This document shows, piece after piece, positions 1 to 55,692 of a stretch of DNA of 55,692 nucleotides. Source of the stretch: Planctomycetota bacterium (GTDB lineage Bacteria > Planctomycetota > Phycisphaerae > Phycisphaerales > Phycisphaeraceae); assembly GCA_024279865.1 (NCBI GenBank), contig JAJRRC010000076.1, positions 1-55,692 of the forward strand, in the 5' to 3' direction. A model generated the notes under the pieces. It had not been told where the DNA came from. It was given only the letters and a program-made list of their open reading frames with translations, and made no database searches. The translations under genes were made by a program, and so were the position numbers. Numbering within the stretch: the first letter of the stretch is position 1; every line of letters begins with the position of its first letter.

Positions 1-183
1 GCTCAACAAGTCAAACTTTCAGTGCAATATCGCTTTTTTCAAAAGATAGTCGATGTGATCGCCTATCGTCAAAATCGCAATCGAGACTCGCGTGTGTCAA
101 GTTGGAAAACGACCCTAAAGAAATTGGAAGCCTTGGGTATCAATCTCAATAAAATTCAGACATGTATACCGCAGGAGACATAG
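1..183 (+). CDS. C-terminal end of an unidentified host protein (partial)
   Basis: Frame 1 is open from the window edge to a TAG at 181-183 and gives 60 residues rich in Lys, Arg, Gln and Asn. It contains a basic helical-looking stretch ending KKLEALGINL. The start lies outside the window, so the family cannot be assigned. It runs in the same direction as the tRNA-Thr gene and is followed by a hairpin at 229-265. It could be a chance open frame, but the length at a window edge and the plausible helical composition favour a real C-terminus. Confidence 0.45.
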   Translation, partial: AQQVKLSVQYRFFQKIVDVIAYRQNRNRDSRVSSWKTTLKKLEALGINLNKIQTCIPQET

Positions 184-484
184 ACATGTCGCGCTGTCGT
201 ATTAGAATGCATTACAATATTATCGCATTTTTGACGGCAAAGTCAATATGATTTTGCCGTCAAAAAAAATACCCGTTCGTCGTTCATTGTGTCCGATGCA
301 GAGTGGAGGTGGTGATTGAAACCCGTTTGCAATAAGCAGGGAACGAGGATACAATTTTTGTTATAAGATGATGCAGTAAGAGATGTAAAAGCCTGTATGA
401 AAAGGTTTTGCGATTTTCCTGTTTCACTGGTTCAAAGAGAATGTCTGGGATGTGGATACTTGATTTGTCTCTTTGAGTCTCGAA
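184..484. other. Intergenic region upstream of tRNA-Thr with one strong hairpin
   Basis: No convincing gene is seen in these 301 bases. A perfect 13-bp inverted repeat (229-241 pairing with 253-265, 11-nt loop) follows the partial gene. Its arms begin and end in T and A runs, so it could stop transcription of the partial gene, although there is no T tract after the 3' arm on the plus strand. The rest presumably holds the tRNA promoter; I see no clear -35/-10 pair close to the tRNA. Confidence 0.5.
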
Positions 485-557
485 GCCCCCGTAGCTCAGT
501 TGGCAGAGCAGCGGTTTTGTAAACCGCAGGTCGCCGGTTCGAGTCCGGCCGGTGGCT
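485..557 (+). tRNA. tRNA-Thr(UGU), prophage attachment gene
   Basis: A full cloverleaf folds here. The acceptor 5' strand is 485-491, the D arm 494-509, the anticodon arm 511-527 with anticodon TGT at 518-520, the T arm 533-549, the acceptor 3' strand 550-556 and the discriminator T557. CCA is not encoded. The acceptor stem has one mismatch, C4 (488) opposite U69 (553). The 3' part from C512 onward lies in the 49-bp att repeat. The prophage therefore supplies the present 3' half, and the displaced host 3' half lies at 40059-40104. Confidence 0.93.
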
Positions 558-560
558 CTT
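512..560 (+). repeat. attL core, 49-bp direct repeat
   Basis: These 49 bases recur without mismatch at 40059-40107. The repeat starts at position 28 of the tRNA-Thr anticodon stem and ends three bases beyond the discriminator base. This is the usual form of a tyrosine-integrase site in which the phage carries the 3' end of the tRNA and restores the gene on integration. Identity drops sharply upstream (host 5' half here against phage sequence at attR). Downstream it only falls to roughly 80% for another 140 bp. Confidence 0.93.
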
Positions 561-563
561 GTT

Positions 564-604
564 AAAGCCTTGTAACTTAAACAGTTGCAAGGCTTTTTCT
601 TTTT
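564..604 (+). terminator. Rho-independent terminator of tRNA-Thr
   Basis: AAAGCCTTG (564-572) pairs with CAAGGCTTT (588-596), extended inward by AACT/AGTT (574-577 with 583-586), and is followed by a T-rich tract to 604. A diverged version of the same terminator lies behind the displaced tRNA fragment at 40111-40150. Confidence 0.8.
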
Positions 605-624
605 CCAGAATTGAGAAAAAACGC

Positions 625-650
625 GATGTCTCACCGATGTCTCACCGATT
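625..650 (+). repeat. Putative integrase arm-type sites, attL side (2 tandem copies)
   Basis: GATGTCTCACC occurs twice in tandem (625-635 and 636-646), followed by GATT. The same element occurs as two tandem copies just inside attR (39920-39945) and once more at 38332-38346. Copies on both sides of the att core are what arm-binding sites of a lambda-type integrase look like. Binding itself is inferred. Confidence 0.5.
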
Positions 651-679
651 TGTTTCGTTTTGGTTTTGGGGGAGACGTA

Positions 680-717
680 AAACAGGCACGGAACGTGGGC
701 TTGTTCCGTGCCTGTTT
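680..717. terminator. Bidirectional terminator between tRNA-Thr and the leftward repressor gene
   Basis: A perfect 15-bp stem (680-694 with 703-717) encloses an 8-nt loop. The stem ends in A and T runs, giving T tracts on either strand. It lies between the rightward tRNA and the leftward repressor gene ending at 760, so it can stop both transcripts. Confidence 0.75.
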
Positions 718-759
718 GTGTGTGGAAGTTGCAATAAATTGGTAATAAAACGGGGGCAA

Positions 760-1305
760 TTATTTATTGGTCGTGGCGCGTTCTTTTGCGTCGGTGAAGG
801 CATCTTCAATATTATTACGCCGAAACCATTCCTCTTGTGGCAGATCGTGCCAGTTTTCTTTTTGTTCACACCCCAGCGTGTACCGCCAGTCCGGGTATTT
901 ATCCCGCGTTTCTTTGTATCTCCAATTGATATCAACCAGTTTATCCACGAGCCATTCGTCGATCTCTGGCGGTAGATTACAGCCAGCAGCCTTGGCCCGT
1001 GCCTCTTCTTTTTCTTGTTTTTCTTCTGTAGCTTCTCTGGCATAACGTGTATATCGTTCTTCTTCGGTTTCTTTTCGCTTTTTCTTGGGCTTGTCTCCGT
1101 CCTGGTAGATGTTTTTGGGTGGGGTGACCTTGATGTTGAGAGCAATGACAAGTTTTTCAACGCTTGACAGACGAATATCTGCCTTGCCCGCTAAAAATTT
1201 CGACAAACTGGGACGGGGCAATCCAGCCTTTAGAGCCAGTTTAGTTATTGAAATACCATATTCTTTGGCAGTTTTTTTGATAGCATCTTCAATTGGGCTT
1301 CTCAT
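760..1305 (-). CDS. XRE-family transcriptional regulator, candidate lysogeny repressor
   Basis: This is a 181-residue protein. Residues 1-60 form a helix-turn-helix of the Cro/CI type, with the core SITKLALKAGLPRPSLSKFL. A very basic and acidic helical linker follows (about 70-110, KKKRKETEEERYTRYARE), then a C-terminal region rich in Trp that I do not recognise. It is the first gene inside attL and runs toward the att site. A TTGACC/TAAAAT promoter and operator-like repeats lie directly upstream (1338-1435), which fits an autoregulated repressor. The C-terminal part is not a LexA-type peptidase domain, so RecA-driven self-cleavage is not expected. Other phage regulatory roles are possible. 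Confidence 0.75.
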   Translation of the reverse strand: MRSPIEDAIKKTAKEYGISITKLALKAGLPRPSLSKFLAGKADIRLSSVEKLVIALNIKVTPPKNIYQDGDKPKKKRKETEEERYTRYAREATEEKQEKEEARAKAAGCNLPPEIDEWLVDKLVDINWRYKETRDKYPDWRYTLGCEQKENWHDLPQEEWFRRNNIEDAFTDAKERATTNK

Positions 1306-1337
1306 TTCAATAGCCTCCTAAAAAACCATTCGTTCTA

Positions 1338-1435
1338 ATTGCATACAATATTTTATACTATTGGTTCAAAAGGTCAAGCGTAAACATTCAAAAGTGTATG
1401 GAATTACATACGCGTTCCAATTGCATACACTTTTG
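1338..1435. promoter_or_regulatory. Operator-like repeat cluster and repressor promoter
   Basis: The half-site AATTRCATAC occurs at 1338-1347, 1402-1411 and 1419-1428, and inverted at 1396-1405. The best pair is a 17-bp inverted repeat (1389-1405 with 1419-1435, one mismatch) spaced by 13 bases. On the minus strand TTGACC (1372-1377) is followed after 16 bases by TAAAAT (1350-1355), upstream of the regulator gene starting at 1305. The copy at 1338-1354 covers the expected transcription start. The HTH regulator is the obvious candidate to bind here. Confidence 0.6.
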
Positions 1436-1673
1436 CACCACTTTTTTTTACCCCAACTCATCCCCCCGGCCCACCGACACCCTAATGCGCACGAAAAAAC
1501 ACCCTAACAAACAGGTGTTGTTGATCGGTGTGATTTGGGTTGAGATTGGGAGGAGAATTTGGAATCGAGGTTTAGTCCCAACCTGTGATCTTCCGATAGA
1601 AGTGGTAGGTTTGTCTGGACTGAACATGATTCTGCTCGTATGATATTATGTCGATTAAGAAAAGGACTGATTG
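1436..1673 (+). other. Leader region of the small gene pair 1674-2370
   Basis: No gene is seen. An AT-rich possible -10 (TATTAT at 1644-1649, or TATGAT at 1639-1644) lies shortly before the purine-rich ribosome-binding site AAAGGA at 1661-1666. No strong -35 is visible. Transcription may instead start in the operator cluster just upstream. Confidence 0.3.
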
Positions 1674-1883
1674 ATGACACGCACAACACGCAACATTCTT
1701 CGGGGCATGGGATCAATAGATTTGTTTCCACAGAGAAGGCCGTCACATGTTGGCCGCGGGCTGAACCTGCATTTGACGGACGCTGAGGCTTTGGGCCGTG
1801 ACTGGCAGGTCGTCGCCAATGACTTCTGCTCTGCTGTCGAACATGTGGTCAAGGAAGCCGAAGCCAATGTCAAGCAGAAGTAA
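1674..1883 (+). CDS. Small protein encoded ahead of the DUF2335 gene
   Basis: The product has 69 residues and begins MTRTTRNILRGMGSID. Short proteins with an N-terminal RNILxGxGSI pattern are often found beside DUF2335 genes in prophages, which is my reason for calling it real. The ATG at 1674 has AAAGGA upstream. Its last codons overlap the next gene, whose start is at 1867, so the two are probably translationally coupled. No catalytic motif or membrane segment is seen. Function unknown; the position beside the repressor suggests expression in the lysogen. Confidence 0.6.
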   Translation: MTRTTRNILRGMGSIDLFPQRRPSHVGRGLNLHLTDAEALGRDWQVVANDFCSAVEHVVKEAEANVKQK

Positions 1884-2370
1884 GCGAAAAAAGAACGGCA
1901 GTGTCCCAAAGAGACTTCAGACACCGCCCGCTAAACAAACCATACATCACACGGAAACCCATACGCAAGAGATCATGATTCAGCGTAGTGGTCCGCTTCC
2001 GGACCCGGGGACACTGAAGGCATACGAAGAAGCATTTCCTGGTTTAGCACAAACCATTGTTCAGCAATTCACAGATCAATCCAGCTATCGACAAGAGATG
2101 GAACGCAAGGTTCTTGAAACAGAGGTCTGGAAAAACAAATCCGACGCACGCGAAATCTTTTCAGGACAACTGATGGCGTTCGGGGTAGCCATGACTGGCA
2201 TACTTGTAGCAGGCTGGTGTGTGTCTCATTCAAATAGTGTTTGGCAGGCGTGGGCTGGAGCCAGTATTGCAACGACTGGCCTGGCACCGGTGATTGGGAG
2301 GTTCATCACTGGGCGCAAGTCTGGCTCGCCATCGGACGACGAAGGCAAATCCGAAGTCGAAAAAACTTAA
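1867..2370 (+). CDS. DUF2335-type predicted membrane protein
   Basis: The 167-residue protein has a basic N-terminus (SSRSKRKKNG), a conserved segment SGPLPDPGTLKAYEEAFPG, a helical region to about residue 105, and two hydrophobic segments (about 106-128 and 132-152). These end in a charged tail, KSEVEKT. This order of features matches the DUF2335 family of integral membrane proteins common in prophages and plasmids. The start at 1867 overlaps the upstream gene and excludes 23 upstream residues that would lie in its coding sequence. The family has no established biochemical role; membrane-level exclusion of other phages is conjecture. Confidence 0.7.
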   Translation: MSSRSKRKKNGSVPKRLQTPPAKQTIHHTETHTQEIMIQRSGPLPDPGTLKAYEEAFPGLAQTIVQQFTDQSSYRQEMERKVLETEVWKNKSDAREIFSGQLMAFGVAMTGILVAGWCVSHSNSVWQAWAGASIATTGLAPVIGRFITGRKSGSPSDDEGKSEVEKT

Positions 2371-2414
2371 CAAGGTGTGTTAATCATCCTTACCCGTCCG
2401 CTGGCCCGGCCCAC

Positions 2415-2831
2415 TTAATCTTCGTCGGGGGGATCATCGGAATCATCTTGCTGCTCAATTTCAGGTTGTAACACTTGAATCCAAACGAGAAAATGCCTTC
2501 CAGATGGGGCCAGTTCTGGATTTTTTGAAACAGATACTCGTCGCATCCAATCAATCCCTTCCATTATAGCGCGTTCAATTTCTCTAATCTGTGGGTTGTT
2601 CCATGGTTTTTGTAGTTTTTCAGCGCGATCATCGTGGTACTCAATCAATCTTGCAATCACGATAACGCACAACCTATATGAGCTGGACATCATTGCAAAG
2701 TCATGATTAACCCAGCACATGTATCGCGCATGGTAATTGCCGCCAGCACGGGCAAGAAGTGCAAAAAGTAAGATTGCAGCGATAATCCCAAAAACAACCA
2801 AGTACCCCATACCAAAATCCCCTATCAGCAA
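2415..2831 (-). CDS. Small membrane protein with one N-terminal helix
   Basis: The product has up to 138 residues. One hydrophobic helix (about 9-28, YLVVFGIIAAILLFALLARA) is followed by a soluble domain and an acidic tail rich in Asp, Pro and Glu. I recognise no family. The start may be Met1 (2831) or Met8 (2810); the second sits closer to the helix. It follows 2844-3053 leftward with a 12-base gap, so the two probably share a transcript with the regulator at 3392. It converges on the DUF2335 gene. Location in the lysogeny arm suggests superinfection exclusion or another lysogenic trait, unproven. Confidence 0.55.
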   Translation of the reverse strand: MLIGDFGMGYLVVFGIIAAILLFALLARAGGNYHARYMCWVNHDFAMMSSSYRLCVIVIARLIEYHDDRAEKLQKPWNNPQIREIERAIMEGIDWMRRVSVSKNPELAPSGRHFLVWIQVLQPEIEQQDDSDDPPDED

Positions 2832-2843
2832 AAAATCGAGATA

Positions 2844-3053
2844 CTACCCAGATATCATTTTGGTTATGAAAACAACAATCAAAACAACTATAAAGATCTG
2901 GAATAAACAGCCAAAAGCATGGAACGAGGCACTAATGCCAGCGATTAAAGATTCTGTAAAACGAGCAAACAAATTTGACTCATCTGAATAGATGAGTGTT
3001 AAAATTAACCCAACAACTCCAAAGCCAAGGGTACCCCACAATACAATCCACAT
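2844..3053 (-). CDS. Small two-helix membrane protein
   Basis: This 69-residue protein has two hydrophobic segments (about 2-21 and 46-66) joined by a short amphipathic loop containing SDESNLFARF. It has a clear ribosome-binding site, GAAGGGGAA, ahead of the ATG. The family is not recognised. It lies between the small XRE regulator and another small membrane protein on the same strand, so it is likely expressed from the same leftward lysogenic transcript. Two-helix proteins of this size in this position often act in superinfection exclusion, but a holin-like role cannot be excluded. Confidence 0.55.
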   Translation of the reverse strand: MWIVLWGTLGFGVVGLILTLIYSDESNLFARFTESLIAGISASFHAFGCLFQIFIVVLIVVFITKMISG

Positions 3054-3200
3054 TTATTTCCCCTTCAAAAAAACCACCCGTCAAAATAGCACAAACTGTG
3101 TATAACGCAAGGATTTTGTTTCCGCTGCGTTAAACTTGTCTGTCCAATATGCCGAACAGATACCTAATAGCCGGGGATTAAGGGGTCTGGGATGGGGTTG

Positions 3201-3392
3201 TTAAAGCGAGTCGAGGTCCACGTCCAGAGCGCGGAGCAGGTTCTCCAGCGTTGTGTCTGTAATAACTTTGTGGCCACGGAGGTAGGCGTTCAGTTTTGGC
3301 TGAGCCATACCAGACCTACGCGAGAGTTCCGACTGGGACATGCCAGACTGTTTAAGATGGTCGATAACCAATTGTCTAAAAAATTCGCTCAT
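3201..3392 (-). CDS. Small XRE-family regulator (Cro/CI-like)
   Basis: The 63-residue protein is essentially one helix-turn-helix domain: an N-terminal helix, then QSGMSQSELSRRSGMAQPKL as the recognition core, ending with LLRALDVDLDSL. It diverges from the early lytic genes that start at 3518, and the intervening 125 bases hold a promoter-like sequence and a CCCGAACGGG palindrome. That is the layout of a lambda-type immunity switch, so this may be the repressor or Cro of the early promoter. A second, larger HTH regulator lies at 760-1305. Which one maintains lysogeny cannot be decided from sequence. Confidence 0.72.
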   Translation of the reverse strand: MSEFFRQLVIDHLKQSGMSQSELSRRSGMAQPKLNAYLRGHKVITDTTLENLLRALDVDLDSL

Positions 3393-3407
3393 GTTTTACC
3401 TCAAGCT

Positions 3408-3436
3408 TTGACTAAGTATCCCCGAACGGGTACAAG
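3408..3436 (+). promoter_or_regulatory. Candidate early rightward promoter with internal operator
   Basis: TTGACT (3408-3413) and TACAAG (3431-3436) are spaced by 17 bases and point to the gene at 3518. The spacer ends in the palindrome CCCGAACGGG (3421-3430), a likely operator for the divergent HTH protein. The -10 matches the consensus at only four of six positions. Confidence 0.5.
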
Positions 3437-3452
3437 TATCGACATAAAGCAA

Positions 3453-3484
3453 GCCACGACTTTAGCGAAAACTAAAACCGTGGC
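3453..3484 (+). promoter_or_regulatory. Hairpin in the 5' leader of the early operon
   Basis: Arms 3453-3465 and 3472-3484 pair as 6 bp, two mismatches, then 5 bp, around a 6-nt loop. There is no T tract, so it is not an intrinsic terminator. It would lie in the leader of the early transcript, just before the GAGAGGA ribosome-binding site of the gene at 3518. Function unknown. Confidence 0.35.
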
Positions 3485-3517
3485 TCTAACCACCCTTGAC
3501 CACTGAGAGGATCAAGC

Positions 3518-3910
3518 ATGGCTGAGGCCCAGTATAACATCACCACATCCGATATGCCACTTGGCACTGGCGTCATTGCCATCGACGTAGCAAAGCAGAC
3601 TTGTCCGCATTGTGGCGCCCGCGTTTCGTTCTTCGCCGACGACTGGGGTTTCACCAGTCGCAAGGGCCGCAAGTACCACTGCTGGAGTTGCGGCGACGAC
3701 ATGCACTGTACGCCGGAGAACCTGACTGAGAACGAGCAGGCTATCTACGAGAAGATCAAGGACGACGGACCGATTACCGCTGAGGATATTGCTGACGAAC
3801 TGGGTGACATCTCGTCGCGACAAGTCCAGAGACTTCTATCACCAACTGGTGATTTATGTCGTAATGGCGTGCGAAACAAAAAGCCCGACGGCTACTATCT
3901 TCATAAATAG
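3518..3910 (+). CDS. Zinc-ribbon plus winged-helix protein, first early gene
   Basis: The 130-residue protein has a four-Cys zinc ribbon (CPHC at about 29-32 and CWSC at about 55-58). A C-terminal segment (about 70-115, AIYEKIKDDGPITAEDIADE) looks like a winged helix, with a small recognition region SSRQVQRLL. A GAGAGGA ribosome-binding site lies seven bases before the ATG. As the first gene of the rightward early operon it may be a DNA-binding regulator or a host-takeover factor. It is not a recognised family; the domain reading rests on the motifs alone. Confidence 0.7.
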   Translation: MAEAQYNITTSDMPLGTGVIAIDVAKQTCPHCGARVSFFADDWGFTSRKGRKYHCWSCGDDMHCTPENLTENEQAIYEKIKDDGPITAEDIADELGDISSRQVQRLLSPTGDLCRNGVRNKKPDGYYLHK

Positions 3911-4006
3911 TTGTGAGTACTCACTTCCATTACGCCATTTTCATGTCGTACAAATGTCGTAGTAATGTCGTAGTCAAGCCCACTTCCATCTGCCATGCTG
4001 GTCCCC

Positions 4007-4222
4007 ATGGCAAACACACCCCCGAAAAGCGTACCCAACGAATGCCCGCATTGCGGCAGGCGACACAGAATCCCATTCCCCACACCACCCCTCGTGAAGG
4101 GCGGCCAAGGTCGCAGCGACCACGACATGGTGTCGTACATGATAATCACGCTGGCGGTGATCTGCTTCGCTGCAATCCTGTTCGTCGCAGGCATCTTGCT
4201 AGGTCAGGGGGTGACGGCATGA
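4007..4222 (+). CDS. Small protein with half zinc knuckle and C-terminal membrane helix
   Basis: The product has 71 residues from the ATG at 4007 (an upstream in-frame start at 3995 exists). It has a CPHCGRRHR motif near residue 13 and a single hydrophobic helix (about 43-66, IITLAVICFAAILFVAGILL). It overlaps the following gene by ATGA (4219-4222), which supports translation. The Cys pair is unpaired within the protein, so metal binding would need a dimer or a partner. Function unknown. Confidence 0.55.
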   Translation: MANTPPKSVPNECPHCGRRHRIPFPTPPLVKGGQGRSDHDMVSYMIITLAVICFAAILFVAGILLGQGVTA

Positions 4223-4497
4223 GACACCGCAAGAATCCACCGCAGTACCACAACTGCCCGCATGGCCTTTACATCGGCGAGCCAATCCCAGGCAGCAAGT
4301 TCGTCCGCGACTACTGCACCAATTGCGGCACGCCGATTCGAGTCTACTCAACAGCCGCCAAAAAAGTAGAGAGACAGCCTCTCTGTGTGATGAACTTTTG
4401 CGAGGACTGCGACCCGATACCGCGGGAAAAACCAACACCCCAGTCCGTCACACTCGGCGGTAGCTTGAGTTTTCAACTACCCAGCGATCTCTATTAA
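4219..4497 (+). CDS. Small Cys-rich protein, probably zinc-binding
   Basis: This 92-residue protein starts in the ATGA overlap with the preceding gene. Cysteines occur as NCPH (about 11), CTNC (about 30-33) and CEDC (about 61-64), enough for one or two zinc sites. The C-terminus is Pro/Ser rich. I recognise no family. The open frame extends upstream to 3913, but that part lies antiphase to the preceding gene and has no support. The gene belongs to the early cluster of small zinc-binding proteins ahead of the Gp157-like gene. Confidence 0.6.
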   Translation: MRHRKNPPQYHNCPHGLYIGEPIPGSKFVRDYCTNCGTPIRVYSTAAKKVERQPLCVMNFCEDCDPIPREKPTPQSVTLGGSLSFQLPSDLY

Positions 4498-4522
4498 ACC
4501 GGCAACAAAGGAGCCAACACAC

Positions 4523-4951
4523 ATGGAAAAACTACACCCCCAAGATATCAACGACTTTTTCAAGCAGGTCAAAGACAACACGACCGGCGAGCTTTTGGAC
4601 AAGCTTGCCAACGTGATTGAGAACAAGAACCAATTGACCGCCCGCGTCAAGGTAGCGAACGAAGCAAAGGGAATGCTCGAACGCCTGCTTTTACAGCGAG
4701 CAGAAGAAGCAGGCGTCCAGTCCTTCAGCACCCCAACTTTAAGTGTGACTATCAAAGACAAGGTGGTCGCCAAGTACAGCCCACCCATGTTCGACGACAT
4801 TCTGGCTTGGGCCGTCAAAACAAACAATCAGCAGATCATTCAACGCCGATTCAGCAACGCCAAAGTGGAGAGCTTGGCGGTAGACGGCGTACCGTTGCCA
4901 GATGGCCTGACGCTTGAAGTACTTCCAACCGTTTCATCCCGTCGCAAGTAA
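4523..4951 (+). CDS. Gp157-like phage protein
   Basis: The 142-residue protein has a helical N-terminal half (about 5-70, ending NEAKGMLERLLLQRAEEAGV). It is followed by the characteristic segment in which a FSTPTLSVTIKD strand leads into the DNA-nuclease-like tail RRFSNAKVESLAVDGVPLPDG. This layout matches the siphovirus Gp157 family, which usually sits beside single-strand-binding or recombination genes in phage early operons and is linked to phage-resistance phenotypes in Streptococcus thermophilus phages. An AAAGGAG ribosome-binding site precedes the ATG. Here it leads the replication block. Confidence 0.7.
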   Translation: MEKLHPQDINDFFKQVKDNTTGELLDKLANVIENKNQLTARVKVANEAKGMLERLLLQRAEEAGVQSFSTPTLSVTIKDKVVAKYSPPMFDDILAWAVKTNNQQIIQRRFSNAKVESLAVDGVPLPDGLTLEVLPTVSSRRK

Positions 4952-4994
4952 ACAAACAAACTAACCGTGCAAAATCGCACAAGGAGACAACACT

Positions 4995-5693
4995 ATGTCA
5001 GAGACAAATGAAATCGCAACCACTCAACAAAACCTACCGGTCGCAGCCATGCCGCAGCCCCCGGCTCGGCCGGGCATGATCGAGAACACGACAGGGGAGG
5101 ATTTGGAGCTTCCGGTATTGCACCTGTTCCAGGACATCGGCAAGGAATCCGATCAGTACGGCGAACATGACAAAGGGGATTGGATTGATTCGTTGACGCT
5201 CGAAGCGATCAAAGACCCGATCATCATTCCCGTATCAGGCAAGAAAGAGTTCGTTGTTTGGTACGACCGGGACAGCACCCTCGGCAAGGGACTCGTCAAT
5301 AAATACGACACACGGGCCGAGGTACCGTCTGAGTACCAGGAAGATCAAGCCAATTACATCATCTCAGAAACCGTGACGTTTTACGTTCTGGTTTCAGGCG
5401 AACAATTGCCCGCAGTCATACGCTTCAAGTCAACCGCCTTGAAGGTGGCCCGTCAGCTCAACACGTTGGAGCGGATCCGCGCAGCCAAGCAGAAATGCCT
5501 TGGCCAATACAAGCTTGGCGTCACGCTTCGTTCGAACGACAAGGGCAAGTGGTATGTGCCGATGATCACGCCGAATGGTGACGCTAGCCAAGCGGACCAA
5601 GAAGCAGCTATTGCAGCCTACAACATGATCACCGGCGGCAACGTGACCGTCCATGACGTTGAAGAAATGGCCGACGACGACATTCCAATCTGA
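4995..5693 (+). CDS. Conserved phage early protein, possible ssDNA-binding role
   Basis: The 232-residue protein has a disordered N-terminus rich in Pro and Gln (about 1-30), a central mostly beta region (50-150) containing KKEFVVWYDRDS, a helical stretch RQLNTLERIRAAKQKCLGQY, and an acidic tail VEEMADDDIPI. An acidic C-terminal tip is typical of single-strand-binding proteins, and the place between Gp157 and the helicase genes fits one. The fold is not recognised. AAGGAGA precedes the ATG. It could equally be another recombination accessory. Confidence 0.6.
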   Translation: MSETNEIATTQQNLPVAAMPQPPARPGMIENTTGEDLELPVLHLFQDIGKESDQYGEHDKGDWIDSLTLEAIKDPIIIPVSGKKEFVVWYDRDSTLGKGLVNKYDTRAEVPSEYQEDQANYIISETVTFYVLVSGEQLPAVIRFKSTALKVARQLNTLERIRAAKQKCLGQYKLGVTLRSNDKGKWYVPMITPNGDASQADQEAAIAAYNMITGGNVTVHDVEEMADDDIPI

Positions 5694-5829
5694 TCTTAAT
5701 GACACTAGGTAGGGGTCGTGAGAGAGAGCCAGCGATCGACCGGCCTAAATAAAAGCGTAAACTTCGCGCGGCTCCGGGCTGGTGCCAGGCCAGCATTTAC
5801 TTCAAAACTATTAGAACAGGAACATAGAC
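5694..5829 (+). promoter_or_regulatory. Intergenic region with possible phage promoter and structured leader
   Basis: This is the longest gap within the early block. TAATGACACTAGGTAGGGG (5697-5715) resembles the promoters of T7/SP6-type RNA polymerases: SP6 has the same TGACACTA core and T7 has the TAGGG start. The phage polymerase promoter is unknown, so this is a candidate only. Downstream, the bases around 5754-5812 can form a long stem (GTAAA with TTTAC, enclosing GCTGG with CCAGC). Confidence 0.3.
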
Positions 5830-6528
5830 ATGTCAGAAGAAACCACAGTGGAAAACGCAACAATCAACGATACGGAAGCGATTGAAGAACCTGAAGCGAT
5901 TGAGCATGAAGATGCAGGCAACGAGGAAGATGTCGAAGCAAGGCAAGACGACGAACGCTTTGAAGAAATTGTCGGCGAGCAAAAGCGTGAAATCAATATG
6001 CTCCGGGAACACGATGAGCATGTTCGAAGCATTGCAGCCAGGGCGTCAAAGCTTCGAAACGATTGGCTGTCGGCAAAGGAAACAGCCTCAAGCAGGAAAA
6101 AAGCATACGAAGCTTGCCTCGAGGAGTTGCAAGACGAATGCTTGAACCGTCCAACCTTCGGCCCGTTGTTCGAAGAACAGGCCGCTGACGATGCAGAAGA
6201 GCATGCAGTCCCCGACGACGAGCTACCGCAAGAGGATGACGGCATCAGCAATCTCCCTTGGCGATATCAGCCAATCGAAATGCTGGACCTGACCGAGTAT
6301 GAGATTGATAAATTGAACGACCTTGAATCAGATGACTTTGGCACCCTTGGCGAGATCGCTGATTTCCTGGCAGAAAACAAATTAGCGTCAGAATACCTTT
6401 GCTTTTCTGATGACGACGAGGCAAGGATTCGCACAGCAGTGCAAGAATTCATCACCAACGAAACCCAAACTAACACCGATGAAGCTGGCGAAGCTGATTC
6501 TTCCGATCCACTGGACCCGACCGACTAA
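5830..6528 (+). CDS. Acidic coiled-coil protein of the early region
   Basis: The 232-residue product is very acidic at both ends (residues 1-50 and 210-232 are dominated by Glu, Asp and Ala). A coiled-coil-like middle (about 45-105) contains RASKLRNDWLSAKETASSRK. A segment at about 150-185, LDLTEYEIDKLNDLESDDFG, followed by TLGEIADFL, looks like a helix-hairpin-helix. It is not a recognised family. The position directly before the helicase and PrimPol genes suggests a replication accessory role; DNA mimicry by the acidic ends is another possibility. Confidence 0.6.
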   Translation: MSEETTVENATINDTEAIEEPEAIEHEDAGNEEDVEARQDDERFEEIVGEQKREINMLREHDEHVRSIAARASKLRNDWLSAKETASSRKKAYEACLEELQDECLNRPTFGPLFEEQAADDAEEHAVPDDELPQEDDGISNLPWRYQPIEMLDLTEYEIDKLNDLESDDFGTLGEIADFLAENKLASEYLCFSDDDEARIRTAVQEFITNETQTNTDEAGEADSSDPLDPTD

Positions 6529-6609
6529 CCACGTCCCCGCGTCGTAATCCCCCTTAAATCTTGAACAAAAAAACCGGCAAATGGAGCCGGGCGCCAAAGG
6601 TACGCACCC

Positions 6610-8076
6610 ATGGATGGACAAAAACAAATCAAGCTGATGAAACATCAGCAAGAAGCAGTGACCCTGTGCGGACAGTACCCCCGGTTTGCCTTGCTATGGG
6701 ACTGCGGATTGGGCAAGACGATTGCCATGCTGGCCCATCACCAAAACAAGCCCATGCCCACGCTCGTGGTCTGCCCCAAGGCCATCATGTACGCAGCATG
6801 GGAAATGGATTGCAAGCTGATGGGCCAGCCGGTAACCGTCATGCACGGAACGCCAAGCCAACGGTCACGCATTGTGAGCAAGGTGATGTCCGAGTTCAAC
6901 CTGACCGACGACGACGTCACCTATGAGATGACCGATAACGTGGGCCCGGTGCCGTTGATCGTTACAAACTTTGAGACTTTCAGAAAAAAAGAAGTTCGGC
7001 AAACTTTAATTCAAGAGCTTAGCATCCGTCGCCTGATCGTAGACGAGTCAAGCAAAATCAAAAACCCAAAGAGCCTTGTAACAAAGGCAACGATTGCCTT
7101 CGCTGACAAAATGGACGAGGTCTATCTACTTAGCGGAACCCCCGCTCCGAACGGACCGCACGAATACTGGGCGCAGCTTCGGTGCTTGGACAAAACCCCC
7201 GGAGGCTTGGCCGATCATCCTGACTCGCACGTCCCGCCAAATTTTTACAGATGGGCAGGGCATTGGTTATTCCCCGAAGAACGATGGATGGGCAAGCGGA
7301 AGGTTGTTACAGGCTGGCGGATGAAGCCGATGCTCGAAGATGATTTTCAACACGCCCTCGCAACCAGGTCGCAGACTTTGAAAATGGAAGATGCCTTTGA
7401 CCTGCCACCCGTCTCGGCGCGTGCTATTCGCATTCAGCTTGGTGCGGGAGAAGCGAAGCATTACGCAAATCTTGTGGGCATGTTGCAAACAGAGCTTGAA
7501 AATGGAACTGTCAACACCACTGCGACTGCCTTGTTGACCAAGCTACGCCAAGTCACCGGCGGGCATCTTTATAACGACGGCGAGCAACTCAGTATTGGAA
7601 CCGCCAAGCTCGACGCACTGGCTGAGATCGTAGAGTCCATCGGCTCAAAGCCTGTGATCATTTGGGCGGAGTACACCGCCGAGATCAATTCGATTGAAAA
7701 GAGAATGACCGACATGGGTCGCAAGGTCTGGGTCATGAACGGCAAGACAAAAAACAACGGTCAGCGTTGCGCCCAGTTCCAGACCAACACAGAGATTGAC
7801 ACATTGGTTTGCCATCCACAGAGCGTGGGGCATGGCGTGACTTTGACCAAGGCAGCTTATTCAATCTTTTATAGCTACGGTTTTTCTTACGAATATCACC
7901 ACCAAGCACGAGCAAGGAACTATCGCAAGGGCCAAACCCAAAAGGTCATCCACACCTACATCATTGCCGAAGGGACCGTTGACCAGGACATTTTGCTTTC
8001 GTTGCGGGCGAAGAAAAAGGATTCCAACGGCGTCATCGATGCACTTAGAAGCATTACGCAAGGAGGCGGTCGTTGA
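6610..8076 (+). CDS. SNF2/DEAD-like superfamily 2 helicase
   Basis: The 488-residue protein has the SF2 motifs in order: motif I DCGLGKT (31-37), motif II LIVDESSKIKN, motif III LLSGTPAP, motif V around VCHPQSVGHGVTLTKA, and motif VI QARARNYRKGQ. The last is a variant of the SNF2 QAxxRxxRxGQ signature. It therefore probably translocates on double-stranded DNA using ATP. SNF2-type helicases are common in replication blocks of tailed phages, where they aid replication restart or recombination. Its stop overlaps the start of the PrimPol gene at 8073, so the two are coupled. Confidence 0.88.
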   Translation: MDGQKQIKLMKHQQEAVTLCGQYPRFALLWDCGLGKTIAMLAHHQNKPMPTLVVCPKAIMYAAWEMDCKLMGQPVTVMHGTPSQRSRIVSKVMSEFNLTDDDVTYEMTDNVGPVPLIVTNFETFRKKEVRQTLIQELSIRRLIVDESSKIKNPKSLVTKATIAFADKMDEVYLLSGTPAPNGPHEYWAQLRCLDKTPGGLADHPDSHVPPNFYRWAGHWLFPEERWMGKRKVVTGWRMKPMLEDDFQHALATRSQTLKMEDAFDLPPVSARAIRIQLGAGEAKHYANLVGMLQTELENGTVNTTATALLTKLRQVTGGHLYNDGEQLSIGTAKLDALAEIVESIGSKPVIIWAEYTAEINSIEKRMTDMGRKVWVMNGKTKNNGQRCAQFQTNTEIDTLVCHPQSVGHGVTLTKAAYSIFYSYGFSYEYHHQARARNYRKGQTQKVIHTYIIAEGTVDQDILLSLRAKKKDSNGVIDALRSITQGGGR

Positions 8077-10529
8077 AAGTACAGATCAGCAACATCCCAA
8101 CCGAGTTAGTTGAGTCCCCGAAATGGGTGGCATGGCGGTTTGAACAAAAAGAGACAGGCAAGAAACCGACCAAAGTCCCCATGTCGGTACCATCACGCGG
8201 ACGGCGAGGATCAACCACCAACCCAGACGAATGGGGTCCGCTTTACAAAGCCATGCAGCGGATGGAATCGGACAAGCTCGACGGCGTGGGCTATGTCTTC
8301 GACGGCGATGGCGTCGTCGGTGTGGACCTCGATAACTGTTTTGATGAGCATGGCGATCTTGAACAGTGGGCCAAAGAACTGGGCTCTGATTTTAATAGCT
8401 ACACCGAGATCACGCCCAGCGGTAAGGGCCTACATATCATCGTCCGAGCAGAGTTGCCGGGCTACAGGGGTCGCCGGGTTGGATCGGTTGAAGTCTATGC
8501 CACCGGACGATACTTCACCTTCACTGGCAACCATCTCGACGGCACACCGTCCACGGTCAACGATCCGGGCGATGCGTTCATGACTTGGTTCAAAGCGACG
8601 TTCGAGAAGCAAGAGAAAATTCAGCCAGTTTTGCCAAGCCCCGGATATGAAGGTGCTGACTTCGAGTTGATTGCCAAGGCACAACGGGCGGGCAACGGGA
8701 GCAAGTTCAACGCCTTGTGGCACGGTGACCTGTCAGGGCACGGTGACGATTGGAGCAGGGCAGACTCAGGACTTTGTTCTCATCTCGCTTTCTGGACTGG
8801 TTCCAACGCCAGCCGAATGGACGCATTATTTCGTGAGTCAGCTTTGATGCGGACAAAATGGGACGAAGCTCGTAATGATAGTACTTACGGAGCCGACACC
8901 ATTGCCGACGCAATCCGAAAATGCGACCGGCACTACGACCCCAACATGCGAGATGACGAAATTGCGTCTTGCCTTGACCGTTTAAATGGAAAGGGAGAGG
9001 CAGAACCCAAGCCCAAGCCCAAGGAAAAACCAAAAGAAAACGTCCGGACAGTCGTCACAAATGTCATACAAGATAAAGACAAAGACGATCAGGATCGCAC
9101 CCGTTACCTGCCGCCCAAAGACATAGCGAAAATGTTGATTGACGGCTGTCTTGGATGGCCCAAATCTGTAGGGGGAACGTTGTTCGCGTTGTCCCACAAG
9201 CACGATCCGTCTCGAATCGCAAAGCAAGAAGACATCATTCATCTGAAATCACAAGATGCTTTTTACGCATGGTGCCACACTCTTGTGGCCCTGAGTTTTA
9301 CGCAAAAGAAAACTGTTTCCGACGGCACGCGGTCCGTCAACCCGGTGAATCGTTCAGAGTTTTTCCAGACTGTCCAGTCAACGGCAAAGAAATACGACGG
9401 TATCGAGTTATTGCCGCATGAACCTATGCGTGACAGCTCGTATTACATTCCCACAAATCTGCCCGCTTCAGATGGCAGTGCCTTAAGCGAACTGCTCATG
9501 AATCTTAATGCTGATAGCGAGCCGGATCGTCGTCTGATGTTAGCTGCGCTCTTGACTCCGGGCTGGGGTGGGCCAGCCGGAGCAAGGCCAGCGTTTGTAT
9601 TTACCTCTGCACACGGACGAGGGACCGGCAAGACAACGACCGCAGAGTTGTTTGCGCGGATCTGGGGCGGCTGCATGACGGTACAGGAAGGTGAGCAATC
9701 GGAAATTGTCCGATCCCGCCTTCTCGACGAAAGTAGTATGGCCACAAGAATTGTGTTGATCGACAACCTAAAAGGCAGGCTCAGCAACGCCAACCTTGAA
9801 GCCATGATTTCAGCTCGCGTGATCGACGGCAAGCGTATGTATATCGGCCAGGCATCCCGACCCAATTATCTGACATGGTACATCACAGCGAATAGTCCCG
9901 ACCTCTCACGCGACCTTGCCGAACGGTCAATCCTCATTCGTGTTGGCGACCAGCAACACAGCATAGACTTCCGAGCATGGGCCGAAAAGTTTATCAAAGA
10001 GAAGCGAGCTCATGTCCTAGCTGACTTATTGGACATGCTCAAAAAAGGTGCCCAATCAAATATTGACAGCAAACATGCCGACCGATGGCGGACGTGGCAG
10101 ACCCAAGTCCTCGCCTGCATCCCCCATGCCAACGAGCTGGCTGTCTATGCAAAAGATTCCCGCGAAGAAATGGATAGCGATATCGCCATGGCCGGTGACA
10201 TCGAGCGGGTGGTCGAAGACCTGATTCGTTCGAAGGGACACATGCCGGGGATGGACTGCCTAAAAATTGACCCCAAAGCGATCCACCAAGCCATGGTTGA
10301 CGACGGCATGCGACAAAAGAATGATCGCCAGCGGTCGACCACGGCATGGATCAAGCATTACCTAGACGTGCCACCTTTGAAGGGGCGACTGTCCTATCGC
10401 CAAGCCCGCGTCGACGGGCGCAACACCCGCGTCTTTGTCTGGCACGGCGACAAAAACAAACTTGATATTTCAATTGACAACCTACCAACCCTTGGAGAAA
10501 TGGAGAACGACTCATGCCTAGATTATTAG
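8073..10529 (+). CDS. NrS-1-like primase-polymerase fused to SF3/D5-like helicase
   Basis: The N-terminal ~190 residues of this 818-residue protein match the PrimPol of phage NrS-1 in motif order: SPKWVAWRFEQKETGKKPTK, the metal-binding VDLD (D85, D87), SYTEITPSGKGLH with H121, and VEVYATGRYFTFTG. A linker with a KPKPKEK repeat (about 310-320) follows. The C-terminal half is an AAA+/SF3-like helicase with Walker A GRGTGKT (515-521), Walker B RIVLIDNLKG and an ITANSPDLSRDLAERSI sensor/Arg-finger region. In NrS-1 this architecture starts and extends DNA synthesis without a separate primase. No other DNA polymerase is encoded in the prophage, so this is the probable replicase. Confidence 0.85.
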   Translation: MKVQISNIPTELVESPKWVAWRFEQKETGKKPTKVPMSVPSRGRRGSTTNPDEWGPLYKAMQRMESDKLDGVGYVFDGDGVVGVDLDNCFDEHGDLEQWAKELGSDFNSYTEITPSGKGLHIIVRAELPGYRGRRVGSVEVYATGRYFTFTGNHLDGTPSTVNDPGDAFMTWFKATFEKQEKIQPVLPSPGYEGADFELIAKAQRAGNGSKFNALWHGDLSGHGDDWSRADSGLCSHLAFWTGSNASRMDALFRESALMRTKWDEARNDSTYGADTIADAIRKCDRHYDPNMRDDEIASCLDRLNGKGEAEPKPKPKEKPKENVRTVVTNVIQDKDKDDQDRTRYLPPKDIAKMLIDGCLGWPKSVGGTLFALSHKHDPSRIAKQEDIIHLKSQDAFYAWCHTLVALSFTQKKTVSDGTRSVNPVNRSEFFQTVQSTAKKYDGIELLPHEPMRDSSYYIPTNLPASDGSALSELLMNLNADSEPDRRLMLAALLTPGWGGPAGARPAFVFTSAHGRGTGKTTTAELFARIWGGCMTVQEGEQSEIVRSRLLDESSMATRIVLIDNLKGRLSNANLEAMISARVIDGKRMYIGQASRPNYLTWYITANSPDLSRDLAERSILIRVGDQQHSIDFRAWAEKFIKEKRAHVLADLLDMLKKGAQSNIDSKHADRWRTWQTQVLACIPHANELAVYAKDSREEMDSDIAMAGDIERVVEDLIRSKGHMPGMDCLKIDPKAIHQAMVDDGMRQKNDRQRSTTAWIKHYLDVPPLKGRLSYRQARVDGRNTRVFVWHGDKNKLDISIDNLPTLGEMENDSCLDY

Positions 10530-11035
10530 CGATTGACCCCGGAAGTACAGAAAGCGGATACGTGGTTTATGACGTGGAGCAGGACAGGTTCATTGACCAT
10601 GGCAAAATTGTAAACCAAGCCATGCTGGAACTCATAGCCACAAATCGCTTAAAAAGTGAAAGTGTTGCAATTGAAATGATTGCCTCTTATGGGATGCCGG
10701 TTGGCGCAGAGGTATTTAACACATGCGTCTGGATCGGGCATTTCTCTCAAGTATTTATCTCTAATTGGAAAAAATACGGTGGGGGGCTTAGATATATCTA
10801 CCGCAGAGAAGTCAAGCTCACACTATGCGGCTCACCACGAGCCAAAGACAGTAACGTCCGCCAAGCGATCATCGACCGCTATCCACAGACCGGTGGGGGT
10901 AAGACCCCGCAGGTTGGCACCAAGAAACAACCCGGCCCGCTTTACGGATTCAAGGCAGACATCTGGCAGGCGGCAGGTGTAGCTCTGACATGGAAGGAGT
11001 TGCAGAAAAATGAATCAACCAATTTACCACGTTGA
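10514..11035 (+). CDS. RuvC-like Holliday-junction resolvase
   Basis: The 173-residue protein has an RNase-H-like fold signature. LAIDPGSTESGYVVYD carries the first catalytic Asp (D8), VAIEMIASYG the catalytic Glu (E54), and a C-terminal KDSNVRQAI plus GFKADIWQAAGVAL supply further acidic residues (D112, D149). This matches phage RuvC-like resolvases that cut branched DNA before packaging. T7 uses the unrelated endonuclease gp3, so this is a replacement. The start at 10514 overlaps the PrimPol gene by 16 bases. Confidence 0.82.
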   Translation: MPRLLAIDPGSTESGYVVYDVEQDRFIDHGKIVNQAMLELIATNRLKSESVAIEMIASYGMPVGAEVFNTCVWIGHFSQVFISNWKKYGGGLRYIYRREVKLTLCGSPRAKDSNVRQAIIDRYPQTGGGKTPQVGTKKQPGPLYGFKADIWQAAGVALTWKELQKNESTNLPR

Positions 11036-11300
11036 GCATTGGTTGCCTGGGCAGTTGATTCGCGACGAGAACCAAAACATCACTGACCGAGAACCACCCA
11101 CGCCATGCCCCAACATCCTGACGATGGATGAAGCGATCCGTTACCTGCGATTCGACGAGGTTGGCAACCCGCGGAACGCAATCGACCGGGTCCGGAACAG
11201 CGGGCAATTACAAGGATACATGCAAGGCAAAGGAGTCAAGTTCCGTCGTGTGGACTTGGACAAATACGTTACCGAAAGAATGGAGTCGAACCCAGCATGA
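11010..11300 (+). CDS. Small DNA-binding protein, excisionase/MerR-like HTH
   Basis: The 96-residue protein has an unstructured N-terminal half. A C-terminal half resembles the winged HTH of excisionases: MDEAIRYLRFDE, then IDRVRNSGQLQGYMQGKGVK and FRRVDLDKYV. It lies between the resolvase and the RNA polymerase gene, overlapping both, and so is an early gene. Excisionase activity is possible, although the integrase has its own HTH neighbour at 38532. Alternatively it modulates the phage RNA polymerase or early transcription. Confidence 0.62.
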   Translation: MNQPIYHVEHWLPGQLIRDENQNITDREPPTPCPNILTMDEAIRYLRFDEVGNPRNAIDRVRNSGQLQGYMQGKGVKFRRVDLDKYVTERMESNPA

Positions 11301-13840
11301 GCAGACCAATCAAACACCTTGAACAGCACATCCTCGAGGGGAGCCTGCATGAAGAACAGATCAGGCGTGAGGAATCATACATCACCGGTGGCATCAAGCG
11401 GTACAACAGCCTTGTCAGAGACACGATCGAGCGAGGCGAGGGCAGCGAACTGTCAGCGTCTCAGCGCGTGGCAAGATACTGGTATCGCCCTTTGCTTCAA
11501 GCGATCCGTGAAGTCAAGCGAAATTTTGCGGCCAACCAATCTATTCTCGATGGTGCAGCAGGCATCAAACATTACGGCCCGGTCATGATGTTGGTGCCTG
11601 CTGAGAAGATGGCCGCGATCACGCTGCAAGCGACGCTCAGCAAGCTGATGATGCAGCCTGATGGCGTGAAGCATTCAACGCTTGCCCATCACATCGGGTC
11701 GGTTGTGCTTTCGACGATCAATATGAAGATCCTGCAAGCCAAAGGTAGAGAAGAAGACAAAGAGTTGCGGGAGTTGATCCAAGACCTCGATGGCAATGAC
11801 GCTTACGAGGCCAAGCGGAACCACGTATCTACTTACAAGCAGTTCGCCAGGACTGTCCGCAAGATAACCGACAAGAATTTGAATTGGTACGCAAAGAAAT
11901 ACTTTGCAGATGATGTTGTTTGGTCCCGCAAAGCCTGTGTCCATACCGGCACCGCCTTGCTGTGGCTCTTAATTGGCACGGCAACGGCTGGCGACTACGA
12001 AGACAATTTTGTCCAAGCTGTGCGTCAGCAATTGATATGGATGCCAGGCGGCCACCGTCCGCGATCCGTCCGGCATATCCAATTGACCGACGACGCTTGG
12101 TCAATGATCGAGCATGGGCACGACGTGCTGCAATACTGTCATCCCTTATACCGTGCCATGGTAGTGCCGCCTGTGACATGGGATGCGGGCATGGGCGGGT
12201 ATTACAAGACACGAGCAAAGATCGTATCCAAGTCCACACGCCAGCAGCAAGAGGCGTATCGCACGACGCACATGCCAGACTATACGTCTGCTCTGGACAT
12301 CCTTGGCCGCACGCCCCTTGCGGTCAACACGGCGGTTTTGGACGTACAGGAGCAACTCTACGAATCAGGTGGTGCGATTGGGACCATCCCGCATCGGGAC
12401 AATATCCCGATGCCACCGATTGTCGAGGCTCGAAACGAAGAGCATAAAAGCGAGCTAAAGAAGGAGCGGTCCAGAATCTATCGAGAGAATCGCAACCGAC
12501 GTGGCTTGCGTGTGACCTATGAACTGGTCCTGTCCGGTGCAAGAGATGCAGGCAAGTACGACTACATCTACCTGCCACACAATGCGTGCTTTCGCGGCCG
12601 TATGTATCCTCTCCCCGCCGTGTTCAACCACCACGGTGCTGACTCGGCGAGGTCGTTATTTCTTTTCGCCGACCGCAAACCATTGGATAGCGTCGGCCGT
12701 CAAAGCCTGATGATCTATATCGCGGGCCTGCTGGGCTACGACAAGACCAGTAACGCCGACCGGTTGCAAAAGATCGACGACATCACCGACCAACTCAATC
12801 TTTGGGCGAACGATCCGATCAGGCACACAGGCTGGCAGCGTGACCTTGAGGGAAAGCCCAACACCAAGAAAATGTTCCAAGTGCTTGCTGCGGCAAAGGC
12901 CTTGTTCGACGACGAGATTGGTAGTCGCCTGCCTGTCCAACTCGACGGTACCTGTAACGGCCTCCAGCATTACGCAGCCATGGGCCGTGATCCTATGTCG
13001 GCGGGCATGGTCAACTTGATTCCCGGCGACAAGCCTACCGATGTTTATTCAGCCGTGGGCAGCTACGCATGGGCGATGATCAAACAGGCTGCATCAGATG
13101 ACATCCTTGCTCGGCGCGTCGTCGAATGCTTGCCTGATGGCATCAGCCGATCCATGGCCAAGGACGTGGTGATGCCAGACGTGTACGGCATGACTATGGT
13201 CGGTGCTCGTCAGGCGGTCTATGCCTGTTTGGATGAGCATGACGTTGAGGGCAGTGAGAGGTATCGCATCAGCATGTACGTCGGCAAGATGATCAAGCAG
13301 GCGTTGGCCGAGGTCGTCCCCGCCGCAACCCAGATCATGGCTTGGCTGCAAAACGTGGCAAGATTGATCGCAAAAACCGGGGAGGTGGTGCAGTGGTGCA
13401 CGCCGTTGAACTTCCCAGTGATCCAGCACTATCGCAAGCAAAGCAAAAAGCAGGTGGCCACGGTGCTGGGCAATCTGACTGTGCAGATCGACGACGACAA
13501 AGTACCCGCAGCACCAGGCAAGCAAGCCAGCGGCATGGCTCCGAATTTTAATCACTGCATCGATGCCACACACTTGGCCATGATCATCAAAAAGTGTGCT
13601 GACGAGGGCCTATCTGTCCTGACCGTGCATGATTCCGTGTGGACACATGCCAACGACGTGCCCCGGCTGCATCAGATCATCCGGTCAACGTTCGTCGAGC
13701 TTCACACGCCGGACTTATTGCTGGACCTGCATACACAACTGCAACGCCAGCACCCTGACATCCAACTACCCAAGCCACCAGAGCAAGGTGACTTTAACCT
13801 GACCCAAGTCATAGACAGTGAATACTTTTTCAACGGATAA
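11297..13840 (+). CDS. T7-type single-subunit DNA-dependent RNA polymerase
   Basis: This 847-residue protein is close to T7 RNAP (883 residues). Motif A is DGTCNGLQHYAAMGRD with D550 (T7 D537). Motif B has K622 and Y630 with the same spacing as T7 K631 and Y639. Motif C is TVHDSVW with H778 and D779 (T7 H811, D812). The C-terminus ends in aromatic residues EYFFNG, comparable to the essential FAFA end of T7. The catalytic set is complete, so the enzyme should be active and transcribe the late block from its own promoters. In T7 the gene is first in the early region; here it follows replication genes, as in phiKMV-like phages. Confidence 0.96.
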   Translation: MSRPIKHLEQHILEGSLHEEQIRREESYITGGIKRYNSLVRDTIERGEGSELSASQRVARYWYRPLLQAIREVKRNFAANQSILDGAAGIKHYGPVMMLVPAEKMAAITLQATLSKLMMQPDGVKHSTLAHHIGSVVLSTINMKILQAKGREEDKELRELIQDLDGNDAYEAKRNHVSTYKQFARTVRKITDKNLNWYAKKYFADDVVWSRKACVHTGTALLWLLIGTATAGDYEDNFVQAVRQQLIWMPGGHRPRSVRHIQLTDDAWSMIEHGHDVLQYCHPLYRAMVVPPVTWDAGMGGYYKTRAKIVSKSTRQQQEAYRTTHMPDYTSALDILGRTPLAVNTAVLDVQEQLYESGGAIGTIPHRDNIPMPPIVEARNEEHKSELKKERSRIYRENRNRRGLRVTYELVLSGARDAGKYDYIYLPHNACFRGRMYPLPAVFNHHGADSARSLFLFADRKPLDSVGRQSLMIYIAGLLGYDKTSNADRLQKIDDITDQLNLWANDPIRHTGWQRDLEGKPNTKKMFQVLAAAKALFDDEIGSRLPVQLDGTCNGLQHYAAMGRDPMSAGMVNLIPGDKPTDVYSAVGSYAWAMIKQAASDDILARRVVECLPDGISRSMAKDVVMPDVYGMTMVGARQAVYACLDEHDVEGSERYRISMYVGKMIKQALAEVVPAATQIMAWLQNVARLIAKTGEVVQWCTPLNFPVIQHYRKQSKKQVATVLGNLTVQIDDDKVPAAPGKQASGMAPNFNHCIDATHLAMIIKKCADEGLSVLTVHDSVWTHANDVPRLHQIIRSTFVELHTPDLLLDLHTQLQRQHPDIQLPKPPEQGDFNLTQVIDSEYFFNG

Positions 13841-13868
13841 CCAAACGATCTTAGAAAGGATTAAGACA

Positions 13869-14537
13869 ATGGCAAAAAAACAAATAACTCTTTCGGTAGA
13901 TACTTTCAAACAACAAGTTCTACCTTCAATGATCGAGGAGCATAGCTGTGGAATTGAATTGCAAGAAGCAATCAAGTCATTTCTTAGGACTCACGTGATA
14001 TACGGTTCATCCGTCATTTATGTCGGTGCCGAAGTGACGCTACGCAGTGATTCAATTAGAGAAGCCCTGCTTGCAGAAATCGAAAAACTACGCGAGCAAG
14101 GCAAAAGTCTCTCCGAACAACTCGCCCAAAAATTCAAAGAAGAAGATCAGTCAGCCCCCGCCAAATCCGAAGCCGCAAAGTGGGAGCGGGTGAGGAAGGA
14201 GGGGTGGAGAGTTAGCGTCTCTAGTCATTCGCAAAAAGAAGCGGATGATCGTAATGAAAGTTTGTTTTTAATCGGGTATTCCGCAAATCCAAGAGGTAAT
14301 TTCGAAACATCTACTTCTATTTTGCGTTACAAATACTGCTCAACCATCCAAGGGCCGAATATCCGCCAGCCGTATTTCGGTGGGCAGATGCCAGTGGGGG
14401 CGAGTACGATTCTAACAATATGGAGAATGGACGGTTTTGTTTTCCTTGAAATGGCAGGGGATTTGAATTGGTCACATAGCGGGTCAAAATTTGACATCAT
14501 GTCCTTCATGATCCACCCAAAAGTAGGTGCGGAATGA
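13869..14537 (+). CDS. Uncharacterised phage protein with coiled-coil segment
   Basis: The product has 222 residues from the ATG at 13869, which has GAAAGGA upstream (the in-frame GTG at 13818 would overlap the polymerase gene). The N-terminal 40 residues contain SVDTFKQQVLPSMIEEHSCG. A helical coiled coil (about 70-110) has IREALLAEIEKLREQGKSL, and the C-terminal 100 residues look beta-rich. I recognise no family. Base composition is more AT-rich than in the structural genes and resembles the next two genes, suggesting a recently acquired cassette. Confidence 0.6.
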   Translation: MAKKQITLSVDTFKQQVLPSMIEEHSCGIELQEAIKSFLRTHVIYGSSVIYVGAEVTLRSDSIREALLAEIEKLREQGKSLSEQLAQKFKEEDQSAPAKSEAAKWERVRKEGWRVSVSSHSQKEADDRNESLFLIGYSANPRGNFETSTSILRYKYCSTIQGPNIRQPYFGGQMPVGASTILTIWRMDGFVFLEMAGDLNWSHSGSKFDIMSFMIHPKVGAE

Positions 14538-15046
14538 TCTACTTAGCACAACCCTACACACACGCAGACCCTGCGGTTATGCAGGCTAGGTATGAAGCCG
14601 GATTAGATTTTATGGCCCAGGCGGTTAAAGCAGGCGACGTGGTTTACTCGCCTATTGTTCAGACACATCACTTGGCAGGAAAAGGGCTTCCTGTCAATTG
14701 GGACTTTTGGCGAAAGTTTGACACACACATACTGAGACGGTGCACCGAGATGTGGGTGTTGGCGATGCCTGGATGGGGCAAAAGCAAAGGTCTTCAAGAG
14801 GAAATGAGGATTGCCAGTGAATTGGATATGAAAATTATCCAAATAACTATATACCCCAACTTCGAGACTTATTATTTTAATTTCAAAGTACCAGTAACAA
14901 CGGACAAGTGCCACAATTGCAGGGAAGTTTTCCCGTCAGACCTTCTGGGCAGTTTTAATGGGTTTGACTCAAAAAGGCTATGTTTGGATTGTATAAACGA
15001 GATAGCGTTACCGCATTGTTTTCAAAAAAATAAAGGATGCACATAA
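14534..15046 (+). CDS. DUF1937 protein with C-terminal zinc ribbon
   Basis: Residues 1-110 of this 170-residue protein follow the DUF1937 pattern: IYLAQPYTHADPAVMQARYE, then YSPIVQTHHLAGKGLP and LRRCTEMWVLAMPGWGKSKG. The family is related in fold to nucleoside 2-deoxyribosyltransferases and occurs in phages, where nucleotide processing is suspected. The tail has two Cys pairs (CHNC and CLDC), a zinc ribbon not expected in the family. It overlaps the upstream gene by four bases. A role in nucleotide or base metabolism is plausible but unproven. Confidence 0.7.
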   Translation: MIYLAQPYTHADPAVMQARYEAGLDFMAQAVKAGDVVYSPIVQTHHLAGKGLPVNWDFWRKFDTHILRRCTEMWVLAMPGWGKSKGLQEEMRIASELDMKIIQITIYPNFETYYFNFKVPVTTDKCHNCREVFPSDLLGSFNGFDSKRLCLDCINEIALPHCFQKNKGCT

Positions 15047-15098
15047 AAATGACGAATGACAAACAAACAAAAAGCACCTACAGCGGTGGGGTGAGAGC

Positions 15099-15956
15099 AT
15101 GAAACGCGGAAAAATTAAATCAATCGCCCCGTGGTATGGCGGCAAGCGGACAATGGCCCCAAATATTATTGAGCTACTTGGCGAGCATAAAATGTACTAT
15201 GAGCCTTTTTGTGGGTCTATGGCGGTGCTACTAGTCAAGCCGAAATCTTATCATGAAACCGTGTGCGACCTGCACAAGGATTTAACAAATCTTGCTACAG
15301 TCCTGTCGATATTGGACACCGCCGTGGAGTTGTATGACCGGCTTGGCAGGACGTTATTTGATGAGTCTTTGGTTATTAAAAGTAGGGATATTCTTAAAAA
15401 CAACATAGAAGATTTTTCTCCAGTCGAGCGAGCTTACCATTACTTCGTCTCATCGTGGTGTTGTCGTAACGGCGTATCTGGCACGCTGAGAGATTCGTTT
15501 GGGTTGGCTGTTCGATGGACACCCACCGGAGGAACGCCGACTTTAAGATTTCGATCAGCGACCGAGTCCATCCCCGCTTGGCACGAACGTCTGCGGAATG
15601 TTGTCATTCTCAACCGATCGGCATGGGAAGTGATCCCAAAAATCCCCGACCAAGACGGCGTGGTTGTTTACTGCGACCCGCCATATATCAAGGAGAGCCG
15701 AGGCGGTGCAAGTAAGTATCGCCACGACTTTGATGGCATTGACCACCGCAAGCTGGCTCGTGAGCTTTGCCGCTTTGAAAAAACGCGGGTGGTGGTGAGC
15801 TATTACGAGCATCCTGAGCTTGCGGGTTTGTACCCGGCTGACAAGTGGTCGCATATACCATGCCACCAAACAAAAAACCTACATGTGCAAAACCGTCGGG
15901 GGTCCACACGGGGTACGGCCCCGGAACTCTTGATCGTGAATGAGGTGGCGGGATGA
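15099..15956 (+). CDS. D12-class N6-adenine DNA methyltransferase (Dam-like)
   Basis: The 285-residue protein has APWYGGKRTMAPNI (motif X, about 10-23), YYEPFCGSMAVLL (motif I, SAM binding) and CDPPYIKES with the catalytic DPPY at 193-196. These motifs in this order define the D12 class that methylates adenine in short sites such as GATC. No endonuclease gene is nearby, so it is an orphan methylase, probably guarding phage DNA against restriction or acting in replication control. A GGTGAGAGC ribosome-binding region precedes the ATG. The target site cannot be read from the sequence. Confidence 0.9.
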   Translation: MKRGKIKSIAPWYGGKRTMAPNIIELLGEHKMYYEPFCGSMAVLLVKPKSYHETVCDLHKDLTNLATVLSILDTAVELYDRLGRTLFDESLVIKSRDILKNNIEDFSPVERAYHYFVSSWCCRNGVSGTLRDSFGLAVRWTPTGGTPTLRFRSATESIPAWHERLRNVVILNRSAWEVIPKIPDQDGVVVYCDPPYIKESRGGASKYRHDFDGIDHRKLARELCRFEKTRVVVSYYEHPELAGLYPADKWSHIPCHQTKNLHVQNRRGSTRGTAPELLIVNEVAG

Positions 15957-16246
15957 ACTACCCATACGAACCCAATTACACCGTCCCGCCAGGGGAAACC
16001 ATTAAAGAGACGATGGAGCATTACGGGATGACAGTACAAGACCTTGCACGAGAGTCATTCATGGCGATAGAAGACGTAGAGGGTGTTTTGAGTGGGTCAA
16101 CGCCAATCACGGATTATATGGCGAAAGCAATGGGATTCTCACTACTAATACCCGCAAGTCTCATCCTTAACCTTGAGAAAAACTACAGAGCTGATCTGAA
16201 GAAAGGGTTGCCAAGATTCCCCGATCCCACCGTCAATGAGAGATAA
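15953..16246 (+). CDS. HigA-like XRE-family regulator
   Basis: The 97-residue protein contains VPPGETIKETMEHYGMTVQD and then VLSGSTPITDYMAKAMGFSL and LILNLEKNY. This is the PGE..L...G.....LA / G..PIT..MA / ..W.NLE..Y pattern of HigA-type antitoxins. No HigB-like toxin lies next to it, so it is an orphan that may act as a transcription factor. It overlaps the methylase stop by four bases and is the last gene before a strong hairpin with a T tract (16318-16365), which closes the early block. Confidence 0.72.
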   Translation: MNYPYEPNYTVPPGETIKETMEHYGMTVQDLARESFMAIEDVEGVLSGSTPITDYMAKAMGFSLLIPASLILNLEKNYRADLKKGLPRFPDPTVNER

Positions 16247-16284
16247 ACGCTTTCATTCAATACCCTTGAAGCGTATGACATGTG

Positions 16285-16839
16285 ATGCCAAACCAAAACC
16301 AAAAGTTCTCCCTACGACCCGTGTATGTTTTCTTTACCGAAACGCATACGCGGGTTTTTTCTTTGCACACTTCCTACCGGCTCCTGACCCGCCGACCTCG
16401 GACCGCGGTCAATCTGTTCCTTGAATGGATGATCGTCAAGCTATCCCGGTCGTCTATCGCCCATTGCTCAATTGGGCATGATGGGGTGGTCCTCGATCCA
16501 GTGCATAGCGGTGACCGGTTCTGGCCTTTTCAGGCTTACGTTCGCAAGTATCCGCGAATCAAAGGATGTTTTATCATCCCGGCCCCGCACCCCATCGACC
16601 TGACACGCTACGAAGATCGACCGGTCAAACCAGTGTGGCGAACATTCGCCAAGTGGGCGACGCGAGGGCTGATAAGCACAACTGATTGTGTCTGCACCAC
16701 CAAAGACGTGCTGGCTCAACTCTATATTCATTGCCCACGATCCGTAACAACCCCAATCAAACTCTACAGGTGGCTTCATGCAAAAAAATACTGCTTCGAA
16801 CCATTTGACGATCCCGATGATGAGCGAGCAACTGATTGA
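16285..16839 (+). CDS. Putative NlpC/P60-like (permuted papain fold) protein
   Basis: The frame gives up to 184 residues. The segment IAHCSIGHDGVVLDPVHSG with a later TDCVCTTKDVLAQL resembles circularly permuted NlpC/P60/LRAT-type proteins, in which the catalytic His precedes the Cys. That would suggest a hydrolase acting on peptide or amide bonds, and makes it the best candidate for a wall-active enzyme. The start is uncertain: a strong terminator-like hairpin lies at 16318-16365 inside the N-terminal part, and ATG at 16429 is the alternative. No Shine-Dalgarno supports either. Codon third positions upstream of 16429 still look coding. Confidence 0.55.
   Translation: MPNQNQKFSLRPVYVFFTETHTRVFSLHTSYRLLTRRPRTAVNLFLEWMIVKLSRSSIAHCSIGHDGVVLDPVHSGDRFWPFQAYVRKYPRIKGCFIIPAPHPIDLTRYEDRPVKPVWRTFAKWATRGLISTTDCVCTTKDVLAQLYIHCPRSVTTPIKLYRWLHAKKYCFEPFDDPDDERATD
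16318..16365 (+). terminator. Strong intrinsic terminator-like hairpin after the early block
   Basis: CCCGTGTATG and CATACGCGGG pair as a 10-bp stem (one G-U pair) around a 17-nt loop and are followed directly by six T. It lies 73 bases after the HigA-like gene. By position it corresponds to the T7 early terminator, which stops host polymerase after the early genes. It overlaps the 5' part of an open frame (16285-16839), so either that gene starts later or the signal is embedded in coding sequence. Confidence 0.7.
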
Positions 16840-16999
16840 GCAGCTTGACCAGCAGATCAGATTAAAGATCAATCACGGACCTGACTTAGCAGATGAAGCA
16901 AAACGATTGCAATTCGCCGAGATCATTGGCCAACGCCACCTGATCGACAAACTTAAATCACAACTTAAAAGACAAAAAGAGGAGGCGAGGCATGGGTAG
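16778..16999 (+). CDS. Small helical protein upstream of the portal gene
   Basis: The 73-residue, mostly helical and charged protein contains LIEQLDQQIRLKINHG and ends LKSQLKRQKEEARHG. The ATG at 16778 has AGGTGG eight bases upstream; internal ATGs at 16817 and 16820 are alternatives. It overlaps the preceding frame by 62 bases and the next gene by eight. No family recognised. Small helical proteins are usual between the early and head genes of T7-like phages. Confidence 0.5.
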   Translation: MQKNTASNHLTIPMMSEQLIEQLDQQIRLKINHGPDLADEAKRLQFAEIIGQRHLIDKLKSQLKRQKEEARHG

Positions 17000-17189
17000 T
17001 TTTGGCGGGCCAAAGGCTCCTGATATCGCACCACCACCGCCACCTGATCCGGTGGTGACCGAAGAAGAACTCAATGTGACCGCAAACAAAGCCTCTATCC
17101 GTGAATCAAAGCGAAGGGGCCGCGGCAAGATGCGTAAAGACCTTGGCACAGGCCTTGTGATTCCGACCGAGGCGGGACTTAATTCTTAA
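16992..17189 (+). CDS. Small proline-rich protein preceding the portal
   Basis: This 65-residue protein begins MGSFGGPKAPDIAPPPPPDP, followed by an Asn/Ala/Lys-rich segment and a basic SKRRGRGKMRKDLGTGL. Short proteins with a GxxGxPKAPxxPPPPP start and an R-K-rich middle, ending in a residue pattern like GTGLVIP, are frequent just before the portal in podoviruses with T7-type heads. Its role is unknown and may be structural. GAGGCG lies before the ATG and the gene overlaps the end of the previous one. Confidence 0.65.
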   Translation: MGSFGGPKAPDIAPPPPPDPVVTEEELNVTANKASIRESKRRGRGKMRKDLGTGLVIPTEAGLNS

Positions 17190-17205
17190 CCACTCTTAAA
17201 AAAAC

Positions 17206-18810
17206 ATGGAAATAAAACAAGCGGCCTTGCGAAACGAGTTCGATCAAGACTTTGCCGATGCAAGCGAAGTCCTCGACCGAGCAAGGTTGTGTGCAAAGCT
17301 AAGCAAGCCGTGGCTATTGCCGCCTCTTGGCCACACAAAGAATGATCGACTCGCTGACAACTACCAATCGGTGGGCTCGGATGGCCTGACCATCTTTGTC
17401 GGCAAGATGCTTTCGGTTATCTTCCCCCCGTTTCCATGGTTCCGCTATGAATTGGCACCTGAATTACTGCATAACCCTGAAATACCAGACGAATTTAAGC
17501 AACAAGCTGACCGGGTACTGCTGCTCAATCAAATGACCTTGATGTCTTTGATTGAAAATACAAAGCAGAGCAAGAAGCAGCGTCGCAAAGCCACATTCAG
17601 GACGACGGCATTTCAGGCATTGTCGCAAACAGTCGGCACCGGCGACGTACTGATGTCCATGGGCGACGATTACAGGTGCAAAGTCTATCGGCGTGACCAA
17701 TGGACATGCTTGCGGGATAGCACCGGCGACGTGCTGAAGTACATGGTCAAAGAGCGAATCGACCCGCTTTCACTCAGCGAAGAGAAGCGTGCCAAAGCTG
17801 AATTGTCTCAATCCGTGTGGGAAACAAAGACTCCCAAAGACCGCATGGAAGACTTGTATACGCGGGTTCAGTGGCAGCAAGACACACAAACATGGGTGAT
17901 TGAGCAGGAGTTGAACGGGCGAATTATTTCTGAATCCGAAGAAGAAGTATCGCCGTACTGGTCAACCCCGTTCGAGCTTGTCCCCGGTGAAAACTACGGA
18001 CGTGGATTGATCGAGCAGAACCTTGGCGACCTGTCAGGACTTGACCAGCAAGAAGAAAAACTGCTGGACATTATTGCGGCGGCTAGCAAAATGCTGTTCG
18101 CTAAAGATGAATCAAGCAATGTTCGTGATGAAGACCTGCAAAAGCCAAGTGGCTCGACGATCCGGGCTGATGTCAAAGGCGGCAAAGTCCAAGACGTAGG
18201 CATTTTAAGCTTTGCTATGCCGACCGAATTTAATATTTTAACATCGGCCATTGTTCGCAAAACTCAGCAACTGGGTAAAGCCATGCTGATGGAGCAAGCC
18301 TCGCAACCGCAAAAAGACCGCGTCACTGCATTGCAGATCCAGCGGATTGCCCAAGAGTTGGATGCAGCTACCGGAGGGGCCGCAGCTACCGTGATGGACA
18401 ACATGCAGATGCCGCTTTTGGCGCGTGCAGAATTCCAAGCAGAACGCGACAATCTTTTGCAACCCATACCAGACGGCGCTGCAAACATCGTTGCCTCGAC
18501 CGGCATGGCCGCCCTCGAACAAGGGGCCGTGATGCGTGAAGCCTTGGAGCTTGCCCAGATCGCCTCACAACTCGGACCACAGGCCATGGCCAAGATCGAC
18601 GGCGGTGTATTGATCGACGTGATCGCAAGGCACAAAGCGTTCTACGAACCGGGCCTTATCAAATCAAACCAGCAGCTTGCAGAAGAACAGCAGGCTGCCC
18701 AACAGCAGGCACTTGCCCAGCAGGTTCAAAGCAAAACCGTGGACGTTTTGGGTAATGCAGCACAAACAGAACTGGCAGCCAACACACAACAAGGAGATGC
18801 ACCAGCATGA
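17206..18810 (+). CDS. Portal (head-to-tail connector) protein, T7 gp8-like
   Basis: The 534-residue protein matches the T7 gp8 family in length and in sequence texture. The N-terminus has RARLCAKLSKPWLLPPLGHT, then ADNYQSVGSDGLTIFVGKML and SVIFPPFPWFRYEL. A mid-region GENYGRGLIEQNLGDLSGLD follows, and the C-terminus is Gln-rich. It forms the dodecameric ring at the head vertex through which DNA is packaged. Next to it are the scaffold (overlap ATGA at 18807) and capsid genes in T7 order. Confident by synteny and motifs. Confidence 0.92.
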   Translation: MEIKQAALRNEFDQDFADASEVLDRARLCAKLSKPWLLPPLGHTKNDRLADNYQSVGSDGLTIFVGKMLSVIFPPFPWFRYELAPELLHNPEIPDEFKQQADRVLLLNQMTLMSLIENTKQSKKQRRKATFRTTAFQALSQTVGTGDVLMSMGDDYRCKVYRRDQWTCLRDSTGDVLKYMVKERIDPLSLSEEKRAKAELSQSVWETKTPKDRMEDLYTRVQWQQDTQTWVIEQELNGRIISESEEEVSPYWSTPFELVPGENYGRGLIEQNLGDLSGLDQQEEKLLDIIAAASKMLFAKDESSNVRDEDLQKPSGSTIRADVKGGKVQDVGILSFAMPTEFNILTSAIVRKTQQLGKAMLMEQASQPQKDRVTALQIQRIAQELDAATGGAAATVMDNMQMPLLARAEFQAERDNLLQPIPDGAANIVASTGMAALEQGAVMREALELAQIASQLGPQAMAKIDGGVLIDVIARHKAFYEPGLIKSNQQLAEEQQAAQQQALAQQVQSKTVDVLGNAAQTELAANTQQGDAPA

Positions 18811-19817
18811 CCCTCAACGCACCAACACCAACGCCGGACGCCAACACCGATCCAGCAACGCCAACACCGCAGATCCCCGCAGGCACCGGGGGTACCGCAC
18901 CGGCGGGCGATCCCAAGGCAACACCCCCTACACCACAAGACGCAGCGGCGGCTGGAGGTGACCTGATTCTCGGCAAGTTCACCGACGAAGCTGCCCTCGA
19001 TGTGGCAATTGCAGAGCTTGCCAAGCACCCAAAGGTCAACATGGGATGGATCGCAGAAGCAAAAACAGGTGCCCTCGATGATAAAACTTACTTGTATGGC
19101 CTGATGCAAACCCAGCTATCCAAGGCTGGCGGCTCAGTTGCCGATGCAGATCCAAACGCCGAAGCAACGCCCGAAGGTTCTGAACCTAGCGAGCAGAACG
19201 TGGACCTACAAATCTCTGACGAGCCTCAGTCGGCAAGCATGGCCAACCTGATGGAAGGCGTGGGGCTGTCGCAAGAGGACATGGGCAAACAGTTCCTCGA
19301 ACACGGCAAGCTCACGGACGAGCAATACAAGGCGTTTGACGGTGCAAAGATCACGCTTGCGAACGGGCAGGAAATGTCGTTGGGAAAAGACCTGATCGAC
19401 GAAGTGTTAACTTCCCAAAGAAACGAAGCTATGGCCATGCAACAAGCGGCCGGAGCATTGAAGGAGCAGGCCGCAAAGCAAGCGGTGAAGATGGTTGGCT
19501 CGCAAGAACAACTCACCAATCTATTAGCTTGGGCAAGAGTCTTGCCTGATGCGACCAGAGACGACATCAACACGCGTTTGAATGATCCCTCGCGGTTTGA
19601 AGGTGCCTTGATGGAGCTGCAACAACGCAAGGCTCAAGCCACCGGAGCCACCGGATCAGGCCAGACAATCAATAACGGTATGCCTGCATCAGAAGCAGGG
19701 ACATTTGCAAGCACCGCCGAAGGTTTAACTGCATTGACCGCGGCACAAGGAAACCCCGTTCAAGCCCAAGCGATCCGCGAAAAAATAGCCCGAACACTTC
19801 GTGCTGGAAAAGTGTAA
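18807..19817 (+). CDS. Scaffolding protein, T7 gp9-like
   Basis: The 336-residue acidic protein has a disordered N-terminus of Thr-Pro-Ala repeats (about 1-50) and then DLILGKFTDEAALDVAIAEL. A helical C-terminal half ends in ARTLRAGKV. The start overlaps the portal stop. Gene position between portal and capsid, acidic character and low complexity fit the internal scaffold that directs head assembly and leaves before DNA enters. The basic C-terminal tip is typical of scaffolds that dock on capsid protein. Confidence 0.82.
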   Translation: MTLNAPTPTPDANTDPATPTPQIPAGTGGTAPAGDPKATPPTPQDAAAAGGDLILGKFTDEAALDVAIAELAKHPKVNMGWIAEAKTGALDDKTYLYGLMQTQLSKAGGSVADADPNAEATPEGSEPSEQNVDLQISDEPQSASMANLMEGVGLSQEDMGKQFLEHGKLTDEQYKAFDGAKITLANGQEMSLGKDLIDEVLTSQRNEAMAMQQAAGALKEQAAKQAVKMVGSQEQLTNLLAWARVLPDATRDDINTRLNDPSRFEGALMELQQRKAQATGATGSGQTINNGMPASEAGTFASTAEGLTALTAAQGNPVQAQAIREKIARTLRAGKV

Positions 19818-19860
19818 ACATCAAAACAATTGACACAAGTCAATAGAAAGAACCAACCCA

Positions 19861-20220
19861 ATGAAAATTCAAGGCTATCACATTACTGTTTCATCTCGGC
19901 ATGAACACAAAAGGGAAAAGATCAACCACTCTGTGCACATCACTGACATCGGTGACGGCAAGCTCAAAGGTCAATTCTTTGGCTCTGACTGGAAAAAAGT
20001 GATCGGCAACATCAAAGAATGGGTCACTGCCAAAAAGCTCAAACTTACTGGATCGCTGGATTGCCCGACGCTTAACAAGTACAAGCCGTCGATGGACCCA
20101 AACATTCGGCCCATCATCAAGAACGCTCACCAAGAGCCATCGGGTGCCGCCATTGCAGCTCCACCAGTTGTGATGGAGTCACCTGCCGTACAACCCACCG
20201 CTCCCACACCAACCCAATAA
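19861..20220 (+). CDS. Small basic protein between scaffold and capsid
   Basis: The 119-residue protein begins MKIQGYHITVSSRHEHKREK, is rich in Lys and His, contains a beta-like stretch DGKLKGQFFGSDWKKVIGNI, and has a Pro/Ala/Thr-rich C-terminal tail from about residue 90. No family recognised. An inverted repeat TTGACACAAGTCAA (19834-19847) lies between the scaffold stop and this start and could be regulatory. T7 has no gene here. The product may be a minor head component or a decoration factor. Confidence 0.55.
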   Translation: MKIQGYHITVSSRHEHKREKINHSVHITDIGDGKLKGQFFGSDWKKVIGNIKEWVTAKKLKLTGSLDCPTLNKYKPSMDPNIRPIIKNAHQEPSGAAIAAPPVVMESPAVQPTAPTPTQ

Positions 20221-20226
20221 AACACC

Positions 20227-20300
20227 AACGGGGTAGAACAGTCTGGTAGTTCGTCGGGCCCATAACCCGAAGGCCGTTGGTTCAAATCCAACCCCCGTTA
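20227..20300 (+). tRNA. Phage initiator-type tRNA-fMet(CAU) with C33 and A1:U72
   Basis: A complete cloverleaf folds. The acceptor strands are 20227-20233 and 20293-20299, discriminator A20300, D stem GAAC/GTTC, T loop TTCAAAT. The anticodon stem has three G-C pairs (GGG/CCC next to the loop), the hallmark of initiator tRNAs, and 11:24 is A-U. Two features are unusual for bacteria. Position 33 is C instead of U, giving loop CCCATAA. Positions 1:72 form an A-U pair instead of the usual C-A mismatch. CCA is not encoded. It lies 143 bases before the capsid start, inside the late operon. Confidence 0.88.
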
Positions 20301-20442
20301 CTTTTTCTTACGTTTTCGCTATTTAGCACCCAAGCCCATTTGGCACAGCGGACAACCTCCTATGAGGCCCGGCGTGACCTTGGACAACTTGCGCTTAAGC
20401 ACTTGTTCAGTTCACCCCAACCTCACACAGGAGGCCTCTATC
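20301..20442 (+). promoter_or_regulatory. Capsid leader with consensus Shine-Dalgarno
   Basis: These 142 bases follow the tRNA. A perfect AGGAGG (20429-20434) lies eight bases before the ATG at 20443, the strongest ribosome-binding site in the prophage, fitting the most abundant virion protein. An in-frame ATG at 20362 exists but has no such signal. No phage promoter can be assigned. Confidence 0.65.
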
Positions 20443-21462
20443 ATGGCTTTTGTTCTCGACCGCGTTTTAAAAAACAATGCAGCCGCTACCCCCACTCCGT
20501 GGAATATGGCGATGTTGCAATTCAACCAGCAAATCATCAGCAAATTTGAAGGACCGTTCTCGCTCTGGGATATGGTTCAACAAACTCCCTTTACGGGATC
20601 AGTCGCCGAGAAGACCCCGGCGTTCGCCGATATGACCGCAGGCCGACACACGCCGGGTGCTGTCATTGACGGCCAAAATGTCAAAAAAGAAGAACGTGTG
20701 ATCTTCATCGAAGATGAAGAAACCATTGCGTTTACCCACAAATCAAAGGTCGATGACATCATCGAGCACATTCAATCAACGCCTCAGTACGCAGCAAAAT
20801 CTTCACAGGCTTTGCGCCGATTGTGCAATAAGCATTCGTTTATGCAGTTGATCAATACCGCTCGTGTTGCTGCTCGCGTGAGCGGTGAATTTCCCGGCGG
20901 CAATTCCGTGACTGTGACCTCTGGTGGCGCGACGCAACTGTCAGACGTCTTTCCCAAGTCACTGTCTGGATCTCAGGCGTTGCAGAATGCCCTCGGTGAC
21001 CTGCAACAGCAGTACACCGACAAGGAAATCCCGCCTGAAATGGACAAGTTCTGTTTCTTGCCGTCATACCTCATGGGCGTGCTGGCTCAAGACCCAACAT
21101 TGCTAAGCCGTGACTATGACGGTGCTGAATTCAACAGCCTCATCAAGCGCAAGGTGATGCGGGTTGAAGATTTCTGGATCATCGAAACGCCCGCAGGCCA
21201 AATGCCTTTGACGGACATGTCTGCTGCTAACGGCACGGACATCCCTTATGTTCAAGGCGTGCTCTCCTACCGCGGCGATTTCAGCAAAGTTGCGGCTGCC
21301 ACCTGCACATCGACCACGCTGAAGGCTTTGGTGTCCGAGTCCATTACGCCTGCGATGGATTGGATTCCTCAGCAACGTGTCTACATGATCGGTGCCGCCA
21401 TGATGAAGGGCATCGGTTCAAACCAATACGAAACCGCTGGCACCATTGAATGGTCTGCCTAA
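20443..21462 (+). CDS. Major capsid protein, T7 gp10-like position
   Basis: The 339-residue protein begins MAFVLDRVLKNNAAATPTPW. It has a long region of alternating helices and strands with QALRRLCNKHSFMQLINTAR in the middle and WIPQQRVYMIGAAMMKGIG near the end. Length and position between scaffold and tail genes agree with an HK97-fold capsid protein of the T7 group (T7 gp10A has 345 residues). A consensus Shine-Dalgarno precedes this start. An intrinsic terminator follows (21488-21520) as after T7 gene 10. No slippery site for a 10B-type frameshift is seen near the end. Confidence 0.85.
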   Translation: MAFVLDRVLKNNAAATPTPWNMAMLQFNQQIISKFEGPFSLWDMVQQTPFTGSVAEKTPAFADMTAGRHTPGAVIDGQNVKKEERVIFIEDEETIAFTHKSKVDDIIEHIQSTPQYAAKSSQALRRLCNKHSFMQLINTARVAARVSGEFPGGNSVTVTSGGATQLSDVFPKSLSGSQALQNALGDLQQQYTDKEIPPEMDKFCFLPSYLMGVLAQDPTLLSRDYDGAEFNSLIKRKVMRVEDFWIIETPAGQMPLTDMSAANGTDIPYVQGVLSYRGDFSKVAAATCTSTTLKALVSESITPAMDWIPQQRVYMIGAAMMKGIGSNQYETAGTIEWSA

Positions 21463-21487
21463 GACAACGAAGTGTTGGCTCCTTTCG

Positions 21488-21520
21488 GGTGGTCGGGATG
21501 AATAATCCCGGCCACCTTTT
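21488..21520 (+). terminator. Intrinsic terminator downstream of the capsid gene (T-phi-like)
   Basis: A 12-bp stem (21488-21499 with 21505-21516, one G-U pair) and a 5-nt loop are followed by TTTT. T7 has its late terminator T-phi at the same place, directly after the capsid gene, where it lowers transcription of the tail genes relative to capsid. Confidence 0.85.
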
Positions 21521-21548
21521 ACATGTTAATTACAGGTGAATAAACGCT

Positions 21549-21932
21549 ATGAACGCAACCAAATTTGAACGGTCCGGCAGCGTCGGGACAGGCCTGACAG
21601 ACATTGGCCCGATCTTGTCCGTCGGCGGTATTTCGGACTTGCTTAATCTGCAAGTCAAGCCGGTCGGTGCCGCGCTCAATGCGTTTTCGATCATGGTGCA
21701 AGATCACCCGCAAGGTGAGTTCGTGGACTACTTGTCTGGCACGGACTTTGACGCGGCGGGCAATTCCAATATGCGATGGGCCACAACGGTGGGGCCGCAT
21801 GAGATTGGTGACGGTGCGATTGCTCACGTTCACGCGCGAATTAACGCGGCCCATGCCATTAAGTTTCAGGCAAGTGTGGCGGCTGGAACGGCAACCGTCG
21901 AGATCAAAGGCATACTTTCACAGAGAGGATAA
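21549..21932 (+). CDS. Probable virion (head decoration) protein
   Basis: The 127-residue, mostly beta and Gly/Ala-rich protein contains LTDIGPILSVGGISDLLNLQ and ends TATVEIKGILSQRG. No family recognised. It follows the capsid terminator and precedes a 57-residue protein and a fibre-like protein. Gene position and beta-rich composition suggest a small head or neck component. The GTTAATTAC sequence 14 bases upstream of the start (21525-21533) recurs before 23935 and may be a transcription or processing signal. Confidence 0.6.
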   Translation: MNATKFERSGSVGTGLTDIGPILSVGGISDLLNLQVKPVGAALNAFSIMVQDHPQGEFVDYLSGTDFDAAGNSNMRWATTVGPHEIGDGAIAHVHARINAAHAIKFQASVAAGTATVEIKGILSQRG

Positions 21933-21934
21933 TT

Positions 21935-22108
21935 ATGCCAGGCACACATCAAAGCGGAGGTGGAGGAACTCCCACTGCTCCACAAACAACCTATACACCC
22001 ACGAATACTGGCAATTGGGCTGGTGCTGCACCAACGTCACAACAAGATTTTAATAATCGTGTCGCGGCATGGATCAAATTACACGACGGACAACCTGTTC
22101 CAGAATAA
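21935..22108 (+). CDS. 57-residue protein sharing the C-terminal motif of the next gene
   Basis: The ATG at 21935 follows GAGAGGA by six bases, and the frame runs to TAA at 22106. The product starts MPGTHQSGGGGTPTAP and is Gly/Thr/Pro-rich in its first half. Its end, NWAGAAP through HDGQPVPE, parallels the end of the 359-residue neighbour (WAGAAP through HNGAQIPE) with the same spacing of Asp, Arg-Val/Leu-Ala and His. The short protein therefore appears to carry the attachment or trimerisation module of the larger one with little else. Only 2 bases separate it from the previous gene. Confidence 0.65.
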   Translation: MPGTHQSGGGGTPTAPQTTYTPTNTGNWAGAAPTSQQDFNNRVAAWIKLHDGQPVPE

Positions 22109-22126
22109 AAGAAAGAAAAACAAATT

Positions 22127-23206
22127 ATGGCAAATTTCAAAACCTTACTCGGCGATGTGGTGAATAATGTAATCAATCACTTCCAACGGAGTTGGCAGGC
22201 GGGTGATCGCGTAACAGACCCAGACAATAATGTGCTCGCAAAACTCTCGGAAGTGACGGCTGCAGCTACAGGTATTCAGGGGTCGGTCGCACTGTACTCG
22301 AGCTTGCCAGACCCAACCACGCTGGCACTGGGCATTCTTTATGTTGTCCAACAAGATACGGGTGCACCAAACGGCAACGGACTCTATCACGTCTACGACA
22401 ACGCCGGGACCAACGCTTGGACGTTCATGGATGGCCTGAATCTGCAAAACGCGGGCGAAGTATCGTTTACCAATGTCGTTTCTGGATTGACTGCGACAGA
22501 CACGCAGGCCGCGATTGACGAGGTCAAGGTTTTAACTGACGCGATCCCAAGCAAGGCCGACGCTGTTTATGTTGATGGCAGTCAGGCCAACGAGGGCGGC
22601 GTGATCGAGGCCAGTTTGACGGCAGTTGAGGGGTTGTCTCTGGTCGGTGCTTTTGCAACGACACACGAAACAATGACGGACCCGGCACGCGACCCTGGCG
22701 CCCCGGTTCTGACGAACTATGTCCACAATAATTACAGTGGAAGTTACGCCGAAAACAACCGAAAAGAATCGACGGTTGATTTAGGTACTTTGCCGCTGGC
22801 AAATGCAGCAACCGTCACAGAAGTGAGGATGCGAATCTATGCAGAAAAACCGGTCACGTCCGGCTACCAAGGTTACTTCCGGTTCTCCTTAACGATTGGC
22901 GGCGTGGTGACGGTCGTTCAAAACCCCAATGCGGCGATGCCAATCGGCTGGCAAACGATCACATTCAACGCGACGACAGACCCCACATTATTTCCGATCA
23001 GCAAAGCAAATCTGGACACGATGCAGGCGTCGATATCAATTCAAGGTGGGGGGCCAACCACGAGCAAAATTTATGCGGTCAATTTTGAGATTGATGCAAT
23101 GTCACAAACTGCTTGGGCCGGAGCTGCACCGGCCACGCTAAAAGATGCGGTGGACCGACTGGCAAACCAAGATCGAGTACATAACGGGGCTCAAATTCCC
23201 GAATAA
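22127..23206 (+). CDS. Fibre-like virion protein
   Basis: The 359-residue protein begins MANFKTLLGDVVNNVINHFQ. It contains ALYSSLPDPTTLALGILYVV and DTQAAIDEVKVLTDAIPSKA, the latter like the [VT]xxAIDEVK repeat of phage fibre shafts. A beta-rich region (about 180-320) follows, and it closes with WAGAAPATLKDAVDRLANQD. A short helical trimerisation-like repeat followed by a beta domain is typical of head or tail fibres. Position next to capsid and before the tail tube genes leaves head fibre and tail fibre both open. Confidence 0.68.
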   Translation: MANFKTLLGDVVNNVINHFQRSWQAGDRVTDPDNNVLAKLSEVTAAATGIQGSVALYSSLPDPTTLALGILYVVQQDTGAPNGNGLYHVYDNAGTNAWTFMDGLNLQNAGEVSFTNVVSGLTATDTQAAIDEVKVLTDAIPSKADAVYVDGSQANEGGVIEASLTAVEGLSLVGAFATTHETMTDPARDPGAPVLTNYVHNNYSGSYAENNRKESTVDLGTLPLANAATVTEVRMRIYAEKPVTSGYQGYFRFSLTIGGVVTVVQNPNAAMPIGWQTITFNATTDPTLFPISKANLDTMQASISIQGGGPTTSKIYAVNFEIDAMSQTAWAGAAPATLKDAVDRLANQDRVHNGAQIPE

Positions 23207-23286
23207 ACCGCAGGCTATTCCCTGATTATTGAAATGAATCATTTTAACGCAACCCAATCTATAAAACCCAAAAAGGACTCAACGCT

Positions 23287-23904
23287 ATGAGTAACAAGAA
23301 CCGAATTTTCGTACTAATGTTGGTGGCCGTCGCCATGTTTATCACTGGCTGTGGCTTGCTGCCGCAGGACGTGGACCAAGCCAAGGCCCAACTGCAAAGC
23401 ATTCGCCAGACCAGCCAACAGGTTGAGCGTGGCGTTGAAGATGCTCTAGCCAAGCGTGATGTTTTGGATCAGCTTATCCGTTCCCTGCCAGAGGGCAGCC
23501 TCAAAGAAAAAGCGGTCAACGCTTCGGAGAAACTATCTAAGTTTGCCATCGACGGACAAGTCTATTTAACCAAAGCCAATCAAGTGATGGTGGAGATTGA
23601 AAGTCGTACACAATCCGCAGGGAACTGGGGGGAAGCCGCAGGGGGCACGATCAGTGCCGTGGGCGGGTTCTTACCCCCGCCCTATGGCATGGTCGCATCC
23701 ATGGCAGGAACTTTAATCGCTGGATTCTTTGCCCATAAGAAGGGCAAGCGTACTGGTTTGGAGACGTTCGCAATAGCAACCGAGACGGTAAAAGATAGCG
23801 ATGGCAATATCAAAACGAAAAACCCTGATTCCAAACGGACGCTACGGCAATTGCTCGGCCCCGATGGTCTCGCTGCTCTTCATCGTGTTCAGTCGCGGGC
23901 ATAA
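23287..23904 (+). CDS. Phage lipoprotein, possible outer-membrane lysis partner
   Basis: The 205-residue protein has a lipoprotein signal: basic N-terminus, hydrophobic helix and lipobox ITGC with Cys22. A helical region of Gln/Arg/Glu-rich heptads (about 30-100) follows, then a Gly-rich hydrophobic segment around 120-150 (SMAGTLIAGFF) and a basic KKGKR. It is followed after 30 bases by a membrane-anchored coiled-coil protein. That pair resembles outer- and inner-membrane spanins, although this lipoprotein is longer than typical Rz1 proteins and has an extra hydrophobic segment. A host-interaction lipoprotein is the alternative. Confidence 0.6.
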   Translation: MSNKNRIFVLMLVAVAMFITGCGLLPQDVDQAKAQLQSIRQTSQQVERGVEDALAKRDVLDQLIRSLPEGSLKEKAVNASEKLSKFAIDGQVYLTKANQVMVEIESRTQSAGNWGEAAGGTISAVGGFLPPPYGMVASMAGTLIAGFFAHKKGKRTGLETFAIATETVKDSDGNIKTKNPDSKRTLRQLLGPDGLAALHRVQSRA

Positions 23905-23934
23905 GTTAATTACTCCAGCTTTTACGGGTGAAAA

Positions 23935-24246
23935 ATGAAACATGTTTCTCAAAACTGGCCTTCAATGTTGATGGCGGCTGTGTGTATATTCACGGTCATT
24001 GCGACGTTCGGGGCAGAGAGACAAACCACTCTTGATACCCAAGGGTCTGCCACTGCCAATCGCCGAAGCATTGACCGACTATCAACGGATGTCACCAGTC
24101 ACGATCAGCGAATTCAATCTATTGAAATTCAAGTTCAAAACGTGACCAGCAATGTGACGTCCATGCGGGACGAGATTCTCAAACGCATGGATGCTCACTT
24201 CTTGCACACAAACAATCGCATTGACCAACTAATGGAAAACCAATAA
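23935..24246 (+). CDS. Membrane-anchored coiled-coil protein (spanin- or holin-like)
   Basis: The 103-residue protein has one N-terminal hydrophobic helix (about 10-26, SMLMAAVCIFTVIATFGA) and then a continuous coiled coil to the end (RSIDRLSTDVTSHDQRIQSI and onward). This is the topology of inner-membrane spanins (Rz) and of some phage holin-associated proteins. It follows the lipoprotein gene and precedes tail tube A by three bases. If the pair acts in lysis, the cassette lies in an unusual place for a T7-like phage, whose Rz genes flank the terminase genes. Confidence 0.58.
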   Translation: MKHVSQNWPSMLMAAVCIFTVIATFGAERQTTLDTQGSATANRRSIDRLSTDVTSHDQRIQSIEIQVQNVTSNVTSMRDEILKRMDAHFLHTNNRIDQLMENQ

Positions 24247-24249
24247 ATA

Positions 24250-24819
24250 ATGGCAATCATTTACCCCGTCGAAGCAGTCAACCAGGTGCTCGAAGCTATC
24301 GGCCAACCACCTGTTTCTGATGCGGAAAAAGATACGCATCCGGATTCAATTGAGGCTGATGGGTTCCTGCTTCGGGCCGACAACAAGATTCAACGGCGTG
24401 GATGGCACTTCAATATGTTCTTCGATGTGGCACTGGCATTTGACGGCAATGGAAACATTGCAACAGGTGATATTCTGCGAATCATTGCAGTCAAGTATCC
24501 GTGGCGCGTGGCAATCCGCAATAGCAAACTCTACGACCTTGAAAACGAAACCATTGTCTTTACCGCAGAGCCAACTGTATCGGCCGTTCGCAAACTGACG
24601 TGGTTTGATCTGCCTTGGTCGCTCCAGCAGTACATCATCACCGATGCGGCCGTCACATATCAGCGGTATAAGCGAACTGACCAAGTGGATGATGCCGTTC
24701 TACGGGACAACCTTGCCCAGGCTAAATTGCAGGCCGTCCGAGATGACGAAGACCTGCGACAAACCAACCTCCTACAAACTGACGAACACCTTCGATTGAA
24801 AGGCTGGCCCTACCGATGA
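24250..24819 (+). CDS. Tail tubular protein A, T7 gp11-like
   Basis: The 189-residue protein starts MAIIYPVEAVNQVLEAIGQP, has the family segment DNKIQRRGWHFNMFFDVAL and a helical C-terminus with DEHLRLKGWPYR. Length and these signatures match T7 gp11 (196 residues), which forms the adaptor ring between portal and nozzle. Its stop overlaps the start of the RCC1-repeat gene, so the latter is cotranslated with tail genes. Confidence 0.9.
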   Translation: MAIIYPVEAVNQVLEAIGQPPVSDAEKDTHPDSIEADGFLLRADNKIQRRGWHFNMFFDVALAFDGNGNIATGDILRIIAVKYPWRVAIRNSKLYDLENETIVFTAEPTVSAVRKLTWFDLPWSLQQYIITDAAVTYQRYKRTDQVDDAVLRDNLAQAKLQAVRDDEDLRQTNLLQTDEHLRLKGWPYR

Positions 24820-26312
24820 GTAAGATATCCGATCTTGTATCTGCAACAGCACTGGTGGCGAACGATCTATTGGCCGTGGTCAATCAGAGTGTAACTCGAA
24901 AGATTACTGTTCAGCAGATCCTCGACATGGTGACCATCCCAGCCGTCACCCGAACCGACGAGAAAACCATTACGTCTTTGATCGAGCGATCAGGATCAGG
25001 CACCTTGACCAATGTCTATGTCAACAAGGCAGGGCAGGTATTGGCCACAGGTGATGGTGCAAGCTATGCCAACGGCTCAGGCGTCAGCGCAGACTATACA
25101 GACGGCACCGTCCTTGTTCCTATCAAAAAAGCCGACGGGAGCTACCCAAATGTCGTCAAGGTTTTTGCAGGCACATACCGAAGCTTTTATGCTTTGGACG
25201 ATGTGGGCAATGTCTACTCGTGGGGCCTCAATAGTCAAGGACAGCTCGGACATGGCGACGCGGCAAACCGTCTTGTGGGCGAGCGGATTGAATTCTTTGT
25301 AAATCAGGGATTGACAATCACTGATGTTGTTTGCCCTATTTATACAGGTGGAGCCAGATACAATGCTTTCTTTCTCACGTCCGATGGCAAGCTTTATGCC
25401 GCGGGACACAACAGTAATGGGCAATTGGGTGATGGGTCTACCACGCAAAAAGAGACCCCTGTTAGATGTGGCACATTGACGGGCATCTCCAATGTCTATG
25501 TGGGTGGCTCAAACGCTCCTTTTGCATTTGCCATAAACGCAACCGGTGACTTGTGGAGTTGGGGTTACAATGGACAAGGCCAACTGGGCCTTGGTGACAT
25601 TGTGCAAAAAACAAGCCCGGTTCAAGTGTCCAGCATCACTGATGTTAAGGAAGTCATCGCACTGTCTGGATTGAGCGCGACAATCAATAGGGGCAGCACT
25701 CTTATTCGGCTGGGAAACGGAACAGTCCACGCAACAGGCAACAACGCCTTCGGCCAGCTTGGGCAAGGCAACACGACACAAGTGACAAGTTTTACGCAGA
25801 TTTCTGCCCTAGGAACCGACGTCACCAAGATCGAGGGCGCTGGTGGTTATAACATCAGCTTTTACGCGATCACCACGGCTGGGCTGGTTTATGCGTGGGG
25901 AGAAAACAGCCAAGGACAACTTGGGTTTGGAGATACCACATCAAGAAACACACCTATTCAAGTGACAGCCGGGATCAGCGGCACTGTAACCGACGTGATT
26001 GGATGCCGGGCAAACGTCAATCCATCCGTCATCGTACTCGCGGGTGGACGTTACTACGCAGTTGGTGACAACGGCAAAGGCCAAACCGGCACGGGCGACT
26101 TGACCGCAGACCTGAACACCTTCGCACCAATCCTTTCTCTTATTGGTACAGTCATCGATGTCAAGTGGTATGGGTTGAACGCAGACGCCTGCGCTATGTT
26201 TCTACTCTCGTCCGGCCGCGTCCTGATCGCCGGGTCCAACAGCAATGGCATGCTTGGCGTTGGACATACCACCGCGTCACACTCATACACGCCCATTGAG
26301 GTCCGAATTTAA
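24816..26312 (+). CDS. RCC1-repeat beta-propeller protein, candidate receptor-binding protein
   Basis: The N-terminal ~40 residues of this 498-residue protein (KISDLVSATALVANDLLAVV, then TRKITVQQIL) are the virion-anchoring type found at the start of many tail fibres and spikes. The rest holds seven clear RCC1 repeats, each with a core such as VYSWGLNSQGQLGHGD, LYAAGHNSNGQLGDG, LWSWGYNGQGQLGLG or VYAWGENSQGQLGFG, plus a weaker first unit. This predicts a seven-bladed propeller. The gene overlaps tail tube A and lies three bases before tail tube B, an insertion absent from T7. Binding of a host surface ligand is inferred from architecture. Confidence 0.82.
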   Translation: MSKISDLVSATALVANDLLAVVNQSVTRKITVQQILDMVTIPAVTRTDEKTITSLIERSGSGTLTNVYVNKAGQVLATGDGASYANGSGVSADYTDGTVLVPIKKADGSYPNVVKVFAGTYRSFYALDDVGNVYSWGLNSQGQLGHGDAANRLVGERIEFFVNQGLTITDVVCPIYTGGARYNAFFLTSDGKLYAAGHNSNGQLGDGSTTQKETPVRCGTLTGISNVYVGGSNAPFAFAINATGDLWSWGYNGQGQLGLGDIVQKTSPVQVSSITDVKEVIALSGLSATINRGSTLIRLGNGTVHATGNNAFGQLGQGNTTQVTSFTQISALGTDVTKIEGAGGYNISFYAITTAGLVYAWGENSQGQLGFGDTTSRNTPIQVTAGISGTVTDVIGCRANVNPSVIVLAGGRYYAVGDNGKGQTGTGDLTADLNTFAPILSLIGTVIDVKWYGLNADACAMFLLSSGRVLIAGSNSNGMLGVGHTTASHSYTPIEVRI

Positions 26313-26314
26313 TC

Positions 26315-28186
26315 ATGGGCGAAGTCTTTCACATTCGCGCCTCACTTCCGCATGGCGGGATTAGCAAACAGCCCCCACATGTGCGATTCCCAAACCAAGT
26401 CGAAGACGCTTTGAATGTCGACTTCGACATCGTCAATGGCCTGCGAACCCGCAACGGCACGCAATGGCTCGCTCGCGTGAATGGCTTAACGCCAGACTAC
26501 AGCTACCGGCTGCACACGATCTTTCGCGACAACAACGAACGCTACTTGGTGGTGCATGGCGGCGGCCAGATCAAAGTCTTTGATATCGAGGGTGCCGAAG
26601 CGACGGTCACCATGGATCAAGACGCAGCGGACTACCTGTCAAAAGACATCCATCCAGACGCACACGAAAGCATGATCTCAATCGCAGACTACACACTGGT
26701 TTGTAATACCAGGACAAACACCCGCTTTGACGGATCGGCCCCGGACCCTTTGACCATGCCGGTAAAGATGGTTCGGACAGCAATCAAAACAACGAATCAG
26801 CCAGCTGCGTTTCATATCAGCACAATCGCGTGGAACAAACGCCTCAGCGGAAACACGCTTACCAACAAGCCGCCCACCATTGTTTCAAAGGGATACCCGA
26901 TTACCGACATGGCCTATCACCGCAGCCGACTGGTGCTTGCTGGTGACGAGTACTTGGCATTCAGCCAAGTGAATGACTTGTTTAATTTCTTTATCGAAGA
27001 CGCTCAAAACATTGTGGACTCCGACCCCATCGATGCCGCACTCGGTACCACTCAAGTGACCTTGATTGACCATGTCGTGGATTTCAATAAATCGTTGTCC
27101 ATCTTCACAGGGTCGGGGAGGCAGTTTGAACTTAATGCGCCCGAGGCATTAACCCACGCCAATGCAACGATCACGCCTTCGACGAACTATCAAGCCTTGC
27201 CTGTCAGGCCAGTTGGCCTTGGCACGTCGCTCTATTTCTTTGGCAAGGGCGAGCAATACGCAACGCTCTATGAGTATTTCTACGACGACAGCCGTGTCAG
27301 CAATCAGGCCGCCGACGTGTCGATTCATATTGCGGGCATGCTGCCACACCAGGGGCGAAGTTTGACCGGATCGGTCAACGACCGTCGCCTGTGGGCCGCC
27401 CAGTCAAGCACACCCGCTGGCGTGTTGGACTTTGACGACGAAAGCGGTACGCCGATCCAGCTTGACGAAGCGACGCGGGGAACCAAAGAGCTATTGGTCT
27501 ACACCTTTTACTGGGACGGCGAAAAGAAACAGCAGTCCGCATGGACCAAGTATCAGTTGCCAAGCAATGTCATAATCGAAGACATTGCCACCATCGGCAA
27601 CAAGTTATACCTGCTCATACAAGATGACCAGGGGTGGGCGTTGGAAGTCTCCCCCATTCAACCCGACGAAGACTGGCTCCTTGATCGCAAGGTGCAAGTG
27701 ACCGGCGTGTTCGGCGGGGCTGACACCGTATTCACTTTGCCATACACCGGGGCAGACGCGTCCGTCTTAGCCGACGGAACCGCTTTGGCTGTTACGCCAT
27801 CAGGACAAACACTGGCCGTTACAGGCGACTACTCAGGCCAGCCTGTGACGTGTGGGGTTCGAGTCAACTGGCAAGCGGAACTAACTGAACCGATCCATCG
27901 AGATACCAACGGACAGCCTGACTTGTTTGGTACGGTTCAAACTCGGAAGGTTGTCGCGACGACCAAGAGCGGCGGGCCAGTACCGGGCGGGAAAATCGAA
28001 CTACAACTCGTCATGGGCGGCCGCGACAGCAAAAACTATCCGTCACCCATTGGCGACGTGTTGTGCCAGGCGATCAATGGCCATGCGGATTTGGTGACGT
28101 TAAAGCTGGCATCCCAAACCAACAGTTCGCACTTCCCCGTCATCATCACCGGCATTGATCTTGAGTGTGAATTTAACCGTCGATAG
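26315..28186 (+). CDS. Tail tubular protein B, T7 gp12-like nozzle
   Basis: The 623-residue protein has the conserved N-terminus of the family (LPHGGISKQPPHVRFPNQVE, then LNVDFDIVNGLRTRNGTQWL) and mid-region signatures such as AYHRSRLVLAGDEYLAFSQV. It is shorter than T7 gp12 (794 residues), but the order with tail tube A and the internal virion proteins supports it. It forms the hexameric nozzle at the tail tip. It is separated from tail tube A by the RCC1 gene. Confidence 0.88.
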   Translation: MGEVFHIRASLPHGGISKQPPHVRFPNQVEDALNVDFDIVNGLRTRNGTQWLARVNGLTPDYSYRLHTIFRDNNERYLVVHGGGQIKVFDIEGAEATVTMDQDAADYLSKDIHPDAHESMISIADYTLVCNTRTNTRFDGSAPDPLTMPVKMVRTAIKTTNQPAAFHISTIAWNKRLSGNTLTNKPPTIVSKGYPITDMAYHRSRLVLAGDEYLAFSQVNDLFNFFIEDAQNIVDSDPIDAALGTTQVTLIDHVVDFNKSLSIFTGSGRQFELNAPEALTHANATITPSTNYQALPVRPVGLGTSLYFFGKGEQYATLYEYFYDDSRVSNQAADVSIHIAGMLPHQGRSLTGSVNDRRLWAAQSSTPAGVLDFDDESGTPIQLDEATRGTKELLVYTFYWDGEKKQQSAWTKYQLPSNVIIEDIATIGNKLYLLIQDDQGWALEVSPIQPDEDWLLDRKVQVTGVFGGADTVFTLPYTGADASVLADGTALAVTPSGQTLAVTGDYSGQPVTCGVRVNWQAELTEPIHRDTNGQPDLFGTVQTRKVVATTKSGGPVPGGKIELQLVMGGRDSKNYPSPIGDVLCQAINGHADLVTLKLASQTNSSHFPVIITGIDLECEFNRR

Positions 28187-28198
28187 GAGATTTGTTTT

Positions 28199-28702
28199 AT
28201 GGATCCTGTAACTCTTGGCGTTCTTGCTGTCGGGCTGGCCGCCGCAGGAGCGGGCACCAGCGTGATGGCTGCTCGTAGCCAGAACAAAGCCATTGAGCAA
28301 CAAATGGACGCACAGGCAAAGGCCGCAGGCATCCAGCAGCAACAACTCACACAGCAAGCGGCCGTCGAACAAACCCAGCGAGAACGCGAAGCCGATGCAA
28401 TCCGTGGACGTATCCGTGTCGCCAATGCCGAATCAGGTTTTGGTACAGGAGGCGGCACGTTCGGGGCGCTGATGCAACAAGCCGACTTCGACGAAGCGTT
28501 TAACCTTCAGATCCTCGACAACAATCTAAGCAACAACCTCGCGGCCGTAAAGACGGGTGCCGACGCCAATCTAGCGAGCCTTGAAAGCAAGACGCAAAAC
28601 GTCCTCTTACAAGGCATTACCGGTGCCATCGGCGGGGCATCGACCGGCCTGTCCCTCGGCCAAGGAATCAATAACATTATGAAACCCAAGGCAATAGAAT
28701 AA
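28199..28702 (+). CDS. Internal virion protein, T7 gp14-like
   Basis: The 167-residue protein has an Ala/Gly-rich hydrophobic N-terminus (LGVLAVGLAAAGAGTSVMAA), a Gln-rich helix (about 30-70), the segment RIRVANAESGFGTGGGTFGA and a helical hydrophobic tail. Length and pattern are those of T7 gp14 (196 residues), which is ejected first and forms a pore in the outer membrane. The stop overlaps the next start by one base (TAATG at 28700-28704). Confidence 0.8.
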   Translation: MDPVTLGVLAVGLAAAGAGTSVMAARSQNKAIEQQMDAQAKAAGIQQQQLTQQAAVEQTQREREADAIRGRIRVANAESGFGTGGGTFGALMQQADFDEAFNLQILDNNLSNNLAAVKTGADANLASLESKTQNVLLQGITGAIGGASTGLSLGQGINNIMKPKAIE

Positions 28703-31335
28703 TGACACAAATCAATCGCCCCATCCCCATTCCCCGACAGGGAATCGTCACTCGACCCAATGCGCCGGGCGTAACTCCCCAAATCCCAAGCGTCAAAGGG
28801 GTTCGCATCGCGCGTGAGTTTCAACAGATGCTTGGAGGCGTTGCGAACTTGGCACAGGGCATCGGCCAAGTGGCCAAGGAACACCGACAAGAAGTCGAGG
28901 TCCTGGAGTTTGGGCACGGGACCAAAGAGGGGATTGCTTTTGTGCCAGGAATTTCAGGCAAACTTGAAGATGGTTCTATTGCAATTGGACCTGATGAAGA
29001 TACTCAAGGATTTGTCCAAAGAATCATGGATGCCGAAACACAAAAAATGTCTCCTGCGTTTCGTCGCGGATTCGAGGGCCGAGTCTTCGGCAAGTTCATG
29101 GGGTTGATCGAACGAAAACAAGCGACTGCCAAAGACCAACAGGACAAGAATCAGTTCGAGCACACACAGAATGCAGCGGTTGGGACTCGGGATCTTGACG
29201 ATTTGCAAAGCTTGATTGATTCATCCAGAAAACTATTCCCAGATTGGACCGAGAACCAACATTACTCGACGCTTTTACGGGCTGGACAAGACGCTGCAAA
29301 AGCTGGTGATATTGAAAAACTGGCAACACTGCAAGAGGTTTTAGGCGACAGGTTCCTCGCCCAACAAAAAGACTGGGAGCGAGCTGCAACGCAGGCCAAT
29401 AGGATAAGAAAAAACGCACGGATTAGCGACAAGAACCGGATAATCTCGAACATGATCCACGGTGGGAGTGAAGACGATCTTGTCAAAGAAAAAATAGAGG
29501 AATTCAAAAGTGATGTTCCTGACGACGTGCCCGGTGTTTGGAATGCCATGCTCTCAAAACGCCAACAAGAGAGATTACAAAACCAACAAGAAGCGAATTT
29601 TAAAAACCTGCAACTGGAAATCGACAATCGAAATTCTGGATACGACGAACAACCACGGCCCTTGACTTCGATTCAAATGCAAATTGCAGAATCTCGCAAC
29701 TTGCCTGAATCCGATCCAAGACACCTCACGCACGAGCAGGCGAAAAAAACGCAAAGAGATCTGGGTGTAAAGGTTGAAAAAAGCATCTCCAACGAAAAAC
29801 TTCAAAGACGAAAAGCAGGCGACCCGACCGTGAGATCAATGACACAGGCTGATGCTCCGGCAATTCTGGCAGATATGGCCAAGCCGTTCGCATACAACAT
29901 ACAAACTGGCCAAGACGGAAATCCCGTGGCAACACCACTCTATGATCCAAAAACCGGACGATTTGCAAACAAAAAGTTTGCTGCGGCATACTTTGAAAAA
30001 ATTGGCATCATCCCAAATAAGAGCATTGACCAAATAGCCACCGACGCAACGTCAAATAATCGAGATGACGTTCTGGACGCAGCATTGACTTATCGAGAAT
30101 TTAAGTTTAGAGCAGATACCGCTCTCGCAAAATCAAAAAACCTGTCTGGGTTGGCATTAACCAGAATGGAATTCGTCATCTCAAAGATAAACCAGTCTGG
30201 CGTTTCCCCCGAATTCAAAAACGGCGAAGCCAATCCGCTTTATCTTGAAGTCACAAACAAGGCTGTAGACGAAGCCATGAAAATCACAGGCGACCCGATG
30301 GAGGGTGTCGTGGTAACTGATGTCTTGATGAGGATGACGGGCGCAACAAACTATTCAGACGCGACAACTGTTTTTTCCGAATTAATCAAAAAAGTAGTGC
30401 CTGTGTACTTACGAGAACGACCAAGATCTTTTTGGTTTGGCGCAGATATCGAGGTTCAATACCCATTCAAGTACAGGCAAAAAATTGAAAAACTGGCGGC
30501 AAAATACTACACCATATTGACGAACCAATCTGGCGGACAAGGCAACCCAATCGAAGAATCATTCAAAATGGCCATTGGTGAACTTGACTCAGATTACACC
30601 AATTTTGTCATGAACGGCATCCGATATGTTCTTGAATGGGGCGGGGCTTCACGAGACAATCCAGCGAACAAAGAAACAGCCGCCAACCTCAAAGAATGGT
30701 TTAGGTTTGACGTCAATCTTGAATCAAGGGATGGCCATTCATCTTTCAATAAATTTGTAAATACTTTGGTTGACCCAGAGATTGAAGATTTACCCGACAC
30801 TTCCCGCGGCCTTTACATTGAAGATTACGAGCCATTCACTTCGCCAGACAGCCAGTTATACCAATTCAGGCACAAGGAAACGGGGATACTGCTTACCTTT
30901 AAAGATGGAACTCCTGCCACCTATCTTCCACCAAGCAAACAGGAAGACTCACTGTACGCACAGAAACAACGCCTAAAAGAAAATCAAGATATCAATGATG
31001 GGTTTCTCCGGCAAAACAAAGCTGATTTGATGGAACAAATGCAGTGGGCTATGGACCAGAAACGACGGCGAGATTCCGGCCTGAGGTATGACATGTCATT
31101 CAAAATGATCGAAGACCAACTCACGCCAGCTAACTATGCGTGGTATCGAAAAGAGTTGTTGAATAAATACGTCGATGAAAAAAGGCCTGATTTGGTACAG
31201 GTCATGCTTCGACAGTTTCACGATATTGAAATCCCTAAAGGAACCAAACCAGAGATACCAAACGTCAACAAAGATAAATGGGTTAGAGCTATGGAGTTTG
31301 TCGAATTTATTGATCCAAGGAGCCCCCGCCGATGA
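28702..31335 (+). CDS. Internal virion protein, T7 gp15-like
   Basis: The 877-residue, mainly helical and charged protein begins MTQINRPIPIPRQGIVTRPN, a proline-rich start common to this class. Size is near T7 gp15 (747 residues), and it stands between the gp14- and gp16-like genes. In T7, gp15 and gp16 form the ejected tube that carries DNA over the periplasm. No enzymatic motif is seen. The central part is more AT-rich than the flanking tail genes. Confidence 0.8.
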   Translation: MTQINRPIPIPRQGIVTRPNAPGVTPQIPSVKGVRIAREFQQMLGGVANLAQGIGQVAKEHRQEVEVLEFGHGTKEGIAFVPGISGKLEDGSIAIGPDEDTQGFVQRIMDAETQKMSPAFRRGFEGRVFGKFMGLIERKQATAKDQQDKNQFEHTQNAAVGTRDLDDLQSLIDSSRKLFPDWTENQHYSTLLRAGQDAAKAGDIEKLATLQEVLGDRFLAQQKDWERAATQANRIRKNARISDKNRIISNMIHGGSEDDLVKEKIEEFKSDVPDDVPGVWNAMLSKRQQERLQNQQEANFKNLQLEIDNRNSGYDEQPRPLTSIQMQIAESRNLPESDPRHLTHEQAKKTQRDLGVKVEKSISNEKLQRRKAGDPTVRSMTQADAPAILADMAKPFAYNIQTGQDGNPVATPLYDPKTGRFANKKFAAAYFEKIGIIPNKSIDQIATDATSNNRDDVLDAALTYREFKFRADTALAKSKNLSGLALTRMEFVISKINQSGVSPEFKNGEANPLYLEVTNKAVDEAMKITGDPMEGVVVTDVLMRMTGATNYSDATTVFSELIKKVVPVYLRERPRSFWFGADIEVQYPFKYRQKIEKLAAKYYTILTNQSGGQGNPIEESFKMAIGELDSDYTNFVMNGIRYVLEWGGASRDNPANKETAANLKEWFRFDVNLESRDGHSSFNKFVNTLVDPEIEDLPDTSRGLYIEDYEPFTSPDSQLYQFRHKETGILLTFKDGTPATYLPPSKQEDSLYAQKQRLKENQDINDGFLRQNKADLMEQMQWAMDQKRRRDSGLRYDMSFKMIEDQLTPANYAWYRKELLNKYVDEKRPDLVQVMLRQFHDIEIPKGTKPEIPNVNKDKWVRAMEFVEFIDPRSPRR

Positions 31336-34300
31336 GTGAACATAGACTCTACATTTCTCCAATGGCTGAGAAGCTCCGGGGAATTGATGCAAGTACCGCC
31401 GAGTATAAAATGTTCAAGGCTATCGGGCGCGGGTCACTTGTAGACGAAACACAAAAGACCCCCGAAAAAGATGAACCCGGATACCTCGATGCAATTGCCG
31501 CAGCCGGACGAACGCAAGTGCTTTGGGCTTCTCTCATCGCAAACAAACTGCCTTTTGCAATCGTTGAAGCTCGGCAAGCTTTTGGACTGGCCCCAAAAAC
31601 ACTGCCGGGGGGAAAAAAGTGGAACGCCTACAACGCCATCACAAAAGATGGGTTCCTGCAACGTTACCCGTATGCTGCAAGCGAATCGGCACTACATCAA
31701 CTGAACAACACAAATTCAAATGAAGAATTCATCGGTACGCTGGAGACAATAAGGCAATCACACGAAGATGCTCGGACCCTAGCCCAGTTCGGAACTGCCA
31801 CGAACTTTGCTATTTCACTTTTAGCTGGCATGACCGACCCAATCAACTTAATTCCTCAAACAGGACTTGTTCTTAAAGGTGCCAGCAAGCTAAAACTTTC
31901 AGCAAACATTGCCCAACGAGCAGCAATCTTTGCTGCCACAAATACCGCCCAAGAAGAACTACTGTACCGAACTCAACCCGGGCGACCCGGCGACCACCTT
32001 GAATCACTGGCGATGGCCGCAGCTACCGGTGCCTTGTTTGGTGGCGTGATTGGATTCCTGACATCGCCAACCTCTAAATTAACGTTGAAGATGGGGCCTG
32101 AATTCAAGAACCACAAACCTCGCAATGGAGGGTTTGCTGATTTTGGGGGAATCAAGAACGGCGCGGAAAAAGCAGCCAAAGGAATTCCCACACAAGACAC
32201 CAACCGCGTTATCAAAAAGATAAATGAAATGCTCAACCCCTTTGAGCCAGATAACGTCAAACAAAAAGCCGCTCTGTCAGGCTTCGAGGAGTCAACCGAG
32301 ACGCTTCAAAAGATGCTCGCAGAAGAACCAGATGCCAGGGCATCCGTCTCGGTTCTGACCGACGGGGCCGACGCCAACAGCAAACTGCTCGCCGATCTTC
32401 AACAGAAGTACAAAGATGCTGGGCAAGAGTTGAACGTCACACGCCACCCAGGACAGGATGACTTCGATGCCTTCACGCCCATGGATAAACAGCTCAACGA
32501 ATTACATCGAGAATTCAATCAACTGTCAGGGGACCAGGGATCAAAAAAAGCGACTTCAATCGAACTGGCAGAAAACAAGGCCGACGTGGTGGTGATGGAT
32601 GGAGTCTCGATATTAAGCAAGGCGCTTGGATACTTCACGCCTTCTGATGTCTTTGACCGTTCGCCGTTTGACTTCTTACAACTTTCCAGACGAATCCTGT
32701 TTTACGACGGAACGATCAGTAAAAACGCGGTAAAAGATGCAGGCTATAAAGGTGCAATATCAGCGGAGGCGACTCTTGACAAGTTCTCTGTCTACCAAAC
32801 CACGGCCATGAGAGAGATGCGGGAATTCTATAGCCCATCAAAAAAACTCGGCTTCATATTGGGACGCGACGCAGACGATGGCATTGAGATTCAAACCGGC
32901 AAGAAGATTGCCGCGGTGCTCAATAAAGAACCCGCCTCCTATGTTGATGCACACGGTGTGAAACATGAGATCAAGCCTTACTTTCACCTGGGGGATTTCG
33001 AAAAACATGTCGTAAACATTAGACGACAGCAAGCCGCATTCGAACTGGGCGACATTGATACCGCCCCCTCGCAAATCAGCAAAGACCTGCAAGGTGCCGT
33101 TAAATCCCTTGACACCTATTTTGCAGGGATGCTGGACCGTGCTGATGATGTTGGCATGCTTCCTGGCAAGCGAACACTTGCCGCACAACAACAACTCTTT
33201 GACGATGCAGGGTTTGAAGTTGAAGCATTGCTCAAACAACAATCAGACTTGGGGCTAGATCCACAAACAAAGTTTGATGCCGGTGGCGATGGACCTGCTA
33301 TCACCAAAACAATCTACAGCAGCATCCCAGAAGAATGGCACAACAAAACGCTGTTCGATTGGGGTTCCAAAGGCTATCGCGTTGAAGGAAATCAGGCCAT
33401 CAAGGCCGAAGGACGACGCGCCAAGACATTCAATAAACTCTGGCTGCAAGAACTCACCCGCATAAAACCAGGCGAAGACCCCGGACTCGTTCGACACCTT
33501 CGACAAATGACCGGCGAAGTGTGGACCGTCAAATCCCGCAAAGGTAAGTACTGGAACACAGACCACTACCTCGCCCCACAAAAAGCAATCGACGATGCAC
33601 GGGCACAGATGCGAGCAAAGGCCAGCGAGGCCATCGAAAAGAAACTTCTCAAAGCCGAAGCCAACAGAGATGTAATCGGTGCGAAACTTCAAAAATACAG
33701 AAATTTCAACGAGAACGCAGGATCCTACTTCCCCAGACGATACAAACAAAACGCAATCAAGAAAAACAGAAAACCGTTTACCGATTGGCTCATAAGGTCT
33801 TGGCATAAAAAACGCGGATTTGGTATCGACCCAGAAACAGGAAAGCGGATCCGGATCAACCCAGAAGACCGACCTCTTATCGATGCCGTCCGCAACGAAT
33901 TGAAGATCGGCGAAGAAATCCGCACCGAAGGCGATTTACTGAACATCGAAGAATACAAACAGGCTGTTGACGCATACTATGAAAAGGCAGCTGGAAAGGT
34001 ATGGGAGAAACAAACACAGCCGAAAGAATCGCACGGAGTGGAATCGCCGTTCGAGGGAAGAACTCTTGAGCTTGACGAGTCAGATAAAGCCGCAGAACTG
34101 TTCCTTGAAAACGACGCAGAACGAATTATTGCCGGATACCACAATGTGGTGGGTGGCAAAATCGCAACCACGACCGCTATCAACCAATGGAAACCGCATC
34201 TAAAAGCGATGGGCGCAGATGTTGACAAAATCAAAAGTTCTGAAGACCTGCTGCAATTCCTAGACAAACGGTTCGACGACATGAGAGAATTGACAACGGA

Positions 34301-35831
34301 AATAGATACAATAACCGGGTCAAAAACAATTGATAGTTTTGACCATCACCGTGAAAAAGCGATGCTCCGACTCAAGCGACGAATCGATAGCCTTGAAGGT
34401 GTGCCGTTCAGTGACAATTCAGATGGTGCCAACTCAATGTTGGCATGGGGAGGAAACCTTGTCCTCAACCTCAACTACCTCGCTAGGCTTGGATCACAAA
34501 GCCTCAGTGCAATGAACGATGTGGCCAGCATGACACTCTTTACGGAGGTCAGCAGTGTACCCAAAAATGTTAAATATCTAGCCAAAGCACTTCTCCCCTT
34601 GAAACAAGCAGAGAAACGGGACTTACAACTGATGCGGCTTGCCTTTGAAGCAGAACACGCACGAGCCGTGAGCATCAACGACATTGACTTCAATGACCCA
34701 GCCCAAGGGGTGGGGTTTGGGAAAACCCGGAAAGTAACCGCAGCTATCGGTGTTGGCGTGGAGCAGTTTGGCAACACCTTTAATGAATTGACACTTATCA
34801 ATTCATGGAACCGTTACATCAAGCGAGCATCCGCAATGATCTCGATGGACCGCCTGATGACAAACTCCAAGCGATTACTCAAGGTGCAGGCGCTCGTTGA
34901 AAACAGCGGCATGGAAATCAATGCCGCAATCAAAAAGGCTGGCATGTCCCGCTTCGACTACGGACGCATGAAAGAGTATGGAATCAATGCCCCGCAAGCC
35001 CGGGAAATTTTAGACTTGGTCCGACGCTACGGATCAGACGAAAATGGAAAGACTTTTACACACCTCTCCCCCGACGAAATGCTGGACTACAAAGGCCTGA
35101 TGCTTCCCGACGCTGGCCGTTGGCTCAAGAACGAAGGTGACTCCGCACGGAAAATCTACGACACCTATGTGACTGCCATCAATACCGAAGTTGAACGGGC
35201 AATGATCTTGACACCAGGCCAACTAGATCGACCACTCATGAATGACCACTGGTGGGGGCGAATGTTCAACCAATTCCAGTCCTTTGGCTTCGCTTGGGTT
35301 AACCAGGTCGTCAAGCCAATGGCGCAGCGACCCGCAGGCAAACAGATGGCAACCGTTCTCTCTTACTTCGCTACCGGTGCATTCGTCGATGCCATCCGCA
35401 ACGATCTATCACAACGACGGACAATCGACGAAACAATTAAGCTTTGGCAGGAAAACCCCTGGGGAATGACTTATTCCATCGCACATACGGCGGGGGCTTT
35501 TGGACCAATGGGAAGACTCCTTGCTTTGTCAGACCAAATGGGATTCGGACCTGGAACAAAAATCGCAGAGGCCGCCGGGCAACCCATTCGGTATCCAGAA
35601 ACCACGCTGGGGAGTTTGGCGCCAGCGCTTGATTGGGTTGAACTGGCTTCTCAAGGTGTTCAAGGCATCTCGCAAAATGGAATATCGGTCGGAAATTTGC
35701 ACAAGTTCAGAAAAATGGCGCCCATGCAAAACCTAATCCTGTTCCGTATGTTCGCTCGCTTTGGCGGGATCGATCCATACCGCACCGAAGACCTACTCCG
35801 AGAACGACGGACATACGAACCTCGGCCGTAA
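31332..35831 (+). CDS. Giant internal virion protein, T7 gp16-like, without transglycosylase domain
   Basis: The 1499-residue protein is the largest in the window. Its N-terminal 250 residues have hydrophobic helices (FAISLLAGMTDPINLIPQTG and MAAATGALFGGVIGFL) as in the membrane-interacting part of gp16-type proteins. Long charged helical regions and a C-terminal membrane-like stretch (about 1300-1430) follow. T7 gp16 starts with a soluble lytic transglycosylase domain; I see no comparable catalytic ES motif and GLxQ signature here. The protein still should form the inner-membrane part of the ejection channel. Overlaps the gp15-like gene by four bases. Confidence 0.8.
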   Translation: MSEHRLYISPMAEKLRGIDASTAEYKMFKAIGRGSLVDETQKTPEKDEPGYLDAIAAAGRTQVLWASLIANKLPFAIVEARQAFGLAPKTLPGGKKWNAYNAITKDGFLQRYPYAASESALHQLNNTNSNEEFIGTLETIRQSHEDARTLAQFGTATNFAISLLAGMTDPINLIPQTGLVLKGASKLKLSANIAQRAAIFAATNTAQEELLYRTQPGRPGDHLESLAMAAATGALFGGVIGFLTSPTSKLTLKMGPEFKNHKPRNGGFADFGGIKNGAEKAAKGIPTQDTNRVIKKINEMLNPFEPDNVKQKAALSGFEESTETLQKMLAEEPDARASVSVLTDGADANSKLLADLQQKYKDAGQELNVTRHPGQDDFDAFTPMDKQLNELHREFNQLSGDQGSKKATSIELAENKADVVVMDGVSILSKALGYFTPSDVFDRSPFDFLQLSRRILFYDGTISKNAVKDAGYKGAISAEATLDKFSVYQTTAMREMREFYSPSKKLGFILGRDADDGIEIQTGKKIAAVLNKEPASYVDAHGVKHEIKPYFHLGDFEKHVVNIRRQQAAFELGDIDTAPSQISKDLQGAVKSLDTYFAGMLDRADDVGMLPGKRTLAAQQQLFDDAGFEVEALLKQQSDLGLDPQTKFDAGGDGPAITKTIYSSIPEEWHNKTLFDWGSKGYRVEGNQAIKAEGRRAKTFNKLWLQELTRIKPGEDPGLVRHLRQMTGEVWTVKSRKGKYWNTDHYLAPQKAIDDARAQMRAKASEAIEKKLLKAEANRDVIGAKLQKYRNFNENAGSYFPRRYKQNAIKKNRKPFTDWLIRSWHKKRGFGIDPETGKRIRINPEDRPLIDAVRNELKIGEEIRTEGDLLNIEEYKQAVDAYYEKAAGKVWEKQTQPKESHGVESPFEGRTLELDESDKAAELFLENDAERIIAGYHNVVGGKIATTTAINQWKPHLKAMGADVDKIKSSEDLLQFLDKRFDDMRELTTEIDTITGSKTIDSFDHHREKAMLRLKRRIDSLEGVPFSDNSDGANSMLAWGGNLVLNLNYLARLGSQSLSAMNDVASMTLFTEVSSVPKNVKYLAKALLPLKQAEKRDLQLMRLAFEAEHARAVSINDIDFNDPAQGVGFGKTRKVTAAIGVGVEQFGNTFNELTLINSWNRYIKRASAMISMDRLMTNSKRLLKVQALVENSGMEINAAIKKAGMSRFDYGRMKEYGINAPQAREILDLVRRYGSDENGKTFTHLSPDEMLDYKGLMLPDAGRWLKNEGDSARKIYDTYVTAINTEVERAMILTPGQLDRPLMNDHWWGRMFNQFQSFGFAWVNQVVKPMAQRPAGKQMATVLSYFATGAFVDAIRNDLSQRRTIDETIKLWQENPWGMTYSIAHTAGAFGPMGRLLALSDQMGFGPGTKIAEAAGQPIRYPETTLGSLAPALDWVELASQGVQGISQNGISVGNLHKFRKMAPMQNLILFRMFARFGGIDPYRTEDLLRERRTYEPRP

Positions 35832-35836
35832 ACAAT

Positions 35837-36103
35837 ATGACAAACGAAAAATCCCAACTCGACCTGGTCCGCGACCAGGTGCTTGTCCGCATGGGCGAAC
35901 ACATCGCAAAAATACTCGAAGTTCCAAAAGAAGACTACGTCCCACCCTCAGCCGCACACCTTAACATCGCTATGAAATGGCTCGAGCGAGTAGATCGCAA
36001 AGGTGGAGGCGGAGACGCTGACGAGTTCCTCGAAGCCGCTGCACGTGCACGCGAAATGATACAAAAAGATAAACCAACACTTGAGGAGCCATTCGACGAA
36101 TGA
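35837..36103 (+). CDS. Small terminase subunit, T7 gp18-like
   Basis: The 88-residue helical protein contains RVLVRMGEHI-like repeats of helix (VRDQVLVRMGEHIAKIL), PPSAAHLNIAMKWLERV and an acidic C-terminus EEPFDE. Length is equal to T7 gp18 (89 residues). It precedes and overlaps the large terminase by four bases. Its role is to regulate packaging and recognise phage DNA. The C-terminal acidic tail may contact the large subunit. Confidence 0.82.
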   Translation: MTNEKSQLDLVRDQVLVRMGEHIAKILEVPKEDYVPPSAAHLNIAMKWLERVDRKGGGGDADEFLEAAARAREMIQKDKPTLEEPFDE

Positions 36104-37818
36104 GTATCACAACAAAAGAAGCCGCCCGACTCATGAGAGACCCAGTCTATTTCACCAGCGAAGTCTTCAAACAAATGGACTGGCTCAAATACACCAAGAT
36201 CGGGCCACTCGAAGCTGACATGATTCGCTACGTCGCACTTGGCCCAAAACGATCCGGAGTCCTCGGCTGGCGCGGGTTCGGAAAAACCTACCTCATCACC
36301 ACACCAATCCCACTATGGGACCTATACCGTGACCCCGAAAATAAAATCCTCATCCTCTCAAAAACCGGACCAGATGCAGAAAAAACATTGCGGCTGATGA
36401 GACAAATCATTTCCCGCGTAGACTTCCTACGGTTCCTCGCACCCAAGCCAAACACCCGAGAACGTAAATGGGAAGACAACGAGCAAGCGTTCGATGTCGG
36501 ACCCGCAGAGCCATCGAGGACGCCATCCGTTGCCTCTCAAGGAATCGACGGAAGCATCACCGGCAAACGCGCGTCCCGCGTGATCGCAGATGATATTGAA
36601 TCACCCGAAAACACCAAGACCCTTGGCGCACGCAACGACTTGTACGGAAAAACTTCCGAGCTTACTTTCATTTGCACCTACGGCGAAAAGCGAATCAACT
36701 ACATTGGAACCCTCCATCACGAAACAGATTCCCTCTACCCAAAAAAAGCAAAAGACGGTTTCCAATTCCGAAGCTACCCGCTACTACACCCAAAGACCAC
36801 AGAAAAAACAATCAACCTCGCACCCGTCTACCAACAGCTAGCCAAAGACAACAACGCCAAACCCGGTGACATCGCTGCCCCATACAGAATCACAGACGAG
36901 TTCGTCGCAAACGCAAAGGCAGAAGGCTACAGAACCTTCGCCATGCAGTGCATGCTCACAATTAACCTTGGTGAAACAAACCGCTACCCGCTACGACTCC
37001 GTGACCTGATCGTCTTTCCCTGCAAGGGACGTACCGCCCCGTTCTCGGTCGCATGGGGTACAAACAATGGCCAAGGCCAGTCAACGGCATACGACGTGCC
37101 CACCGATGCCATAGACGTTGCTGACGGGTTCTACCGCCCAATTATGTTCGATAAACAATGGCTGCCGTTCCCCGTTACCAAAATGTGGATCGACCCGTCC
37201 GGAGCCGGAGCAGACGGCTCAGGCTGGGCTATCACCTCAATGCTCAATGGCATGGTCTACCTGCGAGCAGCAGGCACAGACCAACGTGGACACAGCTCAG
37301 ATGCTATGGAGTTCTTCGCCAAAACCGCAAAGCAATACCGCGTCACAAAAATACACATCGAAGATTTCGCACTCCAGTCAATGTTCAAACAAGTCCTCGA
37401 ACCAATCATCCGCGAACACTTCATCGAACCAAACGACCCCGCCAACCCGTTCGACACAAACGGCTGGCGGTGCAAATGCGAAATGACAAAGCCCAAAAAT
37501 CCATCGGCCATGAAAGAAACGCGGATGATCCAAGCACTCGAACCAGTCGCCACGACACACCGCCTAGTAATCGACGAAGACATTGCACGCGACTCAGAGT
37601 TCCAACGGCAATGGACACGCCTCTGTGAACAACGCAACTGCCTTGAACACGAAGACATGCTCGACGCAATCGCCAACGCCGTGCAACTCTGGGAGGACAA
37701 ACTTACCCGAACAAGTGCCGATGCCGAAAAGCGACGGCGAGATGAACACATGAAGAAGTTAATTGAGAAATACGTCGGGAAGCCAGCGACGGATCGGGTG
37801 TGGTTTCAACACAGGTGA
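36100..37818 (+). CDS. Large terminase subunit, T7 gp19-like
   Basis: The 572-residue protein matches T7 gp19 (586 residues). Walker A is GWRGFGKT (56-63) and Walker B is VIADDIE (161-167). The C-terminal RNase-H-like nuclease begins with WIDPSGAGADGSGW carrying D365, followed by IHIEDFALQSMF. It pumps DNA into the procapsid through the portal and cuts concatemers. It is the last late gene. The adjoining non-coding region rich in GCGCTAC repeats could hold the packaging site or genome ends. Confidence 0.93.
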   Translation: MSITTKEAARLMRDPVYFTSEVFKQMDWLKYTKIGPLEADMIRYVALGPKRSGVLGWRGFGKTYLITTPIPLWDLYRDPENKILILSKTGPDAEKTLRLMRQIISRVDFLRFLAPKPNTRERKWEDNEQAFDVGPAEPSRTPSVASQGIDGSITGKRASRVIADDIESPENTKTLGARNDLYGKTSELTFICTYGEKRINYIGTLHHETDSLYPKKAKDGFQFRSYPLLHPKTTEKTINLAPVYQQLAKDNNAKPGDIAAPYRITDEFVANAKAEGYRTFAMQCMLTINLGETNRYPLRLRDLIVFPCKGRTAPFSVAWGTNNGQGQSTAYDVPTDAIDVADGFYRPIMFDKQWLPFPVTKMWIDPSGAGADGSGWAITSMLNGMVYLRAAGTDQRGHSSDAMEFFAKTAKQYRVTKIHIEDFALQSMFKQVLEPIIREHFIEPNDPANPFDTNGWRCKCEMTKPKNPSAMKETRMIQALEPVATTHRLVIDEDIARDSEFQRQWTRLCEQRNCLEHEDMLDAIANAVQLWEDKLTRTSADAEKRRRDEHMKKLIEKYVGKPATDRVWFQHR

Positions 37819-37824
37819 AAAGTG

Positions 37825-38115
37825 TGTAGCGCAACTTTGCGCTACAGCAGCGCACGTTTTTAGGAGTTGCGCTGCACTCCAGTTCTTATTCCACAAGGGG
37901 TTAGGGGCTCTGTAGCGCTTGTATCTTATCTTTTCTCTATCTTATAGAGGTTAGTAATAAAAAGAGAAGTAGTAATAATTGTTACAGGGGTAGTACATAG
38001 GGGAGCCTTGCGCTGCAGCGCTACAAAGCATTGTTTTTTATTTATAAACCTTTGTGTTTATTGTTGGTTACATCAAAAAAAAGTTGCGCTACTAAATTGA
38101 CCTTGAAGCGCAACT
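37825..38115. repeat. Family of GCGCTAC/GTAGCGC palindromic repeats
   Basis: Copies are TGTAGCGCAA (37825-37834) facing TTGCGCTACA (37837-37846), GTTGCGCTGCA (37866-37876), TGTAGCGCTT (37911-37920), TTGCGCTGCAGCGCTACAA (38009-38027, containing the palindrome GCGCTGCAGCGC), GTTGCGCTAC (38083-38092) and GAAGCGCAACTC (38105-38116). The first two form a hairpin that could end the terminase transcript. The rest are spread around an AT-rich stretch, as iterons around an origin are. Confidence 0.65.
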
Positions 38116-38244
38116 CACCCCAAAACAGTCTCATCACCCAAATTTTGCCGAAATTTTTATTGCGGTAGTTTGAAAGCGGGGGTAGATATATATTTTCGCG
38201 GGCACTCCCCCCCCCTATACCCCTCGAAATCGCCCCCAGAACAC

Positions 38245-38271
38245 GACCTGCGGCTATGGTAGCCGCAGGTC
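38245..38271. terminator. Hairpin, possible terminator before the integrase module
   Basis: GACCTGCGGCT (38245-38255) and AGCCGCAGGTC (38261-38271) form a perfect 11-bp stem with a 5-nt loop, followed by ATTATT. It may stop late read-through from terL into the integrase genes. The T tract is weak. Confidence 0.5.
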
Positions 38272-38415
38272 ATTATTCACAAACTACTATCAATACTAGA
38301 CTTACGACACCACCAGTCGGCGAATCACCGAAATGTCTCACCGATTCCGGCGCAACATGGACCCGAAGCCCGGCAAATCACACCAGGCATTGGAAAAAAA
38401 CCGCGTGGACGTAAG

Positions 38416-38445
38416 CCCGCCCACGCCCGCCCACGCCCGCCCACG
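38416..38445. repeat. Tandem repeat CCCGCCCACG, 3 copies
   Basis: Three perfect 10-bp units in tandem, followed by CCCAT and two ATCACCC units. The function is unknown; it lies about 85 bases before the integrase-operon start. Confidence 0.8.
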
Positions 38446-38495
38446 CCCATCCATCACCCCATCACCCAGCACCTTTGGCTTTTTTCATTTGCCTA

Positions 38496-38523
38496 TTGAC
38501 TTATAATACTTATTGTGTAGCAT
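38496..38523 (+). promoter_or_regulatory. Promoter of the HTH-integrase operon
   Basis: TTGACT (38496-38501), a 16-base spacer and TAGCAT (38518-38523) lie just before the ATG at 38532. This implies a very short or absent leader if the -10 is TAGCAT. TATAAT at 38502-38507 is an alternative -10 with a weaker upstream box. Both look like host sigma-70 promoters. Confidence 0.5.
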
Positions 38524-38531
38524 TGTTTGTT

Positions 38532-38750
38532 ATGAATAAGGATACAGACAAGATCCTTGTCTCGATCAAGGCGGCCATGGATCGACAAGACAAGACTCGG
38601 TATTGGCTAGCCAAGCAGGTCGGCATCATTCCCCAGCACATTTATCCGCTATTAGACGGCCGTCGTCACCTCAACAGCGAGATGGCCAGCAAGATGTTTA
38701 GCGCGTTGGGTTTGACTATTCGGGCATCAAAAAGAAAAGGAGCAAGGTAA
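38532..38750 (+). CDS. Small XRE-type HTH protein upstream of the integrase
   Basis: The 72-residue protein has a helix-turn-helix, RYWLAKQVGIIPQHIYPLLD, followed by GRRHLNSEMASKMFSALGL, as in XRE-family regulators. Its stop overlaps the integrase start (TAATG, 38748-38752), so the two are coupled. It could control integrase expression or act as a directionality factor. The frame extends upstream to 38475 but that part crosses the promoter. Confidence 0.72.
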   Translation: MNKDTDKILVSIKAAMDRQDKTRYWLAKQVGIIPQHIYPLLDGRRHLNSEMASKMFSALGLTIRASKRKGAR

Positions 38751-39919
38751 TGGCTGAATACGATGGCGTGAAGGTGCAGGAACAAAAAACCAGAGGCGAG
38801 ATTTACGTACATTTGTGGTGGTATATCGGCATTGGCAGCAAGCGGAGCACGTGCAGCCTTGGCCGTCGTTCTGGCTTGACGAAGGCCACGATCAACAGGG
38901 CAAGGCTAGCGAAGGAGAAGGAGCTGGCCTTGCAGCCAGGTCGTATTGGTGCTGGGCAGTCACCGACGTGGGGTTCATGGGTCGATCAGTACTTGGAGCT
39001 GCGTGCGGATCTGTCTGTTGGCTCCGTCCGCCTAGTCAATCAAGCGTGTGATTACTTGTCGGCTTGGCTGGTGAAGTGTAAGCGTGGCAAGCAGACCCGT
39101 CTTGACCAGTTGACCCGTTCAGACGTCGCACGCTTCAGGTTGTGGTTGTCAGAGCAGACGGTCAAAAAACGGGCGATCCAACAAACAACTGTGGCCAAGC
39201 ACATAAGCACACTCTCGACTGTTTTTGGGAGCAGGGAAGGCGCCTTAAAGCTTGACTTGATTCCGTACAATCCATTCGACCGTGAAAAAAAGAGCGTCAA
39301 GACCGAGACCAAAGGGCACCCGGACTTCACCCCGGAGCAGATCGAGGACTTGTTTAACGCTTGCCCCAATACAGCGTGGCGGTCCCTCGTCGCCTTGTGC
39401 TTGCTCTCAGGCGTTCGGCTAGGCGAGGCTCTCTCTTTGGCATGGGACGACGTACAGTGGGGCGAGGGGCGATTTATAGCAACGTCCCAAAAGCTCACCG
39501 GCAACAAGCCCAAGCAAAGAACTGTGATGATGGAGCCAGAGCTAGAGCAGGTCTTGCTCGCAGGCTTTGAAGCAGGCGACCAGAAGCCAGCAGCTATAAG
39601 TTCACACAACCTGACAAAAAACATGAAAGAGATCATAAAGCGTGCGGGCATGCAGCCATGGAAAGACAGCTTCCATGCGTTGCGTCGTTGGCGTGATTCG
39701 ACATGGAAACTGAAGCATCCGGAGTACGTCGTCGATGCGTGGCTTGCCCATAGCGCCCAGGTCAGCCGGGAGCATTACTTGACTGTGCCTGAGCACCTGT
39801 ATCGACCGCCAGGAATCGCGGACAAGATCAAGGCAAGGATTGACGAGATGTCAGCCGATGAACTCGAATGGTTTTTGAAGAAGATCGAAGACCATCAGGC
39901 CAAGCGAGGTGAAAACTAA
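38750..39919 (+). CDS. int: Tyrosine recombinase, prophage integrase
   Basis: The 389-residue protein has an N-terminal AT-hook-like/arm-binding part (about 1-70), a SAM-like core-binding domain (about 75-170) and a catalytic domain. The catalytic domain contains R223 (SGVRLGEAL), H309-x-x-R312 (FHALRRW), H334 (AWLAHS) and the nucleophile Y343 (REHYLTV). The full catalytic set is present. It lies 139 bases from attR, as is usual, and would recombine the 49-bp tRNA-Thr core. Putative arm sites are at 625-650, 38332-38346 and 39920-39945. Confidence 0.95.
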   Translation: MAEYDGVKVQEQKTRGEIYVHLWWYIGIGSKRSTCSLGRRSGLTKATINRARLAKEKELALQPGRIGAGQSPTWGSWVDQYLELRADLSVGSVRLVNQACDYLSAWLVKCKRGKQTRLDQLTRSDVARFRLWLSEQTVKKRAIQQTTVAKHISTLSTVFGSREGALKLDLIPYNPFDREKKSVKTETKGHPDFTPEQIEDLFNACPNTAWRSLVALCLLSGVRLGEALSLAWDDVQWGEGRFIATSQKLTGNKPKQRTVMMEPELEQVLLAGFEAGDQKPAAISSHNLTKNMKEIIKRAGMQPWKDSFHALRRWRDSTWKLKHPEYVVDAWLAHSAQVSREHYLTVPEHLYRPPGIADKIKARIDEMSADELEWFLKKIEDHQAKRGEN

Positions 39920-39945
39920 AATGCCTCACCGATGTCTCACCGATT
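39920..39945 (+). repeat. Putative integrase arm-type sites, attR side
   Basis: AATGCCTCACC (39920-39930) and GATGTCTCACC (39931-39941) followed by GATT lie directly after the integrase stop and 113 bases before attR. They repeat the pair at 625-650 inside attL. Confidence 0.5.
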
Positions 39946-40058
39946 GACCTTGAAACCAGCGTATAATCAACTGGGAACCAGCAGGGAATGAAAGACGTAA
40001 TCTCTTTTGGCGTATGACGTAAGGCCTTATTTTTGAGTAGGTTAAAAAACAGCCTTAT

Positions 40059-40107
40059 CGGTTTTGTAAACCGCAGGTCGCCGGTTCGAGTCCGGCCGGT
40101 GGCTCTT
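40059..40107 (+). repeat. attR core with displaced 3' half of tRNA-Thr
   Basis: This is identical over 49 bases to attL (512-560). The tRNA fragment lacks its 5' half, being preceded by phage sequence (GGTTAAAAAACAGCCTTAT), so it is not a functional tRNA. It is followed by the host version of the tRNA terminator at 40111-40150. Confidence 0.93.
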
Positions 40108-40231
40108 CTTAAAGCCCTTCAACTTAAGCAGTTGCGGGGTTTTTTCTTTTATCAGACTTGAGGGAAAAACGTAATATTGCGCCGATTTATTTCATTTTAG
40201 TTTGGGGGGAGGCGTAAAATAGGCACGGAAT
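40108..40231 (+). repeat. Host sequence homologous to 561-698 inside the prophage
   Basis: Downstream of the att core, host and phage copies stay alignable to about 40231 and 698 respectively: the tRNA terminator, GAGNNAAAAACG, CCGATTT, TTTTGGGGG-like runs and GGCACGGAA. I estimate about 80% identity by eye. The phage copy contains two extra TGTCTCACCGA units. Confidence 0.7.
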
Positions 40232-40249
40232 TGGTGGTGGGCGGATTCA

Positions 40250-40638
40250 ATTCCGAATCGCAACACCGTGGCTTTTTTTGAAATATCGCGTTCGAGTTCT
40301 GCTTGCCGAAGTTGTTTGCGTAAGCGTTTATTTTCGTCTTGTCGTTGCTGATTTGTCGCATTTTCATCACAAGGCCCTAGAACCGGCGAGAACTTTTAAT
40401 GCCAATCTCGCAAGCTCTTTTCGCATACGCCAACGGCTCGGGCAGCCGCTTTAAAGCTGTATTTTTCATGGATCACCAAGCCCACCGCGTCGCGTTTGAA
40501 GTCGTCGGTAAATCGGCGGCGACGTAGAGCCTCAGGAGGCGACAAGTTGCTGGAGGCTTGGGATGAATTGGAAGCTGATTTGGTCGTAATGGATTCCAAA
40601 CAGAACCGGGCATTATCTAGGTTCTGTTTGGAATCCAC
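40250..40638 (-). pseudogene. Remnant of an IS3-family transposase OrfA
   Basis: The minus frame encodes RRRRFTDDFKRDAVGLV and KAAARAVGVCEKSLRDWH, the HTH of IS3/IS911 OrfA. It then has an in-frame TAA (40396-40398) and continues in the same frame with DENKRLRKQLRQAELERDI and SKKATVL, the usual leucine-zipper end of OrfA. One nonsense codon thus splits an otherwise recognisable OrfA. OrfB is absent, and downstream (toward 40250) the frame runs into att-flanking host sequence. The first codons fall in a hairpin, so the true start is uncertain. It is a decayed IS fragment next to attR. Confidence 0.8.
40591..40636. repeat. Perfect 17-bp inverted repeat at the IS remnant edge
   Basis: 40591-40607 and 40620-40636 are exact inverted copies (GGATTCCAAACAGAACC) around a 12-base loop. 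They lie between the OrfA remnant and tRNA-Arg. They may mark joined IS ends or serve as a hairpin for the leftward tRNA-Arg transcript. No T tract follows. Confidence 0.7.
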
Positions 40639-40677
40639 TGTTCGTGGGATACCGCAGTTTTTGAGTGGAAAATAAAG

Positions 40678-40751
40678 TACGCCCGGCAGGGCTCGAACCT
40701 GCGACCTGCGGATTAGAAGTCCGCTGCTCTATCCAACTGAGCTACGGGCGC
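40678..40751 (-). tRNA. tRNA-Arg(UCU)
   Basis: The minus strand folds into a cloverleaf with acceptor strand GCGCCCG paired to CGGGCGT (G1-U72 wobble), anticodon loop CTTCTAA with anticodon TCT, T loop TTCGAGC, discriminator A and no encoded CCA. It is divergent from argS, whose product would charge it, with about 100 bases between them. Confidence 0.93.
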
Positions 40752-40851
40752 TCGGGGCTGGTTGGTAACCCACAGTGTAGCATACCGATCATTCTTGTGA
40801 GTGGCGGTTTTGTGTCGCCACAGAATTTCAATTGTTGTTAGAATCTTCGGC

Positions 40852-42597
40852 GTGATACATGACCCTCAAAATCGTTTGACGGCAGCTTTCGGTCAGGCCA
40901 TGGCGGCAGCCTTTGGTCCAGACTATGCCCAAGCTGACCCTCTGATCAAATTATCAGCCAACCCTAAATTTGGCGACTATCAGGCCAATGCAGCTATGGG
41001 ACTCGCGAAAAAACTCGGCGAAAACCCTCGTCAAGTGGCTCAAAAAATCCTCGACCATTTAGACGTAGACGAACTCGCAGAGAAAGTGGACATTGCAGGA
41101 CCGGGCTTTATCAATGTTCATCTCAAAACAACTTACTTGGCCCAACAGGTACAAGCCCTTGCCAGCGATGAACGCCTAGGTGTGGCCATTGAGGCTGACA
41201 AGGCCAAGACCGTGGTCGTCGACTACTCCGGCCCAAACGTTGCCAAGGAAATGCACGTGGGACATCTGCGATCCACCATCATCGGCGATACGCTTTCACG
41301 CGTTTTGGCCTTTGCGGGTCATCGCGTGATTCGCCAGAACCATCTGGGCGATTGGGGAACCCAGTTCGGCATGTTGATCGAAAATTTGCTGGATGCAGGG
41401 GTGGATGCCTCAGCTCAAATTTCAGATTTAGAAGATTTTTACCGCAACGCCAAACAGCGTTTTGATGCTGAAGAAGGCTTTGCCGACCGGGCTCGCAAGC
41501 GTGTGGTGGCGTTGCAGGGCGGCGATGAGCCGACGTTGGAACAGTGGCGTTTACTCATTGCCGAATCCAAGCGTCATTTTAATCAAGCTTATGAAACGCT
41601 AGGCGTAATTTTAACGGACGACGATGTACGGGCTGAAAGTTTTTACAATGAATTTTTACCTAGCGTGGTGGAAGACCTCAAACAAGCGGGCTTGCTTGTG
41701 GAAAGTCAGGGCGCCCAAGTGGTTTTTCCTGATGGGTTTAAGAATCACGAAGACGAGCCACAGGCCATGATCGTGCAGAAATCCGATGGTGGATACCTTT
41801 ATGCCACGACGGACTTGGCAGCAGCCCGCTATCGTATTGAGCAATTAAAGGCAGACCGGGTGGTCTATGTCACCGATGCACGTCAAGCCCAGCATTTTGG
41901 GATGGTGTTCCAAACCTTGCGGGATGCAGGCTGGGCTCCGCCAACAGTTGAGTTGGATTATGTTCCCTTTGGCATGGTGCTTGGCCCGAACCGAAAACCT
42001 TTCAAAACACGCACGGGCGGAACGGTCAAGCTCATTGACCTGATTCATGAAGCTCAAGAGCGAGCCGGTGCGGTGATTCGTGAGAAGAACCCCGACCTGT
42101 CAGACGATGAACAGAAGAACATTGCCAGTGTGGTGGGGATTGGTGCGTTGAAATACGCGGATCTTTCCAGCGACCGGATCAAAGATTATGTGTTTGACTG
42201 GGATCGAATGCTTGCTCTTGAAGGCAACACAGCACCTTATTTACAAAATGCGTATGTGCGGATTCAGTCTATTTTCCGCAAAGGTGAAGTAGACGTTGCT
42301 TCACTGGATGGCGTGGATGTGCAAGTCGTTGAGCCAGCGGAAAAAACCTTGGCTCTGAAACTGCTTCAATTTGCTGGCGTGGTGGATGCGGTGGCGTTGA
42401 GCCTTCATCCGCACCGGTTGTGTACGTATCTTTATGAATTGGCCTCGGCGTATCATGGCTTTTATGAAAAATGCCCGGTTCTCACTGCTGCCGACGAGGC
42501 CACCCGTCAAAGTCGCCTCGCTTTGAGTCATGTCACCGCCCGCACCTTACAGCAAGGCCTGAATCTACTGGGCATTGATGTCGTCTCACGAATGTGA
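40852..42597 (+). CDS. argS: Arginyl-tRNA synthetase
   Basis: The product is about 581 residues from a GTG at 40852; an in-frame GTG at 40801 would add 17 residues with no family likeness. Domains in order are the N-terminal Add-1 domain (KFGDYQANAAMGLAKKLG), the class I HIGH motif as GPNVAKEMHVGHLRST, the Rossmann core with NHLGDWGTQFGML, the KMSKS-region variant RKPFKTRTGGTVKL, and a DALR anticodon-binding C-terminus ending TARTLQQGLNLLGIDVVSRM. It ligates Arg to tRNA-Arg in the cytoplasm. A tRNA-Arg gene lies divergently upstream. Confidence 0.95.
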   Translation: MIHDPQNRLTAAFGQAMAAAFGPDYAQADPLIKLSANPKFGDYQANAAMGLAKKLGENPRQVAQKILDHLDVDELAEKVDIAGPGFINVHLKTTYLAQQVQALASDERLGVAIEADKAKTVVVDYSGPNVAKEMHVGHLRSTIIGDTLSRVLAFAGHRVIRQNHLGDWGTQFGMLIENLLDAGVDASAQISDLEDFYRNAKQRFDAEEGFADRARKRVVALQGGDEPTLEQWRLLIAESKRHFNQAYETLGVILTDDDVRAESFYNEFLPSVVEDLKQAGLLVESQGAQVVFPDGFKNHEDEPQAMIVQKSDGGYLYATTDLAAARYRIEQLKADRVVYVTDARQAQHFGMVFQTLRDAGWAPPTVELDYVPFGMVLGPNRKPFKTRTGGTVKLIDLIHEAQERAGAVIREKNPDLSDDEQKNIASVVGIGALKYADLSSDRIKDYVFDWDRMLALEGNTAPYLQNAYVRIQSIFRKGEVDVASLDGVDVQVVEPAEKTLALKLLQFAGVVDAVALSLHPHRLCTYLYELASAYHGFYEKCPVLTAADEATRQSRLALSHVTARTLQQGLNLLGIDVVSRM

Positions 42598-42608
42598 TTT
42601 TTTTTTAG

Positions 42609-42639
42609 TTATCAGTGATCAGCGATCAGTTGTCAGTAA
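42609..42639. repeat. Short degenerate GATCAGT tandem repeat
   Basis: TATCAGTGATCAGCGATCAGT and the following TTGTCAGT form four degenerate heptamers between argS and the DUF1802 gene. Such TCAG-type runs are common intergenic filler in many bacterial genomes. Confidence 0.6.
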
Positions 42640-42701
42640 GATGAAGATTAAGATAAAGAGGTAGCGTCTGGGGTTTGTTTGTAGATTTTTTTAACTTTAA
42701 A

Positions 42702-43289
42702 ATGAATGGGTCAAGATTGATGTTGGATGTTGCACTTAAAGAATGGGCTGTGGTTTGTGATCTGCTTTTAGAAGGCAAGTTGGCTTTGCTGCTCCGCAAA
42801 GGAGGGATTGCTGAGAAGGGGGGAGCTGGGGTGTTTGAATTAGAGCATCCTCGATTTGCGATGTGGCCTAGCTGGGCGCATCAGATTCCCCAACGCATTA
42901 AAGAGCCGTTCCGCGATCAAGTCCAAGTCCTAGATGAGCCGGGCGAAGTGACGCTTTGCGGGTATGGCCAAGTGGATCATATTTGGCAGGTCCCCTCGCG
43001 TGAAGCCTTTGATCAGCTTGAGGATTTGCATTGCTGGACAGAGCCTCAGATCAACATGCGGTTTAACTATAAGCCTGAAAAACCACTGTATTTGATGGCA
43101 GTGCGGGCTTATAAGCTCGCACAAACCAAAGAGGTTGAGAACTTGCCTGAGTACTCCGGTTGTCGCAGTTGGGTTCCATTGCACGATACGGATGCGGTGG
43201 ACGAAGCGGGCGCAGTGGCAGCACTGGACGACAGCCATTTTGCAGTGATTGTCGCTCGGGTGAATCAAGCCTTTAAATCAGGAAGCTGA
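42702..43289 (+). CDS. DUF1802 family protein
   Basis: The product has 195 residues from the ATG at 42702; a start at 42720 (MLDVALKEWAVVCDLLLEGK) is equally plausible and closer to the family's usual beginning. Signature parts are LLLRKGGIAEKGG, ELEHPRFAMWPSWAHQ, and LYLMAVRAYKLAQ with a final NLPEYSGCRSWVPL. DUF1802 proteins are of unknown function and occur in cyanobacteria and planctomycetes. The gene is solitary: it follows argS by about 100 bases and converges on purE. Confidence 0.72.
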   Translation: MNGSRLMLDVALKEWAVVCDLLLEGKLALLLRKGGIAEKGGAGVFELEHPRFAMWPSWAHQIPQRIKEPFRDQVQVLDEPGEVTLCGYGQVDHIWQVPSREAFDQLEDLHCWTEPQINMRFNYKPEKPLYLMAVRAYKLAQTKEVENLPEYSGCRSWVPLHDTDAVDEAGAVAALDDSHFAVIVARVNQAFKSGS

Positions 43290-43451
43290 TTACTTTCCCA
43301 ATCAAAGATACTCTTTTGGGAACGTGTATCCCCTGACATCCAAGCACGATGGCTTGCACGTTTGTTGTTGGGGGGTGTGGAAGGCTTTTAGAGCGTTTGT
43401 CGCTATTGATCGCCAAAGCCGCGATACCTCAGTACGAGGTATTCTAGCTGT

Positions 43452-43952
43452 TTAGGCTGCGGGTGGATTTTCATCGATCATGGCGGTTTGCGCTTTGCGG
43501 TAATCCACAAGCTTTTGAGCCAATTGGGGATCGGATGAAGCCAAGATGCTCACGGCAAAGAGAGCTGCGTTCACCGCACCATGGTTGCCGACGGCAAAGG
43601 TTGCCACGGGAATCCCCTTGGGCATTTGAACGGTTGAAAGCAGTGCGTCAAGGCCACCCATGACTTTGCCGTCCATCGGAACGCCGAGGATCGGAATGGT
43701 GGTCAGTGAAGCCATGACCCCAGCAAGGTGAGCAGCCATGCCTGCAGCAGCGATGATGACCTTGAGGCCACGCTCTTGAGCCCCGGCACCAAATTCGTGC
43801 GCCCGTTGTGGGGTTCGGTGTGCTGAGCAAACTTTCATTTCATAGCCAATGCCGAATTCTTCGAGCACTTGGGCTGCTTTGTGCATGGTAGGGGCATCTG
43901 AGGCACTTCCCATCACGATGCCGACGAGTGGTTTGGTCTGATTTTCATTCAT
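43452..43952 (-). CDS. purE: N5-carboxyaminoimidazole ribonucleotide mutase
   Basis: The product is 166 residues from the ATG at 43952 (an upstream frame to 44117 lacks family likeness and overlaps the kinase gene end). The motifs GIVMGSASDAPTMHKA, KVCSAHRTPQRAHEF (catalytic His) and GMAAHLAGVMASLTTIPILG are those of class I PurE. It converts N5-CAIR to CAIR in purine synthesis. Its partner purK is not in the window. It lies downstream of the kinase gene on the same strand, with about 80 bases between. Confidence 0.93.
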   Translation of the reverse strand: MNENQTKPLVGIVMGSASDAPTMHKAAQVLEEFGIGYEMKVCSAHRTPQRAHEFGAGAQERGLKVIIAAAGMAAHLAGVMASLTTIPILGVPMDGKVMGGLDALLSTVQMPKGIPVATFAVGNHGAVNAALFAVSILASSDPQLAQKLVDYRKAQTAMIDENPPAA

Positions 43953-44035
43953 GGTGGGAGAGTATACAGAATTTTGAGCTGTTTGGCATGCTCCCCAAGG
44001 GTGTGATCCAGAGCATGCTTGGGCTATCGTTGCTT

Positions 44036-46033
44036 TTAAGGTGCTGGGGGTGGTTTCATAGCGTTTATTGTCTGTTGTTGAAGCTGCTTGGCCTCGGTTA
44101 CGATTTGTTGAGCCCAAGCTTTGTCACCATAGAGGGTGAGGATGGATTGGCAGACCGCCAAGGTGCGGGTGGGGTTGATCTTTAAAAAATGCCTGGCTCG
44201 AACCAGTTGTTGTCGAAGGGGGGCAAGGTGGGTGGTTTTATAACTTTCGAGGGTTTCTTGTAATCGGGTGGTGAGTCGTTTGGCGACATCAAGGAGCCGT
44301 TGCTCCCGCCTAGAGAGTTCAGCTTGTGGGTCTGCATATAAAACTTGCAAGGCTTGGAGTTGTGCCAAGGCGCGTTCGGGTTGGGATTGCATTTGGGTGA
44401 TGGCTTCGAGACAGATTCGTTCAATGGGGCTCAGTGACTGGGCATTGGCCATGCGAAGTTTTGAGCGACGGCGGAGTTTTTTTTCCAGATCACGAACCTG
44501 TAAATCTTCTTTGATCTGGGTGATCTCGTTGAGCCTTGGATCGTCAGAACGGACCAGTTCTTCAAAACGCAGGATGGCCAATTGAGCTTGTTCCATTGAG
44601 TTGTCGTCAGTTTTCTGAGACAGGTAAACAATACGCTTGAATTGCTTGTTGGGGTCCAGTGGTTGATGCCAGAGCAAGAGGCCCCCAGCCGTGGCGATTA
44701 ACAGCAGCAAAAAGATGACGGTGGGCGTTGAGATAATCCGTGGCCGTCGTCGGGCTTCATCTTGAGCCCGCTGGCGATCTTGCTCGTGGGCTTCTTCAGC
44801 GGTAATGAAGACGGTGTGGTCGGAGGTGGCGTGGGATGTTTCTGCGGGACTGTTGGGGGGCTGGTCCGTCGCAGGCATGCTTGGCAAGGTGGCGGCCCGT
44901 GCGGCAGTGGAGATCATCGTCTGGTCAGGGTCGCCCCCCGGGGTCGAGGCCAAGGTGACATCAGGGTCCTCTGAAGCAAGCTGTACGGTGGTGACATCAT
45001 AAGGCCGACTGGGTTGATTGGAACGGATATTTCCCAAAGGTTTTTTGGGGATAAATCCGGGGGTTAATCCGGGGGTAACTCCGGGGGTGGGTTCGGGTGT
45101 CTCGGGGGTTGCGGCCGCGATGGCTGCTTGGGTGGGACTGATGAGGGCTGGGTCGACTGTTGGTTTGGCGGTGCTGGCGGCAGGGGGGGTGGGGGATTGT
45201 CCTTGGCGGAAGGCCACGGCATCGCGGACGCCTTTGAGACTTTTGGCGAGCATGCCTGCGTTAGCAACGCGGTCGTGGGGATTTTTGCGAAGCAGGGTCG
45301 AGATTACAATGGACAATTCTTGAGGCACATCAGGGACCAGCAAGTCCACCGGCTGGGCGGTCTTGTTTTTGTGCATGTCGATCAATTGAAGCAAGCTGTC
45401 TGCGACAAACGGCGGATGTCCTGCGAGCAGGGCATAAAACGTGCCACCCAAAGCGTAGAGATCTGCATGTTCGGTGATTTTAACGTCGCCACGAGCTTGT
45501 TCAGGTGCCATGTAGCTGGCGGTTCCGATGGGTCCACCGGCCATGGTAAAGCCTTCGAACCCATAGAGACGGGCGATGCCGAAGTCGGTGAGCTTGGGCT
45601 TGCCGTTGGGGCCGAGCATGATGTTGGCGGGTTTGATGTCTCGATGAATAATGCCATGCAGATGTGCATGGCGGAGGGCTTCGCAAAGCGGGATGCCCAG
45701 TTCGATCATTTCAGACCAGCTAAATTTTCGTTTGTTTGTCAGTTCATCCTGAAGGCTATTGCCCGGGACATATTCCATGGCATAGAACAGTTGGCCTTGC
45801 TGTTCTCCAAAGCCAAAAAGTTTGACGATGTGCGGGTGTTCAAGTTTGCGTAGGCTTTCAATTTCGCCTTCAAAGCGTAAGCGAAAGCCCGGTCGGCTGG
45901 CCATCTCACGGGGCAGTAGTTTGATGGCGACTTGGCGGTGTTGGTTTTCATCGGTGCCGAGGTAAACTTCATCCATGCCACCTTCACCAAGTTTACGTTC
46001 AATGCGATAGGGGCCAAGGTGGGTTGGTTGCAT
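44036..46033 (-). CDS. Membrane-anchored PknB-type Ser/Thr protein kinase
   Basis: The 665-residue protein has an N-terminal kinase domain (about 9-270). The Gly loop is LGEGGMDEVYLG (Asp where most have Gly), with VAIKLLP Lys, catalytic loop IIHRDIKPANIML, DFGIARL and the activation segment GTASYMAPEQARG. A long Pro/Thr-rich linker follows (about 280-430, including a PTPGVTPGLTPG repeat), one transmembrane helix (about 437-457) and a helical extracytoplasmic domain of about 200 residues. Catalytic residues are complete. Such kinases are abundant in planctomycetes. The C-terminal domain has no PASTA repeats and its ligand is unknown. Confidence 0.92.
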   Translation of the reverse strand: MQPTHLGPYRIERKLGEGGMDEVYLGTDENQHRQVAIKLLPREMASRPGFRLRFEGEIESLRKLEHPHIVKLFGFGEQQGQLFYAMEYVPGNSLQDELTNKRKFSWSEMIELGIPLCEALRHAHLHGIIHRDIKPANIMLGPNGKPKLTDFGIARLYGFEGFTMAGGPIGTASYMAPEQARGDVKITEHADLYALGGTFYALLAGHPPFVADSLLQLIDMHKNKTAQPVDLLVPDVPQELSIVISTLLRKNPHDRVANAGMLAKSLKGVRDAVAFRQGQSPTPPAASTAKPTVDPALISPTQAAIAAATPETPEPTPGVTPGLTPGFIPKKPLGNIRSNQPSRPYDVTTVQLASEDPDVTLASTPGGDPDQTMISTAARAATLPSMPATDQPPNSPAETSHATSDHTVFITAEEAHEQDRQRAQDEARRRPRIISTPTVIFLLLLIATAGGLLLWHQPLDPNKQFKRIVYLSQKTDDNSMEQAQLAILRFEELVRSDDPRLNEITQIKEDLQVRDLEKKLRRRSKLRMANAQSLSPIERICLEAITQMQSQPERALAQLQALQVLYADPQAELSRREQRLLDVAKRLTTRLQETLESYKTTHLAPLRQQLVRARHFLKINPTRTLAVCQSILTLYGDKAWAQQIVTEAKQLQQQTINAMKPPPAP

Positions 46034-46429
46034 GATGAATATTGGACCACAAACCAGCAGGTCATTGCAAGCACAAAAGAGGGGGGTAAGTCACAAAAGA
46101 GTCGATGTCTCGTCTTTTTAATAGCATTTATCGTGGTGATTGAAAAAAACATTGAACCACAGAGAACGCAGAGATCGCAAAGAAAGAAAATAGGCAATCC
46201 ATGGGTTGGGGGAATTTTGAAGCAACGTGCAAATTGAGCCATTAAACACCAAGCAACAATCCTTCTTTTTGATCTTTGTGGTGAAACTTCGGTTTTATTT
46301 CTGTTCCGTGATGGTTTTGGTGTGAGAGGTGGGCTTGGAGTCATTCTTTTGCGATATCGACTATACTGATTTGGCTCGCAATATTTACAAGAATCGCGTT
46401 TTCTTTTACTTGTTATAGGGGAGTTCATT
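46034..46429. other. Intergenic region between the kinase gene and lemA
   Basis: This 396-base divergent region holds the promoters of both neighbours but no gene. AACCACAGAGAACGCAGAG (46156-46174) with a following purine-rich part is the widespread intergenic repeat that translates on the minus strand to a Cys/Leu-rich false peptide. A possible -10 for lemA is TATACT at 46363-46368. Confidence 0.55.
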
Positions 46430-47029
46430 ATGACGGAAATTTTTATTACACTTGGCGTTCTGTTTTTTGTGGCTTTGGTTCTGGTGGTCTGGCTGGTCAA
46501 GATTTACAACCGGCTTGTCATGCTTCGCAATCGTTTTAAAAACGCGTTTGCTCAGATCGATGTCCAGCTCAAGCGACGGTATGACTTGATTCCCAATCTC
46601 GTCGAGACGGCCAAGGGCTATCTCAAGCATGAACGTGAAACGCTTGAAGCGGTGATTGCTTCTCGTAACCAAGCGGCCAAACTCGAAGGTCTTGCCGCGG
46701 CAGATCCGGGTAATGCCGGTGCGATGCAGAACTTGATGGGGGCTGAAGGCGCTTTGAGTGGCGCGATGGGACGGCTCATGATGGTGATGGAAGCGTATCC
46801 AGACCTCAAGGCCGATACCCAGATGATGGCCGTGATGGAAGAACTGACCAGCACCGAAAATAAAATTTCCTTTGCCCGTCAGGCTTACAACGATTCGGTG
46901 ACGCTGTACAACACCAATTGCCAAACCTTTCCCAATGCTTTGATTGCTGGGCCGTGTAACTTTACACAAGCTCAGTTGTTTGAAGTGACCGAGTCTGAAG
47001 AACGTGAAGTTGTGAAAGTTTCCTTCTAA
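46430..47029 (+). CDS. lemA: LemA family protein
   Basis: The 199-residue protein has an N-terminal membrane helix (about 5-25, FITLGVLFFVALVLVVWLV). The conserved LemA core follows: YNRLVMLRNRFKNAFAQIDV, LKRRYDLIPNLVETAKGYL, ERETLEAVIASRNQA and LTSTENKISFARQAYNDSVT. Topology is N-out with a helical bundle in the cytoplasm. It forms a probable operon with the HtpX-like protease 57 bases downstream, a common pairing. The family's precise role is unsettled. Confidence 0.93.
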   Translation: MTEIFITLGVLFFVALVLVVWLVKIYNRLVMLRNRFKNAFAQIDVQLKRRYDLIPNLVETAKGYLKHERETLEAVIASRNQAAKLEGLAAADPGNAGAMQNLMGAEGALSGAMGRLMMVMEAYPDLKADTQMMAVMEELTSTENKISFARQAYNDSVTLYNTNCQTFPNALIAGPCNFTQAQLFEVTESEEREVVKVSF

Positions 47030-47086
47030 AGCGGCAAGGTTTGTTTTTGAATTGCATGATCCTTTAAAAATTGATCGCGGAGTTCT

Positions 47087-49078
47087 GTGATGGCAATGGA
47101 TTTTTTTGAGCATCAGGACATCGCTCGCCGCAAGACAGGCCGACTGGTTTGGCTGTTTGTGTTGGCGGTGGCGTTCATTGTTGCGTTGACCTATTTGGTG
47201 GTGAGCGCGTTTGTGGTTGGGATTCAACTTAAAGATCCTGAAGTGACGGAATTTACATGGGGGATGCTCTGGGACCCGACTTTGCTGGGTGGGGTGGGGC
47301 TAGGTGTCTTGGCGGTGGTGACGTTTGGGTCGCTTTACAAACTTGCCTCGCTTCGCGGCGGGGGACGGGTGGTGGCGGAATCCCTTGGCGGACGGCTGCT
47401 TGATGGAGCTAGCAGCGATCCGGTGGAACGTAAAATTCTTAATGTGGTTCAAGAGATGGCGATTGCGTCAGGCTCACCTGTTCCGCCGGTGTATATGATG
47501 GACAATGAAAAAGGGATCAACGCTTTTGCCGCCGGTTTTTCCTTAAGTGATGCGGTGATTGGCGTGACGCGAGGCTGCGTGGAAAATCTCACTCGTGATG
47601 AGCTTCAAGGCGTGATCGCTCACGAATTCAGCCATATTCTCAACGGCGATATGCGATTGAACATTCGACTCATGGGGGTGCTGCATGGCATTCTTGTCAT
47701 CGGGATGCTGGGCTTGGTCATTTTCCGAATGTCCCTGTTCACTGGCGGGCATTCACGTCGTCGTGGCAAAGACAGCAATCCCATTCCATTGATCGCATTG
47801 GGTTTGGCTTTGTTGGTGATTGGTTACGTGGGCGTCTTTTTTGGGAACATGATCAAGGCTGCTCTGTCCCGTCAGCGGGAGTTTTTAGCAGATGCGTCTG
47901 CTGTTCAGTTTACCCGTAATCCTGCGGGCATTGCTGGAGCGTTACACCGTATCGCCACGATGTCAGAAGGGTCTCGAAGCAGTAAGTCCTGCGCTTCAAA
48001 CTTGTCGCATCCCCAGGCAGACGAAGCGAGCCACATGTTTTTTGGCGAAGGCGTTCAGCACTGGTTTGGCGGAGCGATGGCAACCCATCCACCGTTGGCG
48101 ATGCGCATTGCACGAATTGATCCTTCGTTTGATGGCAAACTGGCGGATGTTCCAAAATCAAAGTCAAAATCAAAATCCAAGGCCAAAACAAAATCCAAAT
48201 TATCCCGTCAAAGCCAGCTTGGCATCAGTGGCCTTGCTGCGGGTGCTGGGGCTATGGGCGGGGGGGTTGAGCAGATCGGCATGATCAGCCAGTTGCATCT
48301 TGCTTACGCGGCGAGCCTTGTTGAAGCGATGCCCAAACCGGTGGTGGAGGCTTCGCACGAAGTGTTTGGCGCTCGGGCGTTGGTGTATGCGTTGTTGCTT
48401 GATAATGATGCCAAGGTTCGTCAAGCCCAGTTGCATCAACTCCAACAGCACGCAGACGAACAGGTCTACCGTGATACGTTGCGACTTGAGCCGATGGTTC
48501 AGATGTTAGACCCCGCAGCCCCGTTGGCCTTGCTGGACATGGCGATGGCGCCTTTGCGTGAGCTTTCAGCCAGTCAGTATGTGGCATTTAAGACCAATTT
48601 GATTCATCTGATCGAGGCAGATCAGCGGGTGAGTTTGTTTGAATGGACCCTGCAACGAATTTTACTGCATCACCTTGAGCCTGTGTTTCATCAGAGGCAG
48701 ACGCCCAGAGCCCGTGTGCGATCATTGTCGTCGGTGACGGGGGCTATTTCGGTGGTCTTGTCGACGCTTGCGTATGTGGGTCAAAAGAAAGCTGGCAATG
48801 CAGAGGCAGCATTTACCCAGGCCATGACTGCATTGGGTCAGGTGCGTGGGGTGACCTTGTTACCTACGGAGGCTTGTGGTTTGGGCGCGGTGGGTGATGC
48901 GTTGGATCAGTTGGTGGGCTTGTTGCCGCCGTTGAAAAAGCGAGTGGTACATGCTTGTGCTGCGGCAGTGAGTGCTGATGGTGAAGTGACGGTGCAGGAG
49001 GCGGAGTTGTTCCGGGCCTTGGTCGATTCACTGGACTGCCCGGTCCCGCCGTTGTTGCCTGGCCAGCCGTTGCGATAA
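47087..49078 (+). CDS. M48 (HtpX-like) zinc metalloprotease with long C-terminal extension
   Basis: The 663-residue protein is much longer than HtpX (about 290). Hydrophobic segments lie at about 20-45, 65-85, 195-215 and 230-255. The zinc site is HEFSH (179-183) with the third ligand E265 in RQREFLADASAVQF. After about residue 350 a Lys/Ser repeat (KSKSKSKSKAKTKSK) leads into a 300-residue helical domain with the acidic-loop segment HACAAAVSADGEVTVQEAEL, like a TerB domain. Membrane protein quality control is the expected role. It is cotranscribed with lemA. Confidence 0.88.
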   Translation: MMAMDFFEHQDIARRKTGRLVWLFVLAVAFIVALTYLVVSAFVVGIQLKDPEVTEFTWGMLWDPTLLGGVGLGVLAVVTFGSLYKLASLRGGGRVVAESLGGRLLDGASSDPVERKILNVVQEMAIASGSPVPPVYMMDNEKGINAFAAGFSLSDAVIGVTRGCVENLTRDELQGVIAHEFSHILNGDMRLNIRLMGVLHGILVIGMLGLVIFRMSLFTGGHSRRRGKDSNPIPLIALGLALLVIGYVGVFFGNMIKAALSRQREFLADASAVQFTRNPAGIAGALHRIATMSEGSRSSKSCASNLSHPQADEASHMFFGEGVQHWFGGAMATHPPLAMRIARIDPSFDGKLADVPKSKSKSKSKAKTKSKLSRQSQLGISGLAAGAGAMGGGVEQIGMISQLHLAYAASLVEAMPKPVVEASHEVFGARALVYALLLDNDAKVRQAQLHQLQQHADEQVYRDTLRLEPMVQMLDPAAPLALLDMAMAPLRELSASQYVAFKTNLIHLIEADQRVSLFEWTLQRILLHHLEPVFHQRQTPRARVRSLSSVTGAISVVLSTLAYVGQKKAGNAEAAFTQAMTALGQVRGVTLLPTEACGLGAVGDALDQLVGLLPPLKKRVVHACAAAVSADGEVTVQEAELFRALVDSLDCPVPPLLPGQPLR

Positions 49079-49165
49079 TCTTTCTGGGTCAGCAATGGCG
49101 TTTGAGGTCCGTTTGCGGCCGTTGAACGTGACACCTGAGGTGACTGGGCGTAAAATGGTCTGTCT

Positions 49166-49486
49166 ATGACTGAAACCCAAGATAAATATCAAGATTTTGA
49201 AATTGTCGAGCCGATTGGCAAGCGTATTCTGATTCGTAAGGATCAGGACAAAAAGAAGACCAAATCGGGCATCCATTTACCTGACAAGGTTGAAATTCCC
49301 ACTTTGACGGGTCGGATTGTTTGTATTTCGACCCAGATCGACAATGATCTGGACTATCCCATTCGTCAATATGATCGTGTGCTGTTCAATCCCAAGGGTG
49401 CGATTCCGGTGGATTTTGAAGGCGACAACCGTCTGTTTGTCGTGCCTGTGGAGCATGTGGTGGCCGTGTTTCGCAAAGCAGAATAA
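49166..49486 (+). CDS. GroES-like co-chaperonin, stand-alone
   Basis: The 106-residue protein has the Cpn10 fold pattern: EIVEPIGKRILIRKDQDKKK, then the mobile-loop region TKSGIHLPDKVEIPTLTGRI, the DRVLFNPKGAIPVDF strand and the end LFVVPVEHVVAVF. The mobile loop lacks the usual GGI(V/L)L(P)/T context but keeps SGIHLP. No groEL is adjacent. It may be a paralogue serving one of several GroELs, as found in planctomycetes. It lies six bases before aroA and could share its transcript. Confidence 0.85.
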   Translation: MTETQDKYQDFEIVEPIGKRILIRKDQDKKKTKSGIHLPDKVEIPTLTGRIVCISTQIDNDLDYPIRQYDRVLFNPKGAIPVDFEGDNRLFVVPVEHVVAVFRKAE

Positions 49487-49491
49487 TCATC

Positions 49492-50889
49492 ATGACTGAG
49501 ACTTACCGCATTGAACCATTGACTGGGCCGTTTGAGGCCAGCTTGCGTCCGCCGGGTTCGAAGAGCCTGACGAACCGGGTGTTGCTATTGGCTGCGTTGG
49601 CTGACGGAACCAGTGAACTCAATGGCGTGCTGGATGCAGATGATCCAGCACGGATGCGTGAAGCGCTCGTCGAGCTGGGTATCAAAATTGATGAACGTGC
49701 CCCCGGTTCCCCCGGTTCCCCCAACGATCTCAAAGTTCAAGGCGGGCTTCTCACTGGCTCTGAGCGTGCGGGTCATGTGTCTGAGAAAAGTCATCAGAGC
49801 TTCGAGCTATCCCAAGGGAAAACTTCCGGGGGTGCCGGGGGGGGGGGTGTTCATCTGGGCAACGCGGGGACAGCTTACCGTTTTCTGACGGCCGCCTGTT
49901 GCTTGGGCAAAGGAACGTTCGAACTCGACGGCATCGCCCGAATGAGAAAACGACCCATCGCCCAACTGGTCGATCCCTTACGCCAACTCGGTGCGAAAAT
50001 CGAATATCTAGGCCAAGACGGCTACCCCCCATTACGCATCACCGGTGGAACCATTGGCGGCGGTGAACTGACCATGCAGCCCACGCTGTCGAGCCAGTAC
50101 ATCAGCGCTCTGTTACAAATTGCTCCTTATCTTGACGGTGGCCTCACGCTTTGTTTTGAGGGTCCGGTGACCAGTGTGCCTTATGTGGCGATGACGTTGA
50201 ATCTCATGGCCATGTTCGGCATTGAGGCAGAGGTCGACCCCAGTTTTACCCGGATTCATGTGCCCCAGGGACGTTACAAAGCTGCGACATACAACGTCGA
50301 GCCGGACGCCTCTTCAGCCAGTTATTTTCTAGCAGCCGCGGCAATTGTTCCTCAAAGTAAATGCACGATCAAAGGGCTCGGCTTTCGCAGTCTTCAAGGC
50401 GATAGCAGCTTTGCTGAGGTCCTCGGCCAGATGGGCGCGGGGGTGGTGTGCGAGCCTGATTCGATTACAGTCATTGGCCCTCCAGCAGATCAACCGCTTG
50501 AGGGCATTGATCTGGACATGAACCACATCCCGGATATGGCCTTGACGCTGGCCACGGTGGCGTTGTTCGCGAAGGGAACCACCACCATGCGAAACATCGG
50601 CAACCTTCGGGTCAAAGAAACCGACCGCATGGCAGCCCTGGAAACCGAACTCACCCGCCTGGGCGCAACGGTAAAAATTGAGGGTGACGATCTATCCATT
50701 ACCCCGCCAACAGATCCCGATTGGACGATTCCTGCTGGGACGGTGATTCAAACATACGATGATCACCGCATGGCCATGGGGTTTGCATTGGTTGGTTTGG
50801 TCAAATCTGGGTTAATCATTTATGACCCAGCTTGTGTAAATAAAACATTTCCTGACTTTTTCGAGTATCTTCAACAGCTTGGCACGTAA
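49492..50889 (+). CDS. aroA: 3-phosphoshikimate 1-carboxyvinyltransferase (EPSP synthase)
   Basis: The 465-residue protein contains RPPGSKSLTNRVLLLAALAD, GNAGTAYRFL, KRPIAQLVDPLRQLGAK, LRVKETDRMAALETEL and YDDHRMAMGFALVGL, the family's substrate-binding motifs. It joins shikimate-3-phosphate and PEP in the sixth step of the chorismate pathway. About 45 residues between 68 and 118 (GSPGSPNDL through GGAGGGGVHLG) are an unusual Pro/Gly/Ser-rich insertion, encoded in part by repeated CCCCCGGTT units and an 11-G run (49837-49847). The reading frame is intact with the 11 G. Confidence 0.93.
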   Translation: MTETYRIEPLTGPFEASLRPPGSKSLTNRVLLLAALADGTSELNGVLDADDPARMREALVELGIKIDERAPGSPGSPNDLKVQGGLLTGSERAGHVSEKSHQSFELSQGKTSGGAGGGGVHLGNAGTAYRFLTAACCLGKGTFELDGIARMRKRPIAQLVDPLRQLGAKIEYLGQDGYPPLRITGGTIGGGELTMQPTLSSQYISALLQIAPYLDGGLTLCFEGPVTSVPYVAMTLNLMAMFGIEAEVDPSFTRIHVPQGRYKAATYNVEPDASSASYFLAAAAIVPQSKCTIKGLGFRSLQGDSSFAEVLGQMGAGVVCEPDSITVIGPPADQPLEGIDLDMNHIPDMALTLATVALFAKGTTTMRNIGNLRVKETDRMAALETELTRLGATVKIEGDDLSITPPTDPDWTIPAGTVIQTYDDHRMAMGFALVGLVKSGLIIYDPACVNKTFPDFFEYLQQLGT

Positions 50890-52750
50890 AAAAATCAATC
50901 CTGCGTTTCGGCATATGGCTAGCGATCTCCTGCGGTTTAAAAAATCGTTGATCTTGGCGCTGGTTGCTGCAATGATCAATGCCCTTTGTTTTGGTGCAGG
51001 GTTGGGGATGATGCAGGCGGCAATTGCGTTGCTGACCAAATTTTCTCGAAATAGCAGTGAAACTTTGGCGCATTTGTTTGAGCCTATGTTGGAGAGGGTG
51101 GCCTCGGTTCATGAAGGTCTGGCCGCATGGCTCGGCGAGCTGATGCCTTATTTACCCACGGACCCGTTCATTGCATTTTGTAGTGTGCTGGGCGTGATCC
51201 TTGTTTTAACCGGGATTGGTAACGTGGCGAGGTTTGTTCATGAATGGTTGACGTTGACGGTGGTGATGCGGACCGCCATGTTTTGGCGTGGCAAACTGAT
51301 GCGAAAACTTTTGCATTCGCCGTTTGATCAATTGTTGGGCAATGGGCGTTCAGAAAATTTGGTTCGGATTTTGAATGATACCAACGTGCTCGCTGCGGCA
51401 TTACGCATTATCTTCGGCCGCGCTGCCGGCGAACTACTCAAAGCTTGTGCCGGTTTGACGACCGCTTTTATGATTAACTGGAAATTGACCTTGCTGGCCA
51501 TGGTGGGAGCTCCAATCATCGGTGTCTTGCTTCGTAAATTCGGCAAGATCATTCGCAAAGCCACCAAACTCGCGCTGGTTCAGCGAGCCAAACTCACAGC
51601 CTCCATTTTAGAAGTTCTTGATGGTATGTCCGTGGTCAAGGTTTTCGGAGCAGAGGGCTACGAACGCAGGCGTTTTTCGAATCTGAACCGGGGACTGTTT
51701 CAAGAAGAACAACGCATGCGAACCGCCCGAGTGATGTCCTCGCCAATGGTGGATATGTTTGCCATGACGGGTGTGGTCTTGATCGGCTCGGTGGCAGCAT
51801 GGCTGATCTTCCGTCAAGGTGAACCGGCTGAGGAATTTATCGGCGTGCTGGTGTGTCTTGCCGCTTCGGCCACCGCGGTAAAACCACTCTCCAATGTGAA
51901 CAATCAGCTTTATGAAAGCAGTGCTGCCGCTGACCGCATTAGCGAAATGCTCGAAGCAGATCAAGAACCCAGTAGCCATGAAGACGCACGCCAATATCCT
52001 CTCTTAAAACGCCATCGCCAATCGGTCACTTTTGAAAAAGTGTCCTATACCTATCCCACCCAGGATCGACCGGCCATTGAGAACATCAGCCTGTCCATTA
52101 AGCATGGGATGGAAGTTGCCATCGTCGGCGGTAACGGGTCTGGTAAATCCACACTCTTAAATCTAGTGTCCCGATTGTTTACGCCCAGCAGCGGTCGAGT
52201 TTGCATCGATGGACAAGACATCGCTTCGGTCAACTTACGTAGTTTACGCAAACAAATTGCCGTGGTGACCCAGCAGTCTGTTTTGTTCGAAGGAACCGTG
52301 GCTGAAAATATTGCTTACAACTACCGCCACCTGTCGCCCGAACAAATTGTCGAAGCCGCCAAGCTCGCCTATGCCGATGAATTTATCCAAGAATTGCCCG
52401 GAGGCTATGACTATCAACTTGCCGAAAGCGGGCATGGCCTCTCAGGCGGTCAACGCCAACGACTCTGTATCGCTCGAGCGATCTTGCGAAACCCAGCTAT
52501 TTTGGTCCTTGATGAAGCGACCAGCCAAATCGACGCAGACTCCGAAGCAAAAATCAATGAAGCGCTCCACGAAATTCGAAGTGGACGCACCGTTTTGGTC
52601 ATCGCGCATCGGCTTAGTACGGTGATTGATGCGGACCTGATCGTGGTGATGGACAACGGCCACATTCTCGACCAAGGCACCCACCAAGAGCTGCTCGGTC
52701 GCTGTCATGCCTACCAGGTTTTGACACAAACGCAGTTGTATTCTTCTTGA
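50879..52750 (+). CDS. ABC transporter, MsbA-like fused permease-ATPase
   Basis: The 623-residue half transporter has an N-terminal membrane domain of about six helices (residues 20-345). The ATPase domain has Walker A GGNGSGKST, Q-loop VTQQS, signature LSGGQRQR, Walker B ILVLDEATSQID and H-loop IAHRLST. The start is a TTG at 50879 overlapping the aroA stop; ATG at 50915 is the alternative. Architecture matches lipid or drug exporters such as MsbA; the substrate is not evident. Confidence 0.9.
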   Translation: MARKKINPAFRHMASDLLRFKKSLILALVAAMINALCFGAGLGMMQAAIALLTKFSRNSSETLAHLFEPMLERVASVHEGLAAWLGELMPYLPTDPFIAFCSVLGVILVLTGIGNVARFVHEWLTLTVVMRTAMFWRGKLMRKLLHSPFDQLLGNGRSENLVRILNDTNVLAAALRIIFGRAAGELLKACAGLTTAFMINWKLTLLAMVGAPIIGVLLRKFGKIIRKATKLALVQRAKLTASILEVLDGMSVVKVFGAEGYERRRFSNLNRGLFQEEQRMRTARVMSSPMVDMFAMTGVVLIGSVAAWLIFRQGEPAEEFIGVLVCLAASATAVKPLSNVNNQLYESSAAADRISEMLEADQEPSSHEDARQYPLLKRHRQSVTFEKVSYTYPTQDRPAIENISLSIKHGMEVAIVGGNGSGKSTLLNLVSRLFTPSSGRVCIDGQDIASVNLRSLRKQIAVVTQQSVLFEGTVAENIAYNYRHLSPEQIVEAAKLAYADEFIQELPGGYDYQLAESGHGLSGGQRQRLCIARAILRNPAILVLDEATSQIDADSEAKINEALHEIRSGRTVLVIAHRLSTVIDADLIVVMDNGHILDQGTHQELLGRCHAYQVLTQTQLYSS

Positions 52751-53121
52751 CCTGTTTAGTTTTTTTCCCCGTTCGTTCATGCAATGGATTAGCAGCGTCG
52801 AGCTTTTTCCCCATCATCGTTTTGGGTATTTTCTCCAAGCGGGTGGGAACGGTTCCTGCAGTGGCGGGCATGATTTCAGGCATCGGATTCACCGGAACCT
52901 ATATGATCGGAACCGTCTATGGCGGCTGGGACAACTGGTGTTTTGGGATTACCGCTTCAGGCATCGGAACCGTGGGGATGCTCGTAAACTTCGGAGTGAC
53001 GCTTGTGTTAACTCCCTTTACCGCGCCGCCTAGTGCTGCGATTATTGATATGGTCGAGTCGATCCGTGAGTCTGAAAATGCAGGCCCAGCCGTGCAGATT
53101 GACGTGTCCGCAGAGCATTAA
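52747..53121 (+). pseudogene. C-terminal remnant of a sodium:solute symporter (SSS/ActP-like)
   Basis: The 124-residue frame contains LAASSFFPIIVLGIFSKRVG and GTVPAVAGMISGIGFTGTYM. GIGTVGMLVNFGVTLVLTPF and a final IIDMVESIRES follow. This matches the last fifth of acetate/solute:sodium symporters (full length about 500-600). The N-terminal four fifths are missing, and the homologous part begins immediately after the ABC transporter stop. It therefore appears to be a deletion remnant. Two or three helices remain; a function is unlikely. Confidence 0.8.
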
Positions 53122-53156
53122 TCGCTCTGTTGCCAAAGACTGCTTAGAATACCCCC

Positions 53157-54263
53157 ATGCAACTGGACCGACCCAGTAAAATTCTCGTCGCCATGAGCGG
53201 CGGGGTAGATAGCTCCGTGGCGGCGGCCTTGCTTAAAAAGGCTGGCCACGAAGTCGTAGGCTGTTTTATGCGCCTCGGAAGTGAAGACTCCGTCGAGCAA
53301 GCCGAGGTCTGTGCCACCAAGCCCGGCCACCAGGGCTGCTGCTCGGTCAATGACGCACAAGATGCCAGACTTGTCGCAGCCATGCTCGAAATTCCCTTTT
53401 ATGTTTTAAACTTCAAGGAAGACTTCGGGCGCATCATTGATTACTTTGTCGATGAATACAATGCCGGCCGCACCCCCAATCCCTGCGTCCGTTGCAATGA
53501 TTGGCTCAAGTTCGGCAAGCTCCTTGCCTATGCCGACTCCATCGACGCAGACTACGTTGCCACCGGCCATTACGCACGGGTCGACCATGCTGACAAGCAA
53601 AAACCCAAACTCCTTAAAGGACTCGACCCAGGTAAAGATCAAAGCTACGTCCTCTTCGGAACCAACCACGACCGCTTGCGTAAAATGCTGCTTCCCATCG
53701 GCGAAATGCAAAAATCAGAAGTTCGACAATTAGCCCAAGACCAAGGCCTCCCCGTTTTTAACAAACCCGACAGCCAAGAAATCTGCTTCGTCCCAGACAA
53801 CGACTACGCCCGGCTGGTCGCTCAACGATCACCCGACCAAGTTACCCCAGGAAAAATCCTCGACCGTGAAGGCAAAGAAGTCGGCGAACACCAAGGACAT
53901 CAACATTTTACCATCGGCCAGCGGCGGGGTGTCGGCCTGGCACTGGGCTATCCCATCTATGTCGTTGATCGCAACCCTCAAAACAACACCGTCACCGTTG
54001 GCCAAAAAGAAGACCTCTTGTCCAACGGCTTAATCGCGCACAAAGCCAATTGGCTCGTCGATTGGGACAAAGTTCCCGCACGCTGTGAAGTTAAAATTCG
54101 TTATAACAGCCCAGCCGTCCCGGCGACGGTCTCTGCCCTCTCAGAAGACCAATTTAAAGTGACCTTTGATGAACCCTTGTCTGCTATTACCCCCGGCCAA
54201 GCAGCCGTCTGCTATCAAGGCTCCCAATGTCTCGGCGGCGGTTGGATTGAAAAAGCAATTTAA
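53157..54263 (+). CDS. mnmA: tRNA-specific 2-thiouridylase
   Basis: The 368-residue protein has the PP-loop ATPase motif AMSGGVDSSVAAALL (about 12-26), the first catalytic Cys in NPCVRCNDWLKFGKL and the second in DSQEICFVPDNDYARLV, and the C-terminal beta domain with AVCYQGSQCLGGGWIE. It thiolates U34 of tRNA-Lys, -Glu and -Gln. A Cys-rich stretch (about 40-65, QAEVCATKPGHQGCCSVNDA) is seen in the longer MnmA forms of some phyla. It is monocistronic, beginning 35 bases after the symporter remnant. Confidence 0.95.
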   Translation: MQLDRPSKILVAMSGGVDSSVAAALLKKAGHEVVGCFMRLGSEDSVEQAEVCATKPGHQGCCSVNDAQDARLVAAMLEIPFYVLNFKEDFGRIIDYFVDEYNAGRTPNPCVRCNDWLKFGKLLAYADSIDADYVATGHYARVDHADKQKPKLLKGLDPGKDQSYVLFGTNHDRLRKMLLPIGEMQKSEVRQLAQDQGLPVFNKPDSQEICFVPDNDYARLVAQRSPDQVTPGKILDREGKEVGEHQGHQHFTIGQRRGVGLALGYPIYVVDRNPQNNTVTVGQKEDLLSNGLIAHKANWLVDWDKVPARCEVKIRYNSPAVPATVSALSEDQFKVTFDEPLSAITPGQAAVCYQGSQCLGGGWIEKAI

Positions 54264-54436
54264 AGCCCCCCCCCACGGAATCTCCCCCAAAATGCCTTCG
54301 GGTCTCCCCCAAAGCGTCATCACACAAGCGGTCATCATAACGCCGAACCCTGAACAAAGTGGAGGGTCGGATTCTCTTCCCCCGCGCAGAAAATCACCTT
54401 ACACGTGCTGCTTGTTCATCCCGCTGATCGTCTGTT

Positions 54437-55396
54437 TTACAAGCCTGTCATCAATTGAAAAACATTGTCTGCAAAGCCAAGTAATTCTTCATGTCCAAAA
54501 TCAGGATAGATCACAAGGTCTTTTTGGGATTGAATTTTGTTGTAGGCTGCAAATTGTGTAGAAGGCGGGCAAATCGTATCCATCAAGCCCACACCCATGA
54601 GGACTTGAGCTTTGATTCGTGAGGCCAAGTGCTGGATGTCAATATAGCCCAGTTGTGTAAACCAATGGTCTTCACGCGCATGGGTCGGATCAAAGCAGCG
54701 GAAGAAATATTTCAATTCGTCATAAGCCCCTTTGGCCAAATCCATATTCCATACGCGTCGGTAGTCAGATAGAAATGGGAAGGTGGCAGCTGCCAGTTTA
54801 ATTCGCGGCTCCAATGCTGCACACGCCAGCGTTAAGCCTCCACCCTGTGAGCCGCCATGAGCCCCCACACGGCCAGCATCCACTTCAGGCATATCCATGA
54901 GAATGCCCGCCAATTGAGCGGTGTCCAAAAAGATGTGACGCATTAACAGATTGTCCGGGTCGCCCTCAAGGCCCCGAATAAAGTGCCCCCGCAGAGTGGT
55001 CCCCTTCACGCCCCCCACATCTTCACTGCGTCCGCCTTGGCCTCGGCAATCCATCGCCACAATGGAATACCCCATCGCAGCATAAGAGAGCAATGAGGCC
55101 CATTGCCAGTTTGCGCCGGAGTAGCCATGAAACTGGACAATGCCAGGGTGAGGTTCAGTTACATTTGTGGGTCGGACATACTTGGCATAAACCCGTGCAC
55201 CGCCAACGCCGGTAAAGTACAAGTCAAAGCACTCTGCAAAAGGCGTTTTGAAATCTGATGCGATGAGTTCTACTTTGGCATCCATCGCATGCATTTGAGC
55301 CAAGCCACGTTCCCAGTAGGCATCATGATCGGCAGGCCGAGGATTGATGCCTTGGTAATTCTTTAACTGTTCTAGTGGCATATCAACTAATGGCAT
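54437..55396 (-). CDS. Acetylxylan esterase / cephalosporin-C deacetylase family hydrolase
   Basis: The product is 319 residues from the ATG at 55396 (an in-frame start at 55462 adds 22 residues without family likeness). It is an alpha/beta hydrolase with oxyanion segment VQFHGYSGANWQWASLLSYA, nucleophile elbow GAHGGSQGGGLTLA (Ser in GGSQG), acid in GVGLMDTICPPSTQFAAYN and His in YPDFGHEEL. The start PLVDMPLEQLKNYQGINPRP matches the AXE1 family. It removes acetyl groups from sugars or xylo-oligosaccharides. No signal peptide, so cytoplasmic. Solitary gene. Confidence 0.92.
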   Translation of the reverse strand: MPLVDMPLEQLKNYQGINPRPADHDAYWERGLAQMHAMDAKVELIASDFKTPFAECFDLYFTGVGGARVYAKYVRPTNVTEPHPGIVQFHGYSGANWQWASLLSYAAMGYSIVAMDCRGQGGRSEDVGGVKGTTLRGHFIRGLEGDPDNLLMRHIFLDTAQLAGILMDMPEVDAGRVGAHGGSQGGGLTLACAALEPRIKLAAATFPFLSDYRRVWNMDLAKGAYDELKYFFRCFDPTHAREDHWFTQLGYIDIQHLASRIKAQVLMGVGLMDTICPPSTQFAAYNKIQSQKDLVIYPDFGHEELLGFADNVFQLMTGL

Positions 55397-55567
55397 CGTA
55401 AAACTTTCTAGAGGCAAAAAAAGGATCGTAACAGGGGGGGCATTGTCGCAGAAACGATTCAAAATGCGAGAGGGGTCTTGGCTGTATGGATTTTGAGCAG
55501 TGGAACACGAGATGGGTTCTTTATTTTGGCACTCGTGTTTTTGATTTGTTATGAGCCTTTTGCGTTT

Positions 55568-55692
55568 TCATATAACCCTTGTATCCCAGCGTCTGCGACC
55601 CTGTCCAAACTTTTTTACCCCAAGAATACGCCTAAGTCGTTGTTTTTCGGTGGCAGATTTGGCCATGTGGAAAACTTGACCCCAATCGTCCA
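55568..55692 (-). CDS. Possible C-terminal end of a gene entering from the right edge
   Basis: The minus frame is open from the window edge to a TGA at 55568-55570. It gives about 41 residues with an Arg/Lys-rich end that includes KQRLRRILGVKKFGQGRRRW. An internal ATG would give a 32-residue basic peptide. There is too little sequence to identify a family, and it may be a chance frame. Confidence 0.25.
   Translation of the reverse strand, partial: DDWGQVFHMAKSATEKQRLRRILGVKKFGQGRRRWDTRVI

What the first reader, a model, noticed from the sequence alone, without database searches (positions are those of the whole stretch)
8073..13840. T7-type phage transcription and virion with a NrS-1-like PrimPol-helicase as the only visible replicase
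The prophage has a catalytically complete single-subunit RNA polymerase and a T7-order head-tail module. I find no T7 gp5-like DNA polymerase, no gp4 primase-helicase and no gp3 endonuclease. In their place are an SNF2 helicase, an 818-residue PrimPol-SF3 helicase whose N-terminus follows the NrS-1 polymerase motif by motif (D85, D87, H121), and a RuvC-like resolvase. De novo-initiating PrimPol replication coupled to T7-type late transcription would be a distinct lineage of temperate autographivirus-like phage.
Basis: partly seen in the sequence, partly recalled or inferred. Interest (0 to 1): 0.85.

Follow-up and report, generated by a model that had tools for sequence, protein, structure and literature searches.

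The report
T7-like prophage with PrimPol replication module
A dormant virus in a planctomycete bacterium makes RNA and builds its shell like phage T7 but has swapped T7's DNA-copying enzymes for a primase-polymerase cassette from unrelated phages; it belongs to a group of T7-like viruses in which we found no DNA polymerase of their own.

Summary
Window 512-40107 is a complete-looking 39.6-kb prophage (49-bp att repeat in tRNA-Thr, integrase, repressor) with a single-subunit RNA polymerase, a T7-order virion module, no T7 gp3, gp4, gp5 or gp6 homologue, and no family A, B or C DNA polymerase found. [quoted passage not shown] its C-terminal half is only weakly SF3-like and lacks NrS-1's Head and Tail domains.
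A distinct T7-like lineage exists, but PrimPol does not define it. The RNAP tree puts the window in a 24-row clade (SH-aLRT 100) with no T7-type DNA polymerase found. Relatives whose replication module could be seen have an SF2 helicase (12 records, 7 with a Toprim primase), DnaB (2) or a lambda O-like initiator (1). Those need an outside polymerase, presumably host Pol III. Among the clade records examined only the window has PrimPol, a widespread cassette of other phages. So PrimPol as sole replicase is possible but not shown; primase-helicase feeding the host polymerase fits better (about 60:35).

The parts
512..560 (+). attL: 49-bp repeat, 3' half of tRNA-Thr(TGT)
   Evidence: exact repeat shared with 40059-40107; tRNA 485-558
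760..1305 (-). cI-like HTH protein, probable lysogeny repressor
   Evidence: HTH_3 E 1.6e-7; role inferred
4523..5693 (+). two genes related to Pam3 phage gp33 and gp34 (early region)
   Evidence: PF23984 E 6e-5, below cut-off; PF23977 E 5e-25
6610..8076 (+). SNF2-family helicase of the phrog_62 type
   Evidence: phrog_62 E 6e-91; PF00176 E 5e-17
8073..10529 (+). PrimPol: residues 1-307 NrS-1-like primase-polymerase plus HBD; residues about 480-730 divergent, probably SF3/AAA+ helicase
   Evidence: PDB NrS-1 E 1e-41; HBD 7e-28; residues; fold; DUF5906 E 2.6e-5, below cut-off; phrog_10537 at 476-722; Walker A-like GTGKT at 517
10514..11035 (+). Holliday junction resolvase (RuvC-like)
   Evidence: phrog_1770 E 5e-15; no Pfam hit
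11010..11300 (+). small HTH protein
   Evidence: HTH_17 E 2e-4, below cut-off
11297..13840 (+). single-subunit T7-type RNA polymerase
   Evidence: phrog_414 E 4e-167; PF00940 E 1e-99; invariant residues
13818..15956 (+). unknown gene, DUF1937/deoxyribosyltransferase-like gene, Dam-type adenine methyltransferase
16282..16839 (+). g16: conserved small protein between RNAP and portal in the clade
   Evidence: found in many clade members by blastp and HMM
17206..18810 (+). portal (head-tail adaptor)
   Evidence: phrog_449 E 9e-78; 44-48% identity to three clade portals, about 28-31% in the 25 best rows of the phages collection
18807..21462 (+). scaffold protein and major capsid protein
   Evidence: phrog_1052, phrog_267
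24250..28186 (+). tail tube A, RCC1-repeat protein, tail tube B (nozzle)
   Evidence: phrog_446, RCC1 families, phrog_457; Phage_nozzle E 1e-92
28199..35831 (+). internal virion proteins
   Evidence: phrog_418, phrog_342; the middle ORF 28702-31335 has no family hit and is assigned by position
35837..37818 (+). small ORF in the TerS position and terminase large subunit
   Evidence: phrog_38 E 3e-66 for TerL; TerS by position only
38475..39919 (+). HTH regulator and tyrosine integrase
   Evidence: phrog_1468; phrog_1 E 2e-30
40059..40107 (+). attR: second copy of the 49-bp repeat

Best explanation
This is an intact-looking temperate T7-like podophage integrated in a tRNA-Thr gene of a bacterium that probably belongs to the order Phycisphaerales. 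It belongs to a clade of T7-like phages in which no T7-type DNA polymerase was found and whose replication modules are swapped. In this member the module is SNF2 helicase, PrimPol-helicase and RuvC-like resolvase, joined by overlapping genes to the RNAP gene. Most likely working: on induction the host RNA polymerase transcribes the early operon, so replication enzymes and phage RNAP appear together. The PrimPol domain makes DNA primers de novo, the C-terminal helicase opens the template, the host Pol III holoenzyme does the bulk synthesis, and the resolvase processes junctions before packaging. The phage RNAP then transcribes the virion genes downstream. Shown: gene content, order, homology, residues, absence of known DNA polymerase families, clade membership. 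Inferred: operon transcription, use of host Pol III, helicase activity, late promoter use, ability to excise.
For: Absence of DNA polymerase. PrimPol identity. Clade: RNAP tree of 77 rows puts the window with 23 others, SH-aLRT 100, no row with a T7-type PolA hit in its held stretch; TerL tree of 17 rows puts the window with 12 clade records, 100/99. PF00476 over its cut-off in 0 of 17 clade records (two of them near-copies of others) and in 5 of 5 controls. Relatives' modules: RNAP with a ResIII-type SF2 helicase in 12 distinct records, 7 of them with a Toprim primase-like ORF; DnaB in G446 and G450; lambda O-like initiator with exonuclease VIII in G604 of the same order. None of these modules holds a recognised polymerase. 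Separately, an RNAP-bearing element outside the clade (L024) has a DnaC-like loader. PrimPol beside annotated DNA polymerases in Halfdan and RcTitan. Overlapping genes 6610-15046.
Against: NrS-1 polymerase makes long DNA without a primer and is held to be its phage's replicase (passages of PMC8718748), and the window keeps its primase and HBD residues, so self-sufficient synthesis is not excluded. No direct evidence of host Pol III recruitment. The DNA polymerases of Halfdan and RcTitan rest on annotation (Halfdan: weak PF00136 match below cut-off; no Pfam hit at 0.01; RcTitan: none of the four polymerase families matched), so profile searches can miss divergent phage polymerases, and could have missed one in the clade too. 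Many clade records are fragments, and completeness was not given. G451 has a 45-position PF00476 match below cut-off. The C-terminal helicase assignment is weak.
Confidence: 0.6

Rival explanations
1. PrimPol is the phage's own and sole replicase: it starts and extends both strands de novo as NrS-1 polymerase does in vitro, with the SF3-like domain as replicative helicase, independent of host Pol III.
For: The catalytic, loop and HBD residues of NrS-1 that I compared are kept, except S108, which is T114; HBD and fold match; no other polymerase found. S108T keeps some activity, and NrSPol is described as capable of synthesising the phage genome (passages of PMC8718748).
Against: Nearest T7-like relatives show primase, helicase or initiator modules and no recognised polymerase. 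The same family occurs beside annotated DNA polymerases. [quoted passage not shown] Head and Tail absent. Three residues around NrS-1's extra metal site (T69, F74, E142) differ.
Confidence: 0.35
2. Ordinary recombinational mosaic: an SNF2-PrimPol-RuvC cassette of other phages replaced the primase-helicase module in one T7-like prophage, with no new mechanism and no PrimPol lineage behind it. (This overlaps with both readings above.)
For: SNF2 gene near PrimPol in 52 of 80 PrimPol-bearing viral loci, none with T7 RNAP or T7-type portal in the held flanks. PrimPol in none of the 80 RNAP-scan loci, 15 clade contigs and 13 portal-scan loci. PrimPol tree leaves the window on its own deep branch among other phages' PrimPols.
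Against: RNAP beside PrimPol is also seen in G180/L022, with a different RNAP branch, different PrimPol branch and different TerL, so the pairing seems to have arisen at least twice. The PolA-less clade is supported by two gene trees.
Confidence: 0.5
3. Defective or chimeric: the element cannot replicate alone, or the contig joins two phages.
For: Seen here only in one draft genome, G000, of 122 contigs.
Against: Exact 49-bp att repeat at both ends, replication and RNAP genes overlap each other by 4-26 bases with the starts as listed, long open frames for the expected virion genes (the frames were chosen as open, so this is weak).
Confidence: 0.04

Closest known systems
Temperate T7-like phages with integrase (LUZ100, Caulobacter S2B)
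   Same: Single-subunit RNAP, T7 virion genes, integrase
   Different: Both are annotated with a T7-type DNA polymerase and primase-helicase after RNAP, and have the integrase just before RNAP; the window has neither enzyme, and its RNAP lies between the replication cassette and the virion genes
Nitratiruptor phage NrS-1 polymerase
   Same: N-terminal PrimPol and HBD, catalytic residues; no other DNA polymerase annotated in the stretch seen, no PF00476 match
   Different: Window lacks Head and Tail domains and has a divergent helicase; NrS-1 has a tape measure gene and no annotated RNAP in the stretch seen
PrimPol cassette phages (phi105, Halfdan, RcTitan and IMG/VR loci)
   Same: PrimPol-helicase as replication gene, often with SNF2 nearby
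   Different: No T7 RNAP or T7-type portal in the 80 viral loci's held flanks, and none annotated in the phi105, Halfdan and RcTitan stretches seen; Halfdan and RcTitan add an annotated DNA polymerase
Uncultured RNAP-portal clade in IMG/VR and Phycisphaerales MAGs (e.g. G433, G442, G443, G348, G604)
   Same: RNAP and TerL clade, g16-portal-scaffold-capsid-tube order, integrase in several, no DNA polymerase found
   Different: Replication by SF2 helicase with or without Toprim primase, DnaB, or O-like initiator instead of PrimPol, where seen

Membership tests
Autographivirus-like (T7-like) phages | single-subunit RNA polymerase | tested here: met
Autographivirus-like (T7-like) phages | T7-order virion module | tested here: met
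Autographivirus-like (T7-like) phages | T7-type gp5 DNA polymerase and gp4 primase-helicase | tested here: not met
Autographivirus-like (T7-like) phages | RNAP-specific late promoters and terminal repeats of virion DNA | tested here: inconclusive
   no 20-mer family in the late gaps, no T7 promoter within 3 mismatches; terminal repeats not testable in a prophage
NrS-1-type PrimPol | PrimPol catalytic residues and SPS loop | tested here: met
   D85, D87, H121, P115, S116, G117, G119, Y147 kept; S108 is T114
NrS-1-type PrimPol | HBD | tested here: met
   PF22763 E 7e-28; R260, K262, Y272
NrS-1-type PrimPol | SF3 helicase body | tested here: inconclusive
   DUF5906 25.3 bits against cut-off 27.6; Walker A-like stretch; C-terminus not modelled; my profile comparison gave nothing
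NrS-1-type PrimPol | Head and Tail domains | tested here: not met
   PF22761 and PF22762 absent; the NrS-1 protein itself hits both
NrS-1-type PrimPol | primer-free DNA synthesis | not testable with these tools
   needs enzyme assay
PolA-less RNAP-portal clade | RNAP and TerL group together, no T7-type PolA | tested here: met

The most novel reading that the evidence does not exclude
A T7-like temperate phage copies its whole genome with a primer-independent PrimPol-helicase as its only polymerase, co-expressed from one overlapping operon with a T7-type RNA polymerase, inside a clade of T7-like phages that gave up their own DNA polymerase.
Probability: 0.3. Interest if true: 0.8.

Novelty: new variant of a known kind. 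Interest (0 to 1): 0.56.

Why it matters
T7 is the textbook self-sufficient phage: own RNA polymerase, own DNA polymerase. Here is a T7-like clade in which RNAP and virion stayed together while no T7-type DNA polymerase is found and the replication module varies between SF2 helicase with or without Toprim primase, DnaB, lambda O-like initiator and PrimPol. That makes two questions testable: whether T7-type transcription needs T7-type replication, and whether a PrimPol can replace a replicative polymerase or only a primase.

Tried and rejected
Pattern searches with single proteins found no relatives: PrimPol in genome contigs and viral contigs, RNAP in viral contigs. Two-sequence and four-sequence alignments did. 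An eight-sequence RNAP alignment was too diverse. PF03175 is uninformative: nothing rang in any control. The search of G049, G604 and G663 with PrimPol had no positive control in the call. Foldseek on the full-length model is informative only for about residues 1-307. My hhalign of the C-terminus gave nothing usable, possibly for a format reason. No phage promoter family was found. Considered and rejected: a non-polymerising primase of another family (NrS-1 structures are the best sequence and fold hits); chimera (overlapping genes, att repeats).

Paper searches for the combination or the clade; no listed title or abstract start described a T7-like phage with PrimPol. Most listed papers were seen only in the listing; PMC10134795, PMC10386132, PMC5862659, PMC8718748 and PMC7102993 were seen as passages. 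The 2017 PNAS paper on NrS-1 polymerase is not held and is known here only through PMC8718748.
Full report
What is there. The window is one whole contig (G000:C97) of a draft genome. A 49-bp exact repeat at 512-560 and 40059-40107 reproduces the 3' half of tRNA-Thr, so the prophage is about 39.6 kb. A cI-like repressor sits at one end and a tyrosine integrase at the other. The host is probably of the order Phycisphaerales: a genome of the same order, G348, carries a relative of the RNAP and portal on a 9326-base contig that agrees in length and matches with JAJTGZ010000074.1, a Phycisphaeraceae MAG.

The replication-transcription block. SNF2 6610-8076, PrimPol 8073-10529, RuvC-like 10514-11035, HTH 11010-11300, RNAP 11297-13840, unknown 13818-14537 and deoxyribosyltransferase-like 14534-15046 overlap each other by 4 to 26 bases with the starts as listed. 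The PrimPol matches NrS-1 structures (E about 1e-41), the NrS-1 HBD and, on an AlphaFold model mostly confident over residues 1-307, the NrS-1 crystal structures (Foldseek E 7.5e-22). NrS-1 residues D78, D80, H115, P109, S110, G111, G113, Y146, R249, K251 and Y261 are kept; S108 is T114; of the residues around NrS-1's extra metal site D72 is kept and T69, F74 and E142 are not. In NrS-1, S108T keeps some activity and D72 is not a key residue (passages of PMC8718748). The C-terminal half has a Walker A-like stretch and a sub-threshold DUF5906 match, without NrS-1's Head and Tail domains; NrS-1 itself hits both.

No DNA polymerase found. T7 gp2.5, 3, 3.5, 4, 5, 6 and the matching LUZ100 and Alfirin proteins find nothing in the window by tblastn at E 0.01, while T7 RNAP and Alfirin portal and TerL do. 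T7-type PolA and gp4 profiles find nothing in the window. PF00476 and PF07733 hit only genes on other contigs of the genome. PF00136 hits nothing in the genome. PF03175 rang nowhere, so says nothing. PHROGs scans of 29 prophage proteins gave no DNA polymerase family except, for the PrimPol itself, one named 'DNA polymerase/primase'.

The clade. An RNAP scan of IMG/VR gave 134 relatives, of which the best 80 were kept. Local profiles split them: one set with RNAP followed by a window-like portal and without PolA or gp4, the other mostly with gp4 and PolA. RNAPs under 600 aa were left out; of 86 others 9 near-copies were dropped; in the tree of 77 the window falls in 24 rows with SH-aLRT 100, none with a T7-type PolA hit in its held stretch (quick method, no bootstrap; some near-copies remain among the 24). 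The row next outside, L073, has PolA (87). A TerL tree of 17 rows agrees: 13 clade rows, window included, 100/99. PF00476 is over its cut-off in 0 of 17 clade records (two of them near-copies of others) and in 5 of 5 PolA-type controls; one clade record, G451, has a sub-threshold 45-position match. Completeness was not given and records may be fragments; seven of those fetched are 41.8-44.2 kb. PF07733 and PF00136 matched in 0 of 16 clade records. Integrases occur in G436, G438, G441, G443, G446 and G450.

Replication modules in the clade. Twelve distinct RNAP-bearing records have a ResIII-type SF2 helicase (G433, G435 read as L054/L242, G436, G438, G441-G444, G448, L249, L250, L254); seven of these also have a Toprim primase-like ORF (G433, G442, G443, G444, G448, L249, L254). 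L243 has the helicase, Toprim ORF, g16 and portal but no RNAP between them in the held stretch. G446 and G450 have DnaB. G604, a prophage in the same order with RNAP, portal, capsid, tubes, internal proteins and TerL of this type and no PolA profile hit in the 60 kb looked at, has a lambda O-like initiator and exonuclease VIII; it is placed by portal and TerL similarity, not in the tree, and PF00476 was not run on that genome. G049, of the window's own family, has RNAP-g16-portal-scaffold-capsid on a 9.3-kb contig. PrimPol was found in none of the 80 RNAP-scan loci, 15 clade contigs (two of them cut at 20 kb) or 13 portal-scan loci, nor in G049, G604 and G663 (no positive control). Against a simple host rule: G663, same order, has a T7-RNAP element with PolA and gp4.

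Where the PrimPol comes from. Of 80 PrimPol-bearing IMG/VR loci (best 80 of 99), 52 have an SNF2 gene and none has T7 RNAP, T7-type portal or T7-type PolA in the held flanks of up to 10 kb. The window's PrimPol is a deep, unresolved branch. RNAP beside PrimPol is also seen in G180/L022, but there the RNAP lies outside the clade, the PrimPol in another branch, and the TerL is phrog_675. So the pairing seems to have arisen at least twice. In Halfdan and RcTitan the PrimPol lies beside annotated DNA polymerases. The Halfdan one has only a weak sub-threshold PF00136 match and no Pfam hit at 0.01, and RcTitan matched none of the four polymerase families. That rests on annotation, and it also warns that profile searches can miss divergent phage polymerases, here as well.

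Mechanism. Inferred: early operon from host promoters gives helicases, PrimPol, resolvase and phage RNAP together; PrimPol primes and unwinds; host Pol III elongates; RNAP drives the virion genes that follow. Host dependence is argued from the clade, whose other modules hold no recognised polymerase. The NrS-1-like self-replicase reading remains open, since the residues are there and NrS-1 polymerase is described as able to make its genome de novo (passages of PMC8718748). I put 0.6 on host polymerase and 0.35 on PrimPol alone. The mosaic rival overlaps with both, so the figures do not sum to one. No phage promoter family was found by a simple repeat search or the T7 consensus.

Verdict. Observation confirmed; interpretation partly supported. 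It is a new variant of a known kind. The wider clade of T7-like phages without a detected DNA polymerase is the more interesting result; my paper searches listed nothing that by title or abstract start describes it, but that library lacks most subscription journals and preprints.

Noticed in passing
window 20227-20301: A tRNA-Met (CAT) gene lies inside the prophage between the scaffold region and the capsid gene; it could be an initiator, elongator or Ile2 tRNA.
   Followed up: no
window 24816-26312: An RCC1-repeat protein sits between tail tubes A and B; it may be a tail fibre or adhesin. No T7 gp17-type fibre was named by the PHROGs scans.
   Followed up: no
window 619-645, 38326-38345, 39914-39945: Repeats of a CTCACCGATG-type unit lie near both att sites and the integrase region, possibly integrase arm or excisionase sites.
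   Followed up: no
L022 (G180:C145) 842-5865: Second RNAP next to PrimPol, in an element of another family of the same bacterial class, with a methyltransferase-ParB protein and a different TerL.
   Followed up: partly
L243 1-5762: A clade-type contig where helicase, Toprim ORF, g16 and portal follow each other without an RNAP gene between them: a possible loss or move of the RNAP.
   Followed up: no
L269 (G663:C112) 875-10817: A T7-RNAP element in a genome of the same bacterial order that does have T7-type DNA polymerase and gp4, so both types occur in the order.
   Followed up: no
L015 6429-8135 (G011): A Prim-Pol domain joined to a RecD-like helicase lies directly beside an NrS-1-like PrimPol gene in a genome of the window's family.
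   Followed up: no
window 4523-5693: Two early genes related to gp33 and gp34 of phage Pam3; role unknown.
   Followed up: no
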